Shown one piece after another: positions 1-64,000 of a stretch of DNA of 64,000 nt. Position 1 is the stretch's first letter. Each line of letters starts with the position of its first letter. Both the position numbers and the translations under genes were made by a program. The notes beneath the pieces were generated by a model. The model made no database searches. It was not told the DNA's origin and saw only the letters and a list, made by a program, of their open reading frames with translations. The stretch spans positions 2,232,001-2,296,000 of the forward strand of contig NZ_CP158687.1 of NCBI RefSeq assembly GCF_040580765.1. Direction: 5' to 3'. This DNA comes from Lentibacter algarum. GTDB lineage: Bacteria > Pseudomonadota > Alphaproteobacteria > Rhodobacterales > Rhodobacteraceae.

Positions 1-1
1 C

Positions 2-205
2 GAAGTACTGAAGGTGATGCAATCGCTCGCCGCTGAAGGGCGCACAATGATTGTCGTGACCCACGAGATGGGCTTTGCCCGCGATGTATCCTCTGAAGTT
101 GTTTTCCTGCATGAAGGCCGAATTGCCGAGCAAGGCCCGCCAGAGGAAATGTTCACCAATCCCAAGACAGAAGAATTCAAGCGCTTTATCTCTAAGGTAA
201 GCTAG
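2..205 (+). CDS. amino-acid ABC transporter ATP-binding protein, C-terminal end (partial)
   Basis: The reading frame is open from the first bases of the window, so the true start lies to the left. About 67 residues remain. They include the H-loop (VTHEMGFARDV) and the C-terminal stretch typical of GlnQ/HisP-like polar amino-acid transporter ATPases (GRIAEQGPPEEMF followed by FKRFIS). The product would power import of a polar amino acid from the inner membrane. Walker A, signature and Walker B motifs are outside the window. The next gene is a racemase-type enzyme, which fits amino-acid metabolism, but the substrate cannot be told. Confidence 0.85.
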   Translation, partial: EVLKVMQSLAAEGRTMIVVTHEMGFARDVSSEVVFLHEGRIAEQGPPEEMFTNPKTEEFKRFISKVS

Positions 206-248
206 CGGGGTTTCCGCCCTGAAATCTCAAGCCATTTAGGTCAAAAAT

Positions 249-1403
249 ATGCCAGAACATTCAACCGCTTTTGCCCCTACCGCCCTGCGTGGAGGTATCC
301 TGATCGAAGCTGCCGAATTGCGGATCGTGAGCCTGCCTCTGCTCACACCTTTTGTCATCTCAAGCGGCACTATGACCTGCAAGACATTCCCGCTTTTGGT
401 GCTGAAGGGCGAAGGGCTTGAGGGCATAGCCGAGGCGGTGATGGACCCAACCCCCGACTATCTTGAGGAAACCATTCCCGGCGCAATGGCCTTTCTGCGT
501 GATGTTCTGCTGCCCTCGATCATCGGCAAGCGATTTGCATCTCCTTACGAGCTGGAGCCATATCTCGCGCCGTGGCGCGGCAACCGGATGGCCAAAGCCG
601 TTGTTGAAATGGCGTTCTGGGATATGTGGTCCAAAAGCCTTGGCATCCCCCTGAAGGCAGCCCTCGGCGGTGTGGGCAATTCTGTTGATGTCGGCGTCAG
701 CCTTGGCATCGCACCTATTGAGAAAACCCTTGATCGCATCGACGAAGCTTTGGCCAGCGGCTACAAACGCACCAAGTTAAAGATCGCACAAGGCCATGAC
801 GTCAAAATCGTCGAGGCCGTGCGCAACCAGTACCCCGATATTAAGCTGACGGTAGACGCCAATACCGATTACGGGCTTGCTGACCTGCCGGTTCTGCAGG
901 CTCTGGACGGCTTCAACCTTGATTATATTGAACAGCCGCTGGCGTTTGACGATATCCATGATCACGCCCAAGTGCAGGCATCGCTAAAAACGGCGATCTG
1001 TCTGGACGAAAGCATCCGCAGCGCCAGCGATGCACGCAAAGCCCTGGAAATGCGGGCGGCGCGGGTCATCAACATCAAGGTCGGTCGCGTTGGCGGGTTT
1101 GCCGCGGCCCGTGCCATCCACGACACAAGTGCGGCCTTTGGGGCTCCGGTCTGGTGCGGTGGCATGCTGGAGGCAGGCATCGGTCGCGCGCATAATATCC
1201 ACCTTGCAACTTTGGCCAATTTTACCAAACCCGGGGATACATCAAGCGCCAGCCGCTATTTCAAGCGTGACATCATCAATGAACCGCTGGAAGCCTCAAA
1301 CGGCGAGATGCCCGTTCCAGCAACCGGCCCCGGCATCGGCGTGACGCTGGACCACGATTATCTAAAATCCGTTACCGATCACGTTGAGGAGATTGGGACA
1401 TGA
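249..1403 (+). CDS. enolase-superfamily o-succinylbenzoate synthase / N-acylamino acid racemase
   Basis: This 384-residue protein belongs to the MLE/enolase superfamily, OSBS/NSAR branch. Visible residues are the KxK acid/base motif in KRTKLKIAQG, the metal ligands in TVDAN, YIEQPL and CLDES, and the second lysine in INIKVGRVGG. The C-terminal GGMLEAGIGRAHNIHLA block is typical of this branch. NSAR members racemise N-succinyl amino acids; OSBS members act in menaquinone synthesis. The overlapping GNAT gene downstream and the lack of men genes favour N-acylamino acid metabolism (inference). The start is uncertain: a strong GGAGG at 291-295 lies just before a CTG codon at 300, and residues after it match the usual N-terminus of the family, so the ATG at 249 may not be used. 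Confidence 0.85.
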   Translation: MPEHSTAFAPTALRGGILIEAAELRIVSLPLLTPFVISSGTMTCKTFPLLVLKGEGLEGIAEAVMDPTPDYLEETIPGAMAFLRDVLLPSIIGKRFASPYELEPYLAPWRGNRMAKAVVEMAFWDMWSKSLGIPLKAALGGVGNSVDVGVSLGIAPIEKTLDRIDEALASGYKRTKLKIAQGHDVKIVEAVRNQYPDIKLTVDANTDYGLADLPVLQALDGFNLDYIEQPLAFDDIHDHAQVQASLKTAICLDESIRSASDARKALEMRAARVINIKVGRVGGFAAARAIHDTSAAFGAPVWCGGMLEAGIGRAHNIHLATLANFTKPGDTSSASRYFKRDIINEPLEASNGEMPVPATGPGIGVTLDHDYLKSVTDHVEEIGT

Positions 1404-2359
1404 ACCAGCCGACGCCAGAACTGACGATACGCGAGTTGAACTCGGTTGAAGAACTAAAACGTTCTGAGGCGTTTCAACGCGAAGTCTGGGGACAAGACGA
1501 CCCGGCCGACAATTCTGACATCATGCTCGCGATTCAGCACGAAGGGGGATTGGTTGCCGGTGCTTTTTCCGAGGGGCGCATGCTGGGCTTTCTCTTTGGT
1601 TTTCCAACCAGTCAACCCGATGTGCAGCATTCGCACCGACTAGCCGTGCATCCAGATAGCCGCGGCATGGGGCTGGGCGTAAAGCTGAAATGGTATCAGC
1701 GCGACTGGTGTCTTGAACGAGGTATCACGACGGTGCGTTGGACCTATGACCCGCTCCGCCGCGTCAACGCGAACCTGAACATCGCAAGGTTAGGGGCGAC
1801 CGCCGGGACCTACTACCATGATTACTATGGCAAGATGGAGGGTATCAACGCCGGTGTCGCCTCGGATCGCCTGCTTGCCGAATGGCACCTAACCGCGCCC
1901 GAAGTCGTACACCGCGCCGAAAATCCGCGCACCCCGCCTGTCACCGGCGGCGACCTCCGTGTCGCAATCCCTGCTGATTTCGGTGCACTTCTGTCGAACA
2001 ACCTCAAGGGCGCCGTTGCCGAACGCCTGCGCGTGCGCGCAGCACTTACGGCTGCTTTCGCGGACGGGTTTCGCATTTCGGGCTTTGACACAAAAACCTG
2101 CGAGTATCTGTTGACCAACCCGTAGCAACTTTTTTGCCCGCCCCATTGCCGGTGGCGTTGTGGAGCCTAAATAGGCGCAATGCTGTCGACAAAATCATCC
2201 GCGAGGAGCAACCGCGTGCCCCTCCTCTTTTCCCGACGCACTCCATGAATCAACGGCCGGTTTCCGTGCTTACTTCAAAATGTTTGCAGTGCAGCATCTG
2301 GGAATAAGGGCTCAGACCCGACCTTAGCTGCGCGACCCACCAAGGTCCGCTAAGGGCCG
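1222..2359 (+). repeat. long inverted repeat, left arm (at least 1138 bp)
   Basis: This arm covers the 3' end of the OSBS/NSAR gene, the whole GNAT gene and ~230 bp after it. It matches 62863-64000 on the opposite strand; paired coordinates add to 65222 throughout. The GNAT proteins are identical, and every stretch of non-coding sequence compared by eye (2126-2359) also matched. Similarity stops at 2359, 17 bp inside mobile element copy 1. The outer limit is unknown because the right arm runs to the window edge. Confidence 0.93.
1400..2125 (+). CDS. GNAT-family N-acyltransferase
   Basis: The product has 241 residues and its start overlaps the preceding stop by 4 bp (ATGA), so the two genes are translationally coupled. 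The GNAT fold is seen in [26 protein letters not shown] (residues ~77-105), which holds the acyl-CoA-binding R/Q-x-x-G-x-G/A type loop in the variant form SRGMGLG. In known pathways a GNAT succinyltransferase, an N-succinylamino acid racemase and an M20 desuccinylase convert D- to L-amino acids. The pair here fits the first two steps; the assignment is inference. A second copy with identical protein sequence lies inverted at 63097-63822. Confidence 0.75.
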   Translation: MNQPTPELTIRELNSVEELKRSEAFQREVWGQDDPADNSDIMLAIQHEGGLVAGAFSEGRMLGFLFGFPTSQPDVQHSHRLAVHPDSRGMGLGVKLKWYQRDWCLERGITTVRWTYDPLRRVNANLNIARLGATAGTYYHDYYGKMEGINAGVASDRLLAEWHLTAPEVVHRAENPRTPPVTGGDLRVAIPADFGALLSNNLKGAVAERLRVRAALTAAFADGFRISGFDTKTCEYLLTNP

Positions 2360-2366
2360 AAAGCGC

Positions 2367-2933
2367 CTACAGCAGCTCCACAGCCTCGCTAAGCTGCTCA
2401 GAATTCACATCGATATATCTCTGGGTAGTGCTTATGTGACTATGCCCCGCCAGCTCTGCTAACAAGCGCACCCCCACGCCTTTGTTGGCCAACCTCGTGA
2501 TGTAAGTGCGTCTTCCCGAATGGCTTGAAGCATCCTTGAGACCCACAGCTTTGTAAATGTCCAAGAACAGCTGACACATGGTGTTGGCTGAGAAGTGCCC
2601 GCCCTTTTGGCTTTCAAACAGCGGGCGCTGTGGATCGCCCAAGTATTTACTCGCACCATAGTCTCCAAGTGCTTTGCGTAGGCGCTGGTTCAAATACACC
2701 GTGCGTGTGTGCCCACCTTTGCTCTGTGCTGCGCTTAGGATGAACTGCTCACGCACGTTGCCTGCTTCATCAAACACGTTGCCCACGGTGAGCGCAGCAA
2801 TCTCCTTGGCCCTCAGCCCTGCGTAAAAGCTGGTGAGTATGATTGTCTCGTCACGTGTTGGATGACGACGACTGCGGCAGTACTGTATAACCCTGCGCAG
2901 TTGCGCCTCGTTCAATGTCTGTGCTTGGCGCAT
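2367..2933 (-). CDS. short tyrosine recombinase of the mobile element (copy 1)
   Basis: This 188-residue protein is little more than a catalytic domain of the phage-integrase family. It shows R41 (AGLRAKEIAAL), K72 (SKGGHTR), H138-x-x-R141 (SHSGRRTYIT), H164 (GHSHIS) and the nucleophile Y173 (TTQRYIDV). The N-terminal SAM-like core-binding domain of normal integrases is missing, so the protein is much shorter than the usual ~300-400 residues. A GGGGAT ribosome-binding site lies upstream. It sits at the extreme left end of the element, 8 bp from the shared end motif, as expected of an enzyme that acts on that end. The copy at 48725 differs by only two residues. Confidence 0.9.
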   Translation of the reverse strand: MRQAQTLNEAQLRRVIQYCRSRRHPTRDETIILTSFYAGLRAKEIAALTVGNVFDEAGNVREQFILSAAQSKGGHTRTVYLNQRLRKALGDYGASKYLGDPQRPLFESQKGGHFSANTMCQLFLDIYKAVGLKDASSHSGRRTYITRLANKGVGVRLLAELAGHSHISTTQRYIDVNSEQLSEAVELL

Positions 2934-3050
2934 GTGCTGATCCCCTCAAAACCTAAGCTTTTGTGTGCTTTGAGTATAAAGTCTGAGGTATTGGTTGGGC
3001 GACCGGAAATGGCACCAAATGGTCCGTCAATGAATTCAATGAGTTAAGCA

Positions 3051-3084
3051 AAAACCTCATACTATACTGATTGTATGAGGTTTT
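3051..3084 (-). terminator. rho-independent terminator after the AAA+ cargo operon
   Basis: Two perfect 12-bp arms (AAAACCTCATAC and GTATGAGGTTTT) enclose a 10-nt loop. On the minus strand the hairpin is followed by a T run. It lies 45 bp after the stop of the last cargo gene (3129). A weaker version of the hairpin is at ~49405-49440 in copy 2. Confidence 0.7.
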
Positions 3085-3128
3085 GGGCTGTGTGGTTCAG
3101 CTCAAGCAAAACTGCGCAGTTAAAGCCT

Positions 3129-3860
3129 TCAGGGTGTGCTCACAGCGACTTGCTGCTTTGCCAATTGCAGATGATTGACTAAGGGAGCAAAATCGCCTGC
3201 CATCTTGAGCAGTACTTTGTATTTGGCGAAGTCGTACAAGTGCACTTGATCGATGGCGGGCAAGATCACCTGCAGCTGTTTTACTAGATGTGCAAACTGA
3301 GGTTCTGCCTTTAACGCACTCAGCCGTGTCCAAAAATGCTCAAGCCAAGGCAGTAGCGCCGCGAACTCAGCAAAGCGCCCTTCTGCAAGGTCGCGTAGGT
3401 GGCTTTCATAAAAGCCAGCTAATTCGAAGTCTTTGAGTTCAGCTTTGTTGGAAACATAGAGGGCATGGTCCAATGCGCCCAAGACAACAGCTGGCGCTAC
3501 ATACGTCGCAGTCAGCTCTTCTAATGTACCGTCAAATAGGGCTGAACATCCATTGAGGGTAAAGTAGTCGTGAACGTTATCACCAAAACGAAACGTCGAC
3601 TGCAGCTTTACAAGATAGACCTCTTCATCGATTTTTTGCATGACGCTGTTGGGTCTTAAAATGATTTTGCTGTCAAAAGGTATCTTTGAAACAGCGCTGT
3701 CCAGCTCACAGGCGTAATCGCGACTATCAAGATCAGCATGTGAAGCTGGCACTTCCTCTTCAACAATATGCCACAGCCGCACATCGTATTCGTTGGCGAT
3801 CTGACAGGTTAGATGAAGCGCTGCGATGCATTTGTTGTATGTGTCTAAAGCATTGGTCAT
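3129..3860 (-). CDS. hypothetical protein, third gene of the AAA+ cargo operon
   Basis: The product has 243 residues and is not recognised. There is no signal peptide or membrane segment; the sequence looks like a soluble helical protein with many leucine/alanine-rich stretches in the C-terminal half (residues ~150-240). The start overlaps the stop of the upstream AAA+ gene by 4 bp (ATGA), so the two products are made together and probably interact. Its position beside a clamp-loader-like ATPase suggests a partner subunit, as small partner subunits accompany some phage clamp loaders, but no motif supports this. It is absent from copy 2 of the element. Confidence 0.7.
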   Translation of the reverse strand: MTNALDTYNKCIAALHLTCQIANEYDVRLWHIVEEEVPASHADLDSRDYACELDSAVSKIPFDSKIILRPNSVMQKIDEEVYLVKLQSTFRFGDNVHDYFTLNGCSALFDGTLEELTATYVAPAVVLGALDHALYVSNKAELKDFELAGFYESHLRDLAEGRFAEFAALLPWLEHFWTRLSALKAEPQFAHLVKQLQVILPAIDQVHLYDFAKYKVLLKMAGDFAPLVNHLQLAKQQVAVSTP

Positions 3861-4498
3861 GGCGCTAGCGCCTTGCTGGCGATAACCGTCGCTTCAACGA
3901 GATCGATCAGATCACGTGCGCTGCCTTGAAAGCTCTGCAGCATCTGCTCAACATCAGCTCTTGCCGGGGTCAGCCCCTCGGCTTCCAAGATAGCCTTTGC
4001 ACGATCGACCCAATCAAGGTTGCTGGGCGGGTCTAGGTCAATCACGCGGAACCTGCTGAGCACGGCACCCATGATGCGGCTCTTGTGGTTGGTCGTGGCC
4101 ACAAAACGGATCAGATGCCGTTTGCTATCCATAAACTCGCGGAACTTGGGCTGCACTGTGCGTAGGTCCATCTCATCGATCTCGTTGATGACGATCATGG
4201 CTTTGTCAGGATTGCCAAACATCTGATAGTTTACCTCAGACATGATCTTGGCTTCATAGTCTTTACCAAGACTGGCAGCATTACACTCCCACTGCATGTG
4301 TTGAATATTGTGATGCTCAAAGTAACTGTGAGCGATCACACGTGCCGCTTCTGTCTTGCCTGCACCTGGTGGGCCTGCAAGCAACAAAGGCTTAGCGGGT
4401 GGCAGCTCACAATATGAGCGAATAACACTGGCATTGAGCGGGTCCGCAATGACCAAATCGCCAAAGCTGCGTGGTAGGTGTTTAAGATCAAATGACAT
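3857..4498 (-). CDS. mini AAA+ ATPase resembling a clamp-loader (RFC/gp44-type) subunit
   Basis: The start at 4498 was chosen because AAAGGAG precedes it at good spacing; longer in-frame starts lack this. The 213-residue product begins with a clamp-loader-like box (LPRSFGDLV) and has Walker A GPPGAGKT (42-49), Walker B MIVINEIDE (101-109), sensor 1 N137 (ATTNHKS) and an SRFR arginine-finger motif at 148-151. It then has a short lid domain and no C-terminal collar, so it is about two thirds of the length of RFC small subunits or T4 gp44. ATP-driven remodelling of a DNA-bound ring or of a partner is the likely role (inference). It is the middle gene of a three-gene operon. Confidence 0.82.
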   Translation of the reverse strand: MSFDLKHLPRSFGDLVIADPLNASVIRSYCELPPAKPLLLAGPPGAGKTEAARVIAHSYFEHHNIQHMQWECNAASLGKDYEAKIMSEVNYQMFGNPDKAMIVINEIDEMDLRTVQPKFREFMDSKRHLIRFVATTNHKSRIMGAVLSRFRVIDLDPPSNLDWVDRAKAILEAEGLTPARADVEQMLQSFQGSARDLIDLVEATVIASKALAP

Positions 4499-4565
4499 GC
4501 TCAGCTCCTTTGGATGCATGTAGATGGAGTGGGGCAAAATATGACTGCCCCACTCACCGTTAGAT

Positions 4566-5384
4566 TTATCCATAGGTATGGGGTGCTGCGCCGTTTGTGC
4601 GCACGCCACCGCCAGACACGCTGACTTGTGCACCGGAACCAACGCGGATCATTTTGGAGGCAAACTCACGCACATCACGTGCACGCTTGGTTGCCAGATC
4701 ACCTGCGTCAAGCTTGGCGAGGCTTTCTTGGGCGCGTTCATCCAAGTCTTTGCCCGATGATACCAAGACAGCATCAATGATGCCCGCTTCGTTACACCCG
4801 TAAACAATCGTGCCTGTGCCGTTGTCATTGCAGCGCACTAGCGCGACCGCATAGTCTTCCTCGTAATCTGTGTTTGGCTGGATGAACGTTGGCAGGTCAA
4901 ACGTGCTCACGCCCACTTGCACTTCCTGCAGACCCTCAAGCGCCAGCTTCTTAAAATCCTCTTTGGACATAGTCGCAGATTTTGTAGATTTGGGCACGCG
5001 GCGCACTTCTTCAATGCCACCACATTCTTGCACATAGCTGGTGAAGCTCTGATCTGGCCCCTTCATGTCGTGAGCGATGGCCACAACCCGTGCATAGGCT
5101 TCTTCACGGCGACCTTGTCCCGCAAACACATAACGGATCACTTTAAGGGCAAGGCTGGTGTTTGCTTGAGTTTTAATCTCAAGATCAGTCAAAAGAGCTG
5201 CAAACGCGCGGCGCTTGCCCACCTCGGTTTTTAGCTCCGCATACAGCGCGTAAACCCCTTCAAGAATTGCATAGAGCTCATCGTTGGCAGCACGCAGCGT
5301 GCCTTCTTCCCACACGGCACGGGCTGCGTGCATTGCATCGAGGCGTTGGTGGATGTCAGTCTTAATTTGTGTCTGAACAGACAT
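4566..5384 (-). CDS. hypothetical protein, first gene of the AAA+ cargo operon
   Basis: The start at 5384 is preceded by AAGGGA; the longer in-frame ORF from 5435 lacks a ribosome-binding site. The product has 272 residues and is not recognised. The first ~150 residues look helical and alanine-rich. A linker with several K/S/T residues (VPKSTKSATMSKEDF) leads to a second region of mixed composition and a glycine-rich tail (SVSGGGVRTNG). There is no membrane segment. The AAA+ gene follows after 67 bp on the same strand. The layout suggests a substrate or partner of the ATPase; the function is unknown. Confidence 0.7.
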   Translation of the reverse strand: MSVQTQIKTDIHQRLDAMHAARAVWEEGTLRAANDELYAILEGVYALYAELKTEVGKRRAFAALLTDLEIKTQANTSLALKVIRYVFAGQGRREEAYARVVAIAHDMKGPDQSFTSYVQECGGIEEVRRVPKSTKSATMSKEDFKKLALEGLQEVQVGVSTFDLPTFIQPNTDYEEDYAVALVRCNDNGTGTIVYGCNEAGIIDAVLVSSGKDLDERAQESLAKLDAGDLATKRARDVREFASKMIRVGSGAQVSVSGGGVRTNGAAPHTYG

Positions 5385-5570
5385 AGTGTTTCCCTTCATC
5401 AATAATTGGGCCGTCTTGGGCCTGTTTGTTTGCATCTGGGTTTTAAAGATTTTGGGGCACTACGAGCTGCGCCGATCAATCTTCGATTTTTAAAACCATC
5501 AGATTGATACTTCTATAAAGACTAAATCGAGCTAATTTTGACTCCTTAACTTTTTGAAGGAGACGGAGTC

Positions 5571-6347
5571 ATGGTCAATAATCAGGCCAATGAAAGCTCA
5601 GCAACGCTGGTGTTTGAGACCACCCCACCTTATCTCAGTGTGACATCAAAAAGCCGGTTTAAGGGACGGCGCAACCTGCCCTATCCGGAAGCCCAGCCTT
5701 ATAAAGCCTCCATATATTATTGGTGGTGGGCGTTTTTGAAACGCAACAGGAACTATCAAATAACCTGTGCAAATAACGGCAAGGGCCACTTATCTAAACT
5801 GTATCAGGACTTTGGAAATATTTTTGATATTGCGTTCGAGGATTGGTGGAAGCATGGAAAGTATCTGTTTGCCGAGCAGAGCGCTCTTGTAAGCAAACAG
5901 CCCGATATTGCGGAAGGCGATATATTGTATCGCATTGATCCTTACCGCTCATTCAATCAAATCCATGAAGAAATCAAAGCCATTTACGGGAACGCAACTG
6001 TTATGCGTTCCATAAGTGAGCGCCGCAGAACCTCCTCGGCAAAATACCCAATTTATGCAAATGCCTCCGCCTATAATCTTTACCGCGTGCTTAAGGTGTG
6101 GGACTTGCGGTGCAAGCACTCCGAAGCATCGGCTTATGATTTGGGAATTATGGCAGGTTTAAAGCCAAACCTTTTACCACCCTCAAGGTACGGGCACACT
6201 AGAACGCGCAGTGCCGCTGCAATTGAGCGACATAACAAGCGCGCTCACATCAGCATAGCCAACCAATCCAACAGATATTTGCGCACTGCAGAGCAATATA
6301 TAGACAATGTTGGGCGTGGAGAATTCCCAAAAGCACTGCGACGATAA
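5571..6347 (+). CDS. hypothetical protein, divergent cargo gene
   Basis: The product has 258 residues and is not recognised. A GAAGGAG site precedes the ATG closely. It is rich in aromatic residues (YYWWWAFLKRN at ~49-59, FEDWWKHGKY near 92) and has a basic Arg/Ser/His-rich C-terminal region (HTRTRSAAAIERHNKRAH), which suggests nucleic-acid contact. It is transcribed away from the three-gene AAA+ operon, with ~190 bp between them for two divergent promoters. It is absent from copy 2, so it is cargo. Confidence 0.65.
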   Translation: MVNNQANESSATLVFETTPPYLSVTSKSRFKGRRNLPYPEAQPYKASIYYWWWAFLKRNRNYQITCANNGKGHLSKLYQDFGNIFDIAFEDWWKHGKYLFAEQSALVSKQPDIAEGDILYRIDPYRSFNQIHEEIKAIYGNATVMRSISERRRTSSAKYPIYANASAYNLYRVLKVWDLRCKHSEASAYDLGIMAGLKPNLLPPSRYGHTRTRSAAAIERHNKRAHISIANQSNRYLRTAEQYIDNVGRGEFPKALRR

Positions 6348-6379
6348 AATTGGGTCATTGATTTTATTGAATAATAAGG

Positions 6380-6502
6380 CAAACACGCTGTTTGGAAACG
6401 CCATGTTTGAGTTTTTTGTCAAACACGCTGTTTGCAACAGGAGTGTTTGAGTATTTGCAAATAAACGCCGTGTTAACACCGTAAGTTCAAACAGCGTGTT
6501 TG
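6380..6502. repeat. three 15-bp palindromic repeats, CGC-centre type
   Basis: CAAACACGCTGTTTG occurs at 6380-6394 and 6420-6434 and its reverse complement at 6488-6502. Arms CAAACA/TGTTTG flank a CGC centre. Half-sites (ATGTTTGAG, GTGTTTGAG, AACGCCGTGTTAACACC) lie between them. The block is almost unchanged at 50589-50711 in copy 2, although the genes around it differ. A protein-binding array (iteron, partition or regulatory site) is likely. Confidence 0.75.
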
Positions 6503-6591
6503 ACCTGAACATTGCTGTCTCACGCCCTCAGTGCTGACATTTTATAGGGCAGATTTGCTGTGTTTGTGTTGGGATGATGTGTGAGTTGAGC

Positions 6592-6924
6592 TCAGTACTC
6601 ATCAGCCAACATGATTGTGAGCACCCGTGCAGTCACAGCAGGATCACTTGGATCCGGCGAGTGCATCTGCAGGTCTAGATCGTAGTAGTCGAACTTCCAA
6701 AAGAACGTGTTACCTGAGAGCTTGATGACCCCACAGTCGTGCTCCGCGTATGGGTCGTTGTCTGGTGTAAAGCCATCGAAGTCCTCTACAGCGATTAACA
6801 GCTCTGCCACTGTGAGGGGATCGCAAGACAATACGCCCTGAGTGAGTATCCAGCGACAATGATCAAGACGCTGCCGCGCTCGATCATTAAGTGCTGCTAT
6901 TTTAGCTGTATTTGCGTCAGGCAT
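6592..6924 (-). CDS. DUF3768 family protein (copy 1)
   Basis: The 110-residue product matches the DUF3768 pattern: an N-terminal IAALNDRARQRL helix, ILTQGV, then AVEDFDGFTPDNDPYAEHDCGVIKL, a W-K/F-x-D-Y-Y-D segment and the C-terminal RVLTIMLADEY. The family is common on alphaproteobacterial plasmids and accessory regions and has no known function. It overlaps the upstream DUF6641-like gene by 8 bp, so they form one transcription unit. Copy 2 carries the orthologue at 52867. Confidence 0.88.
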   Translation of the reverse strand: MPDANTAKIAALNDRARQRLDHCRWILTQGVLSCDPLTVAELLIAVEDFDGFTPDNDPYAEHDCGVIKLSGNTFFWKFDYYDLDLQMHSPDPSDPAVTARVLTIMLADEY

Positions 6925-7375
6925 TTGCTGCTGCCTTGGCCGCCCCTGGTTTAAGACGTGGTTGCCGCTCTGCTACTCGGGTAATGGCCGCGTCCAGCTC
7001 CCCTGCAGCTGCCGCGTTTAGAAATGCATCAAGCACAGCTGACACCTCATCCAATGACTTCACAAACACTGCGTTGTTGGTGCCATCAGCTGCAATCACA
7101 CGTGCTCCATAACGGCACTGCACGTACCAGCCGCTGTCTTGTGCAAAGAACCACGGGCGGACACGGCGATGCGTTTTGACCATCACACGCTCTCCCATGT
7201 CGTTGGTCATCCACTTATGCCGTTCAACGCGGTGGTCTTGCTTGTTGAGTGCTGCCGCGTGCACCAGCTTTTGTTCCTTAAGCCCTGCTACGAGTTTGTC
7301 ACGTCGCGCTATGATGGGATCGCGCTTGGTGCTGCGATCAACTGTTTTGAATGTAAGCTTTGCGAGATGTGTCAT
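6917..7375 (-). CDS. DUF6641-like accessory protein (copy 1)
   Basis: The 152-residue soluble protein has the layout of DUF6641-type proteins as I recall them: a basic N-terminus (KLTFKTVDRSTKRDPIIARRDKLVAGL), a VKTHRRVRPWFF core, YVQCRYGARVI, a central VKSLDEV region and an alanine-rich tail. The family label is from memory and tentative. The stop overlaps the DUF3768 gene. The same pair in the same order is at 53192-53650, so it is backbone and not cargo. The biochemical role is unknown. Confidence 0.75.
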   Translation of the reverse strand: MTHLAKLTFKTVDRSTKRDPIIARRDKLVAGLKEQKLVHAAALNKQDHRVERHKWMTNDMGERVMVKTHRRVRPWFFAQDSGWYVQCRYGARVIAADGTNNAVFVKSLDEVSAVLDAFLNAAAAGELDAAITRVAERQPRLKPGAAKAAANA

Positions 7376-7794
7376 GTGCGCTCCTTGCTGTTTGGTTACA
7401 GCTAAAGCGTATGTTCAGACTTAATGTAGAGCTACCGGAAAGACGCCCAAGATACTGATTATATGTGATAATATGAGATTATAGGATAATGCGCAGATAA
7501 GTGCAGCATTGGTCATATGTGTTCGCGCTTAGTGATTGGTGTATAGAAAGCAGCGCTCACATACCGACCCCGCGCCCACAAAAAAAGCGTCTAACGGTAT
7601 GCTCCGCTGACGCTGTGTTTAGCTCTTATGTCTCTGTCTGTTTGATCAAGTTCGTTTGAGCTAGTCTTGATGTTCTGTGTTCTTTTGAACCTTCGTTAGT
7701 TCGAACAATTGCTCGTGAACAAGGATGTGCCAAGACCTGCGCCATTGGCATCTGTGTTGTTCAAACTGCTCAGGTGTTTGCTGCGCGAAGGGGC
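7376..7794. other. non-coding stretch between rep and the DUF6641-like gene
   Basis: I see no gene here. The part 7430-7520 is AT-rich (repeated TGATAATATGA-like sequence) and fits a promoter for the DUF6641/DUF3768 pair. The part 7580-7614 is a terminator for rep. At 7640-7730 there are several GTTCGAAC/GTTC-type short repeats. The whole stretch is conserved at 53651-54066. Confidence 0.5.
7580..7614 (-). terminator. rho-independent terminator of rep (copy 1)
   Basis: On the minus strand AGCGTC and GACGCT pair, with an inner CGG/CCG stem around AGCATA, followed by seven T residues. It lies 180 bp after the rep stop. The same structure with one loop change is at 53854-53888. Confidence 0.75.
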
Positions 7795-8436
7795 TTAGCC
7801 ACGCTCCATCATCTGCAAATCACCGCTTGCCTCATATCGTGCCTGTTGTGTGTTTAATGCCTGTTGTGCCTGCTTTAGCCAGAGTGGGCTGGCTGCCCTT
7901 TGAATACGGTGTGCCTGTTGCTCAGCGTAGTGCTCATTTAATGTGTGCTGTGGCGGCGGGGTTGATTGCTTGGCGTCCCAACACAGACCGTCCGAAATTG
8001 TATCATTGCCCATGCGCCAATACTCATGCGTAACATAGCTCGTGACAGCTGCGCGGTCTTGTACGGGCATGATCCAGTTTTTAGCCAGCGGTGCTGTTTG
8101 AGTGTGATGCTGTGCCCACACTGCATTGAGCACACAGCACATGTGCTCCGTATCTTGCAGTGGACTTGGCATGACAAAGTGAACATGGAAGTTCTCATGG
8201 TCTGACCCTTCATGCGCAAAGCACCAGCGTGGCACGCGTGTGTTCTGGCGCTCTGCTGCTTTGCCATAGATCACGCGGTCAATCTTGTTCCAGTAGCTGC
8301 GCAGGAGCTTGTCAGCGGTGTTGCGGCCAATGGTTCTGCCGTTCACGAACTTGAGCGTACCAAACACATTCCAGTCTTGTGCCAACAAGTGCTGTACCAA
8401 TGCCTGTCGTTCCTGTTTGCGCTGCTCAAATCCCAT
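7795..8436 (-). CDS. HUH-type replication initiator endonuclease, Rep (copy 1)
   Basis: The product has 213 residues. Motif I is WNVFGTLKF (22-30); the HUH motif is ENFHVHFVMP with H84 and H86; the tyrosine motif is SYVTHEYW with Y134 and Y139. This set is diagnostic of rolling-circle HUH endonucleases that nick an origin and join covalently to its 5' end. The C-terminal ~60 residues are a Gln/Ala/His-rich helix region with no helicase domain, so host helicase would be needed. An iteron-rich non-coding region lies directly upstream. A co-resident tyrosine recombinase suggests an element that integrates and also replicates or transfers as a circle. Confidence 0.85.
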   Translation of the reverse strand: MGFEQRKQERQALVQHLLAQDWNVFGTLKFVNGRTIGRNTADKLLRSYWNKIDRVIYGKAAERQNTRVPRWCFAHEGSDHENFHVHFVMPSPLQDTEHMCCVLNAVWAQHHTQTAPLAKNWIMPVQDRAAVTSYVTHEYWRMGNDTISDGLCWDAKQSTPPPQHTLNEHYAEQQAHRIQRAASPLWLKQAQQALNTQQARYEASGDLQMMERG

Positions 8437-8512
8437 TGCGGACCTCCATGTTTATTTATCAACGAAGGCGCAAAACGGGGAAGAAACAGATTATGCTGTG
8501 TCCCAAAAACAG

Positions 8513-8720
8513 GCACGCACAATTGTGTTGGAACCACTGTGTTGTAGGTTTGTGGTTGCAACATAGTGGTTATCCCACAGTCTCCTGAGAAATTCCCACA
8601 ACACAGTCTCGCCCTACAGTGTCGCAAGAAGTTTCCGCAACACAGCTTCTGGCTTGGGTGCTGAGCGACACTATCCGCCCTAGTGTTTGCTCCAACACAA
8701 CTGTGTTTTGATAAATACTT
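8513..8720. repeat. iteron-like AACACA/TGTGTT repeats upstream of rep (putative origin, copy 1)
   Basis: The stretch between the divergent rep and 108-residue genes is packed with AACACA and TGTGTT words in both orientations. An inverted pair AACCACTGTGTTG ... CAACATAGTGGTT has one mismatch over 13 bp, and ACACAATTGTGTTG is near-palindromic. The region is conserved in copy 2 (54780-54950), although copy 1 carries ~45 extra bases of the repeat. Placement next to an HUH Rep gene makes an origin or Rep-binding site the best reading (inference). Confidence 0.65.
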
Positions 8721-8747
8721 GCGAGGCCATAACACTGGGAGAATTGG

Positions 8748-9074
8748 ATGAGCATAAGACTTTTAGAACACATGCGCGATGAATTGATCGCAACCGGTAT
8801 CGTGCAGAACACACCAGAGTTCTGTCACAGCTGGCTGGGGCGCAGTGAGGGCTATATCCGCGTGCTGCGCTATCACAACACGGAACCAAGTGTTGGCACG
8901 CTCAGTATATGTTCGAGCAAACTCGGCTATTATGCAGCGCGATTGGCAGAAAGTAATCAGCAAGATCATCAAGCGTGGGGCAAGCGTTTGGCTTATCTAA
9001 AGGCGCTGTGTGACAGGGCCATAGCTGAGCAGGCAGAAGCGGTTTGGCGTGCGCCGGAACGGATGGCGGTATAA
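8748..9074 (+). CDS. small conserved element protein, DUF6626-like (copy 1)
   Basis: The 108-residue product starts LLEHMRDELIATGIVQNTPEFCHSWLGRSEGYIRVLR, then a predicted helical region ending in APERMAV. The WLGRS-Y pattern recalls DUF6626-type small accessory proteins; this name is tentative. TGGGAGAA precedes the start. It is transcribed away from rep across the iteron region, so it may regulate or assist replication. The orthologue at 54979 is ~90% identical. Confidence 0.75.
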   Translation: MSIRLLEHMRDELIATGIVQNTPEFCHSWLGRSEGYIRVLRYHNTEPSVGTLSICSSKLGYYAARLAESNQQDHQAWGKRLAYLKALCDRAIAEQAEAVWRAPERMAV

Positions 9075-9227
9075 TGCGATTTAATCATTGCAACGTCATT
9101 TATGACGTATCTCATCCGAAATTCCCCTTGCAGCCTCAAAAATCTGCGCTGCGGTTTTTTAGCGGGAAGTACTTACACTTTTGGGGTGGCCTTTTGCGTA
9201 CCCCACTCCCCCAGCCAGGAGCAGAGT

Positions 9228-9590
9228 ATGACTGACCGCGAGGAACTGCGCCGACTGATAGATGTGATTGAGAAGGCTTCAGCTAGTGTTCAGCTGGATC
9301 AAGCCATTGAGGACATTAAGATCTTTGCCAACACCACAAGCTTCTTGGCCAACAAGCTTGAGACACGGCTCAAAGGTGGCGACGTCAATGCCAAGAAGCA
9401 GCCAAAGTCGCGCATTGGCAAAGCCATTGCAGCTCCGCAAATTCCCAAGCCCAATGTGCCAAGCCAACAACAGGCTGCGCCAGACGCTGCAAGTGGTGGC
9501 ATGCCCTCAGCCCTATCAACTTCAACATCACAGGCGGATTACGACAGGCTCAAGCCGCAGGGCGCGCAGGGACCAATATCCGGCAATTGA
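9228..9590 (+). CDS. small element protein with helical N-terminus and Pro/Ala/Gln-rich tail (copy 1)
   Basis: The start at 9228 was chosen for the AGGAG before it and because the copy 2 protein begins at the same MTDREELRRL. Of 120 residues, the first ~65 are helical (DVIEKASASVQLDQAIEDIKIF, LANKLETRL) and the rest is low-complexity, rich in P, A, Q and S, ending LKPQGAQGPISGN. The function is unknown. It is the last backbone gene before the shared right end. Confidence 0.75.
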   Translation: MTDREELRRLIDVIEKASASVQLDQAIEDIKIFANTTSFLANKLETRLKGGDVNAKKQPKSRIGKAIAAPQIPKPNVPSQQQAAPDAASGGMPSALSTSTSQADYDRLKPQGAQGPISGN

Positions 9591-9697
9591 GTATTGTGGT
9601 GTCACACAGCGTCTGTGCGCGGGCTGTAGGCGGTGACCACGTTGCGTCAGCGCTCAGTGTGGCTAGCAACTAGGGTTACTGCGCTACGCTGCGTTTT

Positions 9698-10131
9698 GAG
9701 CGCTTTTTATGCAAAAAGCGTTGTAACGAAGTACTGCGAAACTCTATTGACTGTCAGGCTGAAAGGCATGCCTTAGAAAGTTACTATTGAGACATTCGCA
9801 CAGCGGTCGTTGGTCCAAGACGCAGCGAACGGCAAGAAAGAGCCCCACAGCGGAAGTCCTTATTTTGTGCTGCGTGCGCTTGCAGCACGGAATGTGCTGC
9901 ATTGGCGAAGGTTTTGATGCTGCAATACGGCGTAAGAAGCAGCCATTCGCACAACCCGGAGCATGGATATGGCAGTTAAAGATCAAGTCGCGGAGCTTTC
10001 CCGCCGCATAAATCCCAAGCAAAAAAACCTAAGCACCATTGACGGGCCACAGTGTGTCGACCCGATGCTATGCTCCAGACGTCAGCGCGGTGCTGACGTC
10101 TGGGTTTGGAGGGAGGATTGGAGGGCATGTT
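9698..10131. other. non-coding stretch before the second recombinase
   Basis: There is no convincing gene. It holds degenerate sequence with short self-complementary pieces such as GCGCTTTTTATGCAAAAAGCG near 9700-9720. It ends in a strong hairpin at 10075-10103 just before the recombinase gene. Confidence 0.5.
10075..10103. promoter_or_regulatory. perfect 12-bp inverted repeat upstream of the recombinase gene
   Basis: CCAGACGTCAGC and GCTGACGTCTGG flank a 5-nt GCGGT loop and end 28 bp before the start codon at 10132. There is no T run, so it is more likely an operator, attachment core or mRNA hairpin than a terminator. Confidence 0.55.
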
Positions 10132-10764
10132 ATGCCACGAGTCCAACTTCCCGCAGTCACCCCAAAACGCAAAGCTTGGAACAAAGGGCGGATCATCGGC
10201 CAGAAACGACCGCTGTTTCCCAAACAGGTTTGGGCAATCCGCGCTCGGCTCGAGATTGCAGGCTACCTTCGCGACCTCGCACTGTTCAACGTTGCGATTG
10301 ATAGCAAGTTGCGAGGGTGCGACTTAGTCAAACTCGCCGTGACCGATTTGGTCAAAGATGATCACGTTCGCGAACGAGTTTCGGTGATCCAGAGCAAAAC
10401 CAAAAAACCGGTTCGGTTTGAACTGACCGGAAACACGAGAGAAACTATTACTGCTTGGGTTAGGTCGCCTGAAATGATCGGCTGCCTTTTCATGTTTCCC
10501 AGCCGCTTCCACGACCGTCTGCACATCTCCACGCGGCAATATGGTCGACTTGTTCGTGATTGGGTGACTGCAATTGGACTGGAACCGAGCGGTTACGGCA
10601 CTCATTCGCTCCGCCGGACCAAAGCTGCCGAGATATACCGCAAGACGGGCAACCTTCGCGCGGTGCAGCTTCTACTTGGTCACACAAAAGTTGATAGTAC
10701 GGTGCGATATTTAGGCGTTGAGTTGGAAGATGCTCTGAGTATTGCGGAGCGCATAGATATCTAG
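10132..10764 (+). CDS. tyrosine recombinase / site-specific integrase (short type)
   Basis: The start at 10132 follows GGAGGG at ideal spacing. The product has 210 residues and the usual catalytic set: SKLRGCDLVKL (first Arg), a Lys in QSKTKKP, HSLRRTKA (His-x-x-Arg), LLGHTKVDSTVRYLGV (second His and Tyr nucleophile). This class of ~200-residue integrases with an N-terminal KRKAWNKGR box is common beside IS elements and plasmid islands. It is unlike the 188- and 408-residue recombinases also in this window. A hairpin follows the stop. Confidence 0.88.
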   Translation: MPRVQLPAVTPKRKAWNKGRIIGQKRPLFPKQVWAIRARLEIAGYLRDLALFNVAIDSKLRGCDLVKLAVTDLVKDDHVRERVSVIQSKTKKPVRFELTGNTRETITAWVRSPEMIGCLFMFPSRFHDRLHISTRQYGRLVRDWVTAIGLEPSGYGTHSLRRTKAAEIYRKTGNLRAVQLLLGHTKVDSTVRYLGVELEDALSIAERIDI

Positions 10765-10771
10765 GCAATGT

Positions 10772-10797
10772 TGGCGAACGGTGCTTGCCGTTCGCCA
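10772..10797. terminator. perfect 10-bp hairpin after the recombinase gene
   Basis: TGGCGAACGG and its reverse complement flank TGCTTG, 8 bp after the stop codon. No T run follows, so it is a weak or bidirectional terminator candidate; it could also be a recombination site. Confidence 0.5.
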
Positions 10798-10846
10798 GAT
10801 CACAAGAGATTTGAGATCACGTGGCGGCGAAAACGAAATGCAAGCC

Positions 10847-12394
10847 GATTCCGTTGAAAAAGTCGCTGATTTCGGGGCGTCTGTTTGAGGTATTGGTCTG
10901 ATTTCGTTCAGATGTCTAAGGCGTAGCCGCCGCTTCAACCTGCGGCGGGCTCCATCGGTTTGAGCTTTGCGAGTTTCCGGAGGTTTTGGGCGGTGGCTGC
11001 GAGGGTAAATTCGTCTTGAACGCCGCATGGGCCCCGTAATCGGAGCCGCCCCAGGCCGAGGATGCGTTTGAGGTGGGCAAAGAGCATTTCGACCTTTTTT
11101 CGTCGCGCCTGAGCCTTGGGGTTGAACTCAGAGGCAGTGCATTGGCGAGCGAAGTCTCTGACGATCTCATATTTATCGCGATGGACCGAACGCGTTTCCG
11201 CGTTAGGGCAGCACTTTGCTTTCAGCTCGCATCCTGTGCAGTCTGATTTCAGTGCCCGATAGTTTCTGGATTTCCAAACTGGCGCATTCCGTTTTGGATC
11301 AGAATAGGTCCGCCATGTATGCCGCATCTCTTTGCCGCCCGGGCAGATGTACCGGTCGTTCTCATCATCCCATGTGAAGTCGGAGCGCGAGAAGGTTCCG
11401 TCCGTCCGTTCGCCTTTGTCAAAGACGGGAATAAAGGGGAGGATTTGGCGCATTAATGCCAGCCAGACCAGAGTGTCTGAAGACCCGTAGGCCGTGTCTG
11501 CCGCGATCCAATCGGGCTTCACGCCAAAGCGCTTTTCGGTCCGATCTAGCATCTTGCGCATCGCGCCGACCTCAGCGGTCTTGTTCGACCGGCTGGCGTC
11601 AACATCGACAATGATGCCGTGGTCCGTATCGATCAGATAGTTGTCGGAATAGGCAAAGAATGCCGGGCCTTTGCGCGCGGCAGTCCATTGGCTTGCGGGG
11701 TCAGCATGGGCGGTGAACTTTGGCTTGGCGGTGGTCGCTGCTCCGAAGGCTTCGTTGTCCAGAGTGTCGAGATACTCGCGCACCGCCCGGGGCGCATCGT
11801 TCGGATTAATCTCGCGTGCTGCCCAATCCTCTGGATTGCTGGAGTTCTGCTTTTGGACATCAGCGCTGATCAAGCTAGCATCGACGGCGAAGCCCTGGCC
11901 GCCGACCAAACCCTCTTCCATGCAGCGCGCGACCGTCCCCTCAAACACATGGCGCAACAGGTCGCTCTCCCGAAAGCGACCGTGACGGTTCTTGGAAAAG
12001 CTCGAATGATCCGGGATGTTGTCCGTCAGATCGAGCCGGCAAAACCAGCGGTATGCAAGGTTCAGATGCACCTCTTCGCACAGCCGCCGCTCGGATCGAA
12101 TGCCAAAGCAATACCCGATCAGAAGCATCCGGATCAGCAGCTCTGGGTCGATGGAGGGCCGACCAGTGTGGCTGTAGAAATCCGCTAGGTGAGCACGGAC
12201 GCTGGTCAGATCAACAAAACGATCAATCGACCGCACCAAGTGATTATGAGGAACGTGATCCTCTAGCGAGAACTCGTAGAACAAAGCTGCCTGCGCCTCT
12301 TGCCTCGGTCCCATCATCCCCAATCCTCCCATTCGTTGAGAGAATTGAATCAGCCGATCGACCGCCAATCAAGTAAGAGTTTTTCAACAAAATC
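10847..12394. mobile_element. IS1182-family insertion sequence
   Basis: Terminal inverted repeats GATTCCGTTGAAAAAGTC (10847-10864) and the complement of GATTTTGTTGAAAAACTC (12377-12394) match at 15 of 18 positions. A 4-bp AGCC is present directly outside each end (10843-10846 and 12395-12398), consistent with a target-site duplication. One full-length transposase gene fills the element, so it looks intact and fairly recent. Confidence 0.85.
10935..12368 (-). CDS. IS1182-family transposase
   Basis: The 477-residue DDE transposase has the N-terminal family region FSLEDHVPHNHLVRSIDRFVD, then IDPELLIRMLLIGYCFGIRSERRLCEEV. The catalytic acids are probably in VDASLISAD, ADTAYGS and KKVEMLFAHLKR. 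A cysteine cluster (CTGCELKAKCC) near residue 380 fits the zinc-ribbon insertion of the family. The true start may be a little downstream (MGGLGMMGP). The gene appears undamaged. Confidence 0.92.
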   Translation of the reverse strand: MAVDRLIQFSQRMGGLGMMGPRQEAQAALFYEFSLEDHVPHNHLVRSIDRFVDLTSVRAHLADFYSHTGRPSIDPELLIRMLLIGYCFGIRSERRLCEEVHLNLAYRWFCRLDLTDNIPDHSSFSKNRHGRFRESDLLRHVFEGTVARCMEEGLVGGQGFAVDASLISADVQKQNSSNPEDWAAREINPNDAPRAVREYLDTLDNEAFGAATTAKPKFTAHADPASQWTAARKGPAFFAYSDNYLIDTDHGIIVDVDASRSNKTAEVGAMRKMLDRTEKRFGVKPDWIAADTAYGSSDTLVWLALMRQILPFIPVFDKGERTDGTFSRSDFTWDDENDRYICPGGKEMRHTWRTYSDPKRNAPVWKSRNYRALKSDCTGCELKAKCCPNAETRSVHRDKYEIVRDFARQCTASEFNPKAQARRKKVEMLFAHLKRILGLGRLRLRGPCGVQDEFTLAATAQNLRKLAKLKPMEPAAG

Positions 12395-12403
12395 AGCCCA
12401 TAT

Positions 12404-12580
12404 TCACGGATGCTGCGGTCGCAGCCCGCTTTGCGCTTTTCCCAGCGGCTGCAAAATCTGGGTTTGGTTGAATTCACAGAGTTGCGGGACTTTCCCGTCG
12501 TCGTCAGGGTGAGCGCGAAAGAGGACGCGTCCAAAGGCAGCTAACAGCTTGCGTTTTTTCAAAAGTTCGGCGGTGACCAT
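12404..12580 (-). CDS. possible small protein beside the IS (doubtful)
   Basis: A 58-codon frame starts MVTAELLKKRKLLAAFGRV and ends SGLRPQHP. It reads as protein-like sequence with a basic start, and may be a remnant of a gene interrupted near the IS end. There is no clear ribosome-binding site and I do not recognise a family. From 12581 to 12783 I see nothing but the creatinase leader. Confidence 0.25.
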   Translation of the reverse strand: MVTAELLKKRKLLAAFGRVLFRAHPDDDGKVPQLCEFNQTQILQPLGKAQSGLRPQHP

Positions 12581-12783
12581 TCTTGATCGGATGATGCTTT
12601 TCGTCTATTGACGGATCGTGGGATTGACGATGGCGTCGTCACTAGTCGACATCCGATTAGAGCATCCCTACCCAACCATCCTGAACGCCGGGATCTTGCT
12701 TTGCCGCTGTGTGGTGAGGGAAGGTGCAACCGGTATGTTTGGCACTCCACTTCAGCACACTCGGCCTGAACAGGAGTAGTCCG

Positions 12784-14016
12784 ATGGCCGGAATATCCGA
12801 GTTTGGCGTTGCAGGACAGCGCCCCGATTTTTACCGTTTTCACCAAGGCGAAAAGGTGCTGCCTTTTGCAGACGCCGAATACGAAGCACGTCTGACCAAG
12901 CTGCGTGCGGTCATGGTGGACGAGGGCATTGACGCCGTTGTGATGACGTCTATGCACAACGTCTCCTACTACTCGGGTTTTCTGTATTGTGCCTTCGGGC
13001 GGCCTTATGCGCAGGTCGTCACGGCGACCGAAACCGTCACGTTCAGCGCAGGCATCGACGCGGCACAGCCTTGGCGTCGCGGGTACGGTGACAACATCAC
13101 CTACACCGACTGGCAGCGGAACAACTACTGGCGGGCGATCCACTCCGTGACAGGGTCGGGCAAGGTGATCGGTTTCGAAGGGGATCACATCTCTTACACG
13201 CAACTGGGCCTGATGGATGAATTCCTGACACCCTCGGCCAAGAAGGACATTGCGCCCGCCACGATGCGTCTGCGCATGCACAAATCTGCCGCAGAAATTG
13301 AGCTGATCCGTGCCGGTGCTGCGACTGCGGATGTGGGTGGCTATGCCATCAAGGAAGCGATCAAGGTAGGCGCGCGCGAGGTCGACGTGGCCATGGCGGG
13401 CCGTGACGCGATGGAGCTGGAGATTTCCAAGCGTTTCCCAGACTCTGAGATCCGCGACACGTGGGTCTGGTTCCAATCCGGCATCAATACCGATGGCGCG
13501 CACAACCCAGTCACCTGCCGCAAGCTGGAGCGCGGTGACATCCTAAGCCTGAATACCTTCCCGATGATCTCGGGCTATTATACGGCGCTCGAGCGCACGC
13601 TCTTCGTCGAGGAAGTGGATCCGGCCAGCCTTAAGGTGTGGGAAGCGAACGTTGCTGCCCATGAATATGGAATGAGCCTGCTCAAGCCCGGCGCGTCCTG
13701 CGCCGAGGTCACGCATAAGATCAACGATTTCTTTGCGGAACGTGACATGCTGCAATACCGGACCTTTGGCTACGGCCACTCATTCGGCGTTCTTAGCCAC
13801 TACTATGGCCGCGAGGCAGGGCTTGAGCTGCGCGAAGACATCGACACCGTGCTAGAGCCTGGCATGGTAATTTCCATGGAGCCAATGCTGACGATCCCAG
13901 ACGGCCAACCCGGCGCAGGTGGGTATCGTGAGCACGACATCCTTGTGATTACTGAGGATGGCAACGAGAACATAACAGGTTACCCATATGGCCCCGACTT
14001 CAACGTCGTCGGGTAA
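12784..14016 (+). CDS. creatinase (creatine amidinohydrolase), M24 family
   Basis: The start at 12784 follows GGAGTAG; the in-frame ATG at 12724 lacks such a site. The 410-residue protein keeps long stretches of known creatinases: LYCAFGRPYA, QPWRRGYG, YTDWQRNNYW, TWVWFQSGINTDGAHNPVT, FPMISGYYTALERTLF and the near-invariant YRTFGYGHSFG...LSHYYGREAGLELREDIDTVLEPGMV. H240 corresponds to the catalytic His of the Pseudomonas enzyme. The enzyme hydrolyses creatine to sarcosine and urea in the cytoplasm. The convergent regulator gene and the cytosine-deaminase-like gene may belong to the same nitrogen-salvage theme. Confidence 0.92.
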   Translation: MAGISEFGVAGQRPDFYRFHQGEKVLPFADAEYEARLTKLRAVMVDEGIDAVVMTSMHNVSYYSGFLYCAFGRPYAQVVTATETVTFSAGIDAAQPWRRGYGDNITYTDWQRNNYWRAIHSVTGSGKVIGFEGDHISYTQLGLMDEFLTPSAKKDIAPATMRLRMHKSAAEIELIRAGAATADVGGYAIKEAIKVGAREVDVAMAGRDAMELEISKRFPDSEIRDTWVWFQSGINTDGAHNPVTCRKLERGDILSLNTFPMISGYYTALERTLFVEEVDPASLKVWEANVAAHEYGMSLLKPGASCAEVTHKINDFFAERDMLQYRTFGYGHSFGVLSHYYGREAGLELREDIDTVLEPGMVISMEPMLTIPDGQPGAGGYREHDILVITEDGNENITGYPYGPDFNVVG

Positions 14017-14033
14017 CCGATCCTACTTTACGG

Positions 14034-14057
14034 TATGAGCAGCTATAGCTGCTCATA
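14034..14057. terminator. perfect 24-bp palindrome between convergent genes
   Basis: The palindrome centres on AGCTATAGCT and lies between the ends of the creatinase gene (+) and the GlxA-type regulator gene (-). The position suggests a shared bidirectional terminator, although a strong T run is missing. Confidence 0.55.
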
Positions 14058-14074
14058 TCAGCTCTGTTCGTGAA

Positions 14075-15202
14075 CTATTCATTGCTACTCAGAGTCTTGA
14101 GCCGCCCTCGGTGCCCATAGGGTGTCTCGCCGTATCGTTCTTTGTAGTGCCGTGAGAATACGTTGTTCGAATTGAACCCTGAGGCCATAGCGACTTCCAT
14201 GACACTCAGGTTGGTTTCTGTCAGCAAAGTGCGCGCACGTTCCAATCTGATGTTACGGTAGGTTTGCGCCGGGGCCTCGTTTAGCAACTGCCTGAACTGA
14301 CGTTCAATCTGGCGGCGCGAGATACCCGCGCTTGTGGCAAGTTCGTCGAGTGTCAGTGGGTCCTCAATGCTGTCATACATGGCCCGCAGAACAGCAAGGA
14401 TACGTGGATTGCGCGAGCTGATGGCTTTGGCGATTGAGGAGCGCTGTTCGCTGCGGATCGCGACATCGGGACCGTTCAAGCACATATCCGAGACTGCGAT
14501 TGCAAAATCCTCGCCATAGTCTTCAGCGATGATCGAAATCATCATTTCAGTTGCCGCCACACCGCCGCCGCACGTTAGCAGACTTCCGTCCCTTTCGAAC
14601 CTCTGTGCCGTGGGTTCCAGATCCGGGAATTCCTCGACGAAGCCGGGCTGGTTTTCCCAATGAAGTGTAAAAGTTTTGTCACTGAGACAACCCGCGCGTG
14701 CGAGGGTCGCAGCACCGGTGCAGATGCCGCCGAGTTTGCCGCCAAACCGGGCGTGGCGGCGTATACCTCCCAAGACATCGTCCGACGCAGCCTGGATACC
14801 GTTGTTGCCGGAACAAACAAAAAGGTAGGTATCGGGGTTCAGATCGCTCAGGCTGCCATGCACATCAATATCGATGCCGGAGGATGACGAAACAGCCTTG
14901 CCGTTATCTGAGATGGCCAGCCATCCATAGAGTGGTTTTTGGGCAAGCTGGTTCGCGATACGCAATGGATCCAAAGCAGCGCTGAAAGCAAGCAAAGTGA
15001 ATTGGGGCAACAGCAGGAATCCGAACCACCGGGTTTCCTGAGGGTCTTTGACAGGATAGCTGAACGCCCCAGATGGCACGAGATCCGGTCGATCCACAGT
15101 CTTGCTCTCGTTTTTGATCACACCTGCCCTCTTAGCTCGCTTTCTCCAACAGTATCGGGAACCAATCTGTCCGAAGGCGGGCCCGGCACATCGAATTTCC
15201 AA
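14075..15202 (-). CDS. GlxA-type transcriptional regulator (DJ-1/PfpI plus AraC HTH)
   Basis: The ORF codes for 375 residues, but the first ~27 look non-family; a GTG start near 15121 (VIKNESKTVDRPD) is possible. Residues ~60-230 form a DJ-1/PfpI-like domain (FGFLLLPQFTLLAFSAALDPLRIAN; GGICTGAATLARAGCL, where the Cys sits at the nucleophile elbow). The C-terminal ~100 residues hold two HTH motifs of the AraC type (LDELATSAGISRRQIERQFRQLL and VMEVAMASGFNSNNVFSRHYKERYGETP). Relatives control carnitine, dimethylglycine or arginine/creatine catabolism, so control of the convergent creatinase gene is plausible. Confidence 0.9.
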   Translation of the reverse strand: MEIRCAGPAFGQIGSRYCWRKRAKRAGVIKNESKTVDRPDLVPSGAFSYPVKDPQETRWFGFLLLPQFTLLAFSAALDPLRIANQLAQKPLYGWLAISDNGKAVSSSSGIDIDVHGSLSDLNPDTYLFVCSGNNGIQAASDDVLGGIRRHARFGGKLGGICTGAATLARAGCLSDKTFTLHWENQPGFVEEFPDLEPTAQRFERDGSLLTCGGGVAATEMMISIIAEDYGEDFAIAVSDMCLNGPDVAIRSEQRSSIAKAISSRNPRILAVLRAMYDSIEDPLTLDELATSAGISRRQIERQFRQLLNEAPAQTYRNIRLERARTLLTETNLSVMEVAMASGFNSNNVFSRHYKERYGETPYGHRGRLKTLSSNE

Positions 15203-15238
15203 GACTTATTGACCAGGGAGGTTGCGTGCAGGACGCAA

Positions 15239-15682
15239 TTACTCTGCGATGTCCTCAGCCCATAGTTCCGGCTCTTCATCGATAAACCTACGCATCAGAG
15301 CGATGCAATCCGGGTCATCTGCGACGATCACTTCAACGCCCTTCGAGCGCAAGAACTCTTCGTTGCCACCAAAGTTTTTGTTTTCACCGATCACCACGCG
15401 CGGGATACCGAACTGAATGATTGTCCCGGTGCACATCATGCATGGGCTAAGCGAGGTATAGAGCGTGGTGTCGCGATAAGTCTTCTGGCGGCCGGCCTTG
15501 CGCAATGCATCCATCTCGCCGTGGGCAATCGGGTCGCCTTTTTGCACCCGCTGATTGCGCCCCTGTGCTACAACCTCTCCACCGCGCGCCAGCACTGAAC
15601 CTATCGGGCACCCGCCTTCGTCAAACCCGGCTTTGGCCTCCTCGTAAGCAATGCGCAGCAGGCGTGTGTCGTCAGCGTTCAT
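15239..15682 (-). CDS. cytosine deaminase, yeast FCY1-like
   Basis: The 147-residue zinc deaminase has the HGE motif (PIAHGEMDAL) with the catalytic Glu and the PCMMC zinc-ligand pair (SLSPCMMCTG). Sequence around IQFGIPRVVIGENKNFGG, the VEVIVADDPDC segment and the C-terminal FIDEEPELWAEDIAE tail closely follow the fungal cytosine deaminase, so cytosine to uracil plus ammonia is the likely reaction. Related bacterial enzymes act on creatinine or other ring amines, which cannot be excluded next to creatinase. It overlaps the deacetylase gene by 4 bp and ends the ABC-transporter operon. Confidence 0.85.
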   Translation of the reverse strand: MNADDTRLLRIAYEEAKAGFDEGGCPIGSVLARGGEVVAQGRNQRVQKGDPIAHGEMDALRKAGRQKTYRDTTLYTSLSPCMMCTGTIIQFGIPRVVIGENKNFGGNEEFLRSKGVEVIVADDPDCIALMRRFIDEEPELWAEDIAE

Positions 15683-16572
15683 GTGGTGTCCCCCAGGATT
15701 GGCCCGTCATAATAGGGCAGCCGCTCAACGCTTGGCGTCCAGATGCCGTCCTTCTGCAAATGGTCCATATGATCGGCAATTTCGTCAAGGGTGGCAAACC
15801 AGACGTCTTTGGTTTCCTGTGTTTTGGCAATCCATGCTTCGACCTGTTTCCAACGGGCCAATCGCCCGGTCAGGAATGGGTGGATGATCAGCATGAAGAA
15901 ACCACCGGCGTCGTACTGCGCCTCGAACTCCTCCCAGAACCCGGCCAAGCCCTGAGACGGCCCGCGCACCGGCATCATGTACCCAATCTCGTCGTAATGT
16001 GCGAAAGGTGGCCAATCGTCGGTCCCCCAATGTACGGGCATTTCGTAGAGAGACCCGCCCTCGGTATCCAAACGATAGGGGATGTCGTCAGCCATCATTG
16101 AACTGTCATAGCGAATTCCGTGCTCGATCATCAGATCGACGACTTCGTGAGTGATATTGTAGACCGGTGCACGGTAGCCACGAGGCTTTTGCCCGCAAAT
16201 GCGCAAATGCGCATCGAGCGTGCGCTCGAACCACTCGCGCTGCTCTCCTCGTGTCTTGATAGGATCCTCGTGCAAGTAGCCGTGATGCCCGATCTCATGG
16301 CCATCTTTCAGGATCGCCTCGGCCACATCCGGGTAGGTTTCAAGGCACCAGCCAGGGATGAAGAACGATTGTTTCAGCCCCAAACGACGATAGGTGTCGA
16401 GGATGCGGGGCAGTGCAACCAAAGGACCATAGCGGCCCATCGAGATGGGATAGAGCCGGTCATGGCTGTCCTCAGGCTTAGCGATATGGATCAGGCTGTC
16501 CGCATCCATGTCAAAGGTGATTGCCACGGCACATTTGGCGCCATTTGGCCAAGGAATGGGGTTTCGAAGCAC
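15679..16572 (-). CDS. polysaccharide deacetylase (NodB/PuuE-like) family hydrolase
   Basis: The product has 297 residues. The NodB motifs are seen as ITFDMDADS (metal-binding Asp pair), EIGHHGYLHEDP (His ligands) and YRAPVYN. No signal peptide is present, so it acts in the cytoplasm. Cytoplasmic members of this type include PuuE allantoinases and other cyclic-amide hydrolases; this fits the gene's place between a Pot-type importer and a cytosine deaminase better than cell-wall work. The exact substrate is not determined. Confidence 0.82.
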   Translation of the reverse strand: MLRNPIPWPNGAKCAVAITFDMDADSLIHIAKPEDSHDRLYPISMGRYGPLVALPRILDTYRRLGLKQSFFIPGWCLETYPDVAEAILKDGHEIGHHGYLHEDPIKTRGEQREWFERTLDAHLRICGQKPRGYRAPVYNITHEVVDLMIEHGIRYDSSMMADDIPYRLDTEGGSLYEMPVHWGTDDWPPFAHYDEIGYMMPVRGPSQGLAGFWEEFEAQYDAGGFFMLIIHPFLTGRLARWKQVEAWIAKTQETKDVWFATLDEIADHMDHLQKDGIWTPSVERLPYYDGPILGDTT

Positions 16573-16577
16573 CTCGG

Positions 16578-17663
16578 TCAGCTTTCGTTCAACACATGGG
16601 CGCTTTGGGTGTCCCAGGACAGCCAGATCTCATCGCCCGAATGCAGATCGAACTTGGACAATTCGCGTTCCTGCATCTGGACCTTGAACTCGTGGCCCTG
16701 CGCGTCTTCCAGAAACAGGGTGACCATGGAGCCGACAAATTCCTCAGAGATCAGCTTGCAATAGGCCTTGTTCCCACCGTCGGGTTCCTCGGTTGCGATG
16801 TGCACCAGATCGGCGGAGATCACGAAGCTGGCGTTGTGGTCTTCGACCAAATTCACCTCGTTCGTGGGCACGGTGAATTCACCAGAAGGTGTCGTGATCC
16901 GGGCCGTGCCGCCGTCAACAGATTTGACTTTGCCCGCCAGAATATTGTTGCGACCCACAAACTCGGCGACAAACTGGTTCGCAGGCGCACGATAGATTTC
17001 CTTGGGTGTGCCGATTTGGCCGATCTCGCCCTTGCCCATAATGATGACGCGGTCTGCCATGGCAAAGGCTTCGGATTGCGAGTGGGTCACATAGACGAAT
17101 GTAATCCCCAACTCGCGCTGAAGGTCAGTGAGCACAGCCTGCATGCGGATGACCAAATGCGCATCCAGAGCTGACAGCGGTTCGTCCAGAAGCAGGATTT
17201 GTGGCTCCATCACCAGTGAACGGGCCAATGCGACGCGCTGCTTTTGACCACCTGACAAGGTCGAAATATGGCGGTTCTCAAATTCGAGAATTCCCATCTT
17301 GTCGAGCCATTTGAACGCACGCTCTTTGCGTTCCGCCTTGTCAACGCCGCGCATCTTGAGCCCAAATTCGACGTTCTCACGTGCCGTCAGAAAGGGAAAC
17401 AGCGCGAGCGATTGCCACACCAGCGGTGTGTCGCGCTCATGCGGGGCGACATCATTCATTACCTGACCGTTCAGACGAATTTCGCCAATGCTCGGCGCCT
17501 CAAGGCCCGCGAGCATGCGCAAGGTTGTGGTTTTGCCGCAGCCAGACGGCCCCATGATCGCGAGGAACTCGCCCTCGCGGATTTCGAAATCCAGTTCCTT
17601 CACAGCAACAAAATTGCCGAAGTGCTTTTGTACTTTGTCAAATACAACCAGAGGTTTGGTCAT
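16578..17663 (-). CDS. Pot-type ABC transporter ATP-binding protein
   Basis: The 361-residue PotA/FbpC-like ATPase has Walker A GPSGCGKTTT (39-48), signature LSGGQKQRVALARS, Walker B ILLLDEPLSALD, H-loop VTHSQSEA, and a C-terminal regulatory OB-type (TOBE) domain of ~120 residues. The Q-loop has Gln in the form LVWQSLALFPFL. Its start overlaps the upstream permease gene by 4 bp. It energises import by the permeases at 17660-19320. Confidence 0.93.
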   Translation of the reverse strand: MTKPLVVFDKVQKHFGNFVAVKELDFEIREGEFLAIMGPSGCGKTTTLRMLAGLEAPSIGEIRLNGQVMNDVAPHERDTPLVWQSLALFPFLTARENVEFGLKMRGVDKAERKERAFKWLDKMGILEFENRHISTLSGGQKQRVALARSLVMEPQILLLDEPLSALDAHLVIRMQAVLTDLQRELGITFVYVTHSQSEAFAMADRVIIMGKGEIGQIGTPKEIYRAPANQFVAEFVGRNNILAGKVKSVDGGTARITTPSGEFTVPTNEVNLVEDHNASFVISADLVHIATEEPDGGNKAYCKLISEEFVGSMVTLFLEDAQGHEFKVQMQERELSKFDLHSGDEIWLSWDTQSAHVLNES

Positions 17664-18460
17664 GATTGGATGCCCTTTATTTGCCGGCTGGCGAAGAAGA
17701 GCTGCGCCAACACAACCAGCGTCATTGAGGTGAGGAACACGAAAGTGCCGATCGCGTTGACCTGCGGATCAATGTTGCCCTGCACGATTTCGAGAACGAC
17801 CACGGGCAGCGTGCTGTTCAGGCCGGAGACGAACCACGAAACAGCAAACTCGTCGAACGATACGGCGGCGGTCAGGAAAAGGCTGGAAAATATCGCAGGC
17901 TTGCAGAAAGGAATGATCACATGACGCATGGTCTGCCATTCCGATCCACCCAGGTTCCAGGCTGCAGATTCCAGATCAGGGTCCATCTGGTTCAAGCGCA
18001 AACGGATGACGGCCATCGCAAAGGGCGCGGTCAGCACGCTATGCGCGATAATGATTGAGTAAAGCTGACCCGACATCCCGATCTTGGACAGCCACGCGAG
18101 CATTGCCAGCGCCATGATGATCAGCGGGATCGTTGGCGGCAGCAGGATCAGCGCAAGGTAGGGCCCCTTGAAGCGGAAGTTGTAGCGGAAATCGGAGTAG
18201 GCTGTGCAGAACCCGAGGAACGTCGCGATCACCGCGGTCGAACAGGACACGATCAGGCTGTTCCGCGCGGCTTTCCAGATGTCGGGATCGGCCAGCACCT
18301 TTGCATACCACTCGGTCGAGAACTCTCCGAGAGGGATCGTCGGGAAGCGTTGCGAGTTGAAGGAAAAGATCATGCTAAAAATGATCGGCGCAAAGACGAA
18401 GGCGAAGATCAGAACAACATAGATGCCAAGGATGAAGTTGAGGGACCGGCTCTGTTTCAT
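17660..18460 (-). CDS. Pot-type ABC transporter permease (PotC-like)
   Basis: The start at 18460 (MKQSRSLNF) is used because the extra upstream 34 codons are read from inside the previous gene in another frame. The 266-residue protein has six predicted membrane segments and the EAA loop LESAAWNLGGSEWQTMRHVIIPF that contacts the ATPase. It overlaps both neighbours by 4 bp. Confidence 0.93.
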   Translation of the reverse strand: MKQSRSLNFILGIYVVLIFAFVFAPIIFSMIFSFNSQRFPTIPLGEFSTEWYAKVLADPDIWKAARNSLIVSCSTAVIATFLGFCTAYSDFRYNFRFKGPYLALILLPPTIPLIIMALAMLAWLSKIGMSGQLYSIIIAHSVLTAPFAMAVIRLRLNQMDPDLESAAWNLGGSEWQTMRHVIIPFCKPAIFSSLFLTAAVSFDEFAVSWFVSGLNSTLPVVVLEIVQGNIDPQVNAIGTFVFLTSMTLVVLAQLFFASRQIKGIQS

Positions 18461-19320
18461 TTCGCGCCTTTCCCCTTGCGGTAGGCCAAGGCGATGCCGG
18501 TGAAGGCGATGGCAAAGAGCGTGACCATCATCATGATCGCGACCACGGCGGCGCGGGGCCATTGCTGGCCGGATTTGGTGGTATCAAGGATCAAGATCGG
18601 CAGGGTCGGCTCCTGCGATCCGCCCAGATAGAAGGGGGCGACAAAGTCACCAAAGGACAGAATAAAGCAGAAGATCGCGGCGATAATCAGCCCGGTCTTG
18701 GACAGCGGAATGATCACTTGCCAGATCGTGCGCAGGGGCGAACAGCCCAGATTGCGCGCGGCCTCAATCAGGTTCTTGTCGATGTTCGCCATCGTGACGG
18801 TTTGCAGGATGACGACCAGAGGCAGCGTCAGGGTCATATAGCCCACCAGCGTGCCGAAGTTCGTGTTCAGCATCGTGTAGGGGCCCAGGCCGACATAACC
18901 CAGCATGGCATTGACCACGCCGCTTTCGGACAGGATCACGAACCATGAAAAGGTGCGTACCAGATAGCTGGTGAAAAACGGAATGATCAGCAGGAAAATC
19001 GCCCAGCGTCGGGTGCTTTCAGAAGCGCGGAAGGCCAGTGCAAAGGCAGCGGGAAAGGCGATGCACATCGCGCAGACAGTGGACAGCGTTGCGATGCCTA
19101 TCGTGTACCAATAGCTGTCCCAGAAGAAGCCTCGCGTCAGCATCCGTGACCAGTTCACGAACTCGAACGCTTCGGTCATGCGGTAGTTCTTTACCAGGAA
19201 GAACGACATCGCGACCATGAACAGGACCGGCCCGACAAAGAAGATCAGCTGCCAGAAGATGATCGGCAGCCGCCAGGTCAGCGCATAAAGGTTTGGGCGT
19301 TGTTCAGGATTGGATGACAT
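18457..19320 (-). CDS. Pot-type ABC transporter permease (PotB-like)
   Basis: The start at 19320 (MSSNPEQRPN) was preferred over the ORF start at 19356. The 287-residue integral membrane protein has an EAA loop LIEAARNLGCSPLRTIWQVIIPL. It pairs with the PotC-like gene to form the channel. It lies 71 bp downstream of the substrate-binding protein gene. Confidence 0.92.
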   Translation of the reverse strand: MSSNPEQRPNLYALTWRLPIIFWQLIFFVGPVLFMVAMSFFLVKNYRMTEAFEFVNWSRMLTRGFFWDSYWYTIGIATLSTVCAMCIAFPAAFALAFRASESTRRWAIFLLIIPFFTSYLVRTFSWFVILSESGVVNAMLGYVGLGPYTMLNTNFGTLVGYMTLTLPLVVILQTVTMANIDKNLIEAARNLGCSPLRTIWQVIIPLSKTGLIIAAIFCFILSFGDFVAPFYLGGSQEPTLPILILDTTKSGQQWPRAAVVAIMMMVTLFAIAFTGIALAYRKGKGAK

Positions 19321-19391
19321 GGGACTTTCGCGTGTCTGGGAAAATGGGGCGGCCACAGGGCCGCCCGCTTTGGTGTCTTTAGGCCGTCAGA

Positions 19392-20531
19392 TCAGGCGCT
19401 CTTGTACTCGGACCAGAAGTCGTTCCAGTCCTCCAGCGTCTGCTGCTGGGGGATGTCGCGGTAGTGAATCCGGCCTTCCTTGATCAGCGTGATCGGATCC
19501 TGCGAATCACCATCAATCTGATGCGAACGCTTGGCTTCCGCCATATCTGCCTCGACCAGGGCCGCGCGGCCCGCTTTGGTGACGCAGAAACCAGGGTAGG
19601 CTGCCATCTGAGCAGACTTCACCTGACCAGCAGGAGACATCATGTACTGGATGAACTTCTTGGCTTCATCCGCTTTTTCGCTGCCCTTGCCGATGGAATA
19701 GCTTTCGGTGAACTGGATGCCGCCCTCCTTCGGGATCACGGAGGCCACGGGCGCGCCGTCTTTTTCCAGAACGCCGGTGATCCAGTCGCCGATGCCGCAC
19801 ATCGCCTGCATCTCACCGTTCTTGAGGCCGTTGAACGTGCCGCCATAGTCAAAGAAGCCGCCAACCTGTTTGCGCAGGCTCATCGTGGTTTCTTGCACCT
19901 TCGCCCATTGGTCGTCGTTCAGGTCCCAAAGGCCTGCGCCGTTGCCGTCATAAAGGCTCATCATGCCCAGCGTGGGCAGATGCCAGTCGAAATGGCCCAC
20001 TTTGCCTTCAAGTTCTGGCTTCCAGAAGCAGGCATAGCTTTGGGCTTCTTCCTCGGTCACGGAATTCTTGTTGTAGGACACGCCCAGATGGCCACCGCGC
20101 AGGATCATGGAGTACATCTTGCCGTCTGCCCAGTGGCCGGGGAACTGCGAGAAGTCTTCATGCAGCATGTCATCCAGCGGATAATCTGCCGCGTTCATTT
20201 CTTCGATGTAGCCAGCTGCGTTCAATTGCTGCACAAATTCAGCGTCCGACAGGATCAGATCGTAGGTACCAGGAGGCGATTGCGCGATCAGTGCCAGCAT
20301 GTTGTCGCCACCAGCGTAGTACTTTGGCACGAACTTCACATTGTTGGCTTCTTCGTATTCGGCAACAACGTCTGGCTCACCATGACCGTACCAGGCGAGC
20401 ATGTTGATCTCAGTCGTCGCAGCCCAAGCGCGGCTGACAAAAGGTGTTGTCAAAACGGCTGCACCGCCGGCTTTCAGAAGCTGGCGGCGGTTCAAGCCAA
20501 ATAGTGATGAAGTTACGGTCGGTCTGTACAT
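19392..20531 (-). CDS. Pot-type ABC transporter substrate-binding protein, Tat-exported
   Basis: The start at 20531 follows GGGAGAC. The 379-residue protein begins with a twin-arginine signal (LNRRQLLKAGGAAVLTTPFVSRAWA). The mature part has the PotD/F-type INMLAWYGHGEPDVVAEYEEANNVKF opening. The ligand is unknown; co-transcription with deaminase and deacetylase genes and the neighbouring PRPP and phosphoribosyltransferase genes suggests a nucleobase-like or cyclic-amide ligand (inference). It is the first gene of the operon 20531-15239. Confidence 0.92.
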   Translation of the reverse strand: MYRPTVTSSLFGLNRRQLLKAGGAAVLTTPFVSRAWAATTEINMLAWYGHGEPDVVAEYEEANNVKFVPKYYAGGDNMLALIAQSPPGTYDLILSDAEFVQQLNAAGYIEEMNAADYPLDDMLHEDFSQFPGHWADGKMYSMILRGGHLGVSYNKNSVTEEEAQSYACFWKPELEGKVGHFDWHLPTLGMMSLYDGNGAGLWDLNDDQWAKVQETTMSLRKQVGGFFDYGGTFNGLKNGEMQAMCGIGDWITGVLEKDGAPVASVIPKEGGIQFTESYSIGKGSEKADEAKKFIQYMMSPAGQVKSAQMAAYPGFCVTKAGRAALVEADMAEAKRSHQIDGDSQDPITLIKEGRIHYRDIPQQQTLEDWNDFWSEYKSA

Positions 20532-20584
20532 TTGTGTCTCCCATTTGGTCGCTCTTTCCCAGCAAAAGAGCATTTGATTTTTCG

Positions 20585-20602
20585 CTGAACCATAGTGTTC
20601 AG
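20585..20602. promoter_or_regulatory. short dyad upstream of the importer operon
   Basis: CTGAAC and GTTCAG flank CATAGT, ~55-70 bp upstream of the substrate-binding protein start and just after the LysR gene. The size and place suit an operator. No experimental or comparative support is available. Confidence 0.35.
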
Positions 20603-20678
20603 TCCGATTTTTTTTAAATGGTATGGTAAAACAGGACTTTTGGGAAATTTATCGTTGATATGCTCATATAATGAGCGG

Positions 20679-21563
20679 TTATGCATCAACGGCACTCGAA
20701 GAACGCTGCTCCAAGGTGTTGATCATGGCATCCATGGCAGCGTATCCGCCTGCGCCCAACTGAGCCTGTCGTGCGAAAAGCCCGATGTGCAAAGGGGCGA
20801 GAACCGGCAGGCCGTCTTGTTCAGAGAACGTGCGCATACCGCTTTGGACCGTCGGAGCGGTGAGGCAAGAAAGGCCAAGGCCATCCTGGACCGCACGTTG
20901 AACGCCGCCAATGCCGGGGCTGGAGTAGGCTATGCGCCAACTCTTTCCTGCCAACTTCAAAGCAGTGGCCATGCGATCGCGGTAAACACAGCCATAGGGA
21001 TGAGCGACGAGAGGGATATCGGTGTTTTCCGGGATTTCGAATGCGTTGGCACCAACCCATGTTGGTTGTTCCTTCCAGTTGCGGAACAAAAACTGTTGGT
21101 CGTCACCGTCAAACAGCGCCACGGCGATGTCGATTTCGTTGCTGCGCATTGCCATCAGCAGATGCTTTGAAAGGTCACATCGAATTTCGATCTGTGTATC
21201 CGGGAATTGTCGGACGACATCTGTCAGGCAGGCTTGCAGGGTGTTTACTGCATAGTCCACAGGCAACCCGACCCGCAATCTTGCAGCAGGATCACGTTGC
21301 TCAAATTCTGCCATCGCCAGATCGTTCAGGCGGAGGATCTGACGCGCATGTATTGCCAGGGCCTCACCCCGTTCCGTCAGCGAGATCTCTTTGCCTTTCC
21401 GCGCAATAAGCGGATAGCCAACAGCTTCTTCCAAGCGCTTCACTTGAAGGCTGATCGCCGGTTGTGTCCGGCCGAGTATCTCGGCCGCGCGCGTGAAGCT
21501 TGCCACTTCAATCACGGTGATGAAGGCTCTCAGGAGCTCTGTTGAAAGGTTGACCGCGCCCAT
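20679..21563 (-). CDS. LysR-family transcriptional regulator
   Basis: The 294-residue protein has the N-terminal winged HTH (LLRAFITVIEVASFTRAAEILGRTQPAISLQVKRLEEAVG) and a substrate-binding-like effector domain. It is encoded on the same strand directly upstream of the importer operon and 73 bp downstream of prs, so it most likely controls the importer and catabolic genes. Confidence 0.9.
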   Translation of the reverse strand: MGAVNLSTELLRAFITVIEVASFTRAAEILGRTQPAISLQVKRLEEAVGYPLIARKGKEISLTERGEALAIHARQILRLNDLAMAEFEQRDPAARLRVGLPVDYAVNTLQACLTDVVRQFPDTQIEIRCDLSKHLLMAMRSNEIDIAVALFDGDDQQFLFRNWKEQPTWVGANAFEIPENTDIPLVAHPYGCVYRDRMATALKLAGKSWRIAYSSPGIGGVQRAVQDGLGLSCLTAPTVQSGMRTFSEQDGLPVLAPLHIGLFARQAQLGAGGYAAMDAMINTLEQRSSSAVDA

Positions 21564-21636
21564 ACAAAAACATTAGTGCTAAAAATTAGGCGCGGGCAAC
21601 GATAAATTTGCTTTATGTAATCCGCTTGGTCACCCT

Positions 21637-22569
21637 CTATTCGAACAACACGCTGACAGACTCTCCATTGGCGATACGCGTGATGGCCTTGGCGAACATC
21701 GGCGAAATTGAAATCTCGCGGATTTTCGATGATGCAGTGACCGCGTCGGTTGCGCCAATTGTGTCGGTGATAACCAAGGACGATAGATCAGAAGCGTTGA
21801 TCCTGTCGACTGCTTTGCCGGATAAAACACCATGGGTGATATAGGCAGAAACCTCTGCGGCTCCGCTTTCCAAAAGGGCCGTTGCAGCACTACAAAGTGT
21901 ACCGCCAGAGTCGATGATGTCGTCGACCAACATACATGACTTGCCTGAAACGTCCCCGATGATGTTCATCACCTCAGACGAGCCGGGCTTGTCGCGGCGC
22001 TTGTCCACGATTGCCAGGCCAGTCGAGAGACGTTTCGCCAAGGCGCGGGCGCGCACTACGCCCCCCACGTCTGGTGAGACGACCATCACATTGTCTCGGT
22101 CCTTCTGCTTTTCGATATCCCGGACGATTTCCGGCACCGCATAAAGATTGTCCGTAGGGATGTCGAAAAATCCCTGAATTTGCCCTGCGTGCAGATCCAT
22201 TGTCAGAACCCGATGTGCACCCGCCTGAGTTATCATATTCGCAACCAGCTTCGCTGTGATCGGCGTTCTGGGTGCTGATTTGCGATCCTGTCGTGCGTAG
22301 CCAAAATAAGGGATCACAGCGGTGATGCGCCCGGCGGAGGATCGGCGCAGCGCGTCGATAAGCACCAGCAGTTCCATCAGGTTGTCGTTGGCGGGATAGG
22401 AGGTGGATTGAATGACATAGACATCATCTCCCCGCACGTTTTCCTGTATTTCAACAAAGACTTCTTCATCAGCAAACCGGCGCACATTGCACTCTGCCAG
22501 AGGGACACGCATATGCGCGGCAATCGCTTCGGCAAGCGGACGGTTACTATTTCCACAGATCAATTTCAT
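21637..22569 (-). CDS. prs: ribose-phosphate pyrophosphokinase (PRPP synthetase)
   Basis: The start at 22569 ([16 protein letters not shown]) matches the family; the longer ORF runs through the upstream gene in another frame. The 310-residue protein has the ATP/Mg loop [26 protein letters not shown], the flexible DKRR loop (189-192) and the PRPP motif [13 protein letters not shown] (213-225). It makes PRPP from ribose 5-phosphate and ATP. Location beside a phosphoribosyltransferase gene suggests a dedicated extra copy for base salvage; whether a housekeeping copy exists elsewhere cannot be seen. Confidence 0.93.
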
Positions 22570-22621
22570 CTGTCGAGCCCCTCGTGAGTGAGTGTGTGAT
22601 GATGTGCGCCAGAGAAGTCCC

Positions 22622-23242
22622 CTAAATTGGGAACGCCATCTCGGGTTTGTAAGTCTTGAAGCTTTCAAGATATTGCGCGTTTGCCTGACGCTGCCATTCG
22701 GTGCCGGGCTGGATCGCGGTGACGACCTTGTATTTTTCCCGGTAGGACTTTGTGTTGTCATTCTCTTCCATGACAATCGCCACCATGCCTGCAACCGTGC
22801 CCTTTTGCTGCTCAACCAGCTGGACAGCACCATGCATCGTGCCGCCCGTTTCGACCCACTGATCCACCAACAACACCCGCGTTCCCGGTGCAAAGGCCGG
22901 CAGGCGCATTTCCATCGACTGGGTTTGACCCGAGTAGTTGGTCATAGACGCGCTGTCTGTGTCCACGCAGAGCTTTCCGGGTTTGCGAATGGGCAGAAAT
23001 CCTTTTCCGATACGGGCCGCAATGCCCGCCGCTAAGACGAAGCCCATCGCATCGAGGCCAGCGATGACGTCAATCTCATCGGCATCTAGATCGGCAACAA
23101 GGTCGTCAAGCAAATCATGATACGCTTTGCCATTGATGTAGATCGAAGTCGGATCGAGCCATGCAAACTTGTCGCCTTTGGTGTTCGGTGCCATCAGCGA
23201 AAAGTACCAACGATCGTATCTGGGTCCTTTGTCTTGAGCCAT
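22622..23242 (-). CDS. purine-type phosphoribosyltransferase (Apt-like)
   Basis: The 206-residue protein has a type I PRPP-binding motif, [14 protein letters not shown] (123-136), in which the usual second acidic residue is replaced by Gln, and an aromatic-rich N-terminal hood region. It would join a nucleobase to PRPP in the cytoplasm. It lies between prs and a BtpA gene in one operon. The base is not determined; adenine or a related base is the simplest reading. Confidence 0.8.
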
Positions 23243-23254
23243 CTTTTCTCTCCC

Positions 23255-23992
23255 TTATGTCTGTGTGAGGTCCATGAGCCGCTTCAGGCGCTCAGGATCG
23301 ATATTGTAGAAATCGCCGTCATGGTTGATGCCGGTCGCGACCATGAAAAGGTCTACCGCATCTGCGTATTGTGCTGCGTTTTCAGGTGTGATGCCGGATG
23401 CAAGGCCAAGCGCAGTGTCGCCGCAATGCTCGCGGAATGTGTCGATCTTGCTCACGTCGGCTGCATGACCGGTCGCCACGCCGGAGGTTACAACGACGTC
23501 CATGTAATTCGTCGCGATGCGCGCGCTTTTGCCATACTGTGCTGGATCGACGTCTCGCTGCTTTTTGAACGCGGTGCCGCCGATATAGAGCCCGGTCCAA
23601 CCGCTGGAGTCGCGGATTGCGTCGATCTCATCTGCTTCGGGCTGATCATGCTCCGCGCGGCGTTCATCCATACGTGCGTCGTCGGCCCAGTAGCCATCGA
23701 CCTTGCACCCATTTTTTTGCAGTTCCCCGAGAATGGGGAAGGCGTATTTGCCGGTCACGGCGAGGAAATTTACGCCAAGCCAGATATCGGGGAACGCCTG
23801 CCGCATCTCCTTGATGATTGGGACCAGCTTCTCCTTCTCGAAGTCATGGTTGATCAGAAAAACGCCCGAGCAACCGCCAGCAACCGCTGTTTTGATGTTT
23901 TGCTCTGCCTGTTCGCTGTCAAGGACATGAATTACAGGAAGGATAACTGGACCAGTTGCGCCAAAATTCTGTTTAAAGTCGTTTCGATCCAT
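23255..23992 (-). CDS. BtpA/SgcQ-family TIM-barrel protein
   Basis: The start at 23992 (MDRNDFKQNFG) was preferred, with TTGAG upstream; an ATG at 24031 is possible. About 245 residues with BtpA features: VILPVIHVLDS, GVFLINHDF, LGVNFLAVTG, YWADDARMDE, VVVTSGVATG and GLASGITPENAAQYADAVDLFMVATGI. The family has TIM-barrel metal-dependent relatives and roles linked to photosystem assembly or sugar metabolism. Here it is 12 bp upstream of a phosphoribosyltransferase gene, so action on a ribosylated base is possible (inference). Confidence 0.82.
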   Translation of the reverse strand: MDRNDFKQNFGATGPVILPVIHVLDSEQAEQNIKTAVAGGCSGVFLINHDFEKEKLVPIIKEMRQAFPDIWLGVNFLAVTGKYAFPILGELQKNGCKVDGYWADDARMDERRAEHDQPEADEIDAIRDSSGWTGLYIGGTAFKKQRDVDPAQYGKSARIATNYMDVVVTSGVATGHAADVSKIDTFREHCGDTALGLASGITPENAAQYADAVDLFMVATGINHDGDFYNIDPERLKRLMDLTQT

Positions 23993-24298
23993 CTCAATTC
24001 TCAATCTCGGTTGTTGCTGGGACGCTACCATTGGCAGTGGGATTTAGAAAATTTATTGTGCTTATTCGTTCATATGATTTGGAAATGAAGAAAGTGAATT
24101 GCTAAGAGACCGCCGGCGGTCCTGCAAACCAAGGAATATCAAACTGGACCACGCAAGGGGGCTGATCGCCAGAACGTCTTAGTGAAGGTGCGCGTTTGGT
24201 TCATTCCAATGTGCTGAGAGTTGTCTATGCTCCTTTGTGCATGGTCCCTCGCCGACGCAATGCAAGTGTCTATACATAATCCATGAAAGCCCCTGCCA

Positions 24299-24982
24299 AT
24301 GGCATCGTTCGACCCCTCTAGTCCTGATGGTACGAACCGCAGTCTTGAGATTGCTATTTCCGCTGACGGTACACCTAAAATGAACCACACCTACACGATC
24401 GACGCGCGATGCGGTGTGGCGGTGCGTGTCCGCGCAGGGCAGCAGCTGGCAGTAATAAACCCCAGCGGCCATCAAGTGTGCGATTTCTGGGTATTTGCAG
24501 CAGATGATGTGGGCGAGTATTCTTCGATGGAGCATTTGCACACCGCGTTAGGCTCGATCTTCCCTAAAGTAGGTGACGGTGTGACCTCCAACCTGCGTCG
24601 CCCATTGATGACAATCATGGAAGACACATCGGTTGGTGTGCACGACACGATCATTGCGTGCTGCGATCATGCCCGGTACCAGCAATTGGGCTGCACGGTA
24701 TATCACGATAATTGTGCTGATAATCTTCGACAGGCGCTGATGGCCATCGGCCTCAAAGCGCCTGCTATTCCCGCCCCTTTCAATCTTTGGATGAACGTAC
24801 CTGTGAAGGCTGACGGAAGCACCAGTTTCGCGCCGCCAGTGTCAAAGCCGGGTGATCAAATGGCCTTTCGCGCCGATATGGACGTCATCGCCGTGATGTC
24901 GGCTTGCCCTCAAGATGTCACGCCGGTCAACGGCGTGGGTGTCGCGCCAGACATTCTGGAGTTCTACGTCACAGGCACCTAA
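24299..24982 (+). CDS. DUF1989 / urea carboxylase-associated family protein
   Basis: The ORF gives 227 residues; an internal ATG at 24380 (MNHTYTIDARCG) matches the usual family start and may be the real one. Family signatures are VRVRAGQQLAVINPSGHQVCDFW, SNLRRPLMTIMEDTS, a CCDHARYQ metal-ligand-like site, and PAPFNLWMNVPV. Characterised DUF1989 proteins form carboxyguanidine deiminase subunits in guanidine breakdown. A guanidino link to the nearby creatinase is attractive but unproven; no guanidine carboxylase is in the window. Confidence 0.85.
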   Translation: MASFDPSSPDGTNRSLEIAISADGTPKMNHTYTIDARCGVAVRVRAGQQLAVINPSGHQVCDFWVFAADDVGEYSSMEHLHTALGSIFPKVGDGVTSNLRRPLMTIMEDTSVGVHDTIIACCDHARYQQLGCTVYHDNCADNLRQALMAIGLKAPAIPAPFNLWMNVPVKADGSTSFAPPVSKPGDQMAFRADMDVIAVMSACPQDVTPVNGVGVAPDILEFYVTGT

Positions 24983-25508
24983 CGCATCCGACCAATTCAA
25001 AAGGAGTTGATTAATGCCGTCGCTGAAGTTGCGCTGTCATTGTGTCAAGAGCTTACGGCGATAGATCTCAGCTCCGATGGCGCTTGCATAGCTGGAAAAG
25101 GCGACGCTTAGAGGTTGCTCGCGCAAGGTTCAGCACTTGGAACGATGGGCTCACCTCGGTCATGCAGCAGTGTAGCAGACTCCTGGCGCTTGACGCATTC
25201 TGAATGTCCGCTCTGGCGGCTTGGGCCGCAACGCAGCGATGGCTGTGCTGCAAGAGCGAATGAATGCTGCGCCAGCAACATGGCTAAACATCAATGTCGG
25301 CAAAGTCCGCTTAGCGATCATTGGTGCGGAACGCGGCGAATGGCTGGTTTGAGCGCACTTCGCCGATTTTCTGTGTCGCAGCGAATGCCCGGTTAAGGGA
25401 ACCGACAAACGGACTTAACAATGGCCACGCTAAGGTCGCAGATAGATTTCGGCCAGACCCAAGATCGTTCTTGTAGAAAGTGTTGAGGACCTCGCGATCT
25501 TGTATGCT
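24983..25508. other. non-coding stretch, degenerate
   Basis: No gene is supported here. Short frames on both strands lack ribosome-binding sites and family features. Sequence such as GGTTAAGGGAACCGACAAACGG near 25390 looks like the dispersed intergenic debris seen elsewhere in this window. Confidence 0.4.
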
Positions 25509-26663
25509 TCAGGACGCTGACCTGAGCGCGTTCAAGATATTTTCCATCATCGCGTCACAAGCGAAAAGATCACTTTTGGTTAAACCTTCATTCGGCTTGT
25601 GCCCGTCAGACGCCATGTCCCCTGGTCCGATCACGACGGTTTTGAGGCCAAGCTCTGCAAAAAATCCCGCCTCGGTTCCGAAGGGCACCTTGGTTATGCC
25701 AAGATTGCCAGCCATCGTGTGAGCCCACACGACAGATCTATCTGATGGATCGCTGTTCAGACCGGGATAGGCATTGATCGCTTCAACTGTGACGGGTGGT
25801 GCAGATTGATGAGCAGCGCTCACATGTTTGGCGACGTCCTCGATTTCGCGCTGGATATCCTGTGCTGGGGTTTCGACAAGGTGGCGAAACTCCATGTGCA
25901 ACACAGCAGTCTCAGGAACGATATTTAAAGCACGTCCACCGTGGATTTCACCGATATGCACTGTCGAATACGGAATGCTATATGCGTCATCATGAGGGCC
26001 AGAAGCCAGTCGGTCGTGAAGCTTGCGGATTTGATGCACGAACTCGGCCGCGACATGAATGGCATTGACGAACTGGGGCGCGAGAGCGCTGTGGCCTGCT
26101 TGGCCGTGGCAAGTCACCTTGAGGGCTGTCTTGCCTTTGTGCCCTGTTGCAACCTGCATCGATGTTGGTTCTCCAACGATCACGATGCGTGGCTCGCCAA
26201 TCAACTTGCGTAATTCAGGCATCATTTGCCGTATCCCGACGCAGCCTATTTCCTCGTCATAAGAAATCGACAGACTGAGCGGCGCGCAGAGCGGCGTTTT
26301 TCCGATCCTCTCGGCCATAGCCAAGGCCGAAGCAAGGAAACCTTTCATATCGGTAGTTCCGCGACCAAAGACACGTTTCCCCTCGTCAGTTAGCGAAAAC
26401 GGTGGTCGCGTCCAAACCTGCCCATCAACTGGCACCACATCTGTGTGGGCGGACAAACAAGCGCCGCCTTTGACATCGGGTCCAATGGTAGCGAACAAGC
26501 CAGCCTTGTTTCGGTCTGGAGACCAGATGCGCGTCACCTTGAAACCCGCACCTTGCAACAGGTCCTGCACCCAATTGATGAGGTCAAGATTGCTTTCGTG
26601 GCTGACTGTTGGAAAGGCTACCAGCTTTTCTAACAGTTGCAGAGTCCGTGTTGAGGATGTCAT
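25509..26663 (-). CDS. M20-family deacylase, acetylornithine deacetylase (ArgE)-like
   Basis: The 384-residue metallopeptidase has CLSAHTDVVPVDG (first His and Asp), FGRGTTDMKGF (bridging Asp), SYDEEIGCVG (catalytic and metal Glu), VGEPTSMQVATGHKG and the C-terminal metal His region (ending GPGDMASDGHKPNE). This is an amidohydrolase that removes acyl groups from amino acids. It is the last gene of a seven-gene minus-strand run, and could deacylate an N-acyl amine or amino acid made in that pathway; a link to the racemase/GNAT pair at 249-2125 is also conceivable. Confidence 0.88.
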   Translation of the reverse strand: MTSSTRTLQLLEKLVAFPTVSHESNLDLINWVQDLLQGAGFKVTRIWSPDRNKAGLFATIGPDVKGGACLSAHTDVVPVDGQVWTRPPFSLTDEGKRVFGRGTTDMKGFLASALAMAERIGKTPLCAPLSLSISYDEEIGCVGIRQMMPELRKLIGEPRIVIVGEPTSMQVATGHKGKTALKVTCHGQAGHSALAPQFVNAIHVAAEFVHQIRKLHDRLASGPHDDAYSIPYSTVHIGEIHGGRALNIVPETAVLHMEFRHLVETPAQDIQREIEDVAKHVSAAHQSAPPVTVEAINAYPGLNSDPSDRSVVWAHTMAGNLGITKVPFGTEAGFFAELGLKTVVIGPGDMASDGHKPNEGLTKSDLFACDAMMENILNALRSAS

Positions 26664-26687
26664 TTTAAAGCCTGACTGGTTGCTGCG

Positions 26688-28757
26688 TTAATCCACCGCA
26701 AGCTGCGTGATTTCGCGCCGGAATGGAAGCGCATCACCGATGTCCTCACCATCCAGCTCGCGCGCATACCGGTGTCCTGCATAGGTTGCCCAAGCAATAG
26801 GCCCAGGTGCATTGGCATCCCCAATCAGCTTGACTGATTTAATGCCTGCATCCGCCCATTCAGCCTCGCGCAGCTTTAGGTCGTTATAAACTGCGTTGTT
26901 CTCGATCCGTGATGACACGAGCAAAATGGCATCACACGCAAGCGGTCGCGTCATCTCGGTGAACATGCAATTGGTCACAACATGATCCTTCGCGATCTCT
27001 GTAACGCCACGGTTGAGTTCAATGGTCACACCCATTTTTGCCAAGCGGCGGTGAATCTCATGCTGTTCCAGTGTGTTGAGGGTCCATTCACTGACATACG
27101 CTGCCGGTGTGATCAGCGTGACGCTACAGCCCTTTTGAATCAGAAGTTCTGCCATGACGCCGCCCATATAGTAGTGGTCGTCGTCATAAATCACAACATG
27201 GCCGCTTGGGTTTACATTTCCCATCAAGTCATCTGGCGTGAAAATCGGCATCGCGTTATCTGTCAGGAACGGAACGACATGTTGGCGCGAAACACCGTCG
27301 CGTCGCCACTTTGCACCCGTTGCGACACAAATGTTTTCAAACCCGAACTCAAGAATACTATCCGCGTCGAGTTCGCTGTCAAAATAGCTTTCGACATTTG
27401 CTTTTTGACTCAGCTGGTATTCACGGTAATCCGCCACGCGCCCCCATGCGCTCAGACCAGGAAGATGGCGTTCGCGGGCCACGCGTCCGCCCAGAACCGT
27501 TCCCGCCTCGGCCAATGCCACGTCATAGCCGCGCTCGGCTGCGGCACGTGCCGCCTCAAGCCCAGCAGGACCCGCGCCAATCACAAGAACATTGGAGCTA
27601 GTGCCCTTAAGGTTCATCCGTTCGGGATGCCAGCCCTTGCGCCATTCTTCCATAAAAGTGGGGTTCTGTGTGCAGCGGCTGATCGACATTGTCATGTCGC
27701 CTGTGACGCAGATATTGCAGCCGATGCATTCGCGGATATCTTCGATTCGACCTTCTTCGATCTTTTTAGGTAGGAACGGATCGGCAATCGACGGGCGTGC
27801 GCAGCCTATGAAATCCAGCGTGCCAGATTTGATCATCTTGACCATGACATCGGGGCTGGTAAAGCGCCCAACGCCAACGATTGGCTTGTCAGTCAGCTCG
27901 TGGATGCCTTTGACGAGATGATGCTGCGCGGCCTCCTCTTTGAAGCGAGACGGGCCAGAACACTCTTCCCATGTGCCTTGCGCCAAATCCCATAGGTCAG
28001 GCAAGTTGCGGTTCATTTCCACCAACTCACGAACCTCGGCATTCGAGAAGCCAAGTTCTCCGATAGATTCATCCAATGAGACACGTAATGTGATGCCCAT
28101 GGTATCACCCACCGCGTCGCGCATGTCCGCAATCACTTCGTTCACAAACCGCGCACGGTTTTCCAAACTGCCGCCGTATTCGTCCGTGCGGTGGTTAGTT
28201 GCGCGGCTCAGAAAGTGCTGGAAAATCCCGAACCCATGCGCCCCGTAGAGACAGATCAGATCAAAGCCAGCCTCTTTGGAACGCTTCGCCGCATTCACAA
28301 ACCAACGCCGCAAGTCTTTGATATCGGTTTTGTCCAATGCGCGGGCCTGAACCGGATCATTGGTAAACGTGCGGATCGGCTGTGCGGAGACAGCCATCGG
28401 CACCTCTTTAGTGTAAAGGTTTGGACCATTTACACCTGAATAGGCCAACTGAATACCCGCTAACGCACCGTGCTCTTTCATTTTGTCCGACATCTTGTGC
28501 AACATGGGAATGTCTTTGTCTTCCCAAAGACGTAGCTCAATAAACGGTGTGATTTCAGAGGTGTGATGCATCTCGCACTGCTCGGTGAAAATAACACCCC
28601 AGCCGCCTTCGGCCTTGACCCCGCGCATTGCTGCGGCCGCAGACGGATCACGGTAACCGCCGCCATTACAATGCGGCACTTGATAGAACCGGTTTTTAGC
28701 CGTGACTGGCCCGATCTTCAAGGGTTCAAAAAGAATGTCGTACCGAGGATCACGCAC
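26688..28757 (-). CDS. trimethylamine dehydrogenase-like FMN/4Fe-4S/FAD-fold oxidoreductase
   Basis: The 689-residue protein follows the layout of bacterial trimethylamine/dimethylamine dehydrogenases: an old-yellow-enzyme TIM barrel (1-~350), a 4Fe-4S motif CIGCNICVTGDMTMSISRC, and a Rossmann domain starting VLVIGAGPAGLEAARAAAERG. C30 in RFYQVPHC is the position that carries covalent FMN in trimethylamine dehydrogenase, and the active-site YGAH is kept. It would oxidatively remove an N-alkyl group and pass electrons to an ETF. The substrate is probably a methylated amine or betaine (inference). 98 bp separate it from the LysR gene upstream. Confidence 0.85.
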   Translation of the reverse strand: MRDPRYDILFEPLKIGPVTAKNRFYQVPHCNGGGYRDPSAAAAMRGVKAEGGWGVIFTEQCEMHHTSEITPFIELRLWEDKDIPMLHKMSDKMKEHGALAGIQLAYSGVNGPNLYTKEVPMAVSAQPIRTFTNDPVQARALDKTDIKDLRRWFVNAAKRSKEAGFDLICLYGAHGFGIFQHFLSRATNHRTDEYGGSLENRARFVNEVIADMRDAVGDTMGITLRVSLDESIGELGFSNAEVRELVEMNRNLPDLWDLAQGTWEECSGPSRFKEEAAQHHLVKGIHELTDKPIVGVGRFTSPDVMVKMIKSGTLDFIGCARPSIADPFLPKKIEEGRIEDIRECIGCNICVTGDMTMSISRCTQNPTFMEEWRKGWHPERMNLKGTSSNVLVIGAGPAGLEAARAAAERGYDVALAEAGTVLGGRVARERHLPGLSAWGRVADYREYQLSQKANVESYFDSELDADSILEFGFENICVATGAKWRRDGVSRQHVVPFLTDNAMPIFTPDDLMGNVNPSGHVVIYDDDHYYMGGVMAELLIQKGCSVTLITPAAYVSEWTLNTLEQHEIHRRLAKMGVTIELNRGVTEIAKDHVVTNCMFTEMTRPLACDAILLVSSRIENNAVYNDLKLREAEWADAGIKSVKLIGDANAPGPIAWATYAGHRYARELDGEDIGDALPFRREITQLAVD

Positions 28758-28855
28758 GGGGAATACTCCTGTAAGGCAAAGGATGTTGAACCAGTGGTGA
28801 CAGAATAATGGGTTAGGCTAAAGTCGCGGTTACGGAACCCAAGCTTAGGCTAGAG

Positions 28856-29794
28856 TTAAGCCACGTCGGTGATCGGCAACCCCGGAAAGCCCCAATTGGA
28901 AAGTGTCTGCGCCGTATGATCAATAAACGCGTTTACCGATAGAATGCTGCGGGCACCTTCAGGCACGATGAAGCCCAATCGCATCGGGCGATGTGTGCCT
29001 TCAAGAGGAATGAACCGCAATACTCTCCCATCCGGCGACATATCCGAATGCGGACGTATATTGGCAACGGAAAAGCCAAATCCATTCGCGACCAGAGACC
29101 GCATAACAGCCATATCGCGCGTCCGCTCAACAATATTGGGGGCAACACCTGCGCGTTCAAAAATACTCATAAAATAGGTGCGGCTCATTGGAAGGTCGAG
29201 CAACACCATCGGATATTCCGCTAGAGTTTCGACCGAAACCGTCTTACGGTCCGCGAGCGGGTGATCGGCGGCAACCACAGCATAAAGCGGCAAGGACCGC
29301 AGAGGAATGAACTCCAAATCTGGCGGCACCTCAAGATCGTAGGAGAGAGCGACATCAATATCTGCACGTCGCAGTTTTTCGATGAGAGTCTGCTGATCAC
29401 ACTCAATCTGCGACATGCGGACATCTGGATGCGTTTGTTGAAACTCGCAGCGAATAGCAGGCAAGAGAACCTGTGCGAATGTCAAAAGGCACCCGACGCT
29501 CAGCGGACCCTGCACAACACCAGATATCGCACCGGCAAGACGATTGAGGCTATCGGCCTCTGCCAAGACCTTGCGGGCTTGCTCCATAAATTGCCGACCT
29601 GGTTGCGTCAGGCTTAATCCATGGGCGTGTTTGCGAACAAACAACGGCAGACCAAATTCGTCTTCCAGCTGGGAAATCGCCGCTGAAATTGAGGGCGATG
29701 ATACGTTGACTTGCGCACTCGCCTGCGCAATCGAGCCGTGCTCACCAACAGAGACGAAGTATTCCAATTGCCGAAGGGTAAAACGCAAAGCCAT
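28856..29794 (-). CDS. LysR-family transcriptional regulator
   Basis: The start at 29794 (MALRFTLRQLEYF) suits the family better than 29815. The 312-residue protein has the winged HTH LRQLEYFVSVGEHGSIAQASAQVNVSSPSISAAISQLEDEFG and an effector-binding domain. It lies inside the minus-strand run between the aldehyde dehydrogenase and trimethylamine-dehydrogenase-like genes and probably controls the catabolic genes. Confidence 0.9.
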   Translation of the reverse strand: MALRFTLRQLEYFVSVGEHGSIAQASAQVNVSSPSISAAISQLEDEFGLPLFVRKHAHGLSLTQPGRQFMEQARKVLAEADSLNRLAGAISGVVQGPLSVGCLLTFAQVLLPAIRCEFQQTHPDVRMSQIECDQQTLIEKLRRADIDVALSYDLEVPPDLEFIPLRSLPLYAVVAADHPLADRKTVSVETLAEYPMVLLDLPMSRTYFMSIFERAGVAPNIVERTRDMAVMRSLVANGFGFSVANIRPHSDMSPDGRVLRFIPLEGTHRPMRLGFIVPEGARSILSVNAFIDHTAQTLSNWGFPGLPITDVA

Positions 29795-29837
29795 GCCCCT
29801 GTTATGCTGCGCCACACAAAAGTATCAAGCGCTGTTT

Positions 29838-31334
29838 TTAGGTCGCATACTTAATCCATGTAGTTTTGAGTGCCGTGTATTTATCGAAGCTATGCAGCGA
29901 CAGGTCGCGTCCAAATCCAGACTGCTTCATGCCCCCGAACGGCGTCATAGCACTTAGTGCGTCAACGGTGTTTACCGATACAGTTCCCGCCATCAAGCTA
30001 TCAGAAACGCGCAGTGCACGGCTTAAGTTATCTGTCCACACAGAAGCGGCCAGCCCGTAAATGCTGTCATTGGCCATGCGCACAGCATCGCCTTCGGTGT
30101 CGAACGGAATAACGGACAGCACGGGGCCAAAAATCTCGTCGCGGGCAAGAGCATCATCGTGGTTCACATCATCAAAGATTGTCGGTTGCACAAAACAGCC
30201 TTTGCCGTTGATCTGAACTTGCTCACCACCAGCCACAAGATTGGCGGTTTTTTTTCCGGCCTCGACAAAACGCATGATGCCATCGGTCTGTTTTTTATCG
30301 ACGATAGCGCCCATTTTCGAGGCCGGATCAAGCGGATCACCCGGCTGCAAATCTTTTGCCCGCGCGATCAATTTTTCAACGAACTCATCCTTGATGGACC
30401 GCTCGACATAAAGCCGGGAATTGGCAGAGCAGACTTCGCCCTGATTAAAGAAAATTCCGAACGCCGCCATATCCGCCGCCGCATCAAGGTTTTCGCAGTC
30501 AGCAAACACAAGGTTCGGACTTTTGCCGCCTGTTTCGGGCCAGATTTGTTTGAGGTTCGATTGCCCTGAATACTCCATGAATTTCTTGCCGATCATGGTC
30601 GATCCTGTGAAGGCGAGGCAGTCCACATCCATGTGAAGCCCGAGCGCCTTACCCGCAGTATGGCCGAAGCCAGGCACGATATTGAACACCCCATCAGGCA
30701 CCCCCGATTCGACGGCCAATTCAGCAAGGCGCAAAGCAGAAAGCGGGGATTGTTCCGCCGGTTTCAGGACAACCGAATTACCCGCAGCCAAAGCAGCAGC
30801 CGCTTTCCACGTCGCCATATCGAGCGGGAAGTTCCAAGGTGTCACTGCGCCAACAACCCCCAACGGAACACGGGCAACAATCGCCAAATTGCCAGGGGCA
30901 GTTGGCGCAACCTCGTCATATATTTTATCGATGGCTTCAGCGTACCATTGAAAGAAATGCGCTGATCCAGGCGCATCAATTGTCGCCGCGTCTGTGACTA
31001 GTTTACCCATATCAAGGCTATCAAGCAGCGCGAACTCTTCTAGATTTTCACGGATCAGATCGGCCAATTTTAACAGCACGGTTTTGCGGTGCGCAGGGTC
31101 GGTGCGCGACCAAATACCGGCCTCAAAAGCGGCTCGGGCCGACGATACCGCACGGTTCACATCCTCAACATCACATGCGGCGACGTCAGCCAAAACGTCA
31201 TCCGTCGCTGGATTGATCGACTGGAACGTCTCACCCGAAGCGGCATCAACGAATTTTCCGTTGATAAAGGCTTGGTGGCGCAATGTTAGGCCAGAGGCCC
31301 GCTTGGTCCAGTCGGCTTTGGTGTAATCCAGCAT
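29838..31334 (-). CDS. NAD-dependent aldehyde dehydrogenase
   Basis: The 498-residue protein has FTGSTMIGKKFME, the general base Glu in ETGGKSPNLVF, the catalytic Cys in FFNQGEVCSANSRLYVE, and the C-terminal MTPFGGMKQSGFGRDLS. It resembles gamma-glutamyl-gamma-aminobutyraldehyde/betaine-type dehydrogenases that oxidise amino-aldehydes. In this operon it would oxidise the aldehyde released by amine oxidation. Confidence 0.93.
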   Translation of the reverse strand: MLDYTKADWTKRASGLTLRHQAFINGKFVDAASGETFQSINPATDDVLADVAACDVEDVNRAVSSARAAFEAGIWSRTDPAHRKTVLLKLADLIRENLEEFALLDSLDMGKLVTDAATIDAPGSAHFFQWYAEAIDKIYDEVAPTAPGNLAIVARVPLGVVGAVTPWNFPLDMATWKAAAALAAGNSVVLKPAEQSPLSALRLAELAVESGVPDGVFNIVPGFGHTAGKALGLHMDVDCLAFTGSTMIGKKFMEYSGQSNLKQIWPETGGKSPNLVFADCENLDAAADMAAFGIFFNQGEVCSANSRLYVERSIKDEFVEKLIARAKDLQPGDPLDPASKMGAIVDKKQTDGIMRFVEAGKKTANLVAGGEQVQINGKGCFVQPTIFDDVNHDDALARDEIFGPVLSVIPFDTEGDAVRMANDSIYGLAASVWTDNLSRALRVSDSLMAGTVSVNTVDALSAMTPFGGMKQSGFGRDLSLHSFDKYTALKTTWIKYAT

Positions 31335-31349
31335 TTCAGTATTCCTTGA

Positions 31350-32024
31350 TCATTCGTTGCCCGGCACGCCGTAAGATGGCGCTTGTCTCGGGTCGATTGC
31401 GCGCTGCACATAGGCGTCCAGCTGGGGCTTGTAGATGTCCCACAGGTTGGAAATTGCACTAATCGGGCAGTCGTCAGTCCAATCGCAGCGCAGATCTGCG
31501 ACGGGCCATGCGACCTTGTCGACCAAAAGCATCCCCGCAGAATGCAGTGGACCCGCCTCGCCACCCGCGGCTAGACCTGCCTGCATCGCTGCAATCAAGC
31601 GGCCGCCGAGGTGGCCGGAGCTCGCAAGAAAGCCGTCAACAACCGCTTGCGGCACGCCGTCGCTGGCCAACATGTTGCCGCCTGATGCAACGTCTTTCCC
31701 TTGCGCCTGTGTCCAAATGCCGAGCGAGTTCGGACCAGAGTGGATTGCAGTGGCACCATGTTTATCAATCGCCAAAACCTGACGGTATTCGATGAATTTG
31801 CCGCGTTCACGAACACGCTCAATCGCTTCAGCAGCGCCCATCCCGTTTTGCATCAAATCGAGGGCGAGAGGTCCAAGTGTGGGGTCAGTCACGTTTTGAG
31901 ACGCAACAGCACCGACTCCCGCACGCGCATAGGCGCAACGCGCCGCAACGGCGGGGGATGAAGACGATATGGCAAGACCAAACATGCCAGTGTCAGCGCA
32001 GCGGGCGATCAATGAAAATGTCAT
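31350..32024 (-). CDS. DUF1028 family protein (Ntn-hydrolase-like)
   Basis: The 224-residue product matches DUF1028: MTFSLIARCADTGMFGLAISSSSPAVAARCAYARAG, ASQNVTDPTLGPLALDLMQNG and SGGNMLA. The family has a predicted Ntn-hydrolase fold and is often beside RidA and amidohydrolase genes, as here. It overlaps the RidA gene by 4 bp. A role in hydrolysing an amide or imine intermediate is possible. Confidence 0.88.
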   Translation of the reverse strand: MTFSLIARCADTGMFGLAISSSSPAVAARCAYARAGVGAVASQNVTDPTLGPLALDLMQNGMGAAEAIERVRERGKFIEYRQVLAIDKHGATAIHSGPNSLGIWTQAQGKDVASGGNMLASDGVPQAVVDGFLASSGHLGGRLIAAMQAGLAAGGEAGPLHSAGMLLVDKVAWPVADLRCDWTDDCPISAISNLWDIYKPQLDAYVQRAIDPRQAPSYGVPGNE

Positions 32025-32437
32025 TCTGGAATCACCGCAGTGCCGTCAATTTCTACCAACCAGTCAGGTCGGGCTAACGCCTGAACGACCAAGCCTGTTG
32101 AAACAGGATGCACGCCTTTAATGTATTCGCCCATCGTCCGGTAAACCGCTTCACGGTGACGAACGTCAGTAATGTAGACGACAACTTTAACAAGGTGCTC
32201 CATCGTGCCACCCGCTTCCTCGATCAGTTGCTGGATGTTCTGCATGACCTTGTGGGTTTGTTCGACCGGATCATGGCTGGCGATGTTTTTGAAATCGTCA
32301 AGGTTTTGCGGACATTGCCCGCGCAGCCAAACAGTTTTACCTCCCTGCGTGACAACCGCTTGGCAAAGATCGTTATCAAGGCGTTGTTCGGGATAAGTGT
32401 CCGCAGTGTTAAACTTGCGGATGCGTGTATGCACCAT
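32021..32437 (-). CDS. RidA family protein
   Basis: The 138-residue protein of the RidA/YjgF/Rid family has the typical KVVVYITDVRHREAVYRTMGEYI region and the VQALARPDWLVEIDGTAVIPE end, where Arg in LARPD is the position that contacts substrate carboxylates. Rid proteins hydrolyse reactive imine/enamine intermediates. It is encoded between the FAD monooxygenase and DUF1028 genes, fitting an amine-oxidation pathway. Confidence 0.92.
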   Translation of the reverse strand: MVHTRIRKFNTADTYPEQRLDNDLCQAVVTQGGKTVWLRGQCPQNLDDFKNIASHDPVEQTHKVMQNIQQLIEEAGGTMEHLVKVVVYITDVRHREAVYRTMGEYIKGVHPVSTGLVVQALARPDWLVEIDGTAVIPE

Positions 32438-32465
32438 GGGATGTCCTTATTTGTGTCTGAGGAGA

Positions 32466-33743
32466 TTATTCTGCAGCAGCCTGCACAATGGCAGCCTCGC
32501 CTTGATAATCAGAATATGCACGCTGGATAGCAATCTGGTCGGCAACGAATTTGGCATCATGCCAGACGCCCCACAAGAACGTCGAGCCTCGGCGCGATTG
32601 CCACGGCAATCCGAGAAAATAGATGCCGGGCACTTTTGAGACACCTCGTTGGTGGATCGGGGCACCTTTCGCATCGAAGGCATCAGCCTTCAGCCAGCTA
32701 AAGTCCTGCTTGAAACCCGTCGCCCAAATGATTGTCGTGATACCTTCTTTGGCAAAGTCCAAGTTGTGGATAGGATCGGTCATGCAAGCAGGGTCTGGCC
32801 AAACCTGACGCGCCTCGGGTTCGAACGGCAAATCGAGACCCATCGCCGTCGCGTATGCGTCAGCTGCATCAAGCATTTCCATGTAGTTCGCATCACCAGC
32901 CGCGACGTTTTTGCCCAAATCGTCCGCAAAGGAGAGGCGACCATCGGAAAACTTTTCTGTGCGCCCAAGTAGGACTACGCCTTCACTGGCAAGGCGGCGA
33001 AAATCCATCGTGCGACCACCGTAAGCGCCACTCACTGAAATCGTGACATGTTCAGTGCCTGGCTTTTGCGCGGCCAAGTCCCACAACCCCAGAACGCCAA
33101 GCCACCATACAAAATCACGGCCGCGATACCTACGCGGCGGGCGGTCATGTGGGCCAACGGACAAGAACACTTTGCGCCCGGCGCGATTTAATTCATCGGC
33201 AATCTGTGCACCGGACGATCCCGCACCAACAACCATCACAGCACCCTCGGCAAGTTGATCAGGGTTGCGATATTGGGCGGAATGCATTTGCACGACGTGC
33301 GCATCCTGTGGAACAATTGGCGGGATGACGGGGTGCTGAAAAGCGCCTGTTGCGGCAACGATCCGCATGGCTTCTATCATGCCGTCTGATGTTTCAACAC
33401 GAAAGCCCGCCCGATTTTTGAGAGGCGCTGCTGCCAATACCTCGACACCGGTGCGCACAGGGGCATTCACCATATCTGCATATTCTTCGATGTAGTCTGC
33501 GACGCGATCTTTGCTGACAAACTCGTCGGGCGCGTTGCCCTTAAACTCCAGATTGGGGAAGCGGTCGTGCCAAACGGGGCCATTCGTAACGAGAGCATCC
33601 CAGCGCGATGTCCGCCAAGCTTCGGCGATACGGTTTTTTTCCAACACGAGATACGGCACCCCCTGTTTGCCCAAATGTTCGCATAGCGCGATGCCAGCTT
33701 GGCCCGCCCCCACGACAAGTGTGTCTATCTTTTCAACTGACAT
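32466..33743 (-). CDS. FAD-dependent monooxygenase (CzcO/FMO-like)
   Basis: The start at 33743 (MSVEKIDTLVVGAGQAG) follows GGAGGGCC; the longer ORF adds unrelated sequence. The 425-residue protein has the FAD Rossmann motif VVGAGQAGIALCEHLG, the NADPH motif VVGAGSSGAQIADEL and WATGFKQDFSW before the C-terminus. Such enzymes hydroxylate amines or carry out Baeyer-Villiger reactions. It is the first gene of the minus-strand catabolic run and is divergent from the importer at 34045. Confidence 0.88.
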   Translation of the reverse strand: MSVEKIDTLVVGAGQAGIALCEHLGKQGVPYLVLEKNRIAEAWRTSRWDALVTNGPVWHDRFPNLEFKGNAPDEFVSKDRVADYIEEYADMVNAPVRTGVEVLAAAPLKNRAGFRVETSDGMIEAMRIVAATGAFQHPVIPPIVPQDAHVVQMHSAQYRNPDQLAEGAVMVVGAGSSGAQIADELNRAGRKVFLSVGPHDRPPRRYRGRDFVWWLGVLGLWDLAAQKPGTEHVTISVSGAYGGRTMDFRRLASEGVVLLGRTEKFSDGRLSFADDLGKNVAAGDANYMEMLDAADAYATAMGLDLPFEPEARQVWPDPACMTDPIHNLDFAKEGITTIIWATGFKQDFSWLKADAFDAKGAPIHQRGVSKVPGIYFLGLPWQSRRGSTFLWGVWHDAKFVADQIAIQRAYSDYQGEAAIVQAAAE

Positions 33744-34044
33744 CCGAGGCCCTCCAAAGCGGCGCAAAGGACAGTAAACACTGCCTGCTTGAGTGCAAAG
33801 TCGCGGTTTATGCTTGGCGTGAAAAGAATAGTCTACATTAGCCTTGATTAGGGTGGGGCTAAGATTTTTTGATTGAGCAAAGGATTTCCCTAAGCTGCCC
33901 TTCGCCAAATACGAGTTTTTGATAAGCGACACTCCCCCTACAGTCCCCTCAGCTAAAAGAAGTCAGTGGTCATCAATTCATCCACTCTGAACGCAGGGAA
34001 TTGAGTTGCTAGCGCTGGGTCTTCGCAATTCAGGGGAGCCGCCG
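33744..34044. promoter_or_regulatory. divergent control region between the catabolic run and the importer
   Basis: About 300 bp without a gene separates start codons facing away from each other. The AT-rich part (~33830-33910) and the GTAGCCTTGATTAGGGTGGGGCTAAG-like stretch near 33840-33862 are candidate promoter/operator sequence for the LysR regulator. No clear consensus -35/-10 pair can be fixed by eye. Confidence 0.4.
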
Positions 34045-35136
34045 ATGCTTGATTACGGTGAAATTGCCGTCGATGTACGCAGTGCTGTAAAGCGCTATGG
34101 CGACTTCACCGCACTACAAAAGATCTCGCTCAGCATTCAGGACAATGAATTCTTCACGCTCCTAGGGCCCTCTGGCTGCGGTAAAACTACGCTGTTGCGG
34201 ATGATTGCTGGCTTTGAGGATGTGACTGAAGGCGGGATCATGTTGTTCGGGGACAAGATCGAAACTTTGCCACCGCACAAACGCCCAGTGAATACGGTCT
34301 TTCAAAACTATGCGCTGTTTCCGCATATGTCGGTTCTGGATAATGTCGGCTTTGGCCTCGAAATGCTCGGAAAATCGGTGCCTGAGGCCAGAAAACGTGC
34401 CGCTGAGATGCTTGAGTTGGTGCAGCTGTCCCAATTCGCGCAACGAAAGCCTGCGCAGCTTTCTGGCGGACAGCAGCAACGTGTTGCTTTGGCGCGTGCG
34501 CTTGCCCCCTCACCAAAGGTATTGCTTTTGGACGAGCCGTTATCTGCCCTTGATATGAAGTTGCGCAAAGCAATGCAGATCGAACTCAAACATATTCAAC
34601 GAGAAACGGGCATTACATTTATCTTCGTAACACATGATCAGGAAGAAGCCCTGACCATGTCTGACAGGATCGCCGTCATGTCAGCGGGCGAGTTACAACA
34701 ACTTGGCGCACCACGAGAAATCTATGAACATCCGCGCAATATGTTCGTAGCAGACTTTATTGGCGATACGAATCTGCTCGAGGTCTCCGTTGATAAAATT
34801 GTTGATGGACGCGCATATTGCCAACTTGGCGGAAACCACACGTTGACCTGCAATGCGGTGGACGATGTTGGTGTTGGTGCCAAAGTTCATCTTTCCGTCC
34901 GGCCAGAGCGTCTTGTTTTATCCGAACAGGCAACACAGGCCGAAAGCCTCAAGGGAACTGTCGTTGAAAACATCTTTATAGGGACCGATATTACCACGAT
35001 CGTGAACCTTGATGACGGGCCTCAGTTCACGGTCAGGACCTCAAACTCTGACCGAGGCACCAAGCGACTGATCGAGCCGGGAAGCCCCGCGTTCGTCAAC
35101 ATGGAGACAGGTGCCGCGCGCCTGTTGGTTGACTAA
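34045..35136 (+). CDS. Pot-type ABC transporter ATP-binding protein
   Basis: The start at 34045 (MLDYGEIAVDVRS) follows GGGGAGCC. The 363-residue protein has Walker A GPSGCGKTTL, LSGGQQQRVALARA, Walker B VLLLDEPLSALD and H-loop VTHDQEEA, then a C-terminal TOBE domain. It overlaps the next permease gene by one base. It forms a complete importer with the genes to 37912. Confidence 0.95.
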   Translation: MLDYGEIAVDVRSAVKRYGDFTALQKISLSIQDNEFFTLLGPSGCGKTTLLRMIAGFEDVTEGGIMLFGDKIETLPPHKRPVNTVFQNYALFPHMSVLDNVGFGLEMLGKSVPEARKRAAEMLELVQLSQFAQRKPAQLSGGQQQRVALARALAPSPKVLLLDEPLSALDMKLRKAMQIELKHIQRETGITFIFVTHDQEEALTMSDRIAVMSAGELQQLGAPREIYEHPRNMFVADFIGDTNLLEVSVDKIVDGRAYCQLGGNHTLTCNAVDDVGVGAKVHLSVRPERLVLSEQATQAESLKGTVVENIFIGTDITTIVNLDDGPQFTVRTSNSDRGTKRLIEPGSPAFVNMETGAARLLVD

Positions 35137-36062
35137 TGGCGGGCGGTGCAGAATCCGGCGGCTCGGTCGCAGCAAACACCTATGCAAAGGCGCGTCATTG
35201 GCTTCTCATGCCGTCTTGGTTCGTGCTGGGCTTTTTTGTGTTTGCGCCCGTCTGTGTCATGTTGGTCTATTCATTCTTAACCAAAGAATTTCGCGGTGGC
35301 GTGATCTGGGAGTTTTCGCTCGCGGCCTATGACCAGTTCTTTTTCGACCGCGGTCTTTTCGGAGACGCGGAACCAACCCTGCAATGGACATACATTAGCG
35401 TTTTCTGGCGCTCAATCTGGCAGGCTGGGCTTGCGACAATCTTGTCGCTTTTGATCGGCTTTCCAACCGCTTATTTTATCGCTACGCGGCCTGAAGGCTC
35501 GCGCGCGTTTTGGGTATTCCTCGTCACTATCCCTTATTGGGTAAACCTGCTGATCCGCACAGTTTCGATGAAATTTCTGCTGCGCGACGAAGGCCCTTTG
35601 AATGAACTCCTCATCAGCACTGGACTAATTAGCGATCCTTTGCACATCATTAACACTAACCTCGCTGTTCAACTTGGACTGTTTTACAGCTACCTTCCCT
35701 TTATGGTGCTGCCGATCTACGCGTCAATTGAGCGTTACAACTTCACGATGTCCGAAGCAGCCGCTGATCTTTACGCCACCAAATTGACGACCTTACGGCG
35801 CATCATATTGCCCGCTGTGAAGCCCGGTGTCATTGCGGGCTGTATCCTTGTGTTCGTCCCAAGCCTCGGCGCGTTTCTTGCGCCTGATCTTTTAGGTGGG
35901 GCAAAGAACTTCATGATCGGATCACTGATCGAAGAGCAATTCAAAGGGAACGCAGGCAACTGGCCGTTTGGCGCTGCCGCCTCGATGGTATTGTTGACGA
36001 TGGTGATGGTGATCCTATTGATTTTTGCGCGCCAGCAACGCCGTGCGGAGGCCCAATCATGA
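35136..36062 (+). CDS. Pot-type ABC transporter permease (PotB-like)
   Basis: The 308-residue protein has six predicted membrane segments, starting with LMPSWFVLGFFVFAPVCVMLVYSFL, and an EAA loop (MSEAAADLYATKLTTLRRIILP). The ATG begins inside the ATPase gene's stop codon (TAATG), showing translational coupling. It overlaps the next permease by 4 bp. Confidence 0.94.
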   Translation: MAGGAESGGSVAANTYAKARHWLLMPSWFVLGFFVFAPVCVMLVYSFLTKEFRGGVIWEFSLAAYDQFFFDRGLFGDAEPTLQWTYISVFWRSIWQAGLATILSLLIGFPTAYFIATRPEGSRAFWVFLVTIPYWVNLLIRTVSMKFLLRDEGPLNELLISTGLISDPLHIINTNLAVQLGLFYSYLPFMVLPIYASIERYNFTMSEAAADLYATKLTTLRRIILPAVKPGVIAGCILVFVPSLGAFLAPDLLGGAKNFMIGSLIEEQFKGNAGNWPFGAAASMVLLTMVMVILLIFARQQRRAEAQS

Positions 36063-36865
36063 GCGCGACTACTGACGTCAAAACGTATACCGGCTTTCGG
36101 TTCATGACCATTCTATGCTTGGTGATCCTCTATGCCCCGCTGGCTGTGGTGACTGTCTATTCCTTCAACGCGTCAAGCTCGATCACGGTTTGGGAGGGCA
36201 TGTCACTCCGTTGGTATATTGATGTATTCGTTGGCCCCGAAAGCGCTAAGTTTAAACAAGCCGCTTTCAATTCTTTCTCTATTGCAATCATCGCAGCATC
36301 TTTGGCGACTGCGATCGCCACCGCTGCCGCGACGGCTATTATGCGCGGGGGAAGTTACAAATTGCGGGCCCCATCAATTGGCCTAATAACGCTGCCAATT
36401 ATGGTACCCGAGATCGTGCTCGCGGTATCCACCCTTATTTTCTTTAATTCAATCGGCTTCACGCGCGGGTATTTGACCATCCTTGCAGCGCATACTGCGT
36501 TTTGCATCCCCTTTGCATATCTTCCCATTCAGGCGCGGATGCAGGGCATCGAAGATACCTATGAGCACGCAGCGATGGATCTTTACGCGACCAAAGCCAA
36601 GGCGTTCCGGCGTATCCTTCTGCCGTTGATGATGCCCGGTATCATCTCTGGATTTCTACTGGCGTTCATCGTCAGTCTTGACGACTTCATCATCACGAAT
36701 TTCGTAAAAGGAGCGGGCATCGAAACCCTTCCTACCGCGATATTTGGCTCGGTGAAACAAGGGCTCAAGCCCAACATCATGGCGATTTCTACGATGCTTC
36801 TTGGCCTCTCAATCGTGATGGTAACGATTTCTCACTTTGTATCGAAGTGGGACAATACGAAATGA
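36059..36865 (+). CDS. Pot-type ABC transporter permease (PotC-like)
   Basis: The 268-residue protein is an inner-membrane permease with six predicted segments and an EAA loop (YEHAAMDLYATKAKAFRRILLPL). It partners the PotB-like protein. The substrate-binding protein gene follows after 18 bp. Confidence 0.94.
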   Translation: MSATTDVKTYTGFRFMTILCLVILYAPLAVVTVYSFNASSSITVWEGMSLRWYIDVFVGPESAKFKQAAFNSFSIAIIAASLATAIATAAATAIMRGGSYKLRAPSIGLITLPIMVPEIVLAVSTLIFFNSIGFTRGYLTILAAHTAFCIPFAYLPIQARMQGIEDTYEHAAMDLYATKAKAFRRILLPLMMPGIISGFLLAFIVSLDDFIITNFVKGAGIETLPTAIFGSVKQGLKPNIMAISTMLLGLSIVMVTISHFVSKWDNTK

Positions 36866-36883
36866 CAATAGGGAGCTAAAAAT

Positions 36884-37912
36884 ATGAAACTGCTTACAAC
36901 ATCCGCCATGGCCTTGGCGCTTCTGGCAAATACAGCTACTGCTGACGGCGAGCTCGTGGTTTATCACTGGTTTGAGTATATGCCTGCTGAACTGCTGGAA
37001 AAGTTCGAGACTGAAACTGGCATCAACGTCACGATGGATACTTACGATTCCAATGAGGCAATGCTGGCGTCCCTTAAAGCAGGCGGCATGGGCACCTATG
37101 ACGTCGCCGTTCCCGGCGATTATATGGTTAAGATCATGGCTGGCGAAGGCTTGCTCGATACCATCGCAGACGGTGAGTTGGCGAACAAAGGAAATATCGC
37201 GCCTGAATGGGCTGATCCTTCTTTTGATCCGGGTCGCGCGCATTCAATTCCATACCAGTGGGGATCGACAGCATTTGCAGTTGATACCGCCACATATACT
37301 GGCGACATCAACACAACCGATTTGCTGTTTAACCCACCTGCGGAACTGTCTGGCAAGATCAACATGCTCGACAGCCAAGGCGAAGTGATGGCACTCGCGT
37401 CTTTGCACATGGGTATTCCGCAATGTTCTTCGGACCGCGACCAACTCCAAGCCCTCAATGATATGCTTCAGGCAGCCAAAACACATTGGGCGTCTTTCAA
37501 CTCTGACACGTCCCGCGAAGTGTTGGTGTCCGGCGATGTCACCGTTGGCATGATCTATGACGGCTTTGCCGCCAAGGCCCGCGCAGAACGCGACACCATC
37601 AAATACGCCTTCCCGATGCAGGGTTACGTCGTGTGGATGGACAACGTTGTTCTACTGAAAGACGCGCCAAACCGCGCCAACGCCCTCATCTTCATGGACT
37701 TTTTGCTTCAGCCAGAAAATATCGCAGCGGTATCGAACTACGCCCGTTATGGTTTGGGTGTGACGAGAGCCACTGAATTCCTTGACCCAGAGCTTGCGAC
37801 AGCACCAGAGGCGAACCCACCAGCAACCGCTGGTAAGGGCGCGTTCATTGAGGTTTGCGATCAAGAAACTCAAGCCGTCTACGACCAAATCTGGACGAAC
37901 TTGAAAAACTAA
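36884..37912 (+). CDS. Pot-type ABC transporter substrate-binding protein
   Basis: The 342-residue protein has a Sec signal peptide (MKLLTTSAMALALLANTATA) and the PotD/PotF opening LVVYHWFEYMPAELLEKFETETGINV. The mature protein captures a polyamine-like cation in the periplasm. The start follows GGGAGC. Amidase and amidohydrolase genes downstream suggest the ligand carries amide or amine groups. Confidence 0.93.
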   Translation: MKLLTTSAMALALLANTATADGELVVYHWFEYMPAELLEKFETETGINVTMDTYDSNEAMLASLKAGGMGTYDVAVPGDYMVKIMAGEGLLDTIADGELANKGNIAPEWADPSFDPGRAHSIPYQWGSTAFAVDTATYTGDINTTDLLFNPPAELSGKINMLDSQGEVMALASLHMGIPQCSSDRDQLQALNDMLQAAKTHWASFNSDTSREVLVSGDVTVGMIYDGFAAKARAERDTIKYAFPMQGYVVWMDNVVLLKDAPNRANALIFMDFLLQPENIAAVSNYARYGLGVTRATEFLDPELATAPEANPPATAGKGAFIEVCDQETQAVYDQIWTNLKN

Positions 37913-37931
37913 GCCAACTTAGGCTTCAGTG

Positions 37932-37963
37932 GCGGCGGTCCCTTTCTCGGGGTCGCCGCTTTT
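37932..37963 (+). terminator. rho-independent terminator after the importer operon
   Basis: An 11-bp GC-rich stem (GCGGCGGTCCC with GGGGTCGCCGC, two G-T pairs) and a 6-nt loop are followed by TTTT. It lies 20 bp after the substrate-binding protein stop, so the amidase gene probably has its own promoter. Confidence 0.8.
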
Positions 37964-38060
37964 CCTTCGACGGAGGATAATTAGGATTGACCTTTTCCAA
38001 ACGATACAAACAGCGGAATTCGAAAACCGCGTTGTTTATCGCGCCGCTTAGTGGCGCATT

Positions 38061-39749
38061 ATGAACGTCGTTGAGGCCACGATTGCAGACCTTCGCAGCG
38101 CCCTTGAGAACGGTGAGATCACCAGCGCCGGTCTCGTGAGTGCATACCTGGACCGTATTGAAAAATATGACCGCAGCGGCCCCTGTCTGAATGCCGTACC
38201 CGTGTTAAACCCTGAAGCAATGACCGAGGCCAAGGAGTCTGACGTGCGCAGGAAACGCGGCAAAATCCGTGGGCTGCTCGATGGCATCCCCTACACCGCC
38301 AAGAACAGTTATAAGGTAAAAGGGCTGACGGTCGCCGCCGGTTCGCCTGCTTTTGCGAACCTGATCTCAACCGATGACGCATTTGCGATTGCACAATTGC
38401 GCAAGGCTGGCGCGATCATGTTGGGGCTTACCAATATGCCCCCCATGGCAAATGGCGGCATGCAACGCGGTCTCTATGGACGTGCGGAATCGCCGTATAA
38501 CGCCGACTATCTGACAGCCGCCTTCGCCTCGGGGTCGTCGAACGGGTCTGGCACCGCAACGGCCGCCAGCTTTGCCGCCTTCGGTTTGGGAGAGGAAACG
38601 TGGTCAAGTGGTCGTGCGCCCGCGTCCAACAACGCACTGTGCGCCTATACCCCCAGCCGTGGGGTGATTTCTGTGCGCGGCAACTGGCCGCTGGTCCCCA
38701 CCATGGATGTTGTCGTGCCGCAGACGCGCTGCATGGCAGACATGTTGGAAGTCTTGGATATTGTGGTCAAAGATGACCCTGATCCACGTGGCGATTTTTG
38801 GCGCTCCCAGCCGTGGGTGACCCTGCCGTGCGCGTCGCAAGTCCGCCCTGCGTCATACCGCGCCTTGGCTGACACCTCCCTGCGCGGCAAACGGTTCGGC
38901 GTGCCCGCAATGTATATCAACAAAGACGCAGATGCAGGCACCTCCAAGGCCACTGGAATTGGAGGTCCGACGGGCCAAAAAATTGAAACGCGCGCATCCA
39001 TCATAACGCTGTGGAATGTGGCTCGTCAGGCTCTTGAAAAGGCGGGGGCCGAGGTCGTCACAGTCGAGTTTCCAGTGGTTTCCAACTATGAGGGCGACCG
39101 GAAAAATGCGCCAACTATCGGGACGCGTGGCATCCTCCCCAAAGACTACCTCCGTCACGAAATCACCGATCTTTCGGTCTGGGCTTGGGACGATTTCCTG
39201 AAAACCAACGGCGATTCGAACTTGCCATGTTTGGCCGAAGTTGACGGGACCAAAATCTTTCCGTCGCCAGATGGGAGCTTACCCGATCGTTATACGGGTT
39301 TTGAGGATGATATCGCAGACTACCCCGCACTTGCCCGTGCCAACCCACGCGATAGCTTTTTAGACATCCCGACACTGGCAAGCGGCTTGCGCGGGCTCGA
39401 AGAATCGCGGCGCATCGACCTTGAGAATTGGATGGATGATCTCGGCCTTGATGCGGTCATTTTCCCCGCTGTTGCGGACGTCGCGCCTGCTGACGCAGAT
39501 ATCAACCCCGTCTCTGCCGACCTTGCGTGGCGCAACGGTGTATGGGTCGCAAATGGCAACCTCGCGATCCGCCATCTAGGCATTCCAACCGTCACCGTCC
39601 CAATGGGGCTGATGCACGACATCCACATGCCAGTCGGGCTCACCTTTGCTGGGCGCGCGTATTCTGACAGCGCCCTGTTAGCACTGGCCTGCGCATTTGA
39701 AGCAACAGGCCCCTACCGAACCCAACCCCCGAGGACATCATGCGCATAG
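38061..39749 (+). CDS. amidase-signature family amidase
   Basis: The 562-residue protein begins with the typical VVEATIADLRSALENGEITSAGLVSAYLDRI. The Ser-cisSer-Lys triad appears as Lys in IPYTAKNSYKVKG, the cis-Ser in SGSSNGSGTATAA and the nucleophile region EETWSSGRAPAS, which departs from the usual GTDTGGSIRIPA, so substrate choice may be unusual. It hydrolyses an amide to acid plus amine in the cytoplasm. The stop overlaps the following amidohydrolase gene by 10 bp. Confidence 0.9.
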   Translation: MNVVEATIADLRSALENGEITSAGLVSAYLDRIEKYDRSGPCLNAVPVLNPEAMTEAKESDVRRKRGKIRGLLDGIPYTAKNSYKVKGLTVAAGSPAFANLISTDDAFAIAQLRKAGAIMLGLTNMPPMANGGMQRGLYGRAESPYNADYLTAAFASGSSNGSGTATAASFAAFGLGEETWSSGRAPASNNALCAYTPSRGVISVRGNWPLVPTMDVVVPQTRCMADMLEVLDIVVKDDPDPRGDFWRSQPWVTLPCASQVRPASYRALADTSLRGKRFGVPAMYINKDADAGTSKATGIGGPTGQKIETRASIITLWNVARQALEKAGAEVVTVEFPVVSNYEGDRKNAPTIGTRGILPKDYLRHEITDLSVWAWDDFLKTNGDSNLPCLAEVDGTKIFPSPDGSLPDRYTGFEDDIADYPALARANPRDSFLDIPTLASGLRGLEESRRIDLENWMDDLGLDAVIFPAVADVAPADADINPVSADLAWRNGVWVANGNLAIRHLGIPTVTVPMGLMHDIHMPVGLTFAGRAYSDSALLALACAFEATGPYRTQPPRTSCA

Positions 39750-40522
39750 CAATCTATCAAATGAACTCCGTTGACCGCAGCATTGCGGAAAACACAGCAT
39801 TGTTCGACCAGATCTGCGCCAATGCAAAGGCGGGCGGAGCGGATCTGATTATCTTCCCGGAAATGGCCCTCACTGGATATAACATTGGCGCAGACCGAAT
39901 TAAGCAACTGGCACAGTCACGAAATGGCGCAATGGTGCAAGGCTTGAAAATTATGGCAGCACGTCATGACATCGGCGTGCTTTGCGGTTTTCCTGAAGCG
40001 GACGGCGAGCAGGTGTTCAACGCTGCCGCCTTCATCGACGCCACAGGCGCCGTGCTTTCGATTTGCCGCAAAGCGCATCTGTTCGGCGACGTGGATCGCG
40101 CGGCGTTTAGTGCGGCTGACACCCTTTGCCCACTGGTGCAGTTTGGCGATTGGTCCTTCGGGCTTGCCATTTGCTATGATGTCGAGTTTCCCGAATTGGT
40201 CCGTGCCTATGCACTGGCGGGTGCGGACGCTGTTCTAGTCCCCACTGCGAATATGCTGCCCTACATCGGGGTCGCGACACGGGTCGTGCCTGCCCGCGCC
40301 GAGGAAAACGAAATCTATGTCGCTTATGCCAACCGCGTTGGTGTCGAGGGCACGTTTGAATACTGCGGGCTTTCCTGCATCGCGGGGCCAAACGGGATCG
40401 ATTTGGCGCGCGCTGGGGGCAACGAGGAGTTGATCTTCGCGGATATTTCCAAGGAGCACCTTTCGCAGGTGCGCAAATCACTCTCCCACCTCAATGATCG
40501 GCGCGAGGATTTGTATCCTTGA
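39740..40522 (+). CDS. nitrilase-superfamily carbon-nitrogen hydrolase
   Basis: The 260-residue protein has the Glu-Lys-Cys triad: IFPEMALTGYN (Glu), CRKAHLFGD (Lys) and LAICYDVEFPE (Cys). Members act on amides, N-carbamoyl compounds or nitriles in the cytoplasm. It overlaps the amidase gene and ends the catabolic region; 128 bp later the tRNA-Phe-fragment segment begins. Confidence 0.92.
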   Translation: MRIAIYQMNSVDRSIAENTALFDQICANAKAGGADLIIFPEMALTGYNIGADRIKQLAQSRNGAMVQGLKIMAARHDIGVLCGFPEADGEQVFNAAAFIDATGAVLSICRKAHLFGDVDRAAFSAADTLCPLVQFGDWSFGLAICYDVEFPELVRAYALAGADAVLVPTANMLPYIGVATRVVPARAEENEIYVAYANRVGVEGTFEYCGLSCIAGPNGIDLARAGGNEELIFADISKEHLSQVRKSLSHLNDRREDLYP

Positions 40523-40650
40523 GAGCGCGTTGCCGACGGTGAACAATACGAAGCGCCTGCCGCCAAGCCAACGAAGCACCAAAACTTTGGGCGCATAACG
40601 ACAGCAAGACTAATTGGAAGCGGCCCTTGAGAGGTCACTTATGAACGGCA

Positions 40651-41148
40651 GCTTCGTCCGCACTTCGGCCATAAACAATAGTCCGAGTGAACGTCCACTT
40701 CATTTAGTCCGTGTCCAGGCTTGCGTCTTTTTGAATGTTGAACAGTGTGTTAGAATTAAACTCTTAAGACTACCGTGTCCAACACAGCGTTTCCGCCCTA
40801 CCCTCAAAAAGACACCAAAAACACACTCGCACGCACACCAAAAATATTGCCACGCAAGCCATTGATAATAAATGTCTAAATTACACCACCTCCATTGAAA
40901 ATCCTCGTGTCGGTGGTTCGATTCCGCCCCTGGGCACCATTTTTACCAACAAAAACAATGACTTAGCCGAGCGCAATGCGCGCTTAAGTTGTGTAATTCA
41001 AAAACACACCTTAAACACACTTTTTGCCGTGTTGCTGACTATTTTTACTCTGGATTCGCTGTGTTGAACACAGTGTAGGCTGATGCTGTGTTGCGAACAC
41101 TGTGTTGGCAGAGTTTTGGGCGAACATGGTTCGGGACACAGAGAAACA
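40651..41148. repeat. ~500 bp end segment with tRNA-Phe fragment, copy A
   Basis: This segment matches 62350-62846 in the same orientation over its whole length, with scattered differences and the tRNA fragment at the same offset (243 bp). It is full of AACACA/TGTGTT words (GTTGAACAGTGTGTT, GTCCAACACAGCG, TTGAACACAGTG, GCGAACACTGTGTTG) like those beside rep in the mobile element. No gene is supported; an 83-codon frame at 40614 is read through repeat sequence. It may be the distal end of an integrative element. Confidence 0.8.
40894..40939 (+). other. tRNA-Phe 3' half fragment (attachment-site relic), copy A
   Basis: The 46 bases from the anticodon loop (TTGAAAATCC) through the T arm (GGTTCGATTCC) to CCTGGGCACCA match the 3' half of alphaproteobacterial tRNA-Phe (GAA). 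The 5' half is missing, so it is not a working tRNA. Such 3' fragments are what tRNA-targeting integrases leave at or carry in their attachment sites. Confidence 0.85.
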
Positions 41149-41310
41149 ATTCATAGGCAACGACTGGGCCGCAGCGTCATAACCGTATTTCTACGATTTG
41201 ACGCAATCATCACATCTCAATATGATATGTGTGTACTCATAATTGGTAATGACTTTGGCGTGTTTTAAATTCTTTTTTGATGTGCCAACAAAATTTGGAA
41301 CTATAGAACC
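41149..41310. other. intergenic, upstream of the small wHTH gene
   Basis: About 160 AT-rich bases with no gene. They probably hold the promoter of the gene at 41311. Similarity to the second end segment stops at ~41148. Confidence 0.35.
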
Positions 41311-41589
41311 ATGATAATTGACCAGATAGTCTCCCTACGCGTGATGCTTGACGAGATGGAACAAGATATTGGTCTCGACAAACTCTCTCCTCCCGAAAAA
41401 AGCATATACCTTGCTGCTCAAGCCGCAAAATCCAAAGACGGCCTTGTTCAAACGAGAGATATTTTAGAGCATCAGCTAACGCGGCAAATATCGCGCCCAA
41501 CATTTTTCAGATGCCTAAAAGCCATTTTAGATCATGGATTACTCAAACATTCAGACCGCAAGAAGAGAGGCGAGTTTAAAGTCCTGTAA
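41311..41589 (+). CDS. small winged-helix DNA-binding-like protein
   Basis: The product has 92 residues. An N-terminal helix (IVSLRVMLDEMEQDIGLDKL), a central LVQTRDILEHQLTRQISRPTFFRCLKAILDHGLLKHS reading like an HTH and recognition helix, and a KKRGEFKVL wing. The protein at 51413-51697 is a clear homologue with the same order of elements. Both are beside a gene for the same membrane-protein family, which suggests a regulator or sensor partner. No named family is recognised. Confidence 0.7.
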   Translation: MIIDQIVSLRVMLDEMEQDIGLDKLSPPEKSIYLAAQAAKSKDGLVQTRDILEHQLTRQISRPTFFRCLKAILDHGLLKHSDRKKRGEFKVL

Positions 41590-41613
41590 AGTACCGCGCC
41601 TGCCATCGACTGC

Positions 41614-42192
41614 TTATGAAGACTTTGCGCCATGCTGACGTATTGCTTTGTTGAACGCTATTAACAACATCAGCAAGAAGAACAATCCAGACACGTCTCC
41701 GATGAAGAACCCAAGCATAAGGGTGATCCATGTTGCGTCCAATTGGGATCCGTACCAGATAGCGTGACCTTAGCCATTGCCAATTGAAGCGACCGCCCCT
41801 GCAATAATGATTAGCAGCCAATGGGAGCGAAGTTGGCTATCGCTGTGACTAGACCAGGTGCGAAACACCAAGCAAACCGCCAGAAAGCTTGCGCAAATAG
41901 ATATGAGAGCTGAATAAATGCCCTGCTCACTCTCAAGAAACACCCTCAGATACCCCCAAGTCACAAGATGTCCTGGAAGCAGATAAAGTATTGCTCGCCA
42001 TCCATAGAGATAGACAGCAAGAACACGCACCCCGTGAGGCAAAAACAACAAACTAATGCTCATGGGCAACCAGTCAAAAAACTGCGCCTGTATTGGCATC
42101 AAAGCTCCAAAAGTCACAACAAACAGAATAACATAAGCAATAGTAACAATAATTGTGGCTTGAGCTTCGGCGATAAAAGTCAGTCGAGACAT
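41614..42192 (-). pseudogene. membrane protein gene broken by one in-frame stop
   Basis: The start at 42192 (MSRLTFIAEAQ) follows GAGGAT. The frame runs to a TAA at 41770-41772 (after VASIGNG) and then continues without shift for 51 more codons (GHAIWYGSQLDATWITLMLGFF...) to a stop at 41614. The downstream part still aligns with the end of the intact homologue at 50826-51380 (FFIGDVSGLFFLLMLLIAF with YVIGDMAGFFVCFLILMYGF). The shared core is LLFLPHGVRVL-x-GWRA-x-YLLPG. Five to six membrane segments are predicted. A single nonsense change, or a sequencing error, explains the break. Confidence 0.75.
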
Positions 42193-42216
42193 ATAGCCTA
42201 TCCTCAAGAAATTCAT

Positions 42217-42727
42217 GTGTGTCCCACACCAACACAGCTATCCTAGCCTAGGCTTGATTGAGCAAGGGACAGATCAACAGCCCGCTTATGTCCAGTTTAG
42301 CGTTGACCCTTTGAGGGCGCTGGTTTTTTTAGCCTTAGCGCACACCCACGTCCACTTTACCGATTTGGAGCTCTTCGCATAACGCCAAGAGGCTTAATTT
42401 TAGCGACCACAGGGTTTTTGCCTTCATAGGCTCAAACAACGCGCTCGACTGCATCAGCTTGCTTTGGGGCTGAGCTGATGTGAGTAAAGCTACCGTGATC
42501 AGTATTTATAGTGATTTCAAATCTCGGATAGCGGCGAGTTAACGTCATCATAATTTCCTGTTGGTTCATTTTATTATTTTGAAGTGCAATAAAATAACAA
42601 TAGCTTGAAGATGCGAGTTTTAATCCGAGACTAAATTGCACGATCGAAGCTTTCTCACACCCTCAAACACACACTTTCGTAGACTTGTTGGTGCGCCCTG
42701 CCGTAGTGTTGTGGTGAGGAGCATGAC
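42217..42727. other. mostly non-coding stretch before the integrase
   Basis: A minus-strand frame of 45 codons (42432-42569, MNQQEIMMTLTRRYPRFEI...) reads as possible protein but has no ribosome-binding site, so I do not call it. The rest holds no recognisable feature. Confidence 0.35.
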
Positions 42728-43954
42728 ATGCGGCAGCTGCGTGATGATACACATCTGATACTGGACGGCGAGGTGCGGGTGTATCGGCGTGAGCGCAGCA
42801 AGCGCTGGCAGGCAGCCTTTGTAATTGATGGGCACACCATCCGCATCAGCACGGGCAAGCGTGACTTAGCTGAGGCCAAGGAATATGCCCGCGACACGTT
42901 TTTGGAATACAAGTTCCGCCACAAAAACGATCTGCCTGTTGTGACCAAGAAGTTCTCTGATGTTGCTAAGCTGGCCATTGCCGACATGCGCAAGCAATTG
43001 GATGCGAGTTTAGGGCGTAAAGTGTTTGCTGATTACATCGTGTGTGTTGAGCGCTACCTCATCCCCTTCTTCGGTGCACAGTATGTGACCACCATTGATT
43101 ATGAGAAGGTGCAACAGTTCTACGAGTGGCGGCGTGCTAAGATGGGGCGTGAGCCTAAGGCCTCAACGCTGAATACCCATAACTCAGCCATGAACCGTGT
43201 GTTTGAAGAAGCGGTCGCGCGGGGCTTTATCGCGCATAAGAATGTGCCACTGCTGGTAAACCGCGGCGAGAAGAGCGAACGACGTCCAGACTTTACCCGC
43301 GAAGAATACGCCACGCTCATCCCCAAGCTGCCCAGCTGGATCGATGCAGGCAAGGCAGGCAAACCCACAGACATGCGCCACCTTATGCGGGACTATGTGT
43401 TGATAATGGCCAATACAGGCATGCGGCACGGCACAGAGGCGCTGAACCTACGCTGGAAGCATGTGACGCTGTTTGAGGAAAAGGATCTGCAGTATTTGGA
43501 GATGAGCGTGACGGGTAAGACTGGTCGCAGGGACATCATCTGCCGCAGTGGCACGATTAACTATCTTAAGCGCATACACGAACGCAGTGAAGACATAAGC
43601 CACATCCCCTTTGAAGACCTGCTCAAGCAGCGTGTCGATCTGCCCGTGTTCAGATTGCCCGATGGAACCGTATCCAAAAACATCCACCAGACGTTCCGTA
43701 AGTTCCTTACGGATACAGGGCTGATTACATGCCCGCGTACAGGGCAGAACAGAACGCTCTACAGTCTACGCCACACCTATGCGACCTTTGCCCTACTCAA
43801 CGACGGGATGGATATCCACGCACTCGCTGTGCAGATGGGCACATCAATCGGCATGATTGAGCGGCACTACAGTCATCTGACGCCACGGCTCAAGAAGGAC
43901 ATGCTGACTGGTAAGCGGTATGAGTTGTCGCGGGATGAGTTTGAAGATCGCTAA
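42728..43954 (+). CDS. phage-type tyrosine integrase (full length)
   Basis: The 408-residue protein has an N-terminal arm (VRVYRRERSKRWQAAFVIDGHTIRISTGKRDLAEAKEYA), a SAM-like core-binding domain and a catalytic domain with NTGMRHGTEALNLRW (Arg), a Lys in SVTGKTGRRD, SLRHTYATFALL (second Arg; Tyr replaces the first His) and MGTSIGMIERHYSHLTP (nucleophile Tyr). This class often targets tRNA genes. It lies 1.8 kb from the tRNA-Phe fragment at 40894, so it is a candidate for the enzyme that used that site. Confidence 0.92.
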   Translation: MRQLRDDTHLILDGEVRVYRRERSKRWQAAFVIDGHTIRISTGKRDLAEAKEYARDTFLEYKFRHKNDLPVVTKKFSDVAKLAIADMRKQLDASLGRKVFADYIVCVERYLIPFFGAQYVTTIDYEKVQQFYEWRRAKMGREPKASTLNTHNSAMNRVFEEAVARGFIAHKNVPLLVNRGEKSERRPDFTREEYATLIPKLPSWIDAGKAGKPTDMRHLMRDYVLIMANTGMRHGTEALNLRWKHVTLFEEKDLQYLEMSVTGKTGRRDIICRSGTINYLKRIHERSEDISHIPFEDLLKQRVDLPVFRLPDGTVSKNIHQTFRKFLTDTGLITCPRTGQNRTLYSLRHTYATFALLNDGMDIHALAVQMGTSIGMIERHYSHLTPRLKKDMLTGKRYELSRDEFEDR

Positions 43955-44298
43955 AGTGAGTACGACTGATAAGCATCAACGCAAATGGCGGAAAGGAGCC
44001 GTTCGCTGCGCGTTGCACCGATGGCTGCTAAGCGGGACAAAGCGCTCTTTCGCTGCAGGTACGCCAATGGCCGTTTTCGGAATAACACCTTCGGCGAACA
44101 GGCCACAGCTGTCGTATCTGTAGTCCACAAAAAAACGATGGCTCCCTTGCATGATTACAAGTTTGTCTTTTCCGGCCGTTCGGTGCGCAAAAGCTGGCTT
44201 TCGCCGTTGGCACCGCTCATGCCGCCGGGTCATGAAATGAAACATAAACCTGCCGCCGACCACGCAAACTCCCGCTTGCTCTGAACCACCGGACCCGT
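43955..44298. other. non-coding stretch, degenerate
   Basis: No gene is supported. It contains GGAGCCGTTCGCTGCGCG-type sequence and other debris also seen around other element borders in the window. Confidence 0.4.
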
Positions 44299-47200
44299 TC
44301 ACGCAACCATTTTTGCGGAATTGTCTACGGGCCCCTTTGATCGCTTAAAGAACACGTAATACAGCACCGGTGCGGCAACCATCGTCAGCAGGGATGCGAA
44401 GGCTAGTCCGCCCATAATGGTTGCGGCCATGGACTGGAAAAAAGCATCCCAAAGAAGCGGCAACATGCCGAGGATCGTCGTTGCCGCCGCAAGAAACACC
44501 GGCCGCAAGCGCGATGTCGAAGCGGTTACAATGGCGTCTTCCAGTGGCATGTCGGGGTCGGCCTTTCGTGTGAGGTCGATCTCTTCGACCAGCACGATCC
44601 CATTTTTGATCAACATGCCGGACAGCGACAAGAGGCCAAGAAGCGCGGTGAAGGTGAATGGCAAACCAGTGCCCAACAGTGCAAGGCTAACCCCGTTGAC
44701 CGACATTGGCACCAATAGCCAGATGATAAGCGGCTGACGCAGAGCGTTGAACAGAAGAACGGTGATGAGCACCATAATGATAATGCTCATCGGGAGCTGG
44801 GAGCCGAGAGAGGCCTGCGCATCAGTTGAGCTTTCGTATTCGCCCCCCCATTCCATCGTATACCCATCCGGAATGGACATATCTTCAATGGTGGCGCGCA
44901 CTTCGGCCAGAACTCCGGCTGCCGTCAGGTTGCGGGGGATATCGGCACCAACAGTGATGACATTCGCGCGGTCACGGCGAAATACCAACGTATCCTGCGG
45001 CTCGAACCTGAACCCGTCGATCGCCTGCGCCATCGGCACCAAAGTATCGTTGCTTTCGGAATAGATGACGTGGTCCATCAGCGACAGGCCCGCATCCGGC
45101 GCGGTGCGCAGAATGATCGGGATTTGGCGGTCGCCCTCACGAAACACGCCAGCCGCGGTGCCTTCGGTGGCGAACTGCAAGATGCTGGTGATGTCGGAGC
45201 GTGAAATGCCGGACTCCTGAGCACGGTCTCCGGCATAGATCGGGCGCAGCACCAGTTCTTTTTCACGCCAGTCATAACGGGGGGATATAATGTTGGGGGA
45301 CGCGGCACTCAGCCGCTCAACGGCTTCGTCCGCCAGATCACGCAGGACCGCCGGATCAGCGCCGGAAAACCGCACTTCGATCGGGGCACCGCCACCGGGG
45401 CCGAATGCCAGACGTTTGACGCGGAATTCACCCTGCGGAACTGCTTCCACTGCAAAGGCCTCCAGCTCGTCCATTTCGGACTGGATCACGTCCAGCGTGG
45501 TGACGCGGACGATCAGGTGGCCATAGCTGGGGTTGGGGTCTTCGCTGTCGTAAGTCAGCATGAAACGCGACGCGCCCATACCGGAATAGGACGTCACGGC
45601 GATCACGTCGTCGCGTTCAACCAGCCAATTCTCCAGCGTTTGCATGTCGCTGGACGTCTGATCGATGCCGGCGCCTTGGGGCAGTTTATAGTTCACGAAA
45701 TAGAGCGGCGTGTTGCTGTCAGGAAAGAACTGCTGCTTGATTTGGCCAAACATGGCATAACAAACCACCGTCGTGCCGATAAGTCCGACAAGAACCAGCC
45801 AGCGCAGTTTGAGGCTGGCACGCAGCAGACTGGCATAGCCGCGGAAGATGGCACCATCGTAGCCGCCGCTCGCGCCCTTTTCACCTTGGCGGAAAAAGTA
45901 GTGGCCCAGCAGCGGGGTAACGGTGATTGCCAGAACCCACGACGACATCAGCGAAATGGCAATGACGGCAAATAAAGAGAACAGGAATTCGCCCGTCGCA
46001 TCGGGACTCAGGCCGATCCCGGCAAAGGCCATGATGCCGATGACCGTGGCCCCGAGAAGTGGGATTTGCGTCTTGCTGGCTGCCTCGGTCGAGGCTTCAC
46101 GGGATGTCTGGCCGCGCTGCATATTGATCTGCATGCCTTCTGCGACGACGATGGCGTTATCCACCAGCATCCCCATCGCGATGATCAACGCGCCAAGCGA
46201 GATGCGTTCCATTTCAATGGAGCCAAGCGCCATGAAGAACAAAGTGCCGACGACGGTGAGTAATAGTGTTACCCCGACAACCACAGCCGCCCGCCAACCC
46301 ATGAAAACGGCGAGCACGATGATCACGATGGCTACCGACATGGCGAGGTTCACAAGAAAGGAGTTCGAGGCTTCCTCGACGACGACGTGTTGTTGGTAGA
46401 TGGGTTCGATCGTAATACCGACGGGGATGGATTGTTTTAGCAGTTCCAGTCTTGCGTCGACGGCATGGCCAACTTCGACGATGTTTTCTGTCGAAAGGCC
46501 CGCAACGCCAAGACTGAACGCTTCAACTCCATTGTGGCGGAGAATCAGATCGGGGTTGTCTTCGCGTCCACGGTAAACATCTGCGAAATCTGACAGGTTC
46601 ACGATCTGCCCGCCAACACCAACGGAAAGCGCCGCAATGGCTGAAACACTGTCAGACCCGTCAGGGCGTTGAATAAGTGTGCGGCCTTCGGCGTCCTGAA
46701 TAGACCCGCCTTCGACAATTTCATCGGCGTTGGCCAGCGCGGCCTGCATCATGGCAGGCGGAATGCCTAGCGATGTGGACAGCGCCAGATCGGGCTCAAC
46801 ATAGATGCGTTCGTTTGGTGCGCCGGAAATCACCGCATCGGCGACGCCCTCAACCGAGAGCACCTCTCGCCGTAAGAAATCAGCCAGATTATTGATTTCA
46901 CGATCACTGAAGCCGGGCGCGGTGATCGCATAGTAGAGTCCATAAACATCGCCGAAACTGTCATTGACATAGGGCGCGGTTGCCCCGCTTGGTAACGCGG
47001 CCTCACTGACCCGATTGCGAAGTTTTGTCCAAATACTTGGCAGCTCGCTGCCGTCGTAATGATCTTCCATCTCCACGGTGATCCACGACAGCGCCGGTTG
47101 GTTCATGGTTTCGATCAGCTTGACCTCACCCATCTTTTGAATGGCTGATTCAATAGGCTCGGACACTTCCGTCGCGACTTCTTCTGCAGAGGCGCCGGGA

Positions 47201-47352
47201 TATTGTGTGACAACAATAGCCACTTTGATCGTAAACGCAGGGTCTTCGAGCCGCCCGAGCGATGAGAACCCCCAGATGCCACCCAACAGACACATCAGGA
47301 TTACGATCCAAGTGTAGATCGGATTAACAATAGAGAAACGAGCAACATCCAT
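44299..47352 (-). CDS. RND-family efflux transporter permease
   Basis: The 1017-residue inner-membrane pump follows the AcrB-like layout with twelve predicted membrane segments and two large periplasmic loops. The proton-relay segment in TM4 reads GMLVDNAIVVAEG, so the usual second Asp is Asn; this is seen in one HAE-1 branch. The N-terminus (FSIVNPIYTWIVILMCLLGGIWGFSSLGRLEDPAF) and the AFAGIGLSPDATGEF region fit that branch. The adaptor gene precedes it by 10 bp. The substrates are unknown and no outer-membrane channel is encoded nearby. Confidence 0.93.
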   Translation of the reverse strand: MDVARFSIVNPIYTWIVILMCLLGGIWGFSSLGRLEDPAFTIKVAIVVTQYPGASAEEVATEVSEPIESAIQKMGEVKLIETMNQPALSWITVEMEDHYDGSELPSIWTKLRNRVSEAALPSGATAPYVNDSFGDVYGLYYAITAPGFSDREINNLADFLRREVLSVEGVADAVISGAPNERIYVEPDLALSTSLGIPPAMMQAALANADEIVEGGSIQDAEGRTLIQRPDGSDSVSAIAALSVGVGGQIVNLSDFADVYRGREDNPDLILRHNGVEAFSLGVAGLSTENIVEVGHAVDARLELLKQSIPVGITIEPIYQQHVVVEEASNSFLVNLAMSVAIVIIVLAVFMGWRAAVVVGVTLLLTVVGTLFFMALGSIEMERISLGALIIAMGMLVDNAIVVAEGMQINMQRGQTSREASTEAASKTQIPLLGATVIGIMAFAGIGLSPDATGEFLFSLFAVIAISLMSSWVLAITVTPLLGHYFFRQGEKGASGGYDGAIFRGYASLLRASLKLRWLVLVGLIGTTVVCYAMFGQIKQQFFPDSNTPLYFVNYKLPQGAGIDQTSSDMQTLENWLVERDDVIAVTSYSGMGASRFMLTYDSEDPNPSYGHLIVRVTTLDVIQSEMDELEAFAVEAVPQGEFRVKRLAFGPGGGAPIEVRFSGADPAVLRDLADEAVERLSAASPNIISPRYDWREKELVLRPIYAGDRAQESGISRSDITSILQFATEGTAAGVFREGDRQIPIILRTAPDAGLSLMDHVIYSESNDTLVPMAQAIDGFRFEPQDTLVFRRDRANVITVGADIPRNLTAAGVLAEVRATIEDMSIPDGYTMEWGGEYESSTDAQASLGSQLPMSIIIMVLITVLLFNALRQPLIIWLLVPMSVNGVSLALLGTGLPFTFTALLGLLSLSGMLIKNGIVLVEEIDLTRKADPDMPLEDAIVTASTSRLRPVFLAAATTILGMLPLLWDAFFQSMAATIMGGLAFASLLTMVAAPVLYYVFFKRSKGPVDNSAKMVA

Positions 47353-47361
47353 GATCGGCCC

Positions 47362-48408
47362 TTAGCCCCCGAAACCGGTGAAACGGCGTACGTCTTGGCC
47401 ATCGACAAGTGTAGATGCGCCAACGGCGACAATCTCTTGCCCGACCTCTAGTCCGGACAGGATTTCGACCTCACCACTCTCGGTGGCAGCAATCTCAACG
47501 GGCGTATGTGTGACTGTGCCCTCGATGCCGCCCGTCGGAATGAACACCATAACGCTGGTGCTACCGTCATTGCCGATGACAATCGCGGACGCCGGAACGA
47601 GTATCGGGGCATCGTCGGCGAACAAGCTAGCCGTGACCTTGACTGACGATCCGGGCCAGACGGTCAAATCATTCTTTGGCGCCATGCCAAGCGTGATTGA
47701 ATAGGTTTGGCCGACCGCAGCCGTTTCTGCGTTCACTTCCTTTACCGCGAGGGGGTACCGGTTCGGATTACCCGTAAACTCGGCGTAAATCTCGATGTTT
47801 GGGTCGCGGCCCGCTTGTTGAAACAAGGTCTCGGGCACTTCGATTTCGATCCGCAGATCGGACATGTCATGCAACCGCACAACCGGCATTCCGGCGCTCG
47901 TGGTTGAAAAATTCGGCACCAGACGTGAAGCGACCAGTGCCTCGAAAGGCGCGTGCAAGGTGGCTTGTTCCAGCGCGCGTTCAGCATTGCGCATCGCAAC
48001 GCTGGCTAGTTCGACTTGCGTTTCGGCGTCCTGAACTGCGGTCTGGCTCACGGCGCTGCCTTCCAGTTGGCGATACCGGTCCAATGTGCGATTGGCCTGA
48101 TCGCTATTAAGGCGGGCCTCTTCCAGGGCCAGCTCGAACGGGACAAGATCAAGGCTGGCAACCAAACCGCCTTTGGGCACATCAGCGCCTTCATCCACCG
48201 GGAAATCAATGATTTGCCCCGAAACCTGAAAGGCCAAATCCACGGTTTCCCGTGCGACGACATGGCCGAAGAAAGTACGGCTGAGACCAGACCCCGAGGC
48301 TTCAACGGTTTCAATTTTCACAATGGATGTCTGCGCTTCGCTTTGATGTGGCAACGCCAAGACAAAAGCGGTCGCAATACCTTGCACCACCAGCTTCAAC
48401 CGTTTCAT
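47362..48408 (-). CDS. RND efflux periplasmic adaptor (membrane-fusion protein)
   Basis: The start at 48408 (MKRLKLVVQGIATAFVLALP) follows GAAAGGG. The 348-residue protein has a signal peptide, a lipoyl-like half-domain pair (VDLAFQVSGQIIDFPVDEGADVPKGGLVASLD), a helical hairpin (ELALEEARLNSDQANRTLDRYRQLEGSAVSQTAVQDAETQVELA) and beta-barrel/MP domains. It connects the RND pump to an outer-membrane channel. The two genes form an operon. Confidence 0.93.
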   Translation of the reverse strand: MKRLKLVVQGIATAFVLALPHQSEAQTSIVKIETVEASGSGLSRTFFGHVVARETVDLAFQVSGQIIDFPVDEGADVPKGGLVASLDLVPFELALEEARLNSDQANRTLDRYRQLEGSAVSQTAVQDAETQVELASVAMRNAERALEQATLHAPFEALVASRLVPNFSTTSAGMPVVRLHDMSDLRIEIEVPETLFQQAGRDPNIEIYAEFTGNPNRYPLAVKEVNAETAAVGQTYSITLGMAPKNDLTVWPGSSVKVTASLFADDAPILVPASAIVIGNDGSTSVMVFIPTGGIEGTVTHTPVEIAATESGEVEILSGLEVGQEIVAVGASTLVDGQDVRRFTGFGG

Positions 48409-48701
48409 TTTGACCCTTTCATACCGCAACAGATGACTGGGCTTGGTTCCCGAGTTCAAAAACTAAACTAATCAGTTCAATCCAGCTCAGCAACCATGGA
48501 TTTGGGCTTTGGGGATAAAGCCGTGTCATTTAGGCCATATGCCTTTTGATCCGCGTGGCTCGGCGACTTCTTTGGTTCTGTTTCGGGTGCAACGCGTTGG
48601 GACAACCGTCTGATCACAATTCTATCAAAACAGTCGTTTGTCCTTGAGGCAGCATCGGTCAAAATGGGCTCCTAGCTGCCATCCGCTGCGCAGTCTACGA
48701 A
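48409..48701. other. leader of the RND operon up to the element border
   Basis: This ~290 bp should hold the RND promoter. A 61-codon minus-strand frame at 48477-48662 has no family features and is not called. The final part (GCTGCGCAGTCTACGAAGGTCTGCTAAGGG, 48688-48717) runs into the element end motif. Confidence 0.4.
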
Positions 48702-48724
48702 GGTCTGCTAAGGGCCGAAAGCGC

Positions 48725-49291
48725 CTACAGCAGCTCCACAGCCTCGCTAAGCTGCTCAGAATTCACATCGATATATCTCTGGGTAGTGCTTATGTGACTA
48801 TGCCCCGCCAGCTCTGCTAACAAGCGCACCCCCACGCCTTTGTTGGCCAACCTCGTGATGTAAGTGCGTCTTCCCGAATGGCTTGAAGCATCCTTGAGAC
48901 CCACAGCTTTGTAAATGTCCAAGAACAGCTGACACATGGTGTTGGCTGAGAAGTGCCCACCCTTTTGGCTCTCAAACAGCGGGCGCTGAGGATCGCCCAA
49001 GTATTTAATCGCGCCATAGTCTCCAAGTGCCTTCCGCAAGCGCTGGTTGAGATACACAGTGCGTGTATGCCCGCCTTTGCTCTGTGCTGCGCTCAGTATG
49101 AACTGCTCACGCACGTTGCCTGCTTCATCAAACACATTGCCAACTGTGAGCGCTGCGATCTCCTTGGCCCTCAGCCCTGCGTAGAAGCTGGTGAGTATGA
49201 TCGTCTCATCACGCACAGGATGACGCCTGCTGCGGCAATACTGTATAACCCTGCGCAGCTGCGCCTCGTTCAATGTCTGTGCTTGGCGCAT
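48725..49291 (-). CDS. short tyrosine recombinase of the mobile element (copy 2)
   Basis: The protein has 188 residues and differs from the copy at 2367 at two positions (T to V near residue 26, S to I near 95). All catalytic residues (R41, K72, H138, R141, H164, Y173) are intact, so both copies may be active. It occupies the same place relative to the left end motif. Confidence 0.9.
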   Translation of the reverse strand: MRQAQTLNEAQLRRVIQYCRSRRHPVRDETIILTSFYAGLRAKEIAALTVGNVFDEAGNVREQFILSAAQSKGGHTRTVYLNQRLRKALGDYGAIKYLGDPQRPLFESQKGGHFSANTMCQLFLDIYKAVGLKDASSHSGRRTYITRLANKGVGVRLLAELAGHSHISTTQRYIDVNSEQLSEAVELL

Positions 49292-49661
49292 GTGCTGATC
49301 CCCTCAAAACATAAGCTTTTGTGTGCTTTGAGTATAAAGTCTGAGGTATTGGTCTTCCTACCGGAAAGACGCCTTAGATGAAGTCCATATTTTACAATGA
49401 CTTAAGCAATAATCTCATCTAATGTATGTTCTATGAGGTTTTGAGCTGTGAGGTTCAGCTCAGGCAAAACTGCGCAGTTAATGGCTATTGCGCTCACGCT
49501 AAGGGCTCAACACCTGCATTGCACCCAGCTTAGCGCGGTCAGTATTACAACATATTGCACAGCCTCAGATCCCGTTAGAATTGAATCCAACCCAAACTGA
49601 GCAGTATAATTGGGTATAAACGGCGATTTTATCCCGACTGTTCAAACTTACGGAGCCATGC
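49292..49661. other. non-coding stretch left of the copy 2 cargo
   Basis: It holds the recombinase promoter (like copy 1) and a weaker form of the copy 1 terminator hairpin at ~49405-49440. The stretch 49403-49482 is still similar to 3050-3125; after that the two elements differ. Confidence 0.45.
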
Positions 49662-50153
49662 TTGAACGACATTACAACATACCTAAGCCCACTTGTTGCT
49701 GAGCTAGCTGGTAGCGCTGCCCCCCTACCCCCAGACACTAAGCCCGAGATCGCCAAGCTGAACAAACTTAAACAGTTGCTCTATGCGCAATTGGGGCGTG
49801 AGAGCCGTTACAACATGCACATCATGCAAGACCACGCACTAGATGAGCCAGTGCGTGTCTTGGAATTAGAAACTGATGTGCTGACCTTTATACACAAGCA
49901 GCCCTTACCCGTGTCGGTGTTGTTTGAGTGTGAGGTTGATGAGCAGTATCTGTGGCGCATTGCGTCCCGCTATCCAGCCTTCCAAAAAAAGCTATTGGAG
50001 TTCAAAACCAAACATCAACTGTTGGAAGAAGCGTATCGCCACATCAAAGTGGCCAAGCTCAAGGCCATATGTGAAGACCCCCTGGGTGATGTTGCGTATG
50101 TGCAGGCTTTGATTGGACTGCTGGAATTGGCGCTGAGTGAGGTTCATGGCTGA
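49662..50153 (+). CDS. hypothetical cargo protein
   Basis: The product has 163 residues and is not recognised. It appears soluble and helical, with a C-terminal half rich in Lys, Leu and Glu (KKLLEFKTKHQLLEEAYRHIKVAKLKAI). The start may be this TTG/ATG-like codon at the left of a frame that reads NDITTYLSPLVAELAGS; the ribosome-binding site is weak. The gene has no counterpart in copy 1. Confidence 0.6.
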   Translation: MNDITTYLSPLVAELAGSAAPLPPDTKPEIAKLNKLKQLLYAQLGRESRYNMHIMQDHALDEPVRVLELETDVLTFIHKQPLPVSVLFECEVDEQYLWRIASRYPAFQKKLLEFKTKHQLLEEAYRHIKVAKLKAICEDPLGDVAYVQALIGLLELALSEVHG

Positions 50154-50237
50154 GATCAAGCAGTCGCGTGAGGTACTATGCTACTCAAACCCTCATACCA
50201 CAAAAAATTAAGCTATTGATATTAATGTGTAATAAGG

Positions 50238-50334
50238 CAAACACTGTGTTTGGATTTAGTATGTTTGGCAAAAATGGCAAACACAGTGTTTGCAACATGT
50301 ATGTTTGACGCAGTAAATCGAAACACTGTGTTTG
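50238..50334. repeat. three 15-bp palindromic repeats, T/A-centre type
   Basis: CAAACACTGTGTTTG (50238-50252), CAAACACAGTGTTTG (50278-50292) and GAAACACTGTGTTTG (50320-50334) have CAAACAC/GTGTTTG arms. This block has the same spacing style and flanking half-sites (GTATGTTTG) as the CGC-centre block at 50589 but a different centre. It is absent from copy 1. Confidence 0.75.
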
Positions 50335-50588
50335 AATTGCGTTCGCACAGCTTGCCCAATGAACAGTGCTCACTTTGCAATGAGCGGATTTGCTGTGTTT
50401 GGGCCGGAATGATCCGTGACTGGCGGGTGATTTGGTTGTGACGCAAAGCTCAGTCATACGTTCATTGGGTGGTTCAAGCGGATCTAGTCGCGTGATTTAG
50501 CATGCCCAGCGACGGATTACGGCTGACCTTGGCTGCTCTATACACTCAGCGGTAAAAATTGGGGCATTGATTTTATTGAATAATAAGC

Positions 50589-50711
50589 CAAACACGCTGT
50601 TTGGAAACGCCATGTTTGAGTTTTTAGTCAAACACGCTGTTTGCAACAGGAGTGTTTGGGTATTTGCAAATAAACGCCGTGTTAACACCGTAAGTTCAAA
50701 CAGCGTGTTTG
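50589..50711. repeat. three 15-bp palindromic repeats, CGC-centre type (copy 2)
   Basis: CAAACACGCTGTTTG at 50589-50603 and 50629-50643 and its complement at 50697-50711. The block is nearly identical to 6380-6502, including the half-sites between repeats. It is a conserved backbone feature placed between cargo genes. Confidence 0.75.
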
Positions 50712-50825
50712 ACCTGAACATTGCTGTCTCACGCCCCTCAGTGCTGACTTTTTGTAGGGCAGATTTGCTGTGTTTGTGTTGGGATGGATTACAGAGGTCA
50801 GGAATAATTTGACCCTTATAAGCAC

Positions 50826-51380
50826 CTAGGCATCGTTGACTGTGGTCAGCAGTCTGGCAAATCTGAACCCATACATCAGAATGAGAAAGCAGACGAAGAA
50901 ACCAGCCATGTCACCAATAACGTAACCGGAAGCAATTGAGAGGTTTAACTCGTGCGCATGCAGCGCAGTCATCCCAACGCTATTAAACAATGAACTAAAC
51001 AAAGCTATTATGCCAAAGTATTTCCAATTCGGAATCCCACGTTTCGTGGCAAGATCAGGAAATGCTGCTTTCGCAAACAAAAAGCCTAACAAGCATGCCA
51101 AGATGTTACCCAACGGCGACCATAGGTCCAGAGTAATGCCTGCCTGGGCACTCACCACCATCATCAAATATGCTGCGGGCAACATATAAATAGCTGCCCT
51201 CCACCCAAAAAACCAAAAAGACAGCACCCTTATGCCATGAGGCAAGAACAATAAACTTACCTCTAGAATGACGTTATTCAAAAGCATCTGCTGGAGCGGA
51301 GAAACAAAGCCGAGCACGAGTGAATACGCCGTAATGTAAGCAACGCTCACGATCAGAAAGTTCTGAATATGCTCTTTCAA
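50826..51380 (-). CDS. cargo membrane protein, five to six predicted TM segments
   Basis: The 184-residue protein has hydrophobic segments starting IVSVAYITAYSLVLGFV and ending YVIGDMAGFFVCFLILMYGF. The shared core LLFLPHGIRVLSFWFFGWRAAIYMLP matches the broken gene at 41614-42192. It is unlike transporters I recognise; a membrane sensor domain without an output domain is possible. It is 32 bp downstream of the wHTH gene on the same strand, so the two are probably co-expressed. Confidence 0.72.
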   Translation of the reverse strand: MKEHIQNFLIVSVAYITAYSLVLGFVSPLQQMLLNNVILEVSLLFLPHGIRVLSFWFFGWRAAIYMLPAAYLMMVVSAQAGITLDLWSPLGNILACLLGFLFAKAAFPDLATKRGIPNWKYFGIIALFSSLFNSVGMTALHAHELNLSIASGYVIGDMAGFFVCFLILMYGFRFARLLTTVNDA

Positions 51381-51412
51381 ATATATTGCGCCCTGCTCTG
51401 CGTTTATGCGCT

Positions 51413-51697
51413 TTAGCCTACGAGAGTGTATAGGCCGCGCTTCTTGCCACCTTTAGCAATTTTGCCCAAGCTCTCAAGATTTTTCAGCGCCCGAAACAGC
51501 GAGGGGCGAGAGTAAACGTTGTTCAAAGGGTGCTGCAAAATGTCCTTTGTGCTTACCAGATGTGCGTCACCGGCTAAATCAGCGACAGAGCTCAGAACAG
51601 ACTTCTCGATAGCTCCGATATCTCTGATCCCAAACTCAGCTTCCATATCGGCAAGCATGATCTGCATTTTTGCGATATTCTTAAGAAGTGAACTCAT
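51413..51697 (-). CDS. small winged-helix DNA-binding-like protein
   Basis: The start at 51697 (MSSLLKNIAKMQIMLADMEAEFG) aligns with the homologue at 41311; an upstream ATG at 51715 or 51751 is possible. 94 residues with an N-terminal helix, an HTH-like region (LVSTKDILQHPLNNVYSRPSLFRALKNLESLGKI) and a KKRGLYTLVG wing. An AGTATA/TATACT dyad at 51772-51790 upstream could be its own operator. It precedes the membrane-protein gene. Confidence 0.7.
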   Translation of the reverse strand: MSSLLKNIAKMQIMLADMEAEFGIRDIGAIEKSVLSSVADLAGDAHLVSTKDILQHPLNNVYSRPSLFRALKNLESLGKIAKGGKKRGLYTLVG

Positions 51698-52001
51698 AAC
51701 AGGTTTCGTCTCCATGTGTTGGTTTGTTGTTAGTGAAATAAGTCTTAACATAATTCCATATCGGGTTGTAAAGTATAGAATAAGTATACTATTGAGACCC
51801 CATTCATGAGTTACCCCAACTTTCCTGTCGATATTATCAAGTGCTTTAGGCTGGGCTATCCAACAGGATGCTTGGCCTTTTTTATGACCAGTAGCCTGTC
51901 ATAAAAAGGTTATTGCCTCACTCTATGATCAAATCCACTAGCACTTGCACAGAGTCGCTGCGTTTCTAAATTAGTGCTGTCTGAAGAAAGGAGTAAGTCA
52001 C

Positions 52002-52241
52002 ATGTCTGATCAAGATGAATTCCAAAGTATCATCGCGCGTGTTTCAAATGCAGGCGATCCTGTACATGAGTTGCGCAGCTTGGTTGTTGCTTCAGGTGGG
52101 CATTGGTCAGATGTCGTTGACAACGCCCTTTTTGAAATCAACTTCCTTGGCGTCGCAGGCTTGGGCTATGGAGCAGCAGACGCTGTAGAACACTGGGTCC
52201 AGAACGCACAGCGCTCAAACGCGGTCGACACTGCAGCTTAG
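52002..52241 (+). CDS. small hypothetical cargo protein
   Basis: The 79-residue acidic protein has a strong GAAAGGAG site before the ATG. It is helical at both ends with a glycine-rich middle (FLGVAGLGYGAADAVEHW). No family is recognised. It lies 22 bp upstream of the tRNA gene on the same strand. Confidence 0.65.
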   Translation: MSDQDEFQSIIARVSNAGDPVHELRSLVVASGGHWSDVVDNALFEINFLGVAGLGYGAADAVEHWVQNAQRSNAVDTAA

Positions 52242-52263
52242 GCGTTTTAACTAGGGCATGCGT

Positions 52264-52340
52264 GGGCCTGTAGCTCAACTGGTTAGAGCAGAGCGCTCAT
52301 AACGCTTTGGTTGCGGGTTCAAGTCCTGCCGGGCCTACCA
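52264..52340 (+). tRNA. element-borne tRNA with CAU anticodon, probably tRNA-Ile2
   Basis: A full cloverleaf can be drawn: acceptor GGGCCTG with CGGGCCT (G1-U72 and U6-G67 wobbles), D arm AGCTCAACTGGTTAGAGC, anticodon stem GAGCG/CGCTT with loop CTCATAA (anticodon 52298-52300), T arm GCGGG-TTCAAGT-CCTGC and an encoded CCA end. CAU can be Met, initiator Met or Ile2 (lysidine-modified, reads AUA). C4-G69 and C5-G68 are present, the pairs known to favour TilS recognition of Ile2, so I favour tRNA-Ile2. It is absent from copy 1. Confidence 0.85.
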
Positions 52341-52393
52341 CGCCAAAACATTGGTTTGCTTGCTACGCCCACAAGAGCTATAAATTATTGAGT

Positions 52394-52406
52394 TGACCTA
52401 AGGTCA
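52394..52406. promoter_or_regulatory. TGACCT-A-AGGTCA dyad upstream of the BLUF gene
   Basis: A perfect 6-bp inverted repeat with a one-base centre lies 32 bp before the BLUF start and downstream of the tRNA gene. It is a candidate operator; no regulator is identified. Confidence 0.4.
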
Positions 52407-52437
52407 GCATGAGGCATCAAACTACTGACAGACTGAG

Positions 52438-52863
52438 ATGATACGTTCTATTCTTTACCAAAGCACTGCACAAACTGAGTTTCCGAGCAATGTAGACCAC
52501 GACATCCTTGAGGCAGCGTGGCGGCATAACACAGAAATGGGCGTAACTGGGTATCTGCTGCGCACACGAAGTAAGTACTTTCAGCTGTTGGAAGGGGCGG
52601 ATGACGTGCTGGAGGATCTCCTTGCTATAATAGGCAAAGACAACCGCCACACAGAAATGCAAATACTGAGTGACAACACATCTAGCCAACGTTGCTTTAC
52701 TGATTGGGCCATGGGTTATCACCTCGTGACAGAGAATGAACGGGATGAATTTGATGGCTGGCTCAAAGACGGAGATGAGTTCAGCATTAGCATGATCGCT
52801 TATATGCAGTTGATGGCCACAGAGCGCCAAGCAAGATCGCCCATGCAATCTAAAGCAAAATAG
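52438..52863 (+). CDS. BLUF-domain blue-light sensor protein
   Basis: The 141-residue protein is a single BLUF domain plus a short tail. Key residues of the flavin photocycle are present: Y7 (RSILYQS), N31 (WRHNTEMGVTGYLL), Q49 (KYFQLLEG) and W90 (CFTDWAMGYH), with KDNRHTEMQIL between. BLUF proteins bind FAD and signal blue light to a partner. There is no output domain, so it must act on another protein, perhaps one encoded in the element. Four of its eight Ile codons are ATA, unusual for a GC-rich host. Confidence 0.92.
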   Translation: MIRSILYQSTAQTEFPSNVDHDILEAAWRHNTEMGVTGYLLRTRSKYFQLLEGADDVLEDLLAIIGKDNRHTEMQILSDNTSSQRCFTDWAMGYHLVTENERDEFDGWLKDGDEFSISMIAYMQLMATERQARSPMQSKAK

Positions 52864-52866
52864 GCT

Positions 52867-53199
52867 TCAATACTCCTCAGCCAGCATGATGGTGAGGACA
52901 CGGGTGGTTACATTTGTATCTGTTGAATCAGGCGAGTGCATTTGCAGGTCTAGATCGTAGGTATCGATCTTCCAAAAGAACGTGTTACCTGAGAGTTTGA
53001 CAGCCCCAAAGTCGTGCTCCGCATATGGGTCGTTGTCGGCGGTAAAGGCATCGAAGTCCTCTACGGCAATCAGCAGCTCTGCCACTGTGAGTGGATCGCA
53101 AGACAACACGCCTTGAGTGAGTATCCAGCGACAATGATCAAGACGCTGCCGCGCTCGATCATTAAGTGCTGCTATTTTAGCTGTGTTTGCGTCAGGCAT
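52867..53199 (-). CDS. DUF3768 family protein (copy 2)
   Basis: The 110-residue orthologue of the protein at 6592 shares RARQRLDHCRWILTQGVLSCDPLTVAELLIAVEDFD exactly and differs mainly in the last third. It ends 3 bp from the convergent BLUF gene stop, showing how tightly cargo is fitted against the backbone. It overlaps the upstream DUF6641-like gene by 8 bp. Confidence 0.88.
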   Translation of the reverse strand: MPDANTAKIAALNDRARQRLDHCRWILTQGVLSCDPLTVAELLIAVEDFDAFTADNDPYAEHDFGAVKLSGNTFFWKIDTYDLDLQMHSPDSTDTNVTTRVLTIMLAEEY

Positions 53200-53650
53200 T
53201 TGCTGCTGCCTTGGCCGCCCCCGGTTTGATGCGTGGTTGTCGCTCGGCCACTCGGGTGATGGCTGTATCTAATTCCCCTGCAGCTACCGCATTGAGGAAT
53301 GCATCAAGAACACCAGCCACCTCATCCAATGACTTCACAAACACCGCGTTGTTGGTGCCATCTGCTGCGATCACACGTGCCCCATAACGACACTGCACAT
53401 ACCAGCCACCGTCTTGCTCAAAGAACCACGGGCGCACACGGCGATGCGTTTTGATCAGCTGTGCTTCTCTAAACTCATCTTTGATCCACTTGTGTCGTTC
53501 AACGCGGTGATCTTGCTTTTTAAGTGCTGCCGTATGAACCAGCTTTTGTTCTTTGAGCCCTGCTATGAGTTTGTCACGTCGTGCTATGATGGGATCGCGC
53601 TTGGTGCTGCGATCAACTGTTTTGAATGTAAGCTTTGCGAGATGTGTCAT
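53192..53650 (-). CDS. DUF6641-like accessory protein (copy 2)
   Basis: The 152-residue orthologue of 6917-7375 has most differences in the central part (KDEFREAQLIKTHRRVRPWFFEQDGGWYVQCRYG). The same overlap with the DUF3768 gene is kept. The family label is tentative and the function unknown. Confidence 0.75.
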   Translation of the reverse strand: MTHLAKLTFKTVDRSTKRDPIIARRDKLIAGLKEQKLVHTAALKKQDHRVERHKWIKDEFREAQLIKTHRRVRPWFFEQDGGWYVQCRYGARVIAADGTNNAVFVKSLDEVAGVLDAFLNAVAAGELDTAITRVAERQPRIKPGAAKAAANA

Positions 53651-54066
53651 GTGCGCTCCTAGCTGTTTGGTTACAGCTGAAGCGTATGTTCAGACTTAAT
53701 GCAGAGCTACCAAAAATACGCTCAAGATACTGATTTTATGTGATAATATGATATTATGGGGTAATGCACAGATAAGTGCAGCATTGGTCACATATGTTCG
53801 CGCTTAGTGATTGGTGTAAAAAAGCAGCGCACACGCACCGCCCCTACGCCCACAAAAAAAGCGTCTAACGGTTTGCTCCGCTGACGCTGTCTTTCTGTTA
53901 AGTCTCTGTCTGTTTGATCAAGTTCGTTTGAGCCTCTGTTGATGTTCTGTGTTCTTTTGAACCTTCGTTAGTTCGAACACTTGCTCGTGAACAAGGATGT
54001 GCCAAGACCTGCGTCTTTGGCATCTGTGTTGTTCAAACTGCTCAGGTGTTTGTTGCGCGAAGGGGC
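53651..54066. other. non-coding stretch between rep and the DUF6641-like gene (copy 2)
   Basis: It is collinear with 7376-7794: an AT-rich promoter-like part at ~53720-53790, the rep terminator at 53854-53888 and the GTTCGAAC-type repeats at ~53940-53990. No gene is seen. Confidence 0.5.
53854..53888 (-). terminator. rho-independent terminator of rep (copy 2)
   Basis: It has the same AGCGTC/GACGCT stem with inner CGG/CCG pairs and a seven-T tail on the minus strand as at 7580-7614; only the loop differs by one base. Confidence 0.75.
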
Positions 54067-54708
54067 TTAGCCACGCTCCATCATCTGCAAATCACCGCTT
54101 GCCTCATATTGTGCCTGTTGTGCGTGTAATGCCTGTTGTGCCTGCTGTAGCCAGAGTGGGCTGGCTGCCCTTGAAATGCGATGTGCTTGTTGTTGGGTGT
54201 AGTGCTCATTCAATGCGTGCTGTGGCTGCGGATTTGAATGCTCTGCATTCCAACTGAGGTTGTCTGAGATTGTGTCACTGCCCATGCGCCAGTATTCGTG
54301 CGTGACATAGCTTGTCACAGCTGCACGGTCTTTTACGGGCATGATCCAGTTTTTAACGAGTGGCGCTGTTTGTGTGTGATGCTGCGCCCAGATTGCATTG
54401 AGCAAACAGCACATGTGTTCTGTGTCCTGCAGTGGGCTTGGCATTACGAAGTGAACATGGAAGTTCTCATAATCCGCGCCCTCATGTGCAAAGCACCAGC
54501 GTGGCACGCGCATGTTCTGACGCTCAGCGGCTTTGCCATAGATCACGCGATCCACTTTGTTCCAGTAGCTGCGCAGGAGTTTGTTGGCGCTCGCTCTGCC
54601 AATGGTTCTGCCGTTCACGAACTTGAGCGTGCCAAACACATTCCAGTCTTGCGCCAGCAGATACTGCACCAATGCCTGTCGTTCTTGTTTGCGCTGCTCA
54701 AATCCCAT
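54067..54708 (-). CDS. HUH-type replication initiator endonuclease, Rep (copy 2)
   Basis: The 213-residue orthologue of the copy 1 Rep has all motifs intact: WNVFGTLKF, the HVH pair in ENFHVHFVMP, and SYVTHEYW. Changes are scattered and mostly in the C-terminal tail. It is also preceded by the iteron region, so origin and initiator have stayed together in both copies. Confidence 0.85.
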   Translation of the reverse strand: MGFEQRKQERQALVQYLLAQDWNVFGTLKFVNGRTIGRASANKLLRSYWNKVDRVIYGKAAERQNMRVPRWCFAHEGADYENFHVHFVMPSPLQDTEHMCCLLNAIWAQHHTQTAPLVKNWIMPVKDRAAVTSYVTHEYWRMGSDTISDNLSWNAEHSNPQPQHALNEHYTQQQAHRISRAASPLWLQQAQQALHAQQAQYEASGDLQMMERG

Positions 54709-54978
54709 GTGGTTCTCCGCATGTATTTATCAACGAAGAAGGAAAAGGCGGTAGAAACGGCAGTGTTGTGTCCCAAAAACAGGCACACACAATTGTGTTG
54801 GAACCACTGTGTTGTCGGTTTGTGGTTGCAACATAGTGGTTGCAACACAGTGTCGTAAGAAGTTTCCACAACACAGCTTCTGGCTTGTGTGCTGAGCGAC
54901 ACTATCCGCCCTCGAGTTTGCTCCAACACAACTGTGTTTTGATAAATACTTGCGAGGCCATAACACTGGGAGAATTGG
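54709..54978. repeat. iteron-like region upstream of rep (putative origin, copy 2)
   Basis: The same AACACA/TGTGTT words and the AACCACTGTGTTG/CAACATAGTGGTT inverted pair as in copy 1. About 45 bp of repeat present in copy 1 (near 8570-8615) is missing here, the kind of length change expected in direct-repeat arrays. Confidence 0.6.
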
Positions 54979-55305
54979 ATGAGCATAAGACTATTAGAAC
55001 ACATGCGCGATGAATTGATCGCAACGGGCATTGTACAGAACACACCAGAGTTCTGTCACAGTTGGCTCGGACGAAGTGAGGGGTACATCCGCGTGCTGCG
55101 CTATCACAACACGGAACCCAGTGTAGAAACCCTGAGCATTTGTGCAAGCAAGCTTGGGTATTATGCAGCGCGATTGGCGGCAAGTGATCAGCAAGATCAT
55201 CAAGCGTGGAGTGAGCGTTTGGCAAACCTTAAGGCACTTTGTGACAGGGCCATCGCGCAGCAGTCCGAGGCAGTGTGGCGTGCGCCGGAACGGATGGCAG
55301 TATGA
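54979..55305 (+). CDS. small conserved element protein, DUF6626-like (copy 2)
   Basis: The 108-residue orthologue of 8748-9074 has the first 49 residues nearly identical (SIRLLEHMRDELIATGIVQ...). It begins directly after the iteron region, divergent from rep. A regulatory or replication-linked role is suggested only by position. Confidence 0.75.
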   Translation: MSIRLLEHMRDELIATGIVQNTPEFCHSWLGRSEGYIRVLRYHNTEPSVETLSICASKLGYYAARLAASDQQDHQAWSERLANLKALCDRAIAQQSEAVWRAPERMAV

Positions 55306-55425
55306 GCAATCATCCGAAACGGGTTCTGCAGCCCCAAAAATCTACGCTGCGGTTTTTTATAGGGAAGTACTTATGCTTTTGGGGTGGCCTTTTGCGTACC
55401 CCACTCCCCTCAACTGGAGGCCCAC

Positions 55426-55788
55426 ATGACTGACCGCGAGGAACTGCGCCGACTGATAGATGTGATTGAGAAGGCTTCAGCTAGCGTTCAGCTGGATCAA
55501 GCCATTGAAGACATTAAGATTTTTGCCAACACCACAAGCTTCTTGGCCAACAAGCTAGAGACGCGTCTCAAGGGTGGCGACGTAAAGGGCAAAAAGCAGC
55601 CAAAGTCACGTATGGGAAAGGCTATTGCAGCTCCGCCTGCTCCAAAGCCAAATGCGGCAAACCCACAACAGGCTGCGCCAGACGCTGCAGGTGGCGGCAT
55701 GCCCTCAGCCCTATCAACTGCAACATCACAGGCCGACTACGACAGGCTCAAGCCGCAAGGCGCGCAGGGACCAATATCTGGCAACTGA
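55426..55788 (+). CDS. small element protein with Pro/Ala/Gln-rich tail (copy 2)
   Basis: The start at 55426 follows CTGGAGG. The 120-residue orthologue of 9228-9590 has the N-terminal helix region identical for ~65 residues while the low-complexity tail varies. Conservation of the helical part argues for a real function. Confidence 0.75.
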   Translation: MTDREELRRLIDVIEKASASVQLDQAIEDIKIFANTTSFLANKLETRLKGGDVKGKKQPKSRMGKAIAAPPAPKPNAANPQQAAPDAAGGGMPSALSTATSQADYDRLKPQGAQGPISGN

Positions 55789-56006
55789 GTATTGTGGCGT
55801 CACACAGCGTCTGTGCGCGGGCTGTAGGCGGTGACCACGTTGGGTCGGCGCTCAGTGTAGCGAGCAACTAGGGTTACTGCGCTACGCTGCGTTTTTGGAT
55901 GGAACCGTGCAGATTGCCGCAAACCATAGCTTGTAAATGTTCATTGCTCAAAGGGCTGGCAGGCATAGTTCAAATGCCCTAACCTTCTCATAAAAATTAG
56001 TGGGCT

Positions 56007-56738
56007 GTGAGCATGAACGCTGTTGAAATTGAGGAACAAGTATCTGCACTTGCAGAGCTGCCATTCGACCCTGACGAATTTCCATATGCTTTTCTTGAAG
56101 CTTTTGGGAACAAGTCGACGACGATCAAGCGGTTGCGCGCGGGCACGTCAAACAAGTCTGATCAAGGCGGATTGCTTCAAGCTAATAACATTCACCTCCA
56201 GGTTTGCAATGAGGGCGGTGTTTCCAACACGCTCGCACAACTGAAGGCGAGCCCTGCCACAGTAAAATCAAAAGCAAAATTCGTCTTGGCGACAGATGGC
56301 ATTGTGCTTGAAGCAGAAGACTTGAATACAGGCGAAACTATCGCTTGTGATTATAAGGACTTTTCCGACCACTTTGGCTTTTTCTTACCTCTTGCTGGTA
56401 TCAGCACGGTTAAAAAAATCCGCGAAAGCTCGTTTGATATTAAGGCCACTGGTCGCCTCAATCGCCTCTACGTTGAGCTGCTTAAAGACAATCCTGAATG
56501 GGGCACTGCTGAGCGCCGCCATGATATGAACCATTTTATGGCGCGGCTGATCTTTTGCTTCTTTGCAGAAGACACAGATATTTTCAGAAACCCTGATCAG
56601 TTCACTGGCACGATCGAACGCATGAGCGAGAAGGACAGCTCCAACACCCATGAGGTGATCAGCAAGCTGTTCCGTGCTATAGCTGCGCCGAGCAATCAAA
56701 CGGCTGTGCCAAGCGCATCCCACCTGTCCGGTCTGTGA
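56007..56738 (+). pseudogene. N-terminal fragment of an MmeI-like DNA methyltransferase/restriction enzyme
   Basis: The first ~228 residues (SMNAVEIEEQVSALAELPFDPDEFPYAFLEAFGNK through RRHDMNHFMARLIFCFFAEDTDIF and NTHEVISKLFRAI) match the N-terminal domain of large class I SAM-dependent methylases of the MmeI type, usually ~900 residues or more. The frame then runs into unrelated sequence at ~56690 and stops at 56738, inside a truncated ynfA on the other strand. The catalytic methylase domain is gone. The start may be GTG 56007 or ATG 56013. Confidence 0.85.
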
Positions 56739-56977
56739 CCCTCTGCAAGCCACATCCACAGTACCAAAGCCGCAATGTAGACTCCGCCATAGGCGGCAAA
56801 GGCGCGGCCCGCAGCAACCGTTTCGACTTGCGCCAGAAGCCACCCGAATACCACCAAGGCTACAATACCGGGTACGAGCCAAGCCGCGGATGCGCCGAGG
56901 CGCCACCAGCTCCAGATCGCGAAACACCCGGCGATCTCGGCCAAGGCCGCAAGCGGGTATGCAAGCGCGGCAGGCAT
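56696..56977 (-). pseudogene. ynfA-like (UPF0060) membrane protein gene, 3' end missing
   Basis: The start at 56977 ([28 protein letters not shown]) is the likely one; 56998 is possible. Three hydrophobic segments remain ([38 protein letters not shown]). The reading ends at ...[10 protein letters not shown] with a stop formed at the junction, where relatives continue with a fourth segment of about 13 residues or more. It overlaps or abuts the merR stop and is the far gene of the metal-handling cluster. Confidence 0.8.
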
Positions 56978-56978
56978 C

Positions 56979-57407
56979 TCAGGCGCCAATCTCGTCATGT
57001 TCGGTCAAACATTCGGAATGATCCCGCAACACCTCAAGCACCTTGCAATCGGCGGTACGTCCACCGCTGCATTCGTGAACCATGCGTTTCAGTTCGGTGC
57101 GCAGCGCCTTCAGACGGGCCATGCGCTGTTCCACCTGGTTTAGCTGGCGACGGGCAATCGCGTCGGCTTCTTCGCAGGGCCGATTGGGCTGCTCGCTGAG
57201 GTCGAGCAGCTCGCGGATCGCATCAAGTGAGAAGCCGAGTTGTCGCGAATGGCGGATAAAGGACAGTCGGTCGAGCTGTGCATTGTCATAGCGCCTCTGT
57301 CCGCCTTCAGTCCGGCCAGGTTCGGGCATGAGCCCGATCTGCTCGTAGTACCGAATGGTCTGCACCTTTGTGCCCGTCTTCTTTGACAGAGTGCCGATCG
57401 TGAGCAT
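56979..57407 (-). CDS. MerR-family metal-responsive regulator
   Basis: The start at 57407 ([27 protein letters not shown]) follows GGAGGCG. The 142-residue protein has an N-terminal MerR HTH, a dimerisation helix ([22 protein letters not shown]) and metal-type cysteines in [23 protein letters not shown] and SEC near the C-terminus, similar to Zn/Pb/Cd/Hg-responsive branches. It very probably controls the divergent promoter at 57513-57543. Confidence 0.9.
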
Positions 57408-57512
57408 CTTCGCCTCCATGAAAAAGTTACAGTCTTTGTAGGTTTTGCCGCCCCAATAGACAGGTGCCGGAATCACAGACGCGTGAGTTTAAGCCACAAC
57501 GTGATTTCGCGC

Positions 57513-57543
57513 TTGAACCTCTAGTAGCTAGAGGATGTAAACG
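57513..57543 (+). promoter_or_regulatory. MerR-type promoter with long spacer and central palindrome
   Basis: TTGAAC (57513-57518) and TAAACG (57538-57543) are separated by 19 bp, the stretched spacing typical of MerR-controlled promoters. A perfect palindrome CCTCTAG-TAG-CTAGAGG (57518-57534) fills the spacer. It points at the SCO gene at 57580 and lies between it and the divergent merR. Confidence 0.82.
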
Positions 57544-57579
57544 CGACAATAATCAAGAATCAAAATCAGGCGCGCAGGT

Positions 57580-58182
57580 TTGTCCCTTACATCGGCACAG
57601 AAATTTCTTTGGGTTTTGGCAGGCGCCGCGGCGCTTGCCTTCGTGTGGCTTTTGCTCTGGTCGGACTATCGCGCTGACCGCGCCCGAACCGACACCGATC
57701 CGGTGTTTCTCGCCGCATTCGAATTGACGGACCACCAAGGTATGGTTCGCACAGAAGAAGACTTTTCGGGGCGTTGGATGTTGGTATTTTTCGGCTTCAG
57801 CAACTGCCCCGATGTCTGCCCGTCGACACTGTCTGAGGTCGCGGCGGTGATGGACGGTCTGGGCGACAATGCCGTGAGGGTCCAGCCGATTTTCATAACC
57901 ATCGACCCCGAACGGGACACGTCCATGGCACTCGCCGAATTCGTTCCGCTGTTCGATGCGAACATCATCGGGCTGACAGGTACGCCCGAACAGATCGCCG
58001 CTACATCCGAAACGTTTCCGATCTTCTTTGAACGCATCGAAGAGGCTACAGCTCCGGATGGCTACACAATGGGCCACACGTCACATCTGTTTCTATTCGA
58101 CCCCGAGGCAGGCTTTGCAGACTCATGGCCCCATGGCACGTCCGCTGAAGAGATTCTCGCCGATCTGGAAGAGAGGATCTGA
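57580..58182 (+). CDS. SCO family copper chaperone/thioredoxin-like protein
   Basis: The 200-residue protein has an N-terminal membrane anchor (FLWVLAGAAALAFVWLLLW) and the copper site C76-x3-C80 (NCPDVCPS) plus H166 (TMGHTS). It faces the periplasm and helps load copper into cytochrome oxidase or protects thiols. The start is TTG with a weak site, ~35 bp downstream of the MerR promoter. It is the first gene of a seven- to eight-gene operon. Confidence 0.92.
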   Translation: MSLTSAQKFLWVLAGAAALAFVWLLLWSDYRADRARTDTDPVFLAAFELTDHQGMVRTEEDFSGRWMLVFFGFSNCPDVCPSTLSEVAAVMDGLGDNAVRVQPIFITIDPERDTSMALAEFVPLFDANIIGLTGTPEQIAATSETFPIFFERIEEATAPDGYTMGHTSHLFLFDPEAGFADSWPHGTSAEEILADLEERI

Positions 58183-58187
58183 CCGAC

Positions 58188-58610
58188 ATGAACCGCGTAC
58201 CCGCAGAAACCGCCCTCGGGCTGGCATGGATCGTTGCCCTCGTCGCCTCGCTTGCTGCACTTTTCATCGGCGAAGTGATGGGGCAGACACCCTGCGTGCT
58301 GTGCTGGTTCCAGCGCGCCTTCATGTTCCCGCTCGCGATCATTCTCGGCCTCGGCCTTTGGTGGCGAGACGGCAGCGTCGGGCGCTATGGCATCGCTCTG
58401 GCGCTTGGTGGTGGCGTGGTCGCCCTGTGGCACATGGGCCTCTACGCGGGCCTGATCCCAGAACGCATCCAGCCCTGCACGGCCACCGGCCCCTCTTGCA
58501 CCGATGATAACCAATTGGTCTTCGGCATTCCGATCCCGCTGATGGCGCTGGTCGCCTTCGCACTGATCGGGTTCCTGTCGGCACTTTCATTGAAGGAAAC
58601 ACAAACATGA
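58188..58610 (+). CDS. DsbB-like disulfide bond formation protein
   Basis: The 140-residue protein has four membrane segments and two cysteine pairs, C36/C39 (TPCVLCWFQR) and C97/C104 (QPCTATGPSC), as in DsbB/BdbC. It reoxidises the DsbA-like partner encoded next and passes electrons to quinone. Its stop overlaps the dsbA-like gene start by 4 bp. Confidence 0.92.
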   Translation: MNRVPAETALGLAWIVALVASLAALFIGEVMGQTPCVLCWFQRAFMFPLAIILGLGLWWRDGSVGRYGIALALGGGVVALWHMGLYAGLIPERIQPCTATGPSCTDDNQLVFGIPIPLMALVAFALIGFLSALSLKETQT

Positions 58611-59266
58611 ATCGACGCGGCTTAATCCTGTCCGTTCTCGCCCTCGGCGTTGCCGGTTTCGGCGGAGCCACTTGGTACGCGGCTCGCCCCGGCCCCGCGG
58701 CCGAAGCAAAAACCGTTGCGCCGGAACTCGCGGACGCGATGATCCGCTCTTACTCGCCCATCCTCGGACTTGCCGACGCGCCCGTCACGATTGTCGAATT
58801 CTTTGACCCGGCCTGCGAGGCTTGCCGCGCCTTCCATCCGATCGTGAAGGACATCATGGCACAGCATGGAGATGCCGTCCGCGTCGTTATCCGCTACACC
58901 GCGTTTCATGGCGAGGCATCCGAGGAAGCGATCCGCGTGCTCGAGGCAGCACGCATGCAAGGCGTTTACGAGCCGGTGCTCGAAGCCGTTCTGCGGGATC
59001 AGCCGAGATGGGCGTCGCACGGCGCGCCTGAGCCCGGTCTGATCCTCCAGATCGCCGCCACTGCCGGACTCGATGCAGAGGCCGCGCGCACGCAAATGCT
59101 GGCACCGGATGTCGTTGCGATCCTGAATCAGGATCGTGCGGACGTCGAAACCGTGGGAGTTCGCCAGACTCCTACTTTCTTTGTAAACGGCAAGTCGCTC
59201 GATCCATTCGGGGAGGCAGAACTGCGTCGATTAGTGGCCGCGGAAGTTGCCGCCGTGCAAAGCTGA
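58607..59266 (+). CDS. DsbA-family thiol:disulfide interchange protein
   Basis: The 219-residue protein has an N-terminal signal/anchor (LILSVLALGVAGFGGATWYAA), the active site C70-E-A-C73 (FFDPACEACRAFHP) and the cis-Pro loop RQTPTFFVNG. It is a periplasmic oxidoreductase paired with the upstream DsbB-like protein, forming a dedicated couple for proteins of this operon. Confidence 0.93.
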   Translation: MNRRGLILSVLALGVAGFGGATWYAARPGPAAEAKTVAPELADAMIRSYSPILGLADAPVTIVEFFDPACEACRAFHPIVKDIMAQHGDAVRVVIRYTAFHGEASEEAIRVLEAARMQGVYEPVLEAVLRDQPRWASHGAPEPGLILQIAATAGLDAEAARTQMLAPDVVAILNQDRADVETVGVRQTPTFFVNGKSLDPFGEAELRRLVAAEVAAVQS

Positions 59267-59289
59267 ATGGAAAAGGCAGGACCAAAACG

Positions 59290-59757
59290 ATGAAAAAGAT
59301 TATTATGACGGGCACACTGGCCGCGCTCTTGACCTTTGGAGGGCTCTTAGTACCCGCACTGGCCGGACCCGTGGATGTCGTCGTCGAAAGCGCCTGGTCC
59401 CGCGCCTCCATAGGGATGAACCGCCCGGGGGCCGCCTACATGACGATCCGCAACACTGGCGACGAGCCGGTGACGCTGATTGGTCTTTCAACACCCCTCG
59501 CGATGATGCCCGAGATCCACGAGACGAAGACCAATGCCGAAGGTGTGAGTTCCATGAGCGCGGCAGGTGAGATCGCGATCGCCCCGGGCGAGAGCGTCGC
59601 GCTTGAGCCGGGCGGCCTCCACGCGATGTTGATGCGGCTACAACAACCCATGACGGAAGGGGAAACCTTTCCGCTGAACCTACTTTTTGTCGACGGGCGC
59701 GAGGTGACAGTCGAGGTGCCGATCCTTGGCATCGCCGCACGCGGACCGGAAGACTAA
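59290..59757 (+). CDS. PCuAC copper chaperone
   Basis: The 155-residue periplasmic protein has a signal peptide (TGTLAALLTFGGLLVPALA). The copper motif is H77-x11-M89-x21-H111-x-M113, the family pattern. It delivers Cu(I) to the oxidase CuA site or to SCO. It overlaps the next SCO gene by one base. Confidence 0.93.
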   Translation: MKKIIMTGTLAALLTFGGLLVPALAGPVDVVVESAWSRASIGMNRPGAAYMTIRNTGDEPVTLIGLSTPLAMMPEIHETKTNAEGVSSMSAAGEIAIAPGESVALEPGGLHAMLMRLQQPMTEGETFPLNLLFVDGREVTVEVPILGIAARGPED

Positions 59758-60383
59758 TGCGACGAAGGACGATCGCAGGATACGGCGCGGTTGGTGCCGG
59801 TGCAATTGCCTTGACGCTCTTCGTCGGTTGGTGGCGGGTCGACGGACCCGGTGCGCCCGAACCTATCGGGCAGCGGCCTATGGCTCTGACCGAGATGGAT
59901 TTCCGCCTGACTGACCATGAAGGCAACGAGGTCGGGCCAGAAACCCTGATCGGGCGACCGACGATGGCGTTCTTCGGTTTCACTTACTGCCCCGATGTCT
60001 GCCCGACCACGCTCTCGGACATTTCAGGTTGGCTCGACGATTTAGGAGACGAAGCCAAACAGTTGAACGTGGTTTTCATCACGGTCGATCCCGAGCGCGA
60101 TACCGTCGAGGCGATGGCAGAATATGTCAGTTATTTCCACCCAGCGATCCGCGGCTGGACGGGACCGGAGGGGCAGATTGCGCGCATCGCGGACGGCTTC
60201 CGCGCTGCCTACGAGCGGGTGCCCACGGAAGGCGGCGACTACACGATGAACCACACGGCCAGCGTCTTCCTGTTCGGTGCCGCTGGACCGTTCGTCACCA
60301 TGATTGACTATCATGAACCGAGGGAATTCGCGGTACCGAAGATCCGCCGCGCGTTGGAAGAAGAAACGGAGGAAGCGACATGA
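59757..60383 (+). CDS. second SCO family protein
   Basis: The 208-residue protein has an N-terminal anchor, C78-x3-C82 (TYCPDVCPTT) and H166 (TMNHTAS). It is clearly different from the SCO at 57580, so this operon carries two paralogues, perhaps one for copper delivery and one as a reductase. Its stop overlaps the M23 gene by 4 bp. Confidence 0.93.
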   Translation: MRRRTIAGYGAVGAGAIALTLFVGWWRVDGPGAPEPIGQRPMALTEMDFRLTDHEGNEVGPETLIGRPTMAFFGFTYCPDVCPTTLSDISGWLDDLGDEAKQLNVVFITVDPERDTVEAMAEYVSYFHPAIRGWTGPEGQIARIADGFRAAYERVPTEGGDYTMNHTASVFLFGAAGPFVTMIDYHEPREFAVPKIRRALEEETEEAT

Positions 60384-61753
60384 GGCTCAGAACTTTTGCG
60401 GCAGGTGTCGCGCTTGCGGGGACCGTTTCGGGGACGGCTATCGCCTTCTTCGATGTTCTGTCGAAAGAACCCGTGCCGCCAGAACTTGCCCAGGCAGGTA
60501 GCTGGATGCCCCAGCGTCCTGAAGCTCCCCGGAGCCTGGATATTCCGTTGTCGCTGCCAGCTACGGCGTGGGTGGAAGATACACCCGGCTTCGGCCCCTT
60601 GCCCCTGCTGCAGGCCGCTGTTGTTGACAGGCCGATGCAGGCCATCGAACCGCCCCTGTTGACTTGGTCTCGCGACATCTCTTCTGGTGAAACGCTCGGC
60701 TCCTTGCTTTCCGAAGCCGGTCTTGCGGGAGCCGACCGGGCGGAAGTCGCCCTTGCACTTGGCGCGGAATACGATCTGCGACGGTTGCGGCCGGGGAATT
60801 CGGTCACTGTTGTTTCGACTATGGATGGCAGCCCCCGCACCGTCTCGCTCGCCGTCGAGGACGGGGTGCGGATCGAGGTGCTTTTTGGCGAGCAGGTGTC
60901 CACGCAGGTCGTGGCGCCGGATCCGGAGATGGTAACCCTTGCTGGGGAGGCCGTGATCGACACCTCGATCTTCGCGGCACTCGACAATGCCGGCATCCCC
61001 GCCCGATTTGCCGTGGACCTTGCGCAAATGCTGGGTGGAACCGTGGATTTCCGCCGTGAGATGGCTGGAGGGGAGACACTAAGGCTTCTCTGGCGCGAGA
61101 CGCGCGTCGGCGATGACAAGATCGGACAGCCGGACCTCGCCTTCGCCGCACTGGAAATCGGCGATTCGCTTTACGAGATCGTTTGGCCGGACGACGGCAG
61201 CGGTCAGGCGACGATCTACGTCGATGGCGAAGTGCTTCGCGTCTTTGCACAGCCGGTTGAGGGCGCGCGCCTCAGCTCGGTGTTCGGGCGCCGCACACAT
61301 CCGGCCTACGGAAACGTCCGGATGCACACCGGCGTCGATTTTGCCGCGACAAGCGGGACGCCGGTACGGACGACGGCACCGGGCCGGGTCAGCTTTATCG
61401 GCTGGCGAGGCGGCTATGGACGCGTGGTTGAAATCTCTCACGGCTCGGAGACCATGACGCGCTACGCGCATCTCAGCGCCGTGCCGGAGGGCCTAACACA
61501 GGGCCAACTCGTGGCGGCGGGAGATGTGATCGGGCGCGTTGGCGCAACTGGCACAGCGACAGGTCCCAACCTGCACTACGAAGTCCTCGTAGATGGGCGT
61601 CCGACTGACCCTCTCTCTGACGACCGGCTCGCCGAAGCCGCAGAGAACGAGGTGGATGATACCGCCGCGCTGTTGCGTCTGACCGCGGCGCGCGCGCTTC
61701 TGACTGAAAACCTTGACAGCGAAATTGCCCAGACGACAACCGAAAGGCTCTGA
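60380..61753 (+). CDS. M23-family metallopeptidase (LytM-type)
   Basis: The 457-residue protein has an N-terminal signal/anchor, a middle part resembling MepM/Csd3-type LysM-like and regulatory domains (SSGETLGSLLSEAGL, LRPGNSVTVVSTMDGSP), and a C-terminal M23 domain with MHTGVDFAA (His and Asp zinc ligands) and PNLHYEV (HxH-type end). It cleaves peptidoglycan cross-links in the periplasm. Its presence in a copper operon is common in mobile metal islands but the reason is unclear. Confidence 0.9.
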   Translation: MRLRTFAAGVALAGTVSGTAIAFFDVLSKEPVPPELAQAGSWMPQRPEAPRSLDIPLSLPATAWVEDTPGFGPLPLLQAAVVDRPMQAIEPPLLTWSRDISSGETLGSLLSEAGLAGADRAEVALALGAEYDLRRLRPGNSVTVVSTMDGSPRTVSLAVEDGVRIEVLFGEQVSTQVVAPDPEMVTLAGEAVIDTSIFAALDNAGIPARFAVDLAQMLGGTVDFRREMAGGETLRLLWRETRVGDDKIGQPDLAFAALEIGDSLYEIVWPDDGSGQATIYVDGEVLRVFAQPVEGARLSSVFGRRTHPAYGNVRMHTGVDFAATSGTPVRTTAPGRVSFIGWRGGYGRVVEISHGSETMTRYAHLSAVPEGLTQGQLVAAGDVIGRVGATGTATGPNLHYEVLVDGRPTDPLSDDRLAEAAENEVDDTAALLRLTAARALLTENLDSEIAQTTTERL

Positions 61754-61756
61754 CCC

Positions 61757-62212
61757 ATGAAACGCATGACCCAAGCTCTGACCATCGCGCTCGCCCTGTT
61801 CCCGGCGGCCCAGGCCCTCGCAGAGGCAACAGCGATAGACGTCCGCAAGACCAACGGATGCGGCTGCTGCCTGTCCTGGATGAACCATCTCGAGGAAAAC
61901 GGATTCGCGCCGACGGGCGAGAACATGTTTGGCGGGTCGCTGGTTCGTTTCAAGCTCGACAACGGCGTGCCGCAGCGCATGGTCTCCTGCCATACCGCGC
62001 TCATAGAGGGCTACGTGATTGAAGGCCATGTCCCGGCCGCTGATATCCGCCGCCTTCTTGAGGAACGCCCGGACGCCGTCGGCCTCGCCGTTCCGGGAAT
62101 GCCCTATGGCTCGCCCGGCATGGGGCCGGAAGAAAATCGTGAAGCTTATGATGTCTTCCTCATCCGCGAGGACGGGTCGACCGAAGTCTTTTCAAGCTAC
62201 GCAGAAGGATAA
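61757..62212 (+). CDS. DUF411 family metal-binding protein
   Basis: The 151-residue periplasmic protein has a signal peptide (TIALALFPAAQALA). The conserved cysteine cluster is KTNGCGCCLSWMNHL (C35, C37, C38) and a further SCHTA motif. DUF411 proteins occur with copper-resistance genes and probably bind copper. The ZIP fragment follows after 12 bp. Confidence 0.92.
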   Translation: MKRMTQALTIALALFPAAQALAEATAIDVRKTNGCGCCLSWMNHLEENGFAPTGENMFGGSLVRFKLDNGVPQRMVSCHTALIEGYVIEGHVPAADIRRLLEERPDAVGLAVPGMPYGSPGMGPEENREAYDVFLIREDGSTEVFSSYAEG

Positions 62213-62224
62213 TCTGGCCCGCTT

Positions 62225-62380
62225 ATGGAAAACCTGTCTCCGATAATGCTCGGCTTTCTCGGAAGCCTTGCCGCCGGATCGCTCACGGCAGTCGGAGCAA
62301 TTCCCGTGCTGTTCGGGCGCATCCCGTCGCGGGCGACGCGCGATCTGTCGCTTCGTCCGCACTTCGGCCATAAACAATAG
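62225..62380 (+). pseudogene. ZIP-family metal transporter, N-terminal fragment
   Basis: The first 42 codons (MENLSPIMLGFLGSLAAGSL through PVLFGRIPSRATRDLS) match the start of ZIP/ZupT-like transporters. At 62350 the sequence passes into the repeated end segment and the frame stops at 62380 after nine foreign codons. A complete gene would have ~250 codons, so the end segment has cut it. Confidence 0.82.
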
Positions 62381-62846
62381 TCCGAGTGAACGTCCACTTC
62401 ATTCAGTCCGTGTCCAGTCTTGCGTCTTTTGGAATGTTGAACAGTGTGTTACAATTAGAAGTCTGCGATTACTGTGTCCAACACAGCGTTTCCGCCCTAC
62501 CCTCAAAATGACACCAAAAACACACTCGCACGCACACCAAAAATATTGCCACGCAAGCCATTGATAATAAATGTCTAAATTACACCACCTCCATTGAAAA
62601 TCCTCGTGTCGGTGGTTCGATTCCGCCCCTGGGCACCACTTTTTCTAATAAAAACAATGGCTTAGCAGAACGCAACGCGCGCTAAAGTTGTGTAATTCAA
62701 AAACACACCTTAAACACACTTTTTGCCGTGTTGCTGACTATTTTGACTGCGGATTCGCTGTGTTGACCACAGAGTTGGGTGTGGCTGTGTTAGGACACAG
62801 TGTTGGTGGCGTTTTGGGCGAACATAGCTTGGAACACACAAGAAAC
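62350..62846. repeat. ~500 bp end segment with tRNA-Phe fragment, copy B
   Basis: Same orientation and layout as 40651-41148, with the tRNA fragment 243 bp from its start in both. AACACA/TGTGTT words recur (GTTGAACAGTGTGTT, GTCCAACACAGCG, GCTGTGTTAGGACACAGTGTT). Frames of 94-98 codons here run through repeats and the tRNA fragment and are not called. It directly interrupts the ZIP gene on its left and ends 16 bp before the inverted flank. Confidence 0.8.
62593..62638 (+). other. tRNA-Phe 3' half fragment (attachment-site relic), copy B
   Basis: Identical in the 46 bases to the fragment at 40894-40939: anticodon loop TTGAAAA, T arm and CCTGGGCACCA. No 5' half is present. Confidence 0.85.
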
Positions 62847-63096
62847 GTGATTGCTGGCTTTCCGGCCCTTAGCGGACCTTGGTGGGTCGCGCAGCTAAGG
62901 TCGGGTCTGAGCCCTTATTCCCAGATGCTGCACTGCAAACATTTTGAAGTAAGCACGGAAACCGGCCGTTGATTCATGGAGTGCGTCGGGAAAAGAGGAG
63001 GGGCACGCGGTTGCTCCTCGCGGATGATTTTGTCGACAGCATTGCGCCTATTTAGGCTCCACAACGCCACCGGCAATGGGGCGGGCAAAAAAGTTG

Positions 63097-63822
63097 CTAC
63101 GGGTTGGTCAACAGATACTCGCAGGTTTTTGTGTCAAAGCCCGAAATGCGAAACCCGTCCGCGAAAGCAGCCGTAAGTGCTGCGCGCACGCGCAGGCGTT
63201 CGGCAACGGCGCCCTTGAGGTTGTTCGACAGAAGTGCACCGAAATCAGCAGGGATTGCGACACGGAGGTCGCCGCCGGTGACAGGCGGGGTGCGCGGATT
63301 TTCGGCGCGGTGTACGACTTCGGGCGCGGTTAGGTGCCATTCGGCAAGCAGGCGATCCGAGGCGACACCGGCGTTGATACCCTCCATCTTGCCATAGTAA
63401 TCATGGTAGTAGGTCCCGGCGGTCGCCCCTAACCTTGCGATGTTCAGGTTCGCGTTGACGCGGCGGAGCGGGTCATAGGTCCAACGCACCGTCGTGATAC
63501 CTCGTTCAAGACACCAGTCGCGCTGATACCATTTCAGCTTTACGCCCAGCCCCATGCCGCGGCTATCTGGATGCACGGCTAGTCGGTGCGAATGCTGCAC
63601 ATCGGGTTGACTGGTTGGAAAACCAAAGAGAAAGCCCAGCATGCGCCCCTCGGAAAAAGCACCGGCAACCAATCCCCCTTCGTGCTGAATCGCGAGCATG
63701 ATGTCAGAATTGTCGGCCGGGTCGTCTTGTCCCCAGACTTCGCGTTGAAACGCCTCAGAACGTTTTAGTTCTTCAACCGAGTTCAACTCGCGTATCGTCA
63801 GTTCTGGCGTCGGCTGGTTCAT
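63097..63822 (-). CDS. GNAT-family N-acyltransferase, second copy
   Basis: The 241-residue protein is identical to that at 1400-2125, including the [18 protein letters not shown] acyl-CoA-binding region. It is translationally coupled to the OSBS/NSAR gene in the same way. Identity of the two copies points to very recent duplication or ongoing gene conversion. Confidence 0.85.
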
Positions 63823-64000
63823 GTCCCAATCTCCTCAACGTGATCGGTAACGGATTTTAGATAATCGTGGTCCAGCGTCACGCCGATGCCGGGGCCGGTT
63901 GCTGGAACGGGCATCTCGCCGTTTGAGGCTTCCAGCGGTTCATTGATGATGTCACGCTTGAAATAGCGGCTGGCGCTTGATGTATCCCCGGGTTTGGTAA
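63819..64000 (-). CDS. OSBS/NSAR gene, C-terminal part of second copy (partial)
   Basis: The last ~60 codons of the racemase gene, cut by the window edge. It matches 1222-1403 (ending [18 protein letters not shown]). Whether the copy is complete cannot be seen. Confidence 0.85.

Follow-up and report, generated by a model that had tools for sequence, protein, structure and literature searches.

A core with a short tyrosine recombinase and an HUH-motif Rep shared by tandem islands at tRNA-Phe in Lentibacter algarum

The means by which large metabolic islands move and multiply are often unknown. Several described systems share parts of the arrangement reported here. AICEs of the pSAM2 type, as presented in the relevant parts of PMC3218068, have a tyrosine integrase, integrate at the 3′ end of a tRNA gene, in part use a rolling-circle initiator, and can stack in tandem at one tRNA; the islands below resemble them in these respects, their own initiator being a predicted one. 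Streptococcus IMEs likewise combine direct repeats, a complete tyrosine integrase within them and an HUH protein (PMC5357655, in the sections on these elements). Tycheposons, described from Prochlorococcus and also from Methylophilaceae, share a tRNA at the border, a tyrosine recombinase and metabolic cargo (excerpts of PMC10872708). More than one tyrosine recombinase per element, and cargo that differs among relatives, are shared with the strand-biased circularizing integrative elements (SEs) and GInt elements; in the portions of PMC9345347 and PMC10214605 cited here, the authors of the SE work found no homologues in Alphaproteobacteria. Finally, tRNA-targeted islands of the Islander definition have an intact tRNA at one end, a displaced fragment at the other and a tyrosine integrase (PMC4383910, in part), as do the islands here.

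The window, that is, the whole stretch of L. algarum DNA that was analysed (64,000 nucleotides; contig NZ_CP158687.1, positions 2,232,001 to 2,296,000), had been described in an earlier note as containing two copies of a modular element of about 7 kb. Both blocks were found at about the positions given there and with the claimed gene order, but the genome contains four copies, all on the same strand (positions are those of the window unless marked as genome positions):

About genome 2205353 to 2213796: copy A
About 2342 to 9697: copy B
About 48702 to 55895: copy C
About genome 2312939 to 2317524: copy D

Strand bias was considered as a mechanism and dropped, because tandem insertion at a single tRNA explains the shared strand. 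Behind one intact tRNA-Phe gene (genome 2198356 to 2198430), four islands, I1 to I4, of 21.5, 53.1, 21.7 and 40.3 kb form a tandem array, each bounded by 46-bp direct repeats of the tRNA-Phe 3′ end and each containing one full-length integrase (Int), one short recombinase (Rec) and one Rep. The four exact 46-bp fragments, whose start corresponds to the anticodon loop, begin at genome positions 2219848, 2272894, 2294593 and 2334885. Within the window, the array is laid out as follows:

1 to 40939: right three quarters of island I2, holding copy B (whole island at genome 2219848 to 2272939, starting about 12.1 kb before the window); flanked on both sides by 46-bp repeats of the tRNA-Phe 3′ end; Int, Rec and Rep present once each
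40894 to 40939, plus strand: tRNA-Phe 3′ fragment at the I2/I3 junction, an exact 46-bp match to the end of the intact tRNA-Phe; likely att site
40894 to 62638: island I3 (21.7 kb), holding copy C; flanked on both sides by 46-bp repeats of the tRNA-Phe 3′ end; Int, Rec and Rep present once each
42728 to 43954, plus strand: Int of I3, a tyrosine integrase of 408 aa (PF00589 above the cut-off, as for the I1 copy)
62593 to 62638, plus strand: tRNA-Phe 3′ fragment at the I3/I4 junction, a 46-bp tRNA-Phe repeat; likely att site
From the 62593 to 62638 junction to genome 2334930: island I4, holding copy D

The 7-kb blocks are the shared core of these larger tRNA-bounded islands, and the unit is larger than the earlier note had seen. 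Each island encodes its own tyrosine integrase of about 410 aa, and recombination at the tRNA site is probably the work of this enzyme, as judged for I3; no sequence relative of Int was found in the PDB. The full-length integrase gene lies outside the range marked in the earlier note, several kilobases away, and for that reason the integrase of each copy had been missed. Our search for an empty site, which used the flanks of copy D and both ends of the array, returned none; the upstream flank with its tRNA-Phe is common to the genus, and the far flank of the array had no match.

The core genes of copies B and C, with their adjoining elements, are as follows:

2290 to 2358, plus strand: degenerate interspersed repeat of about 70 bp adjoining the Rec end of copy B (profile scan)
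2367 to 2933, minus strand: Rec of copy B, 188 aa, catalytic domain only (PF00589; Xer-like alignment)
6346 to 6576: palindrome block of copy B with CAAACAC..GTGTTTG-like dyads (97% copy in C at 50555 to 50786)
6592 to 6924, minus strand: DUF3768 protein (PF12599, 8.8e-33)
6917 to 7375, minus strand: DUF6641-like protein (PF20346, E 0.0013, below the cut-off; phrog_31551, 7.4e-13)
7795 to 8436, minus strand: HUH Rep of copy B
8437 to 8747: Rep–DUF6626 intergenic region with the inverted pair GTATTTATC/GATAAATAC, present by eye in the copies compared
8748 to 9074, plus strand: DUF6626 protein (PF20331, 2.8e-39)
9225 to 9590, plus strand: 121-aa protein (p162), no family match
9640 to 9697, plus strand: tract conserved among the copies, the right end of the earlier note; pairwise similarity of the copies continues past it
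48725 to 49291, minus strand: Rec of copy C, 99% identical to that of copy B
52867 to 55788: core of copy C, with DUF3768, DUF6641-like, Rep (54067 to 54708, minus strand), DUF6626 (54979 to 55305, plus strand) and p162

The end motifs that had been taken for the ends of a mobile unit did not hold up: the left edge is simply the stop codon of the Rec gene beside variable flanks, and the bounds found are the tRNA-Phe direct repeats. Two candidate sites at the edges were rejected. A palindromic target at the left end (TCCGCT..AGCGGA) occurred at copy B alone with up to three mismatches and, as a shorter pattern, at copies B, C and D alone; for an SE-like 6-bp crossover common to both edges, the six bases at the core edges, compared by eye, mostly differ within a copy. 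The 70-bp repeat also lies, in the profile scan, to the left of copy C (48648 to 48716), of copy D and of the G045 copy. It was discarded as a target site, being found away from the core as well, and rather marks cargo junctions. The palindromes of the earlier note were confirmed: there are 10 occurrences of AACACNGTGTT within the surrounding 140 kb and none in 400 kb taken from other parts of the genome. Their dyads are spaced at about 40 bp in A and C and have diverged in B. The gap between Rep and DUF6626 with GTATTTATC/GATAAATAC is, from its sequence, a candidate origin or operator. As for the proposed DUF3768/DUF6641 pair, the first member is secure and the second reached 19.2 bits against a Pfam cut-off of 27. 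We found no mention of DUF3768, DUF6641 or DUF6626 in a search of 5.39 million papers, a set that mostly excluded subscription papers, and no description of an Int/Rec/Rep backbone by title or opening of the abstract among the matches listed.

Starting from Rep, and dropping Rec matches below 45% identity before counting, we delimited 12 islands in eight genomes, ten at tRNA-Phe and two at tRNA-Cys, all with direct repeats of the tRNA 3′ end at both bounds. The integrase lies toward the intact tRNA in all of them, and six of the eight genomes, besides that of L. algarum, have the same arrangement at tRNA-Phe, with the intact tRNA at the Int end and the fragment at the DUF6626 end. Named carriers include Nereida ignava CECT 5292, Planktotalea frisia SH6-1 and Yoonia vestfoldensis SKA53. 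Every delimited island contains one Rec and one Rep; Int is single in 11 and double in the second of two islands that lie in tandem at tRNA-Cys in XHP0102. The Int and Rec genes are convergent. Relatives of Int were present at 11 of the 12 named loci holding Rec, the twelfth having 1,973 bp of contig remaining. Of 23 Rep loci in named genomes, the contig extended 5.5 kb or more past Rep in 13, and Rec followed downstream on the same strand in 11 of these; the exceptions were L070, with Rec on the other side, and L072, a Rep fragment without Rec. The other ten loci, in which no Rec is seen, are cut by contig ends. The co-occurrence on which the earlier note had staked its proposal is thus borne out, as is a modular mobile family with a variable middle, the backbone being common to other genomes and the middle differing.

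The 188-aa recombinase indeed lacks an N-terminal domain: PF00589 covers residues 6–178, and the protein aligns to residues 103–274 of a 292-aa Xer-like protein. It is the most conserved protein, with a mean pairwise identity of 88% (minimum 80) across 13 islands (the 12 delimited ones and the G045 island, which is bounded at one end only), compared with 74% (minimum 37) for Int and 70% (minimum 56) for Rep. At the tRNA-Cys target, the tRNA-side Int falls to 40–41% identity and Rec keeps 88–89%; Rec is nearly constant whatever the target tRNA.

In Rep, the motifs F25-G-T-L-K-F30, H84-x-H86 and Y134 are invariant among 24 sequences, giving at motif level the HUH motif, hydrophobic motif I and conserved tyrosine of the HUH superfamily. 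Its nearest Pfam family is a replication protein (E 0.064), Pfam gave no match to a relaxase family, and no sequence relative was found in the PDB. Rep had no match in collections of phages, plasmids and viral contigs; we discarded a free plasmid, phage or viral contig on this ground. Among those of the island proteins that were scanned, there were no relaxase, T4SS, FtsK-like, terminase or capsid domains, in agreement with the claim that relaxase and capsid genes are absent. No packaging or capsid-hijacking gene was seen with PHROGs on the core and cargo of B or with Pfam on the scanned proteins of I1–I4.

Between and beside the conserved genes, copies B and C and the island edges hold the following:

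1 to 2364: end of a 6.5-kb cargo module filling the Int–Rec gap of I2; I4 has an inverted copy at 99.985% identity
3129 to 3860, minus strand: 243-aa protein downstream of the ATPase, cargo of B; no family, one Pfam match below the cut-off
3857 to 4540, minus strand: clamp-loader-like AAA ATPase of the RFC small subunit/T4 gp44 type (phrog_168, 4.6e-24; PDB profile matches to RFC, 8.2e-30, and T4 gp44, 3.4e-19)
4566 to 5390, minus strand: 274-aa partner protein (p289) beside the ATPase
5571 to 6347, plus strand: 258-aa protein (p258), usually adjoining p289; no family match
49662 to 52863: cargo of copy C, with a 163-aa ORF, two palindrome blocks, 184-aa and 112-aa ORFs, a 79-aa ORF, tRNA-Met (52264 to 52340) and a BLUF protein
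62857 to 64000, on to genome 2301361: start of the inverted copy of the 6.5-kb module, which in I4 lies between the att arm and Int

The ATPase stops short of the collar domain, and its AAA profile matches both RFC and gp44. PADLOC matches to it, mainly over the AAA part, were set aside, as was an MmeI fragment that matched type IIG enzymes. The structure model of p289 was poor (mean pLDDT 67), with no PDB match at E ≤0.001. ATPase and p289 occur together in nine of the 12 islands; the 243-aa protein recurs at loci L051 (92%) and L061 (90%). In the middle of copy C, the tRNA-Met and BLUF gene reported previously are present, and the labels ‘membrane’ and ‘wHTH’ had no Pfam or NCBIfam support; the set of 79-aa ORF, tRNA-Met and BLUF gene is also found at L065. 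Elsewhere, the cargo differs among islands and includes transporters, catabolic genes, efflux pumps and restriction enzymes.

We consider it probable that the blocks are the conserved core of islands stacked at tRNA-Phe repeats with a full-length integrase, and that the HUH Rep drives rolling-circle copying after excision. Int would set the tRNA target, as its divergence relative to Rec at tRNA-Cys suggests, and is predicted to excise the island as a circle. Rep would then nick the circle and generate rolling-circle copies, perhaps from an origin in the Rep–DUF6626 gap or the palindrome blocks, and the RFC/gp44-like ATPase with p289 may assist in placing the sliding clamp of the host on the DNA once it is nicked. 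Rec would act after Int, most likely resolving Rep-made multimers into unit circles; alternatively, it may serve cargo exchange at the 3′ edge of its own gene. As the proteins scanned included no transfer genes, the islands would depend on a helper, such as a conjugative plasmid, a phage or vesicles, to reach new cells.

Rep might instead be a relaxase nicking an oriT, with the island riding the T4SS of a conjugative plasmid as an IME and replication being secondary. In streptococcal IMEs, a tyrosine integrase does occur alongside relaxases akin to rolling-circle initiators, and MobT of ICEBs1 does both jobs (PMC5357655, in the passages concerned); direct repeats, integrase and HUH protein are all present here. 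This is nevertheless unlikely, as neither a coupling protein nor an accessory mobilization gene nor a relaxase domain was seen in the proteins scanned, the nearest Pfam family of Rep is the replication protein noted above, and a clamp-loader module beside Rep suits replication better. That the ATPase is of the T4 gp44 type, with three weak partial matches to Pelagibacter phage clamp loaders, might instead indicate phage satellites, packaged by a helper phage whose replication the clamp loader parasitises or poisons. We think this improbable for islands of up to 53 kb with metabolic genes, with terminase, capsid and packaging genes absent from the proteins scanned and no relative in viral-contig scans.

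Equally improbable, to our minds, is that the islands are old and immobile, Rep and Rec being remnants and the stacking a record of past insertions. Some copies contain breaks (HTCC2083), and in I1 a transposase with an rve domain lies between DUF6641 and Rep, but the Rep and Rec frames are open in all four copies of this genome, Rec is highly conserved, and the near-identity of the 6.5-kb module in two islands means that exchange was recent. Very unlikely is the view first proposed, in which an independent element of 7 kb, with ends of its own, is inserted by the short Rec into larger unrelated islands. Similarity of the copies does stop sharply at the Rec stop codon and, on the other side, near the conserved tract, and the same 70-bp repeat adjoins several copies. 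Against this, the core occurs once in each of the 12 delimited islands, within tRNA direct repeats, in the same orientation to the tRNA and paired with a separate integrase; cargo lies inside the supposed element and on both sides of it, and no common core sequence could be made out by eye at its two edges. A bolder extension of the preferred reading, which we regard as doubtful, is a distinct class of self-copying ‘open-slot’ islands, in which Int picks the tRNA, the excised circle is amplified by the HUH Rep together with a clamp loader of its own, and the near-invariant catalytic-only Rec is dedicated to exchanging cargo at fixed slots (att arm–Int, Int–Rec and Rec–DUF3768). If so, islands stacked at one tRNA would trade whole operons, as exemplified by the 6.5-kb module, which occupies the Int–Rec slot in one island and, inverted, the arm–Int slot in another.

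The view that no named class matches applies only in part, since a tRNA-targeted tyrosine integrase with a rolling-circle-type initiator fits AICEs and IMEs in outline. The islands work most like AICEs or IMEs with such an initiator, a candidate relation only. Unlike AICEs, they show no FtsK/SpoIIIE Tra among the listed ORFs of at least 110 aa that were scanned with Pfam (16 of 17 in I1 and 18 of 22 in I3, some via a homologous copy). They also differ in their alphaproteobacterial hosts, in a Rep that, so far as the tests go, is of another family, and in having a clamp-loader module and a further recombinase that consists of the catalytic domain. The replication protein of AICEs is of the RepSA, RepAM or Prim-Pol type; here an HUH Rep is present, and Pfam gave no Prim-Pol or DUF3631 match in the proteins scanned. 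They differ from Streptococcus IMEs in the absence of TcpA or another coupling protein from the proteins scanned, in an HUH protein outside the listed superfamilies by Pfam, and in their size (13.9–53 kb), large metabolic cargo and second recombinase. From tycheposons they are set apart, going by a secondary description, by the backbone of Int, short Rec, HUH Rep and DUF3768/DUF6641/DUF6626. SEs have the order intA-CDS2(Tfp)-intB-CDS4(Srap), 6-bp footprints and no HUH enzyme in the cited parts of PMC9345347 and PMC10214605, whereas the islands have an HUH-motif Rep and a gene order different from that of SEs and GInt. A replication-like core common across genera also falls outside the general Islander definition, as given in the part of PMC4383910 cited.

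We regard the islands as tRNA-targeted, probably replicating integrative islands. Across genera and target tRNAs, their backbone retains a predicted rolling-circle initiator, two tyrosine recombinases and, in the majority of islands, a clamp-loader-like ATPase, and the cargo differs. Because Rep has 632 relatives in the protein collection (clusters at 90% identity), and short contigs account for most of the 120 listed, flexible genes may often be carried by this family, which would then have been overlooked. The islands offer a direct way to find out whether excision is followed by amplification of genomic islands, and what purpose a recombinase consisting of the catalytic domain only serves.

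Both ~7-kb blocks described in the earlier note were confirmed in the window, which spans positions 2232001–2296000 of a single-contig assembly of 3,281,784 bp. BLAST with the left end of the block and tblastn with its Rep (the predicted rolling-circle initiator with an HUH motif) and Rec (the 188-residue, catalytic-only tyrosine recombinase) raised the total from two to four copies, A to D, all on one strand and inside about 112 kb; B and C are those in the window. Clamp-loader-like cargo is present in copies A and B and the tRNA-Met/BLUF set in copy C; in copy D a 267-residue LGT-thioredoxin-like ORF separates Rec from DUF3768. The 79-residue ORF, whole tRNA-Met and BLUF protein of copy C (window 52002–52863) are also found at a Marivita locus (L065, 2842–3703). 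To the right of the core, copies A and C have ~270 bp in common, in which an MmeI-type (type IIG) enzyme gene begins (window 56007–56738 in C, where the frame stops after 243 residues; genome 2213800–2214060 in A).

More distant Rec relatives were detected by tblastn at 1.405 and 3.238 Mb (54% and 60% identity), with weaker ones elsewhere in the genome. The loci L014 (1397001–1415000) and L015 (3228001–3246000) have relatives of Rec (53% and 60%, respectively) and DUF6626 (about 35%), L014 additionally having an Int-like gene (30%); sequence searches found no Rep in either, and they are perhaps a sister family.

Four repeated blocks near the copies proved, when aligned, to contain the 3′ part of tRNA-Phe in every case and the whole gene in one. 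The 7-kb block, previously taken for the whole mobile unit, lies inside a larger one, the island between tRNA-Phe ends. The genome has five such 3′ ends, one intact gene and four exact 46-bp fragments that start at the anticodon loop.

tRNA-Phe 3′ ends (genome coordinates)
2198356–2198430: intact tRNA-Phe gene
2219848 (start): exact 46-bp fragment
2272894 (start): exact 46-bp fragment
2294593 (start): exact 46-bp fragment
2334885 (start): exact 46-bp fragment

They split the region into four tandem islands, I1 to I4, of 21.5, 53.1, 21.7 and 40.3 kb, which hold copies A to D in turn. Every island has one copy of the block and one Int, a tyrosine integrase of ~410 residues encoded on the strand opposite to Rec, the two genes being convergent; these bounds and this layout are established directly. 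At four aligned sites a conserved att arm with AACAC..GTGTT-like dyads follows the tRNA part, and the fifth site is 75–77% similar to the other arms across about 200 bp. A search for a restored empty tRNA site found none. A 184-residue protein without a Pfam match recurs at 28–50% identity (window 50826–51380; genome 2273659–2274162; HTCC2083 117162–117713), two of the copies being near att sites. All seven 20-kb pieces of the array (2190001–2330000) have a GC skew close to zero (-0.017 to +0.019), against values beyond 0.05 in either direction for 16 of 20 stretches sampled elsewhere in the genome.

In five relatives from the genus (G248, G249, G250, G252 and G253), the DNA past the same tRNA-Phe never matched the far flank of the array (0/5). 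In G250 this tRNA is followed by an integrase-like gene (28% identity to Int) and in G253 by an att-arm-like stretch (77%), which suggests a general integration hotspot.

A Rep profile search retrieved 23 loci in named genomes; judged by genome name, 22 are from Rhodobacterales, and the remaining one is a MAG listed as beta-proteobacterial. The contig continues for at least 5.5 kb past Rep in 13 loci and is cut short in the other 10. Rec and Rep are usually neighbours, the pattern for which the earlier note proposed a check: Rec lies downstream on the same strand, at 1.8–6.0 kb, in 11 of the 13 testable loci, the exceptions being L070, with Rec on the other side, and L072, a Rep fragment without Rec. 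Int is present in 11 of 12 Rec-bearing loci, the twelfth having 1,973 bp of contig left. Rep is rare in a family-level sample (6/248 genomes, the window's own counted), and two of the six have weak matches only (28–30%). In two compact forms (L043 in G181, L044 in G115), a few kb contain Int (31%), Rec (65–66%), a Rep-like ORF (23–28%) and DUF6626; L043 has in addition a relative of p289, the partner protein encoded next to the clamp-loader-like ATPase.

In Aestuariivita, Yoonia vestfoldensis SKA53, Marimonas, HTCC2083, Planktotalea frisia and Nereida, the intact tRNA-Phe gene marks the Int end, and a tRNA-Phe fragment lies past DUF6626. XHP0102 has two tandem islands at tRNA-Cys instead (contig 1, 453819–498408), with Rec 88–89% identical and the tRNA-side Int just 40–41%. 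The second of these has two unlike Int genes, one beside Rec (88% like the tRNA-Phe ones) and one beside tRNA-Cys (41%), which suggests that it is a composite. The Int of G045 (67%), a genome that is probably Planktomarina temperata, lies next to tRNA-Met, and the far end was not found in the stretch examined. HTCC2083 (G258) also has 7.9 kb between two tRNA-Phe fragments (contig 5, 115810–123714) without Int, Rec or Rep; of the features sought, it contains only a relative of the 184-residue protein. Further tRNA-Phe ends are present on other contigs of Nereida, Planktotalea arctica and Roseovarius.

Each of the 12 delimited islands has a single Rec and a single Rep; 11 have one Int and the other has two. 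Because Rep served to locate the islands, what counts as a test here is the presence of Rec and Int and the single occurrence of genes; matches to Rec below 45% identity were dropped before counting, and the 7.9-kb HTCC2083 segment, bounded by tRNA-Phe fragments yet lacking all three genes, sets a further limit on the count. DUF6641-like and DUF6626 proteins are present in 12/12, DUF3768 in 11/12 and p162, a protein without a family, in 8/12.

Pairwise amino-acid identity (%), mean (minimum), in 13 islands (the 12 plus G045) unless stated
Rec: 88.0 (80.3)
DUF6641-like: 76.6 (62.5)
DUF6626: 75.1 (62.3)
Int: 73.7 (37.0)
Rep: 69.6 (56.3)
p162: 66.1 (49.6), 9 islands
DUF3768: 61.9 (47.3), 12 islands
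p289: 46.4 (28.5), 10 islands
Clamp-loader-like ATPase: 43.6 (29.5), 10 islands
p258 (no family): 37.8 (22.8), 8 islands

Judged by mean identity, the highest of the set, the short Rec rather than the integrase is the protein most alike between islands. It aligns to Xer recombinases over their catalytic part only, and the gap separating it from Int measures between 16 bp and about 12 kb. Rec relatives of similar length lie on plasmids of Azospirillum sp. B510 (pAB510d 434862, 49%) and Piscirickettsia (about 40%), in which a Rep search gave no match; the Rec family is therefore wider than these islands.

The 227-residue ATPase is nearest to RFC small subunits (8.2e-30) and T4 gp44 (3.4e-19) and stops short of their collar domain. 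It is accompanied by p289 and found in 9 of the 12 delimited islands (10 of 13 counting G045). The pair takes one of two places: the Rec–DUF3768 interval in I1, I2, HTCC2083 and G045, and the Rep–DUF6626 interval in Aestuariivita, Yoonia, Marimonas, P. frisia, Nereida and XHP0102 island 2. We infer a role in replication for this module.

The cargo of I1 comprises PvuRts1I-like and Eco57I-type restriction enzymes, a RelA/SpoT-domain protein, a DUF2779 protein and a phosphoesterase; that of I2, an ABC-transporter ATPase, two solute-binding proteins, M20 and M24 peptidases, an aldehyde dehydrogenase, an FMN oxidoreductase and an amidase; and that of I3, an AcrB-type/HlyD-type efflux pair, a MerR regulator, SCO1/SenC, PCu(A)C, a DsbB-like protein and an M23 peptidase. 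A module of 6.5 kb is directly seen to be held in common by I2, where it fills the Int-Rec gap, and I4, where it is inverted between the att arm and Int (99.985% identity). At its ends are pieces of a ~70-bp degenerate repeat.

Copies of the 6.5-kb module
I2: genome 2227861–2234364 (window -4139 to 2364)
I4, inverted: genome 2294857–2301361 (window 62857 on)

This near-identity is the best evidence of recent cargo exchange between islands, for which either Rec or ordinary recombination may have been the agent. The inverted repeats flank about 60 kb, which homologous recombination between them could invert.

The island proteins scanned gave no relaxase, T4SS, FtsK, terminase or capsid domain; they were 16 of 17 ORFs of 110 residues or more in I1 (9 directly, 7 via copy B), 18 of 22 in I3 (12 directly, 6 via a homologous copy), 18 of 25 of 150 residues or more in window 10000–42000 (mostly I2; ten at E up to 1e-10 only), five in I4 and a few clamp-module proteins from other genomes. 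In outline, the closest working likeness would be to AICEs and rolling-circle-type IMEs. However, AICEs have a Tra protein, of which none was found among the proteins scanned, and IMEs need a relaxase, a role that is hypothetical for the HUH Rep here. The strand-biased circularizing integrative elements (SEs) have no HUH enzyme and a footprint unlike that of the islands; tycheposons have the tRNA border and a recombinase in common with them. We therefore file the islands outside AICEs, IMEs, SEs and tycheposons, as tRNA-targeted integrative islands of a variant type whose core is likely to serve in replication. In such an element, Int would excise and integrate the island at the tRNA, Rep would copy the excised circle by the rolling-circle mode, the ATPase module may help in loading a clamp, and Rec may serve in multimer resolution or cargo exchange.
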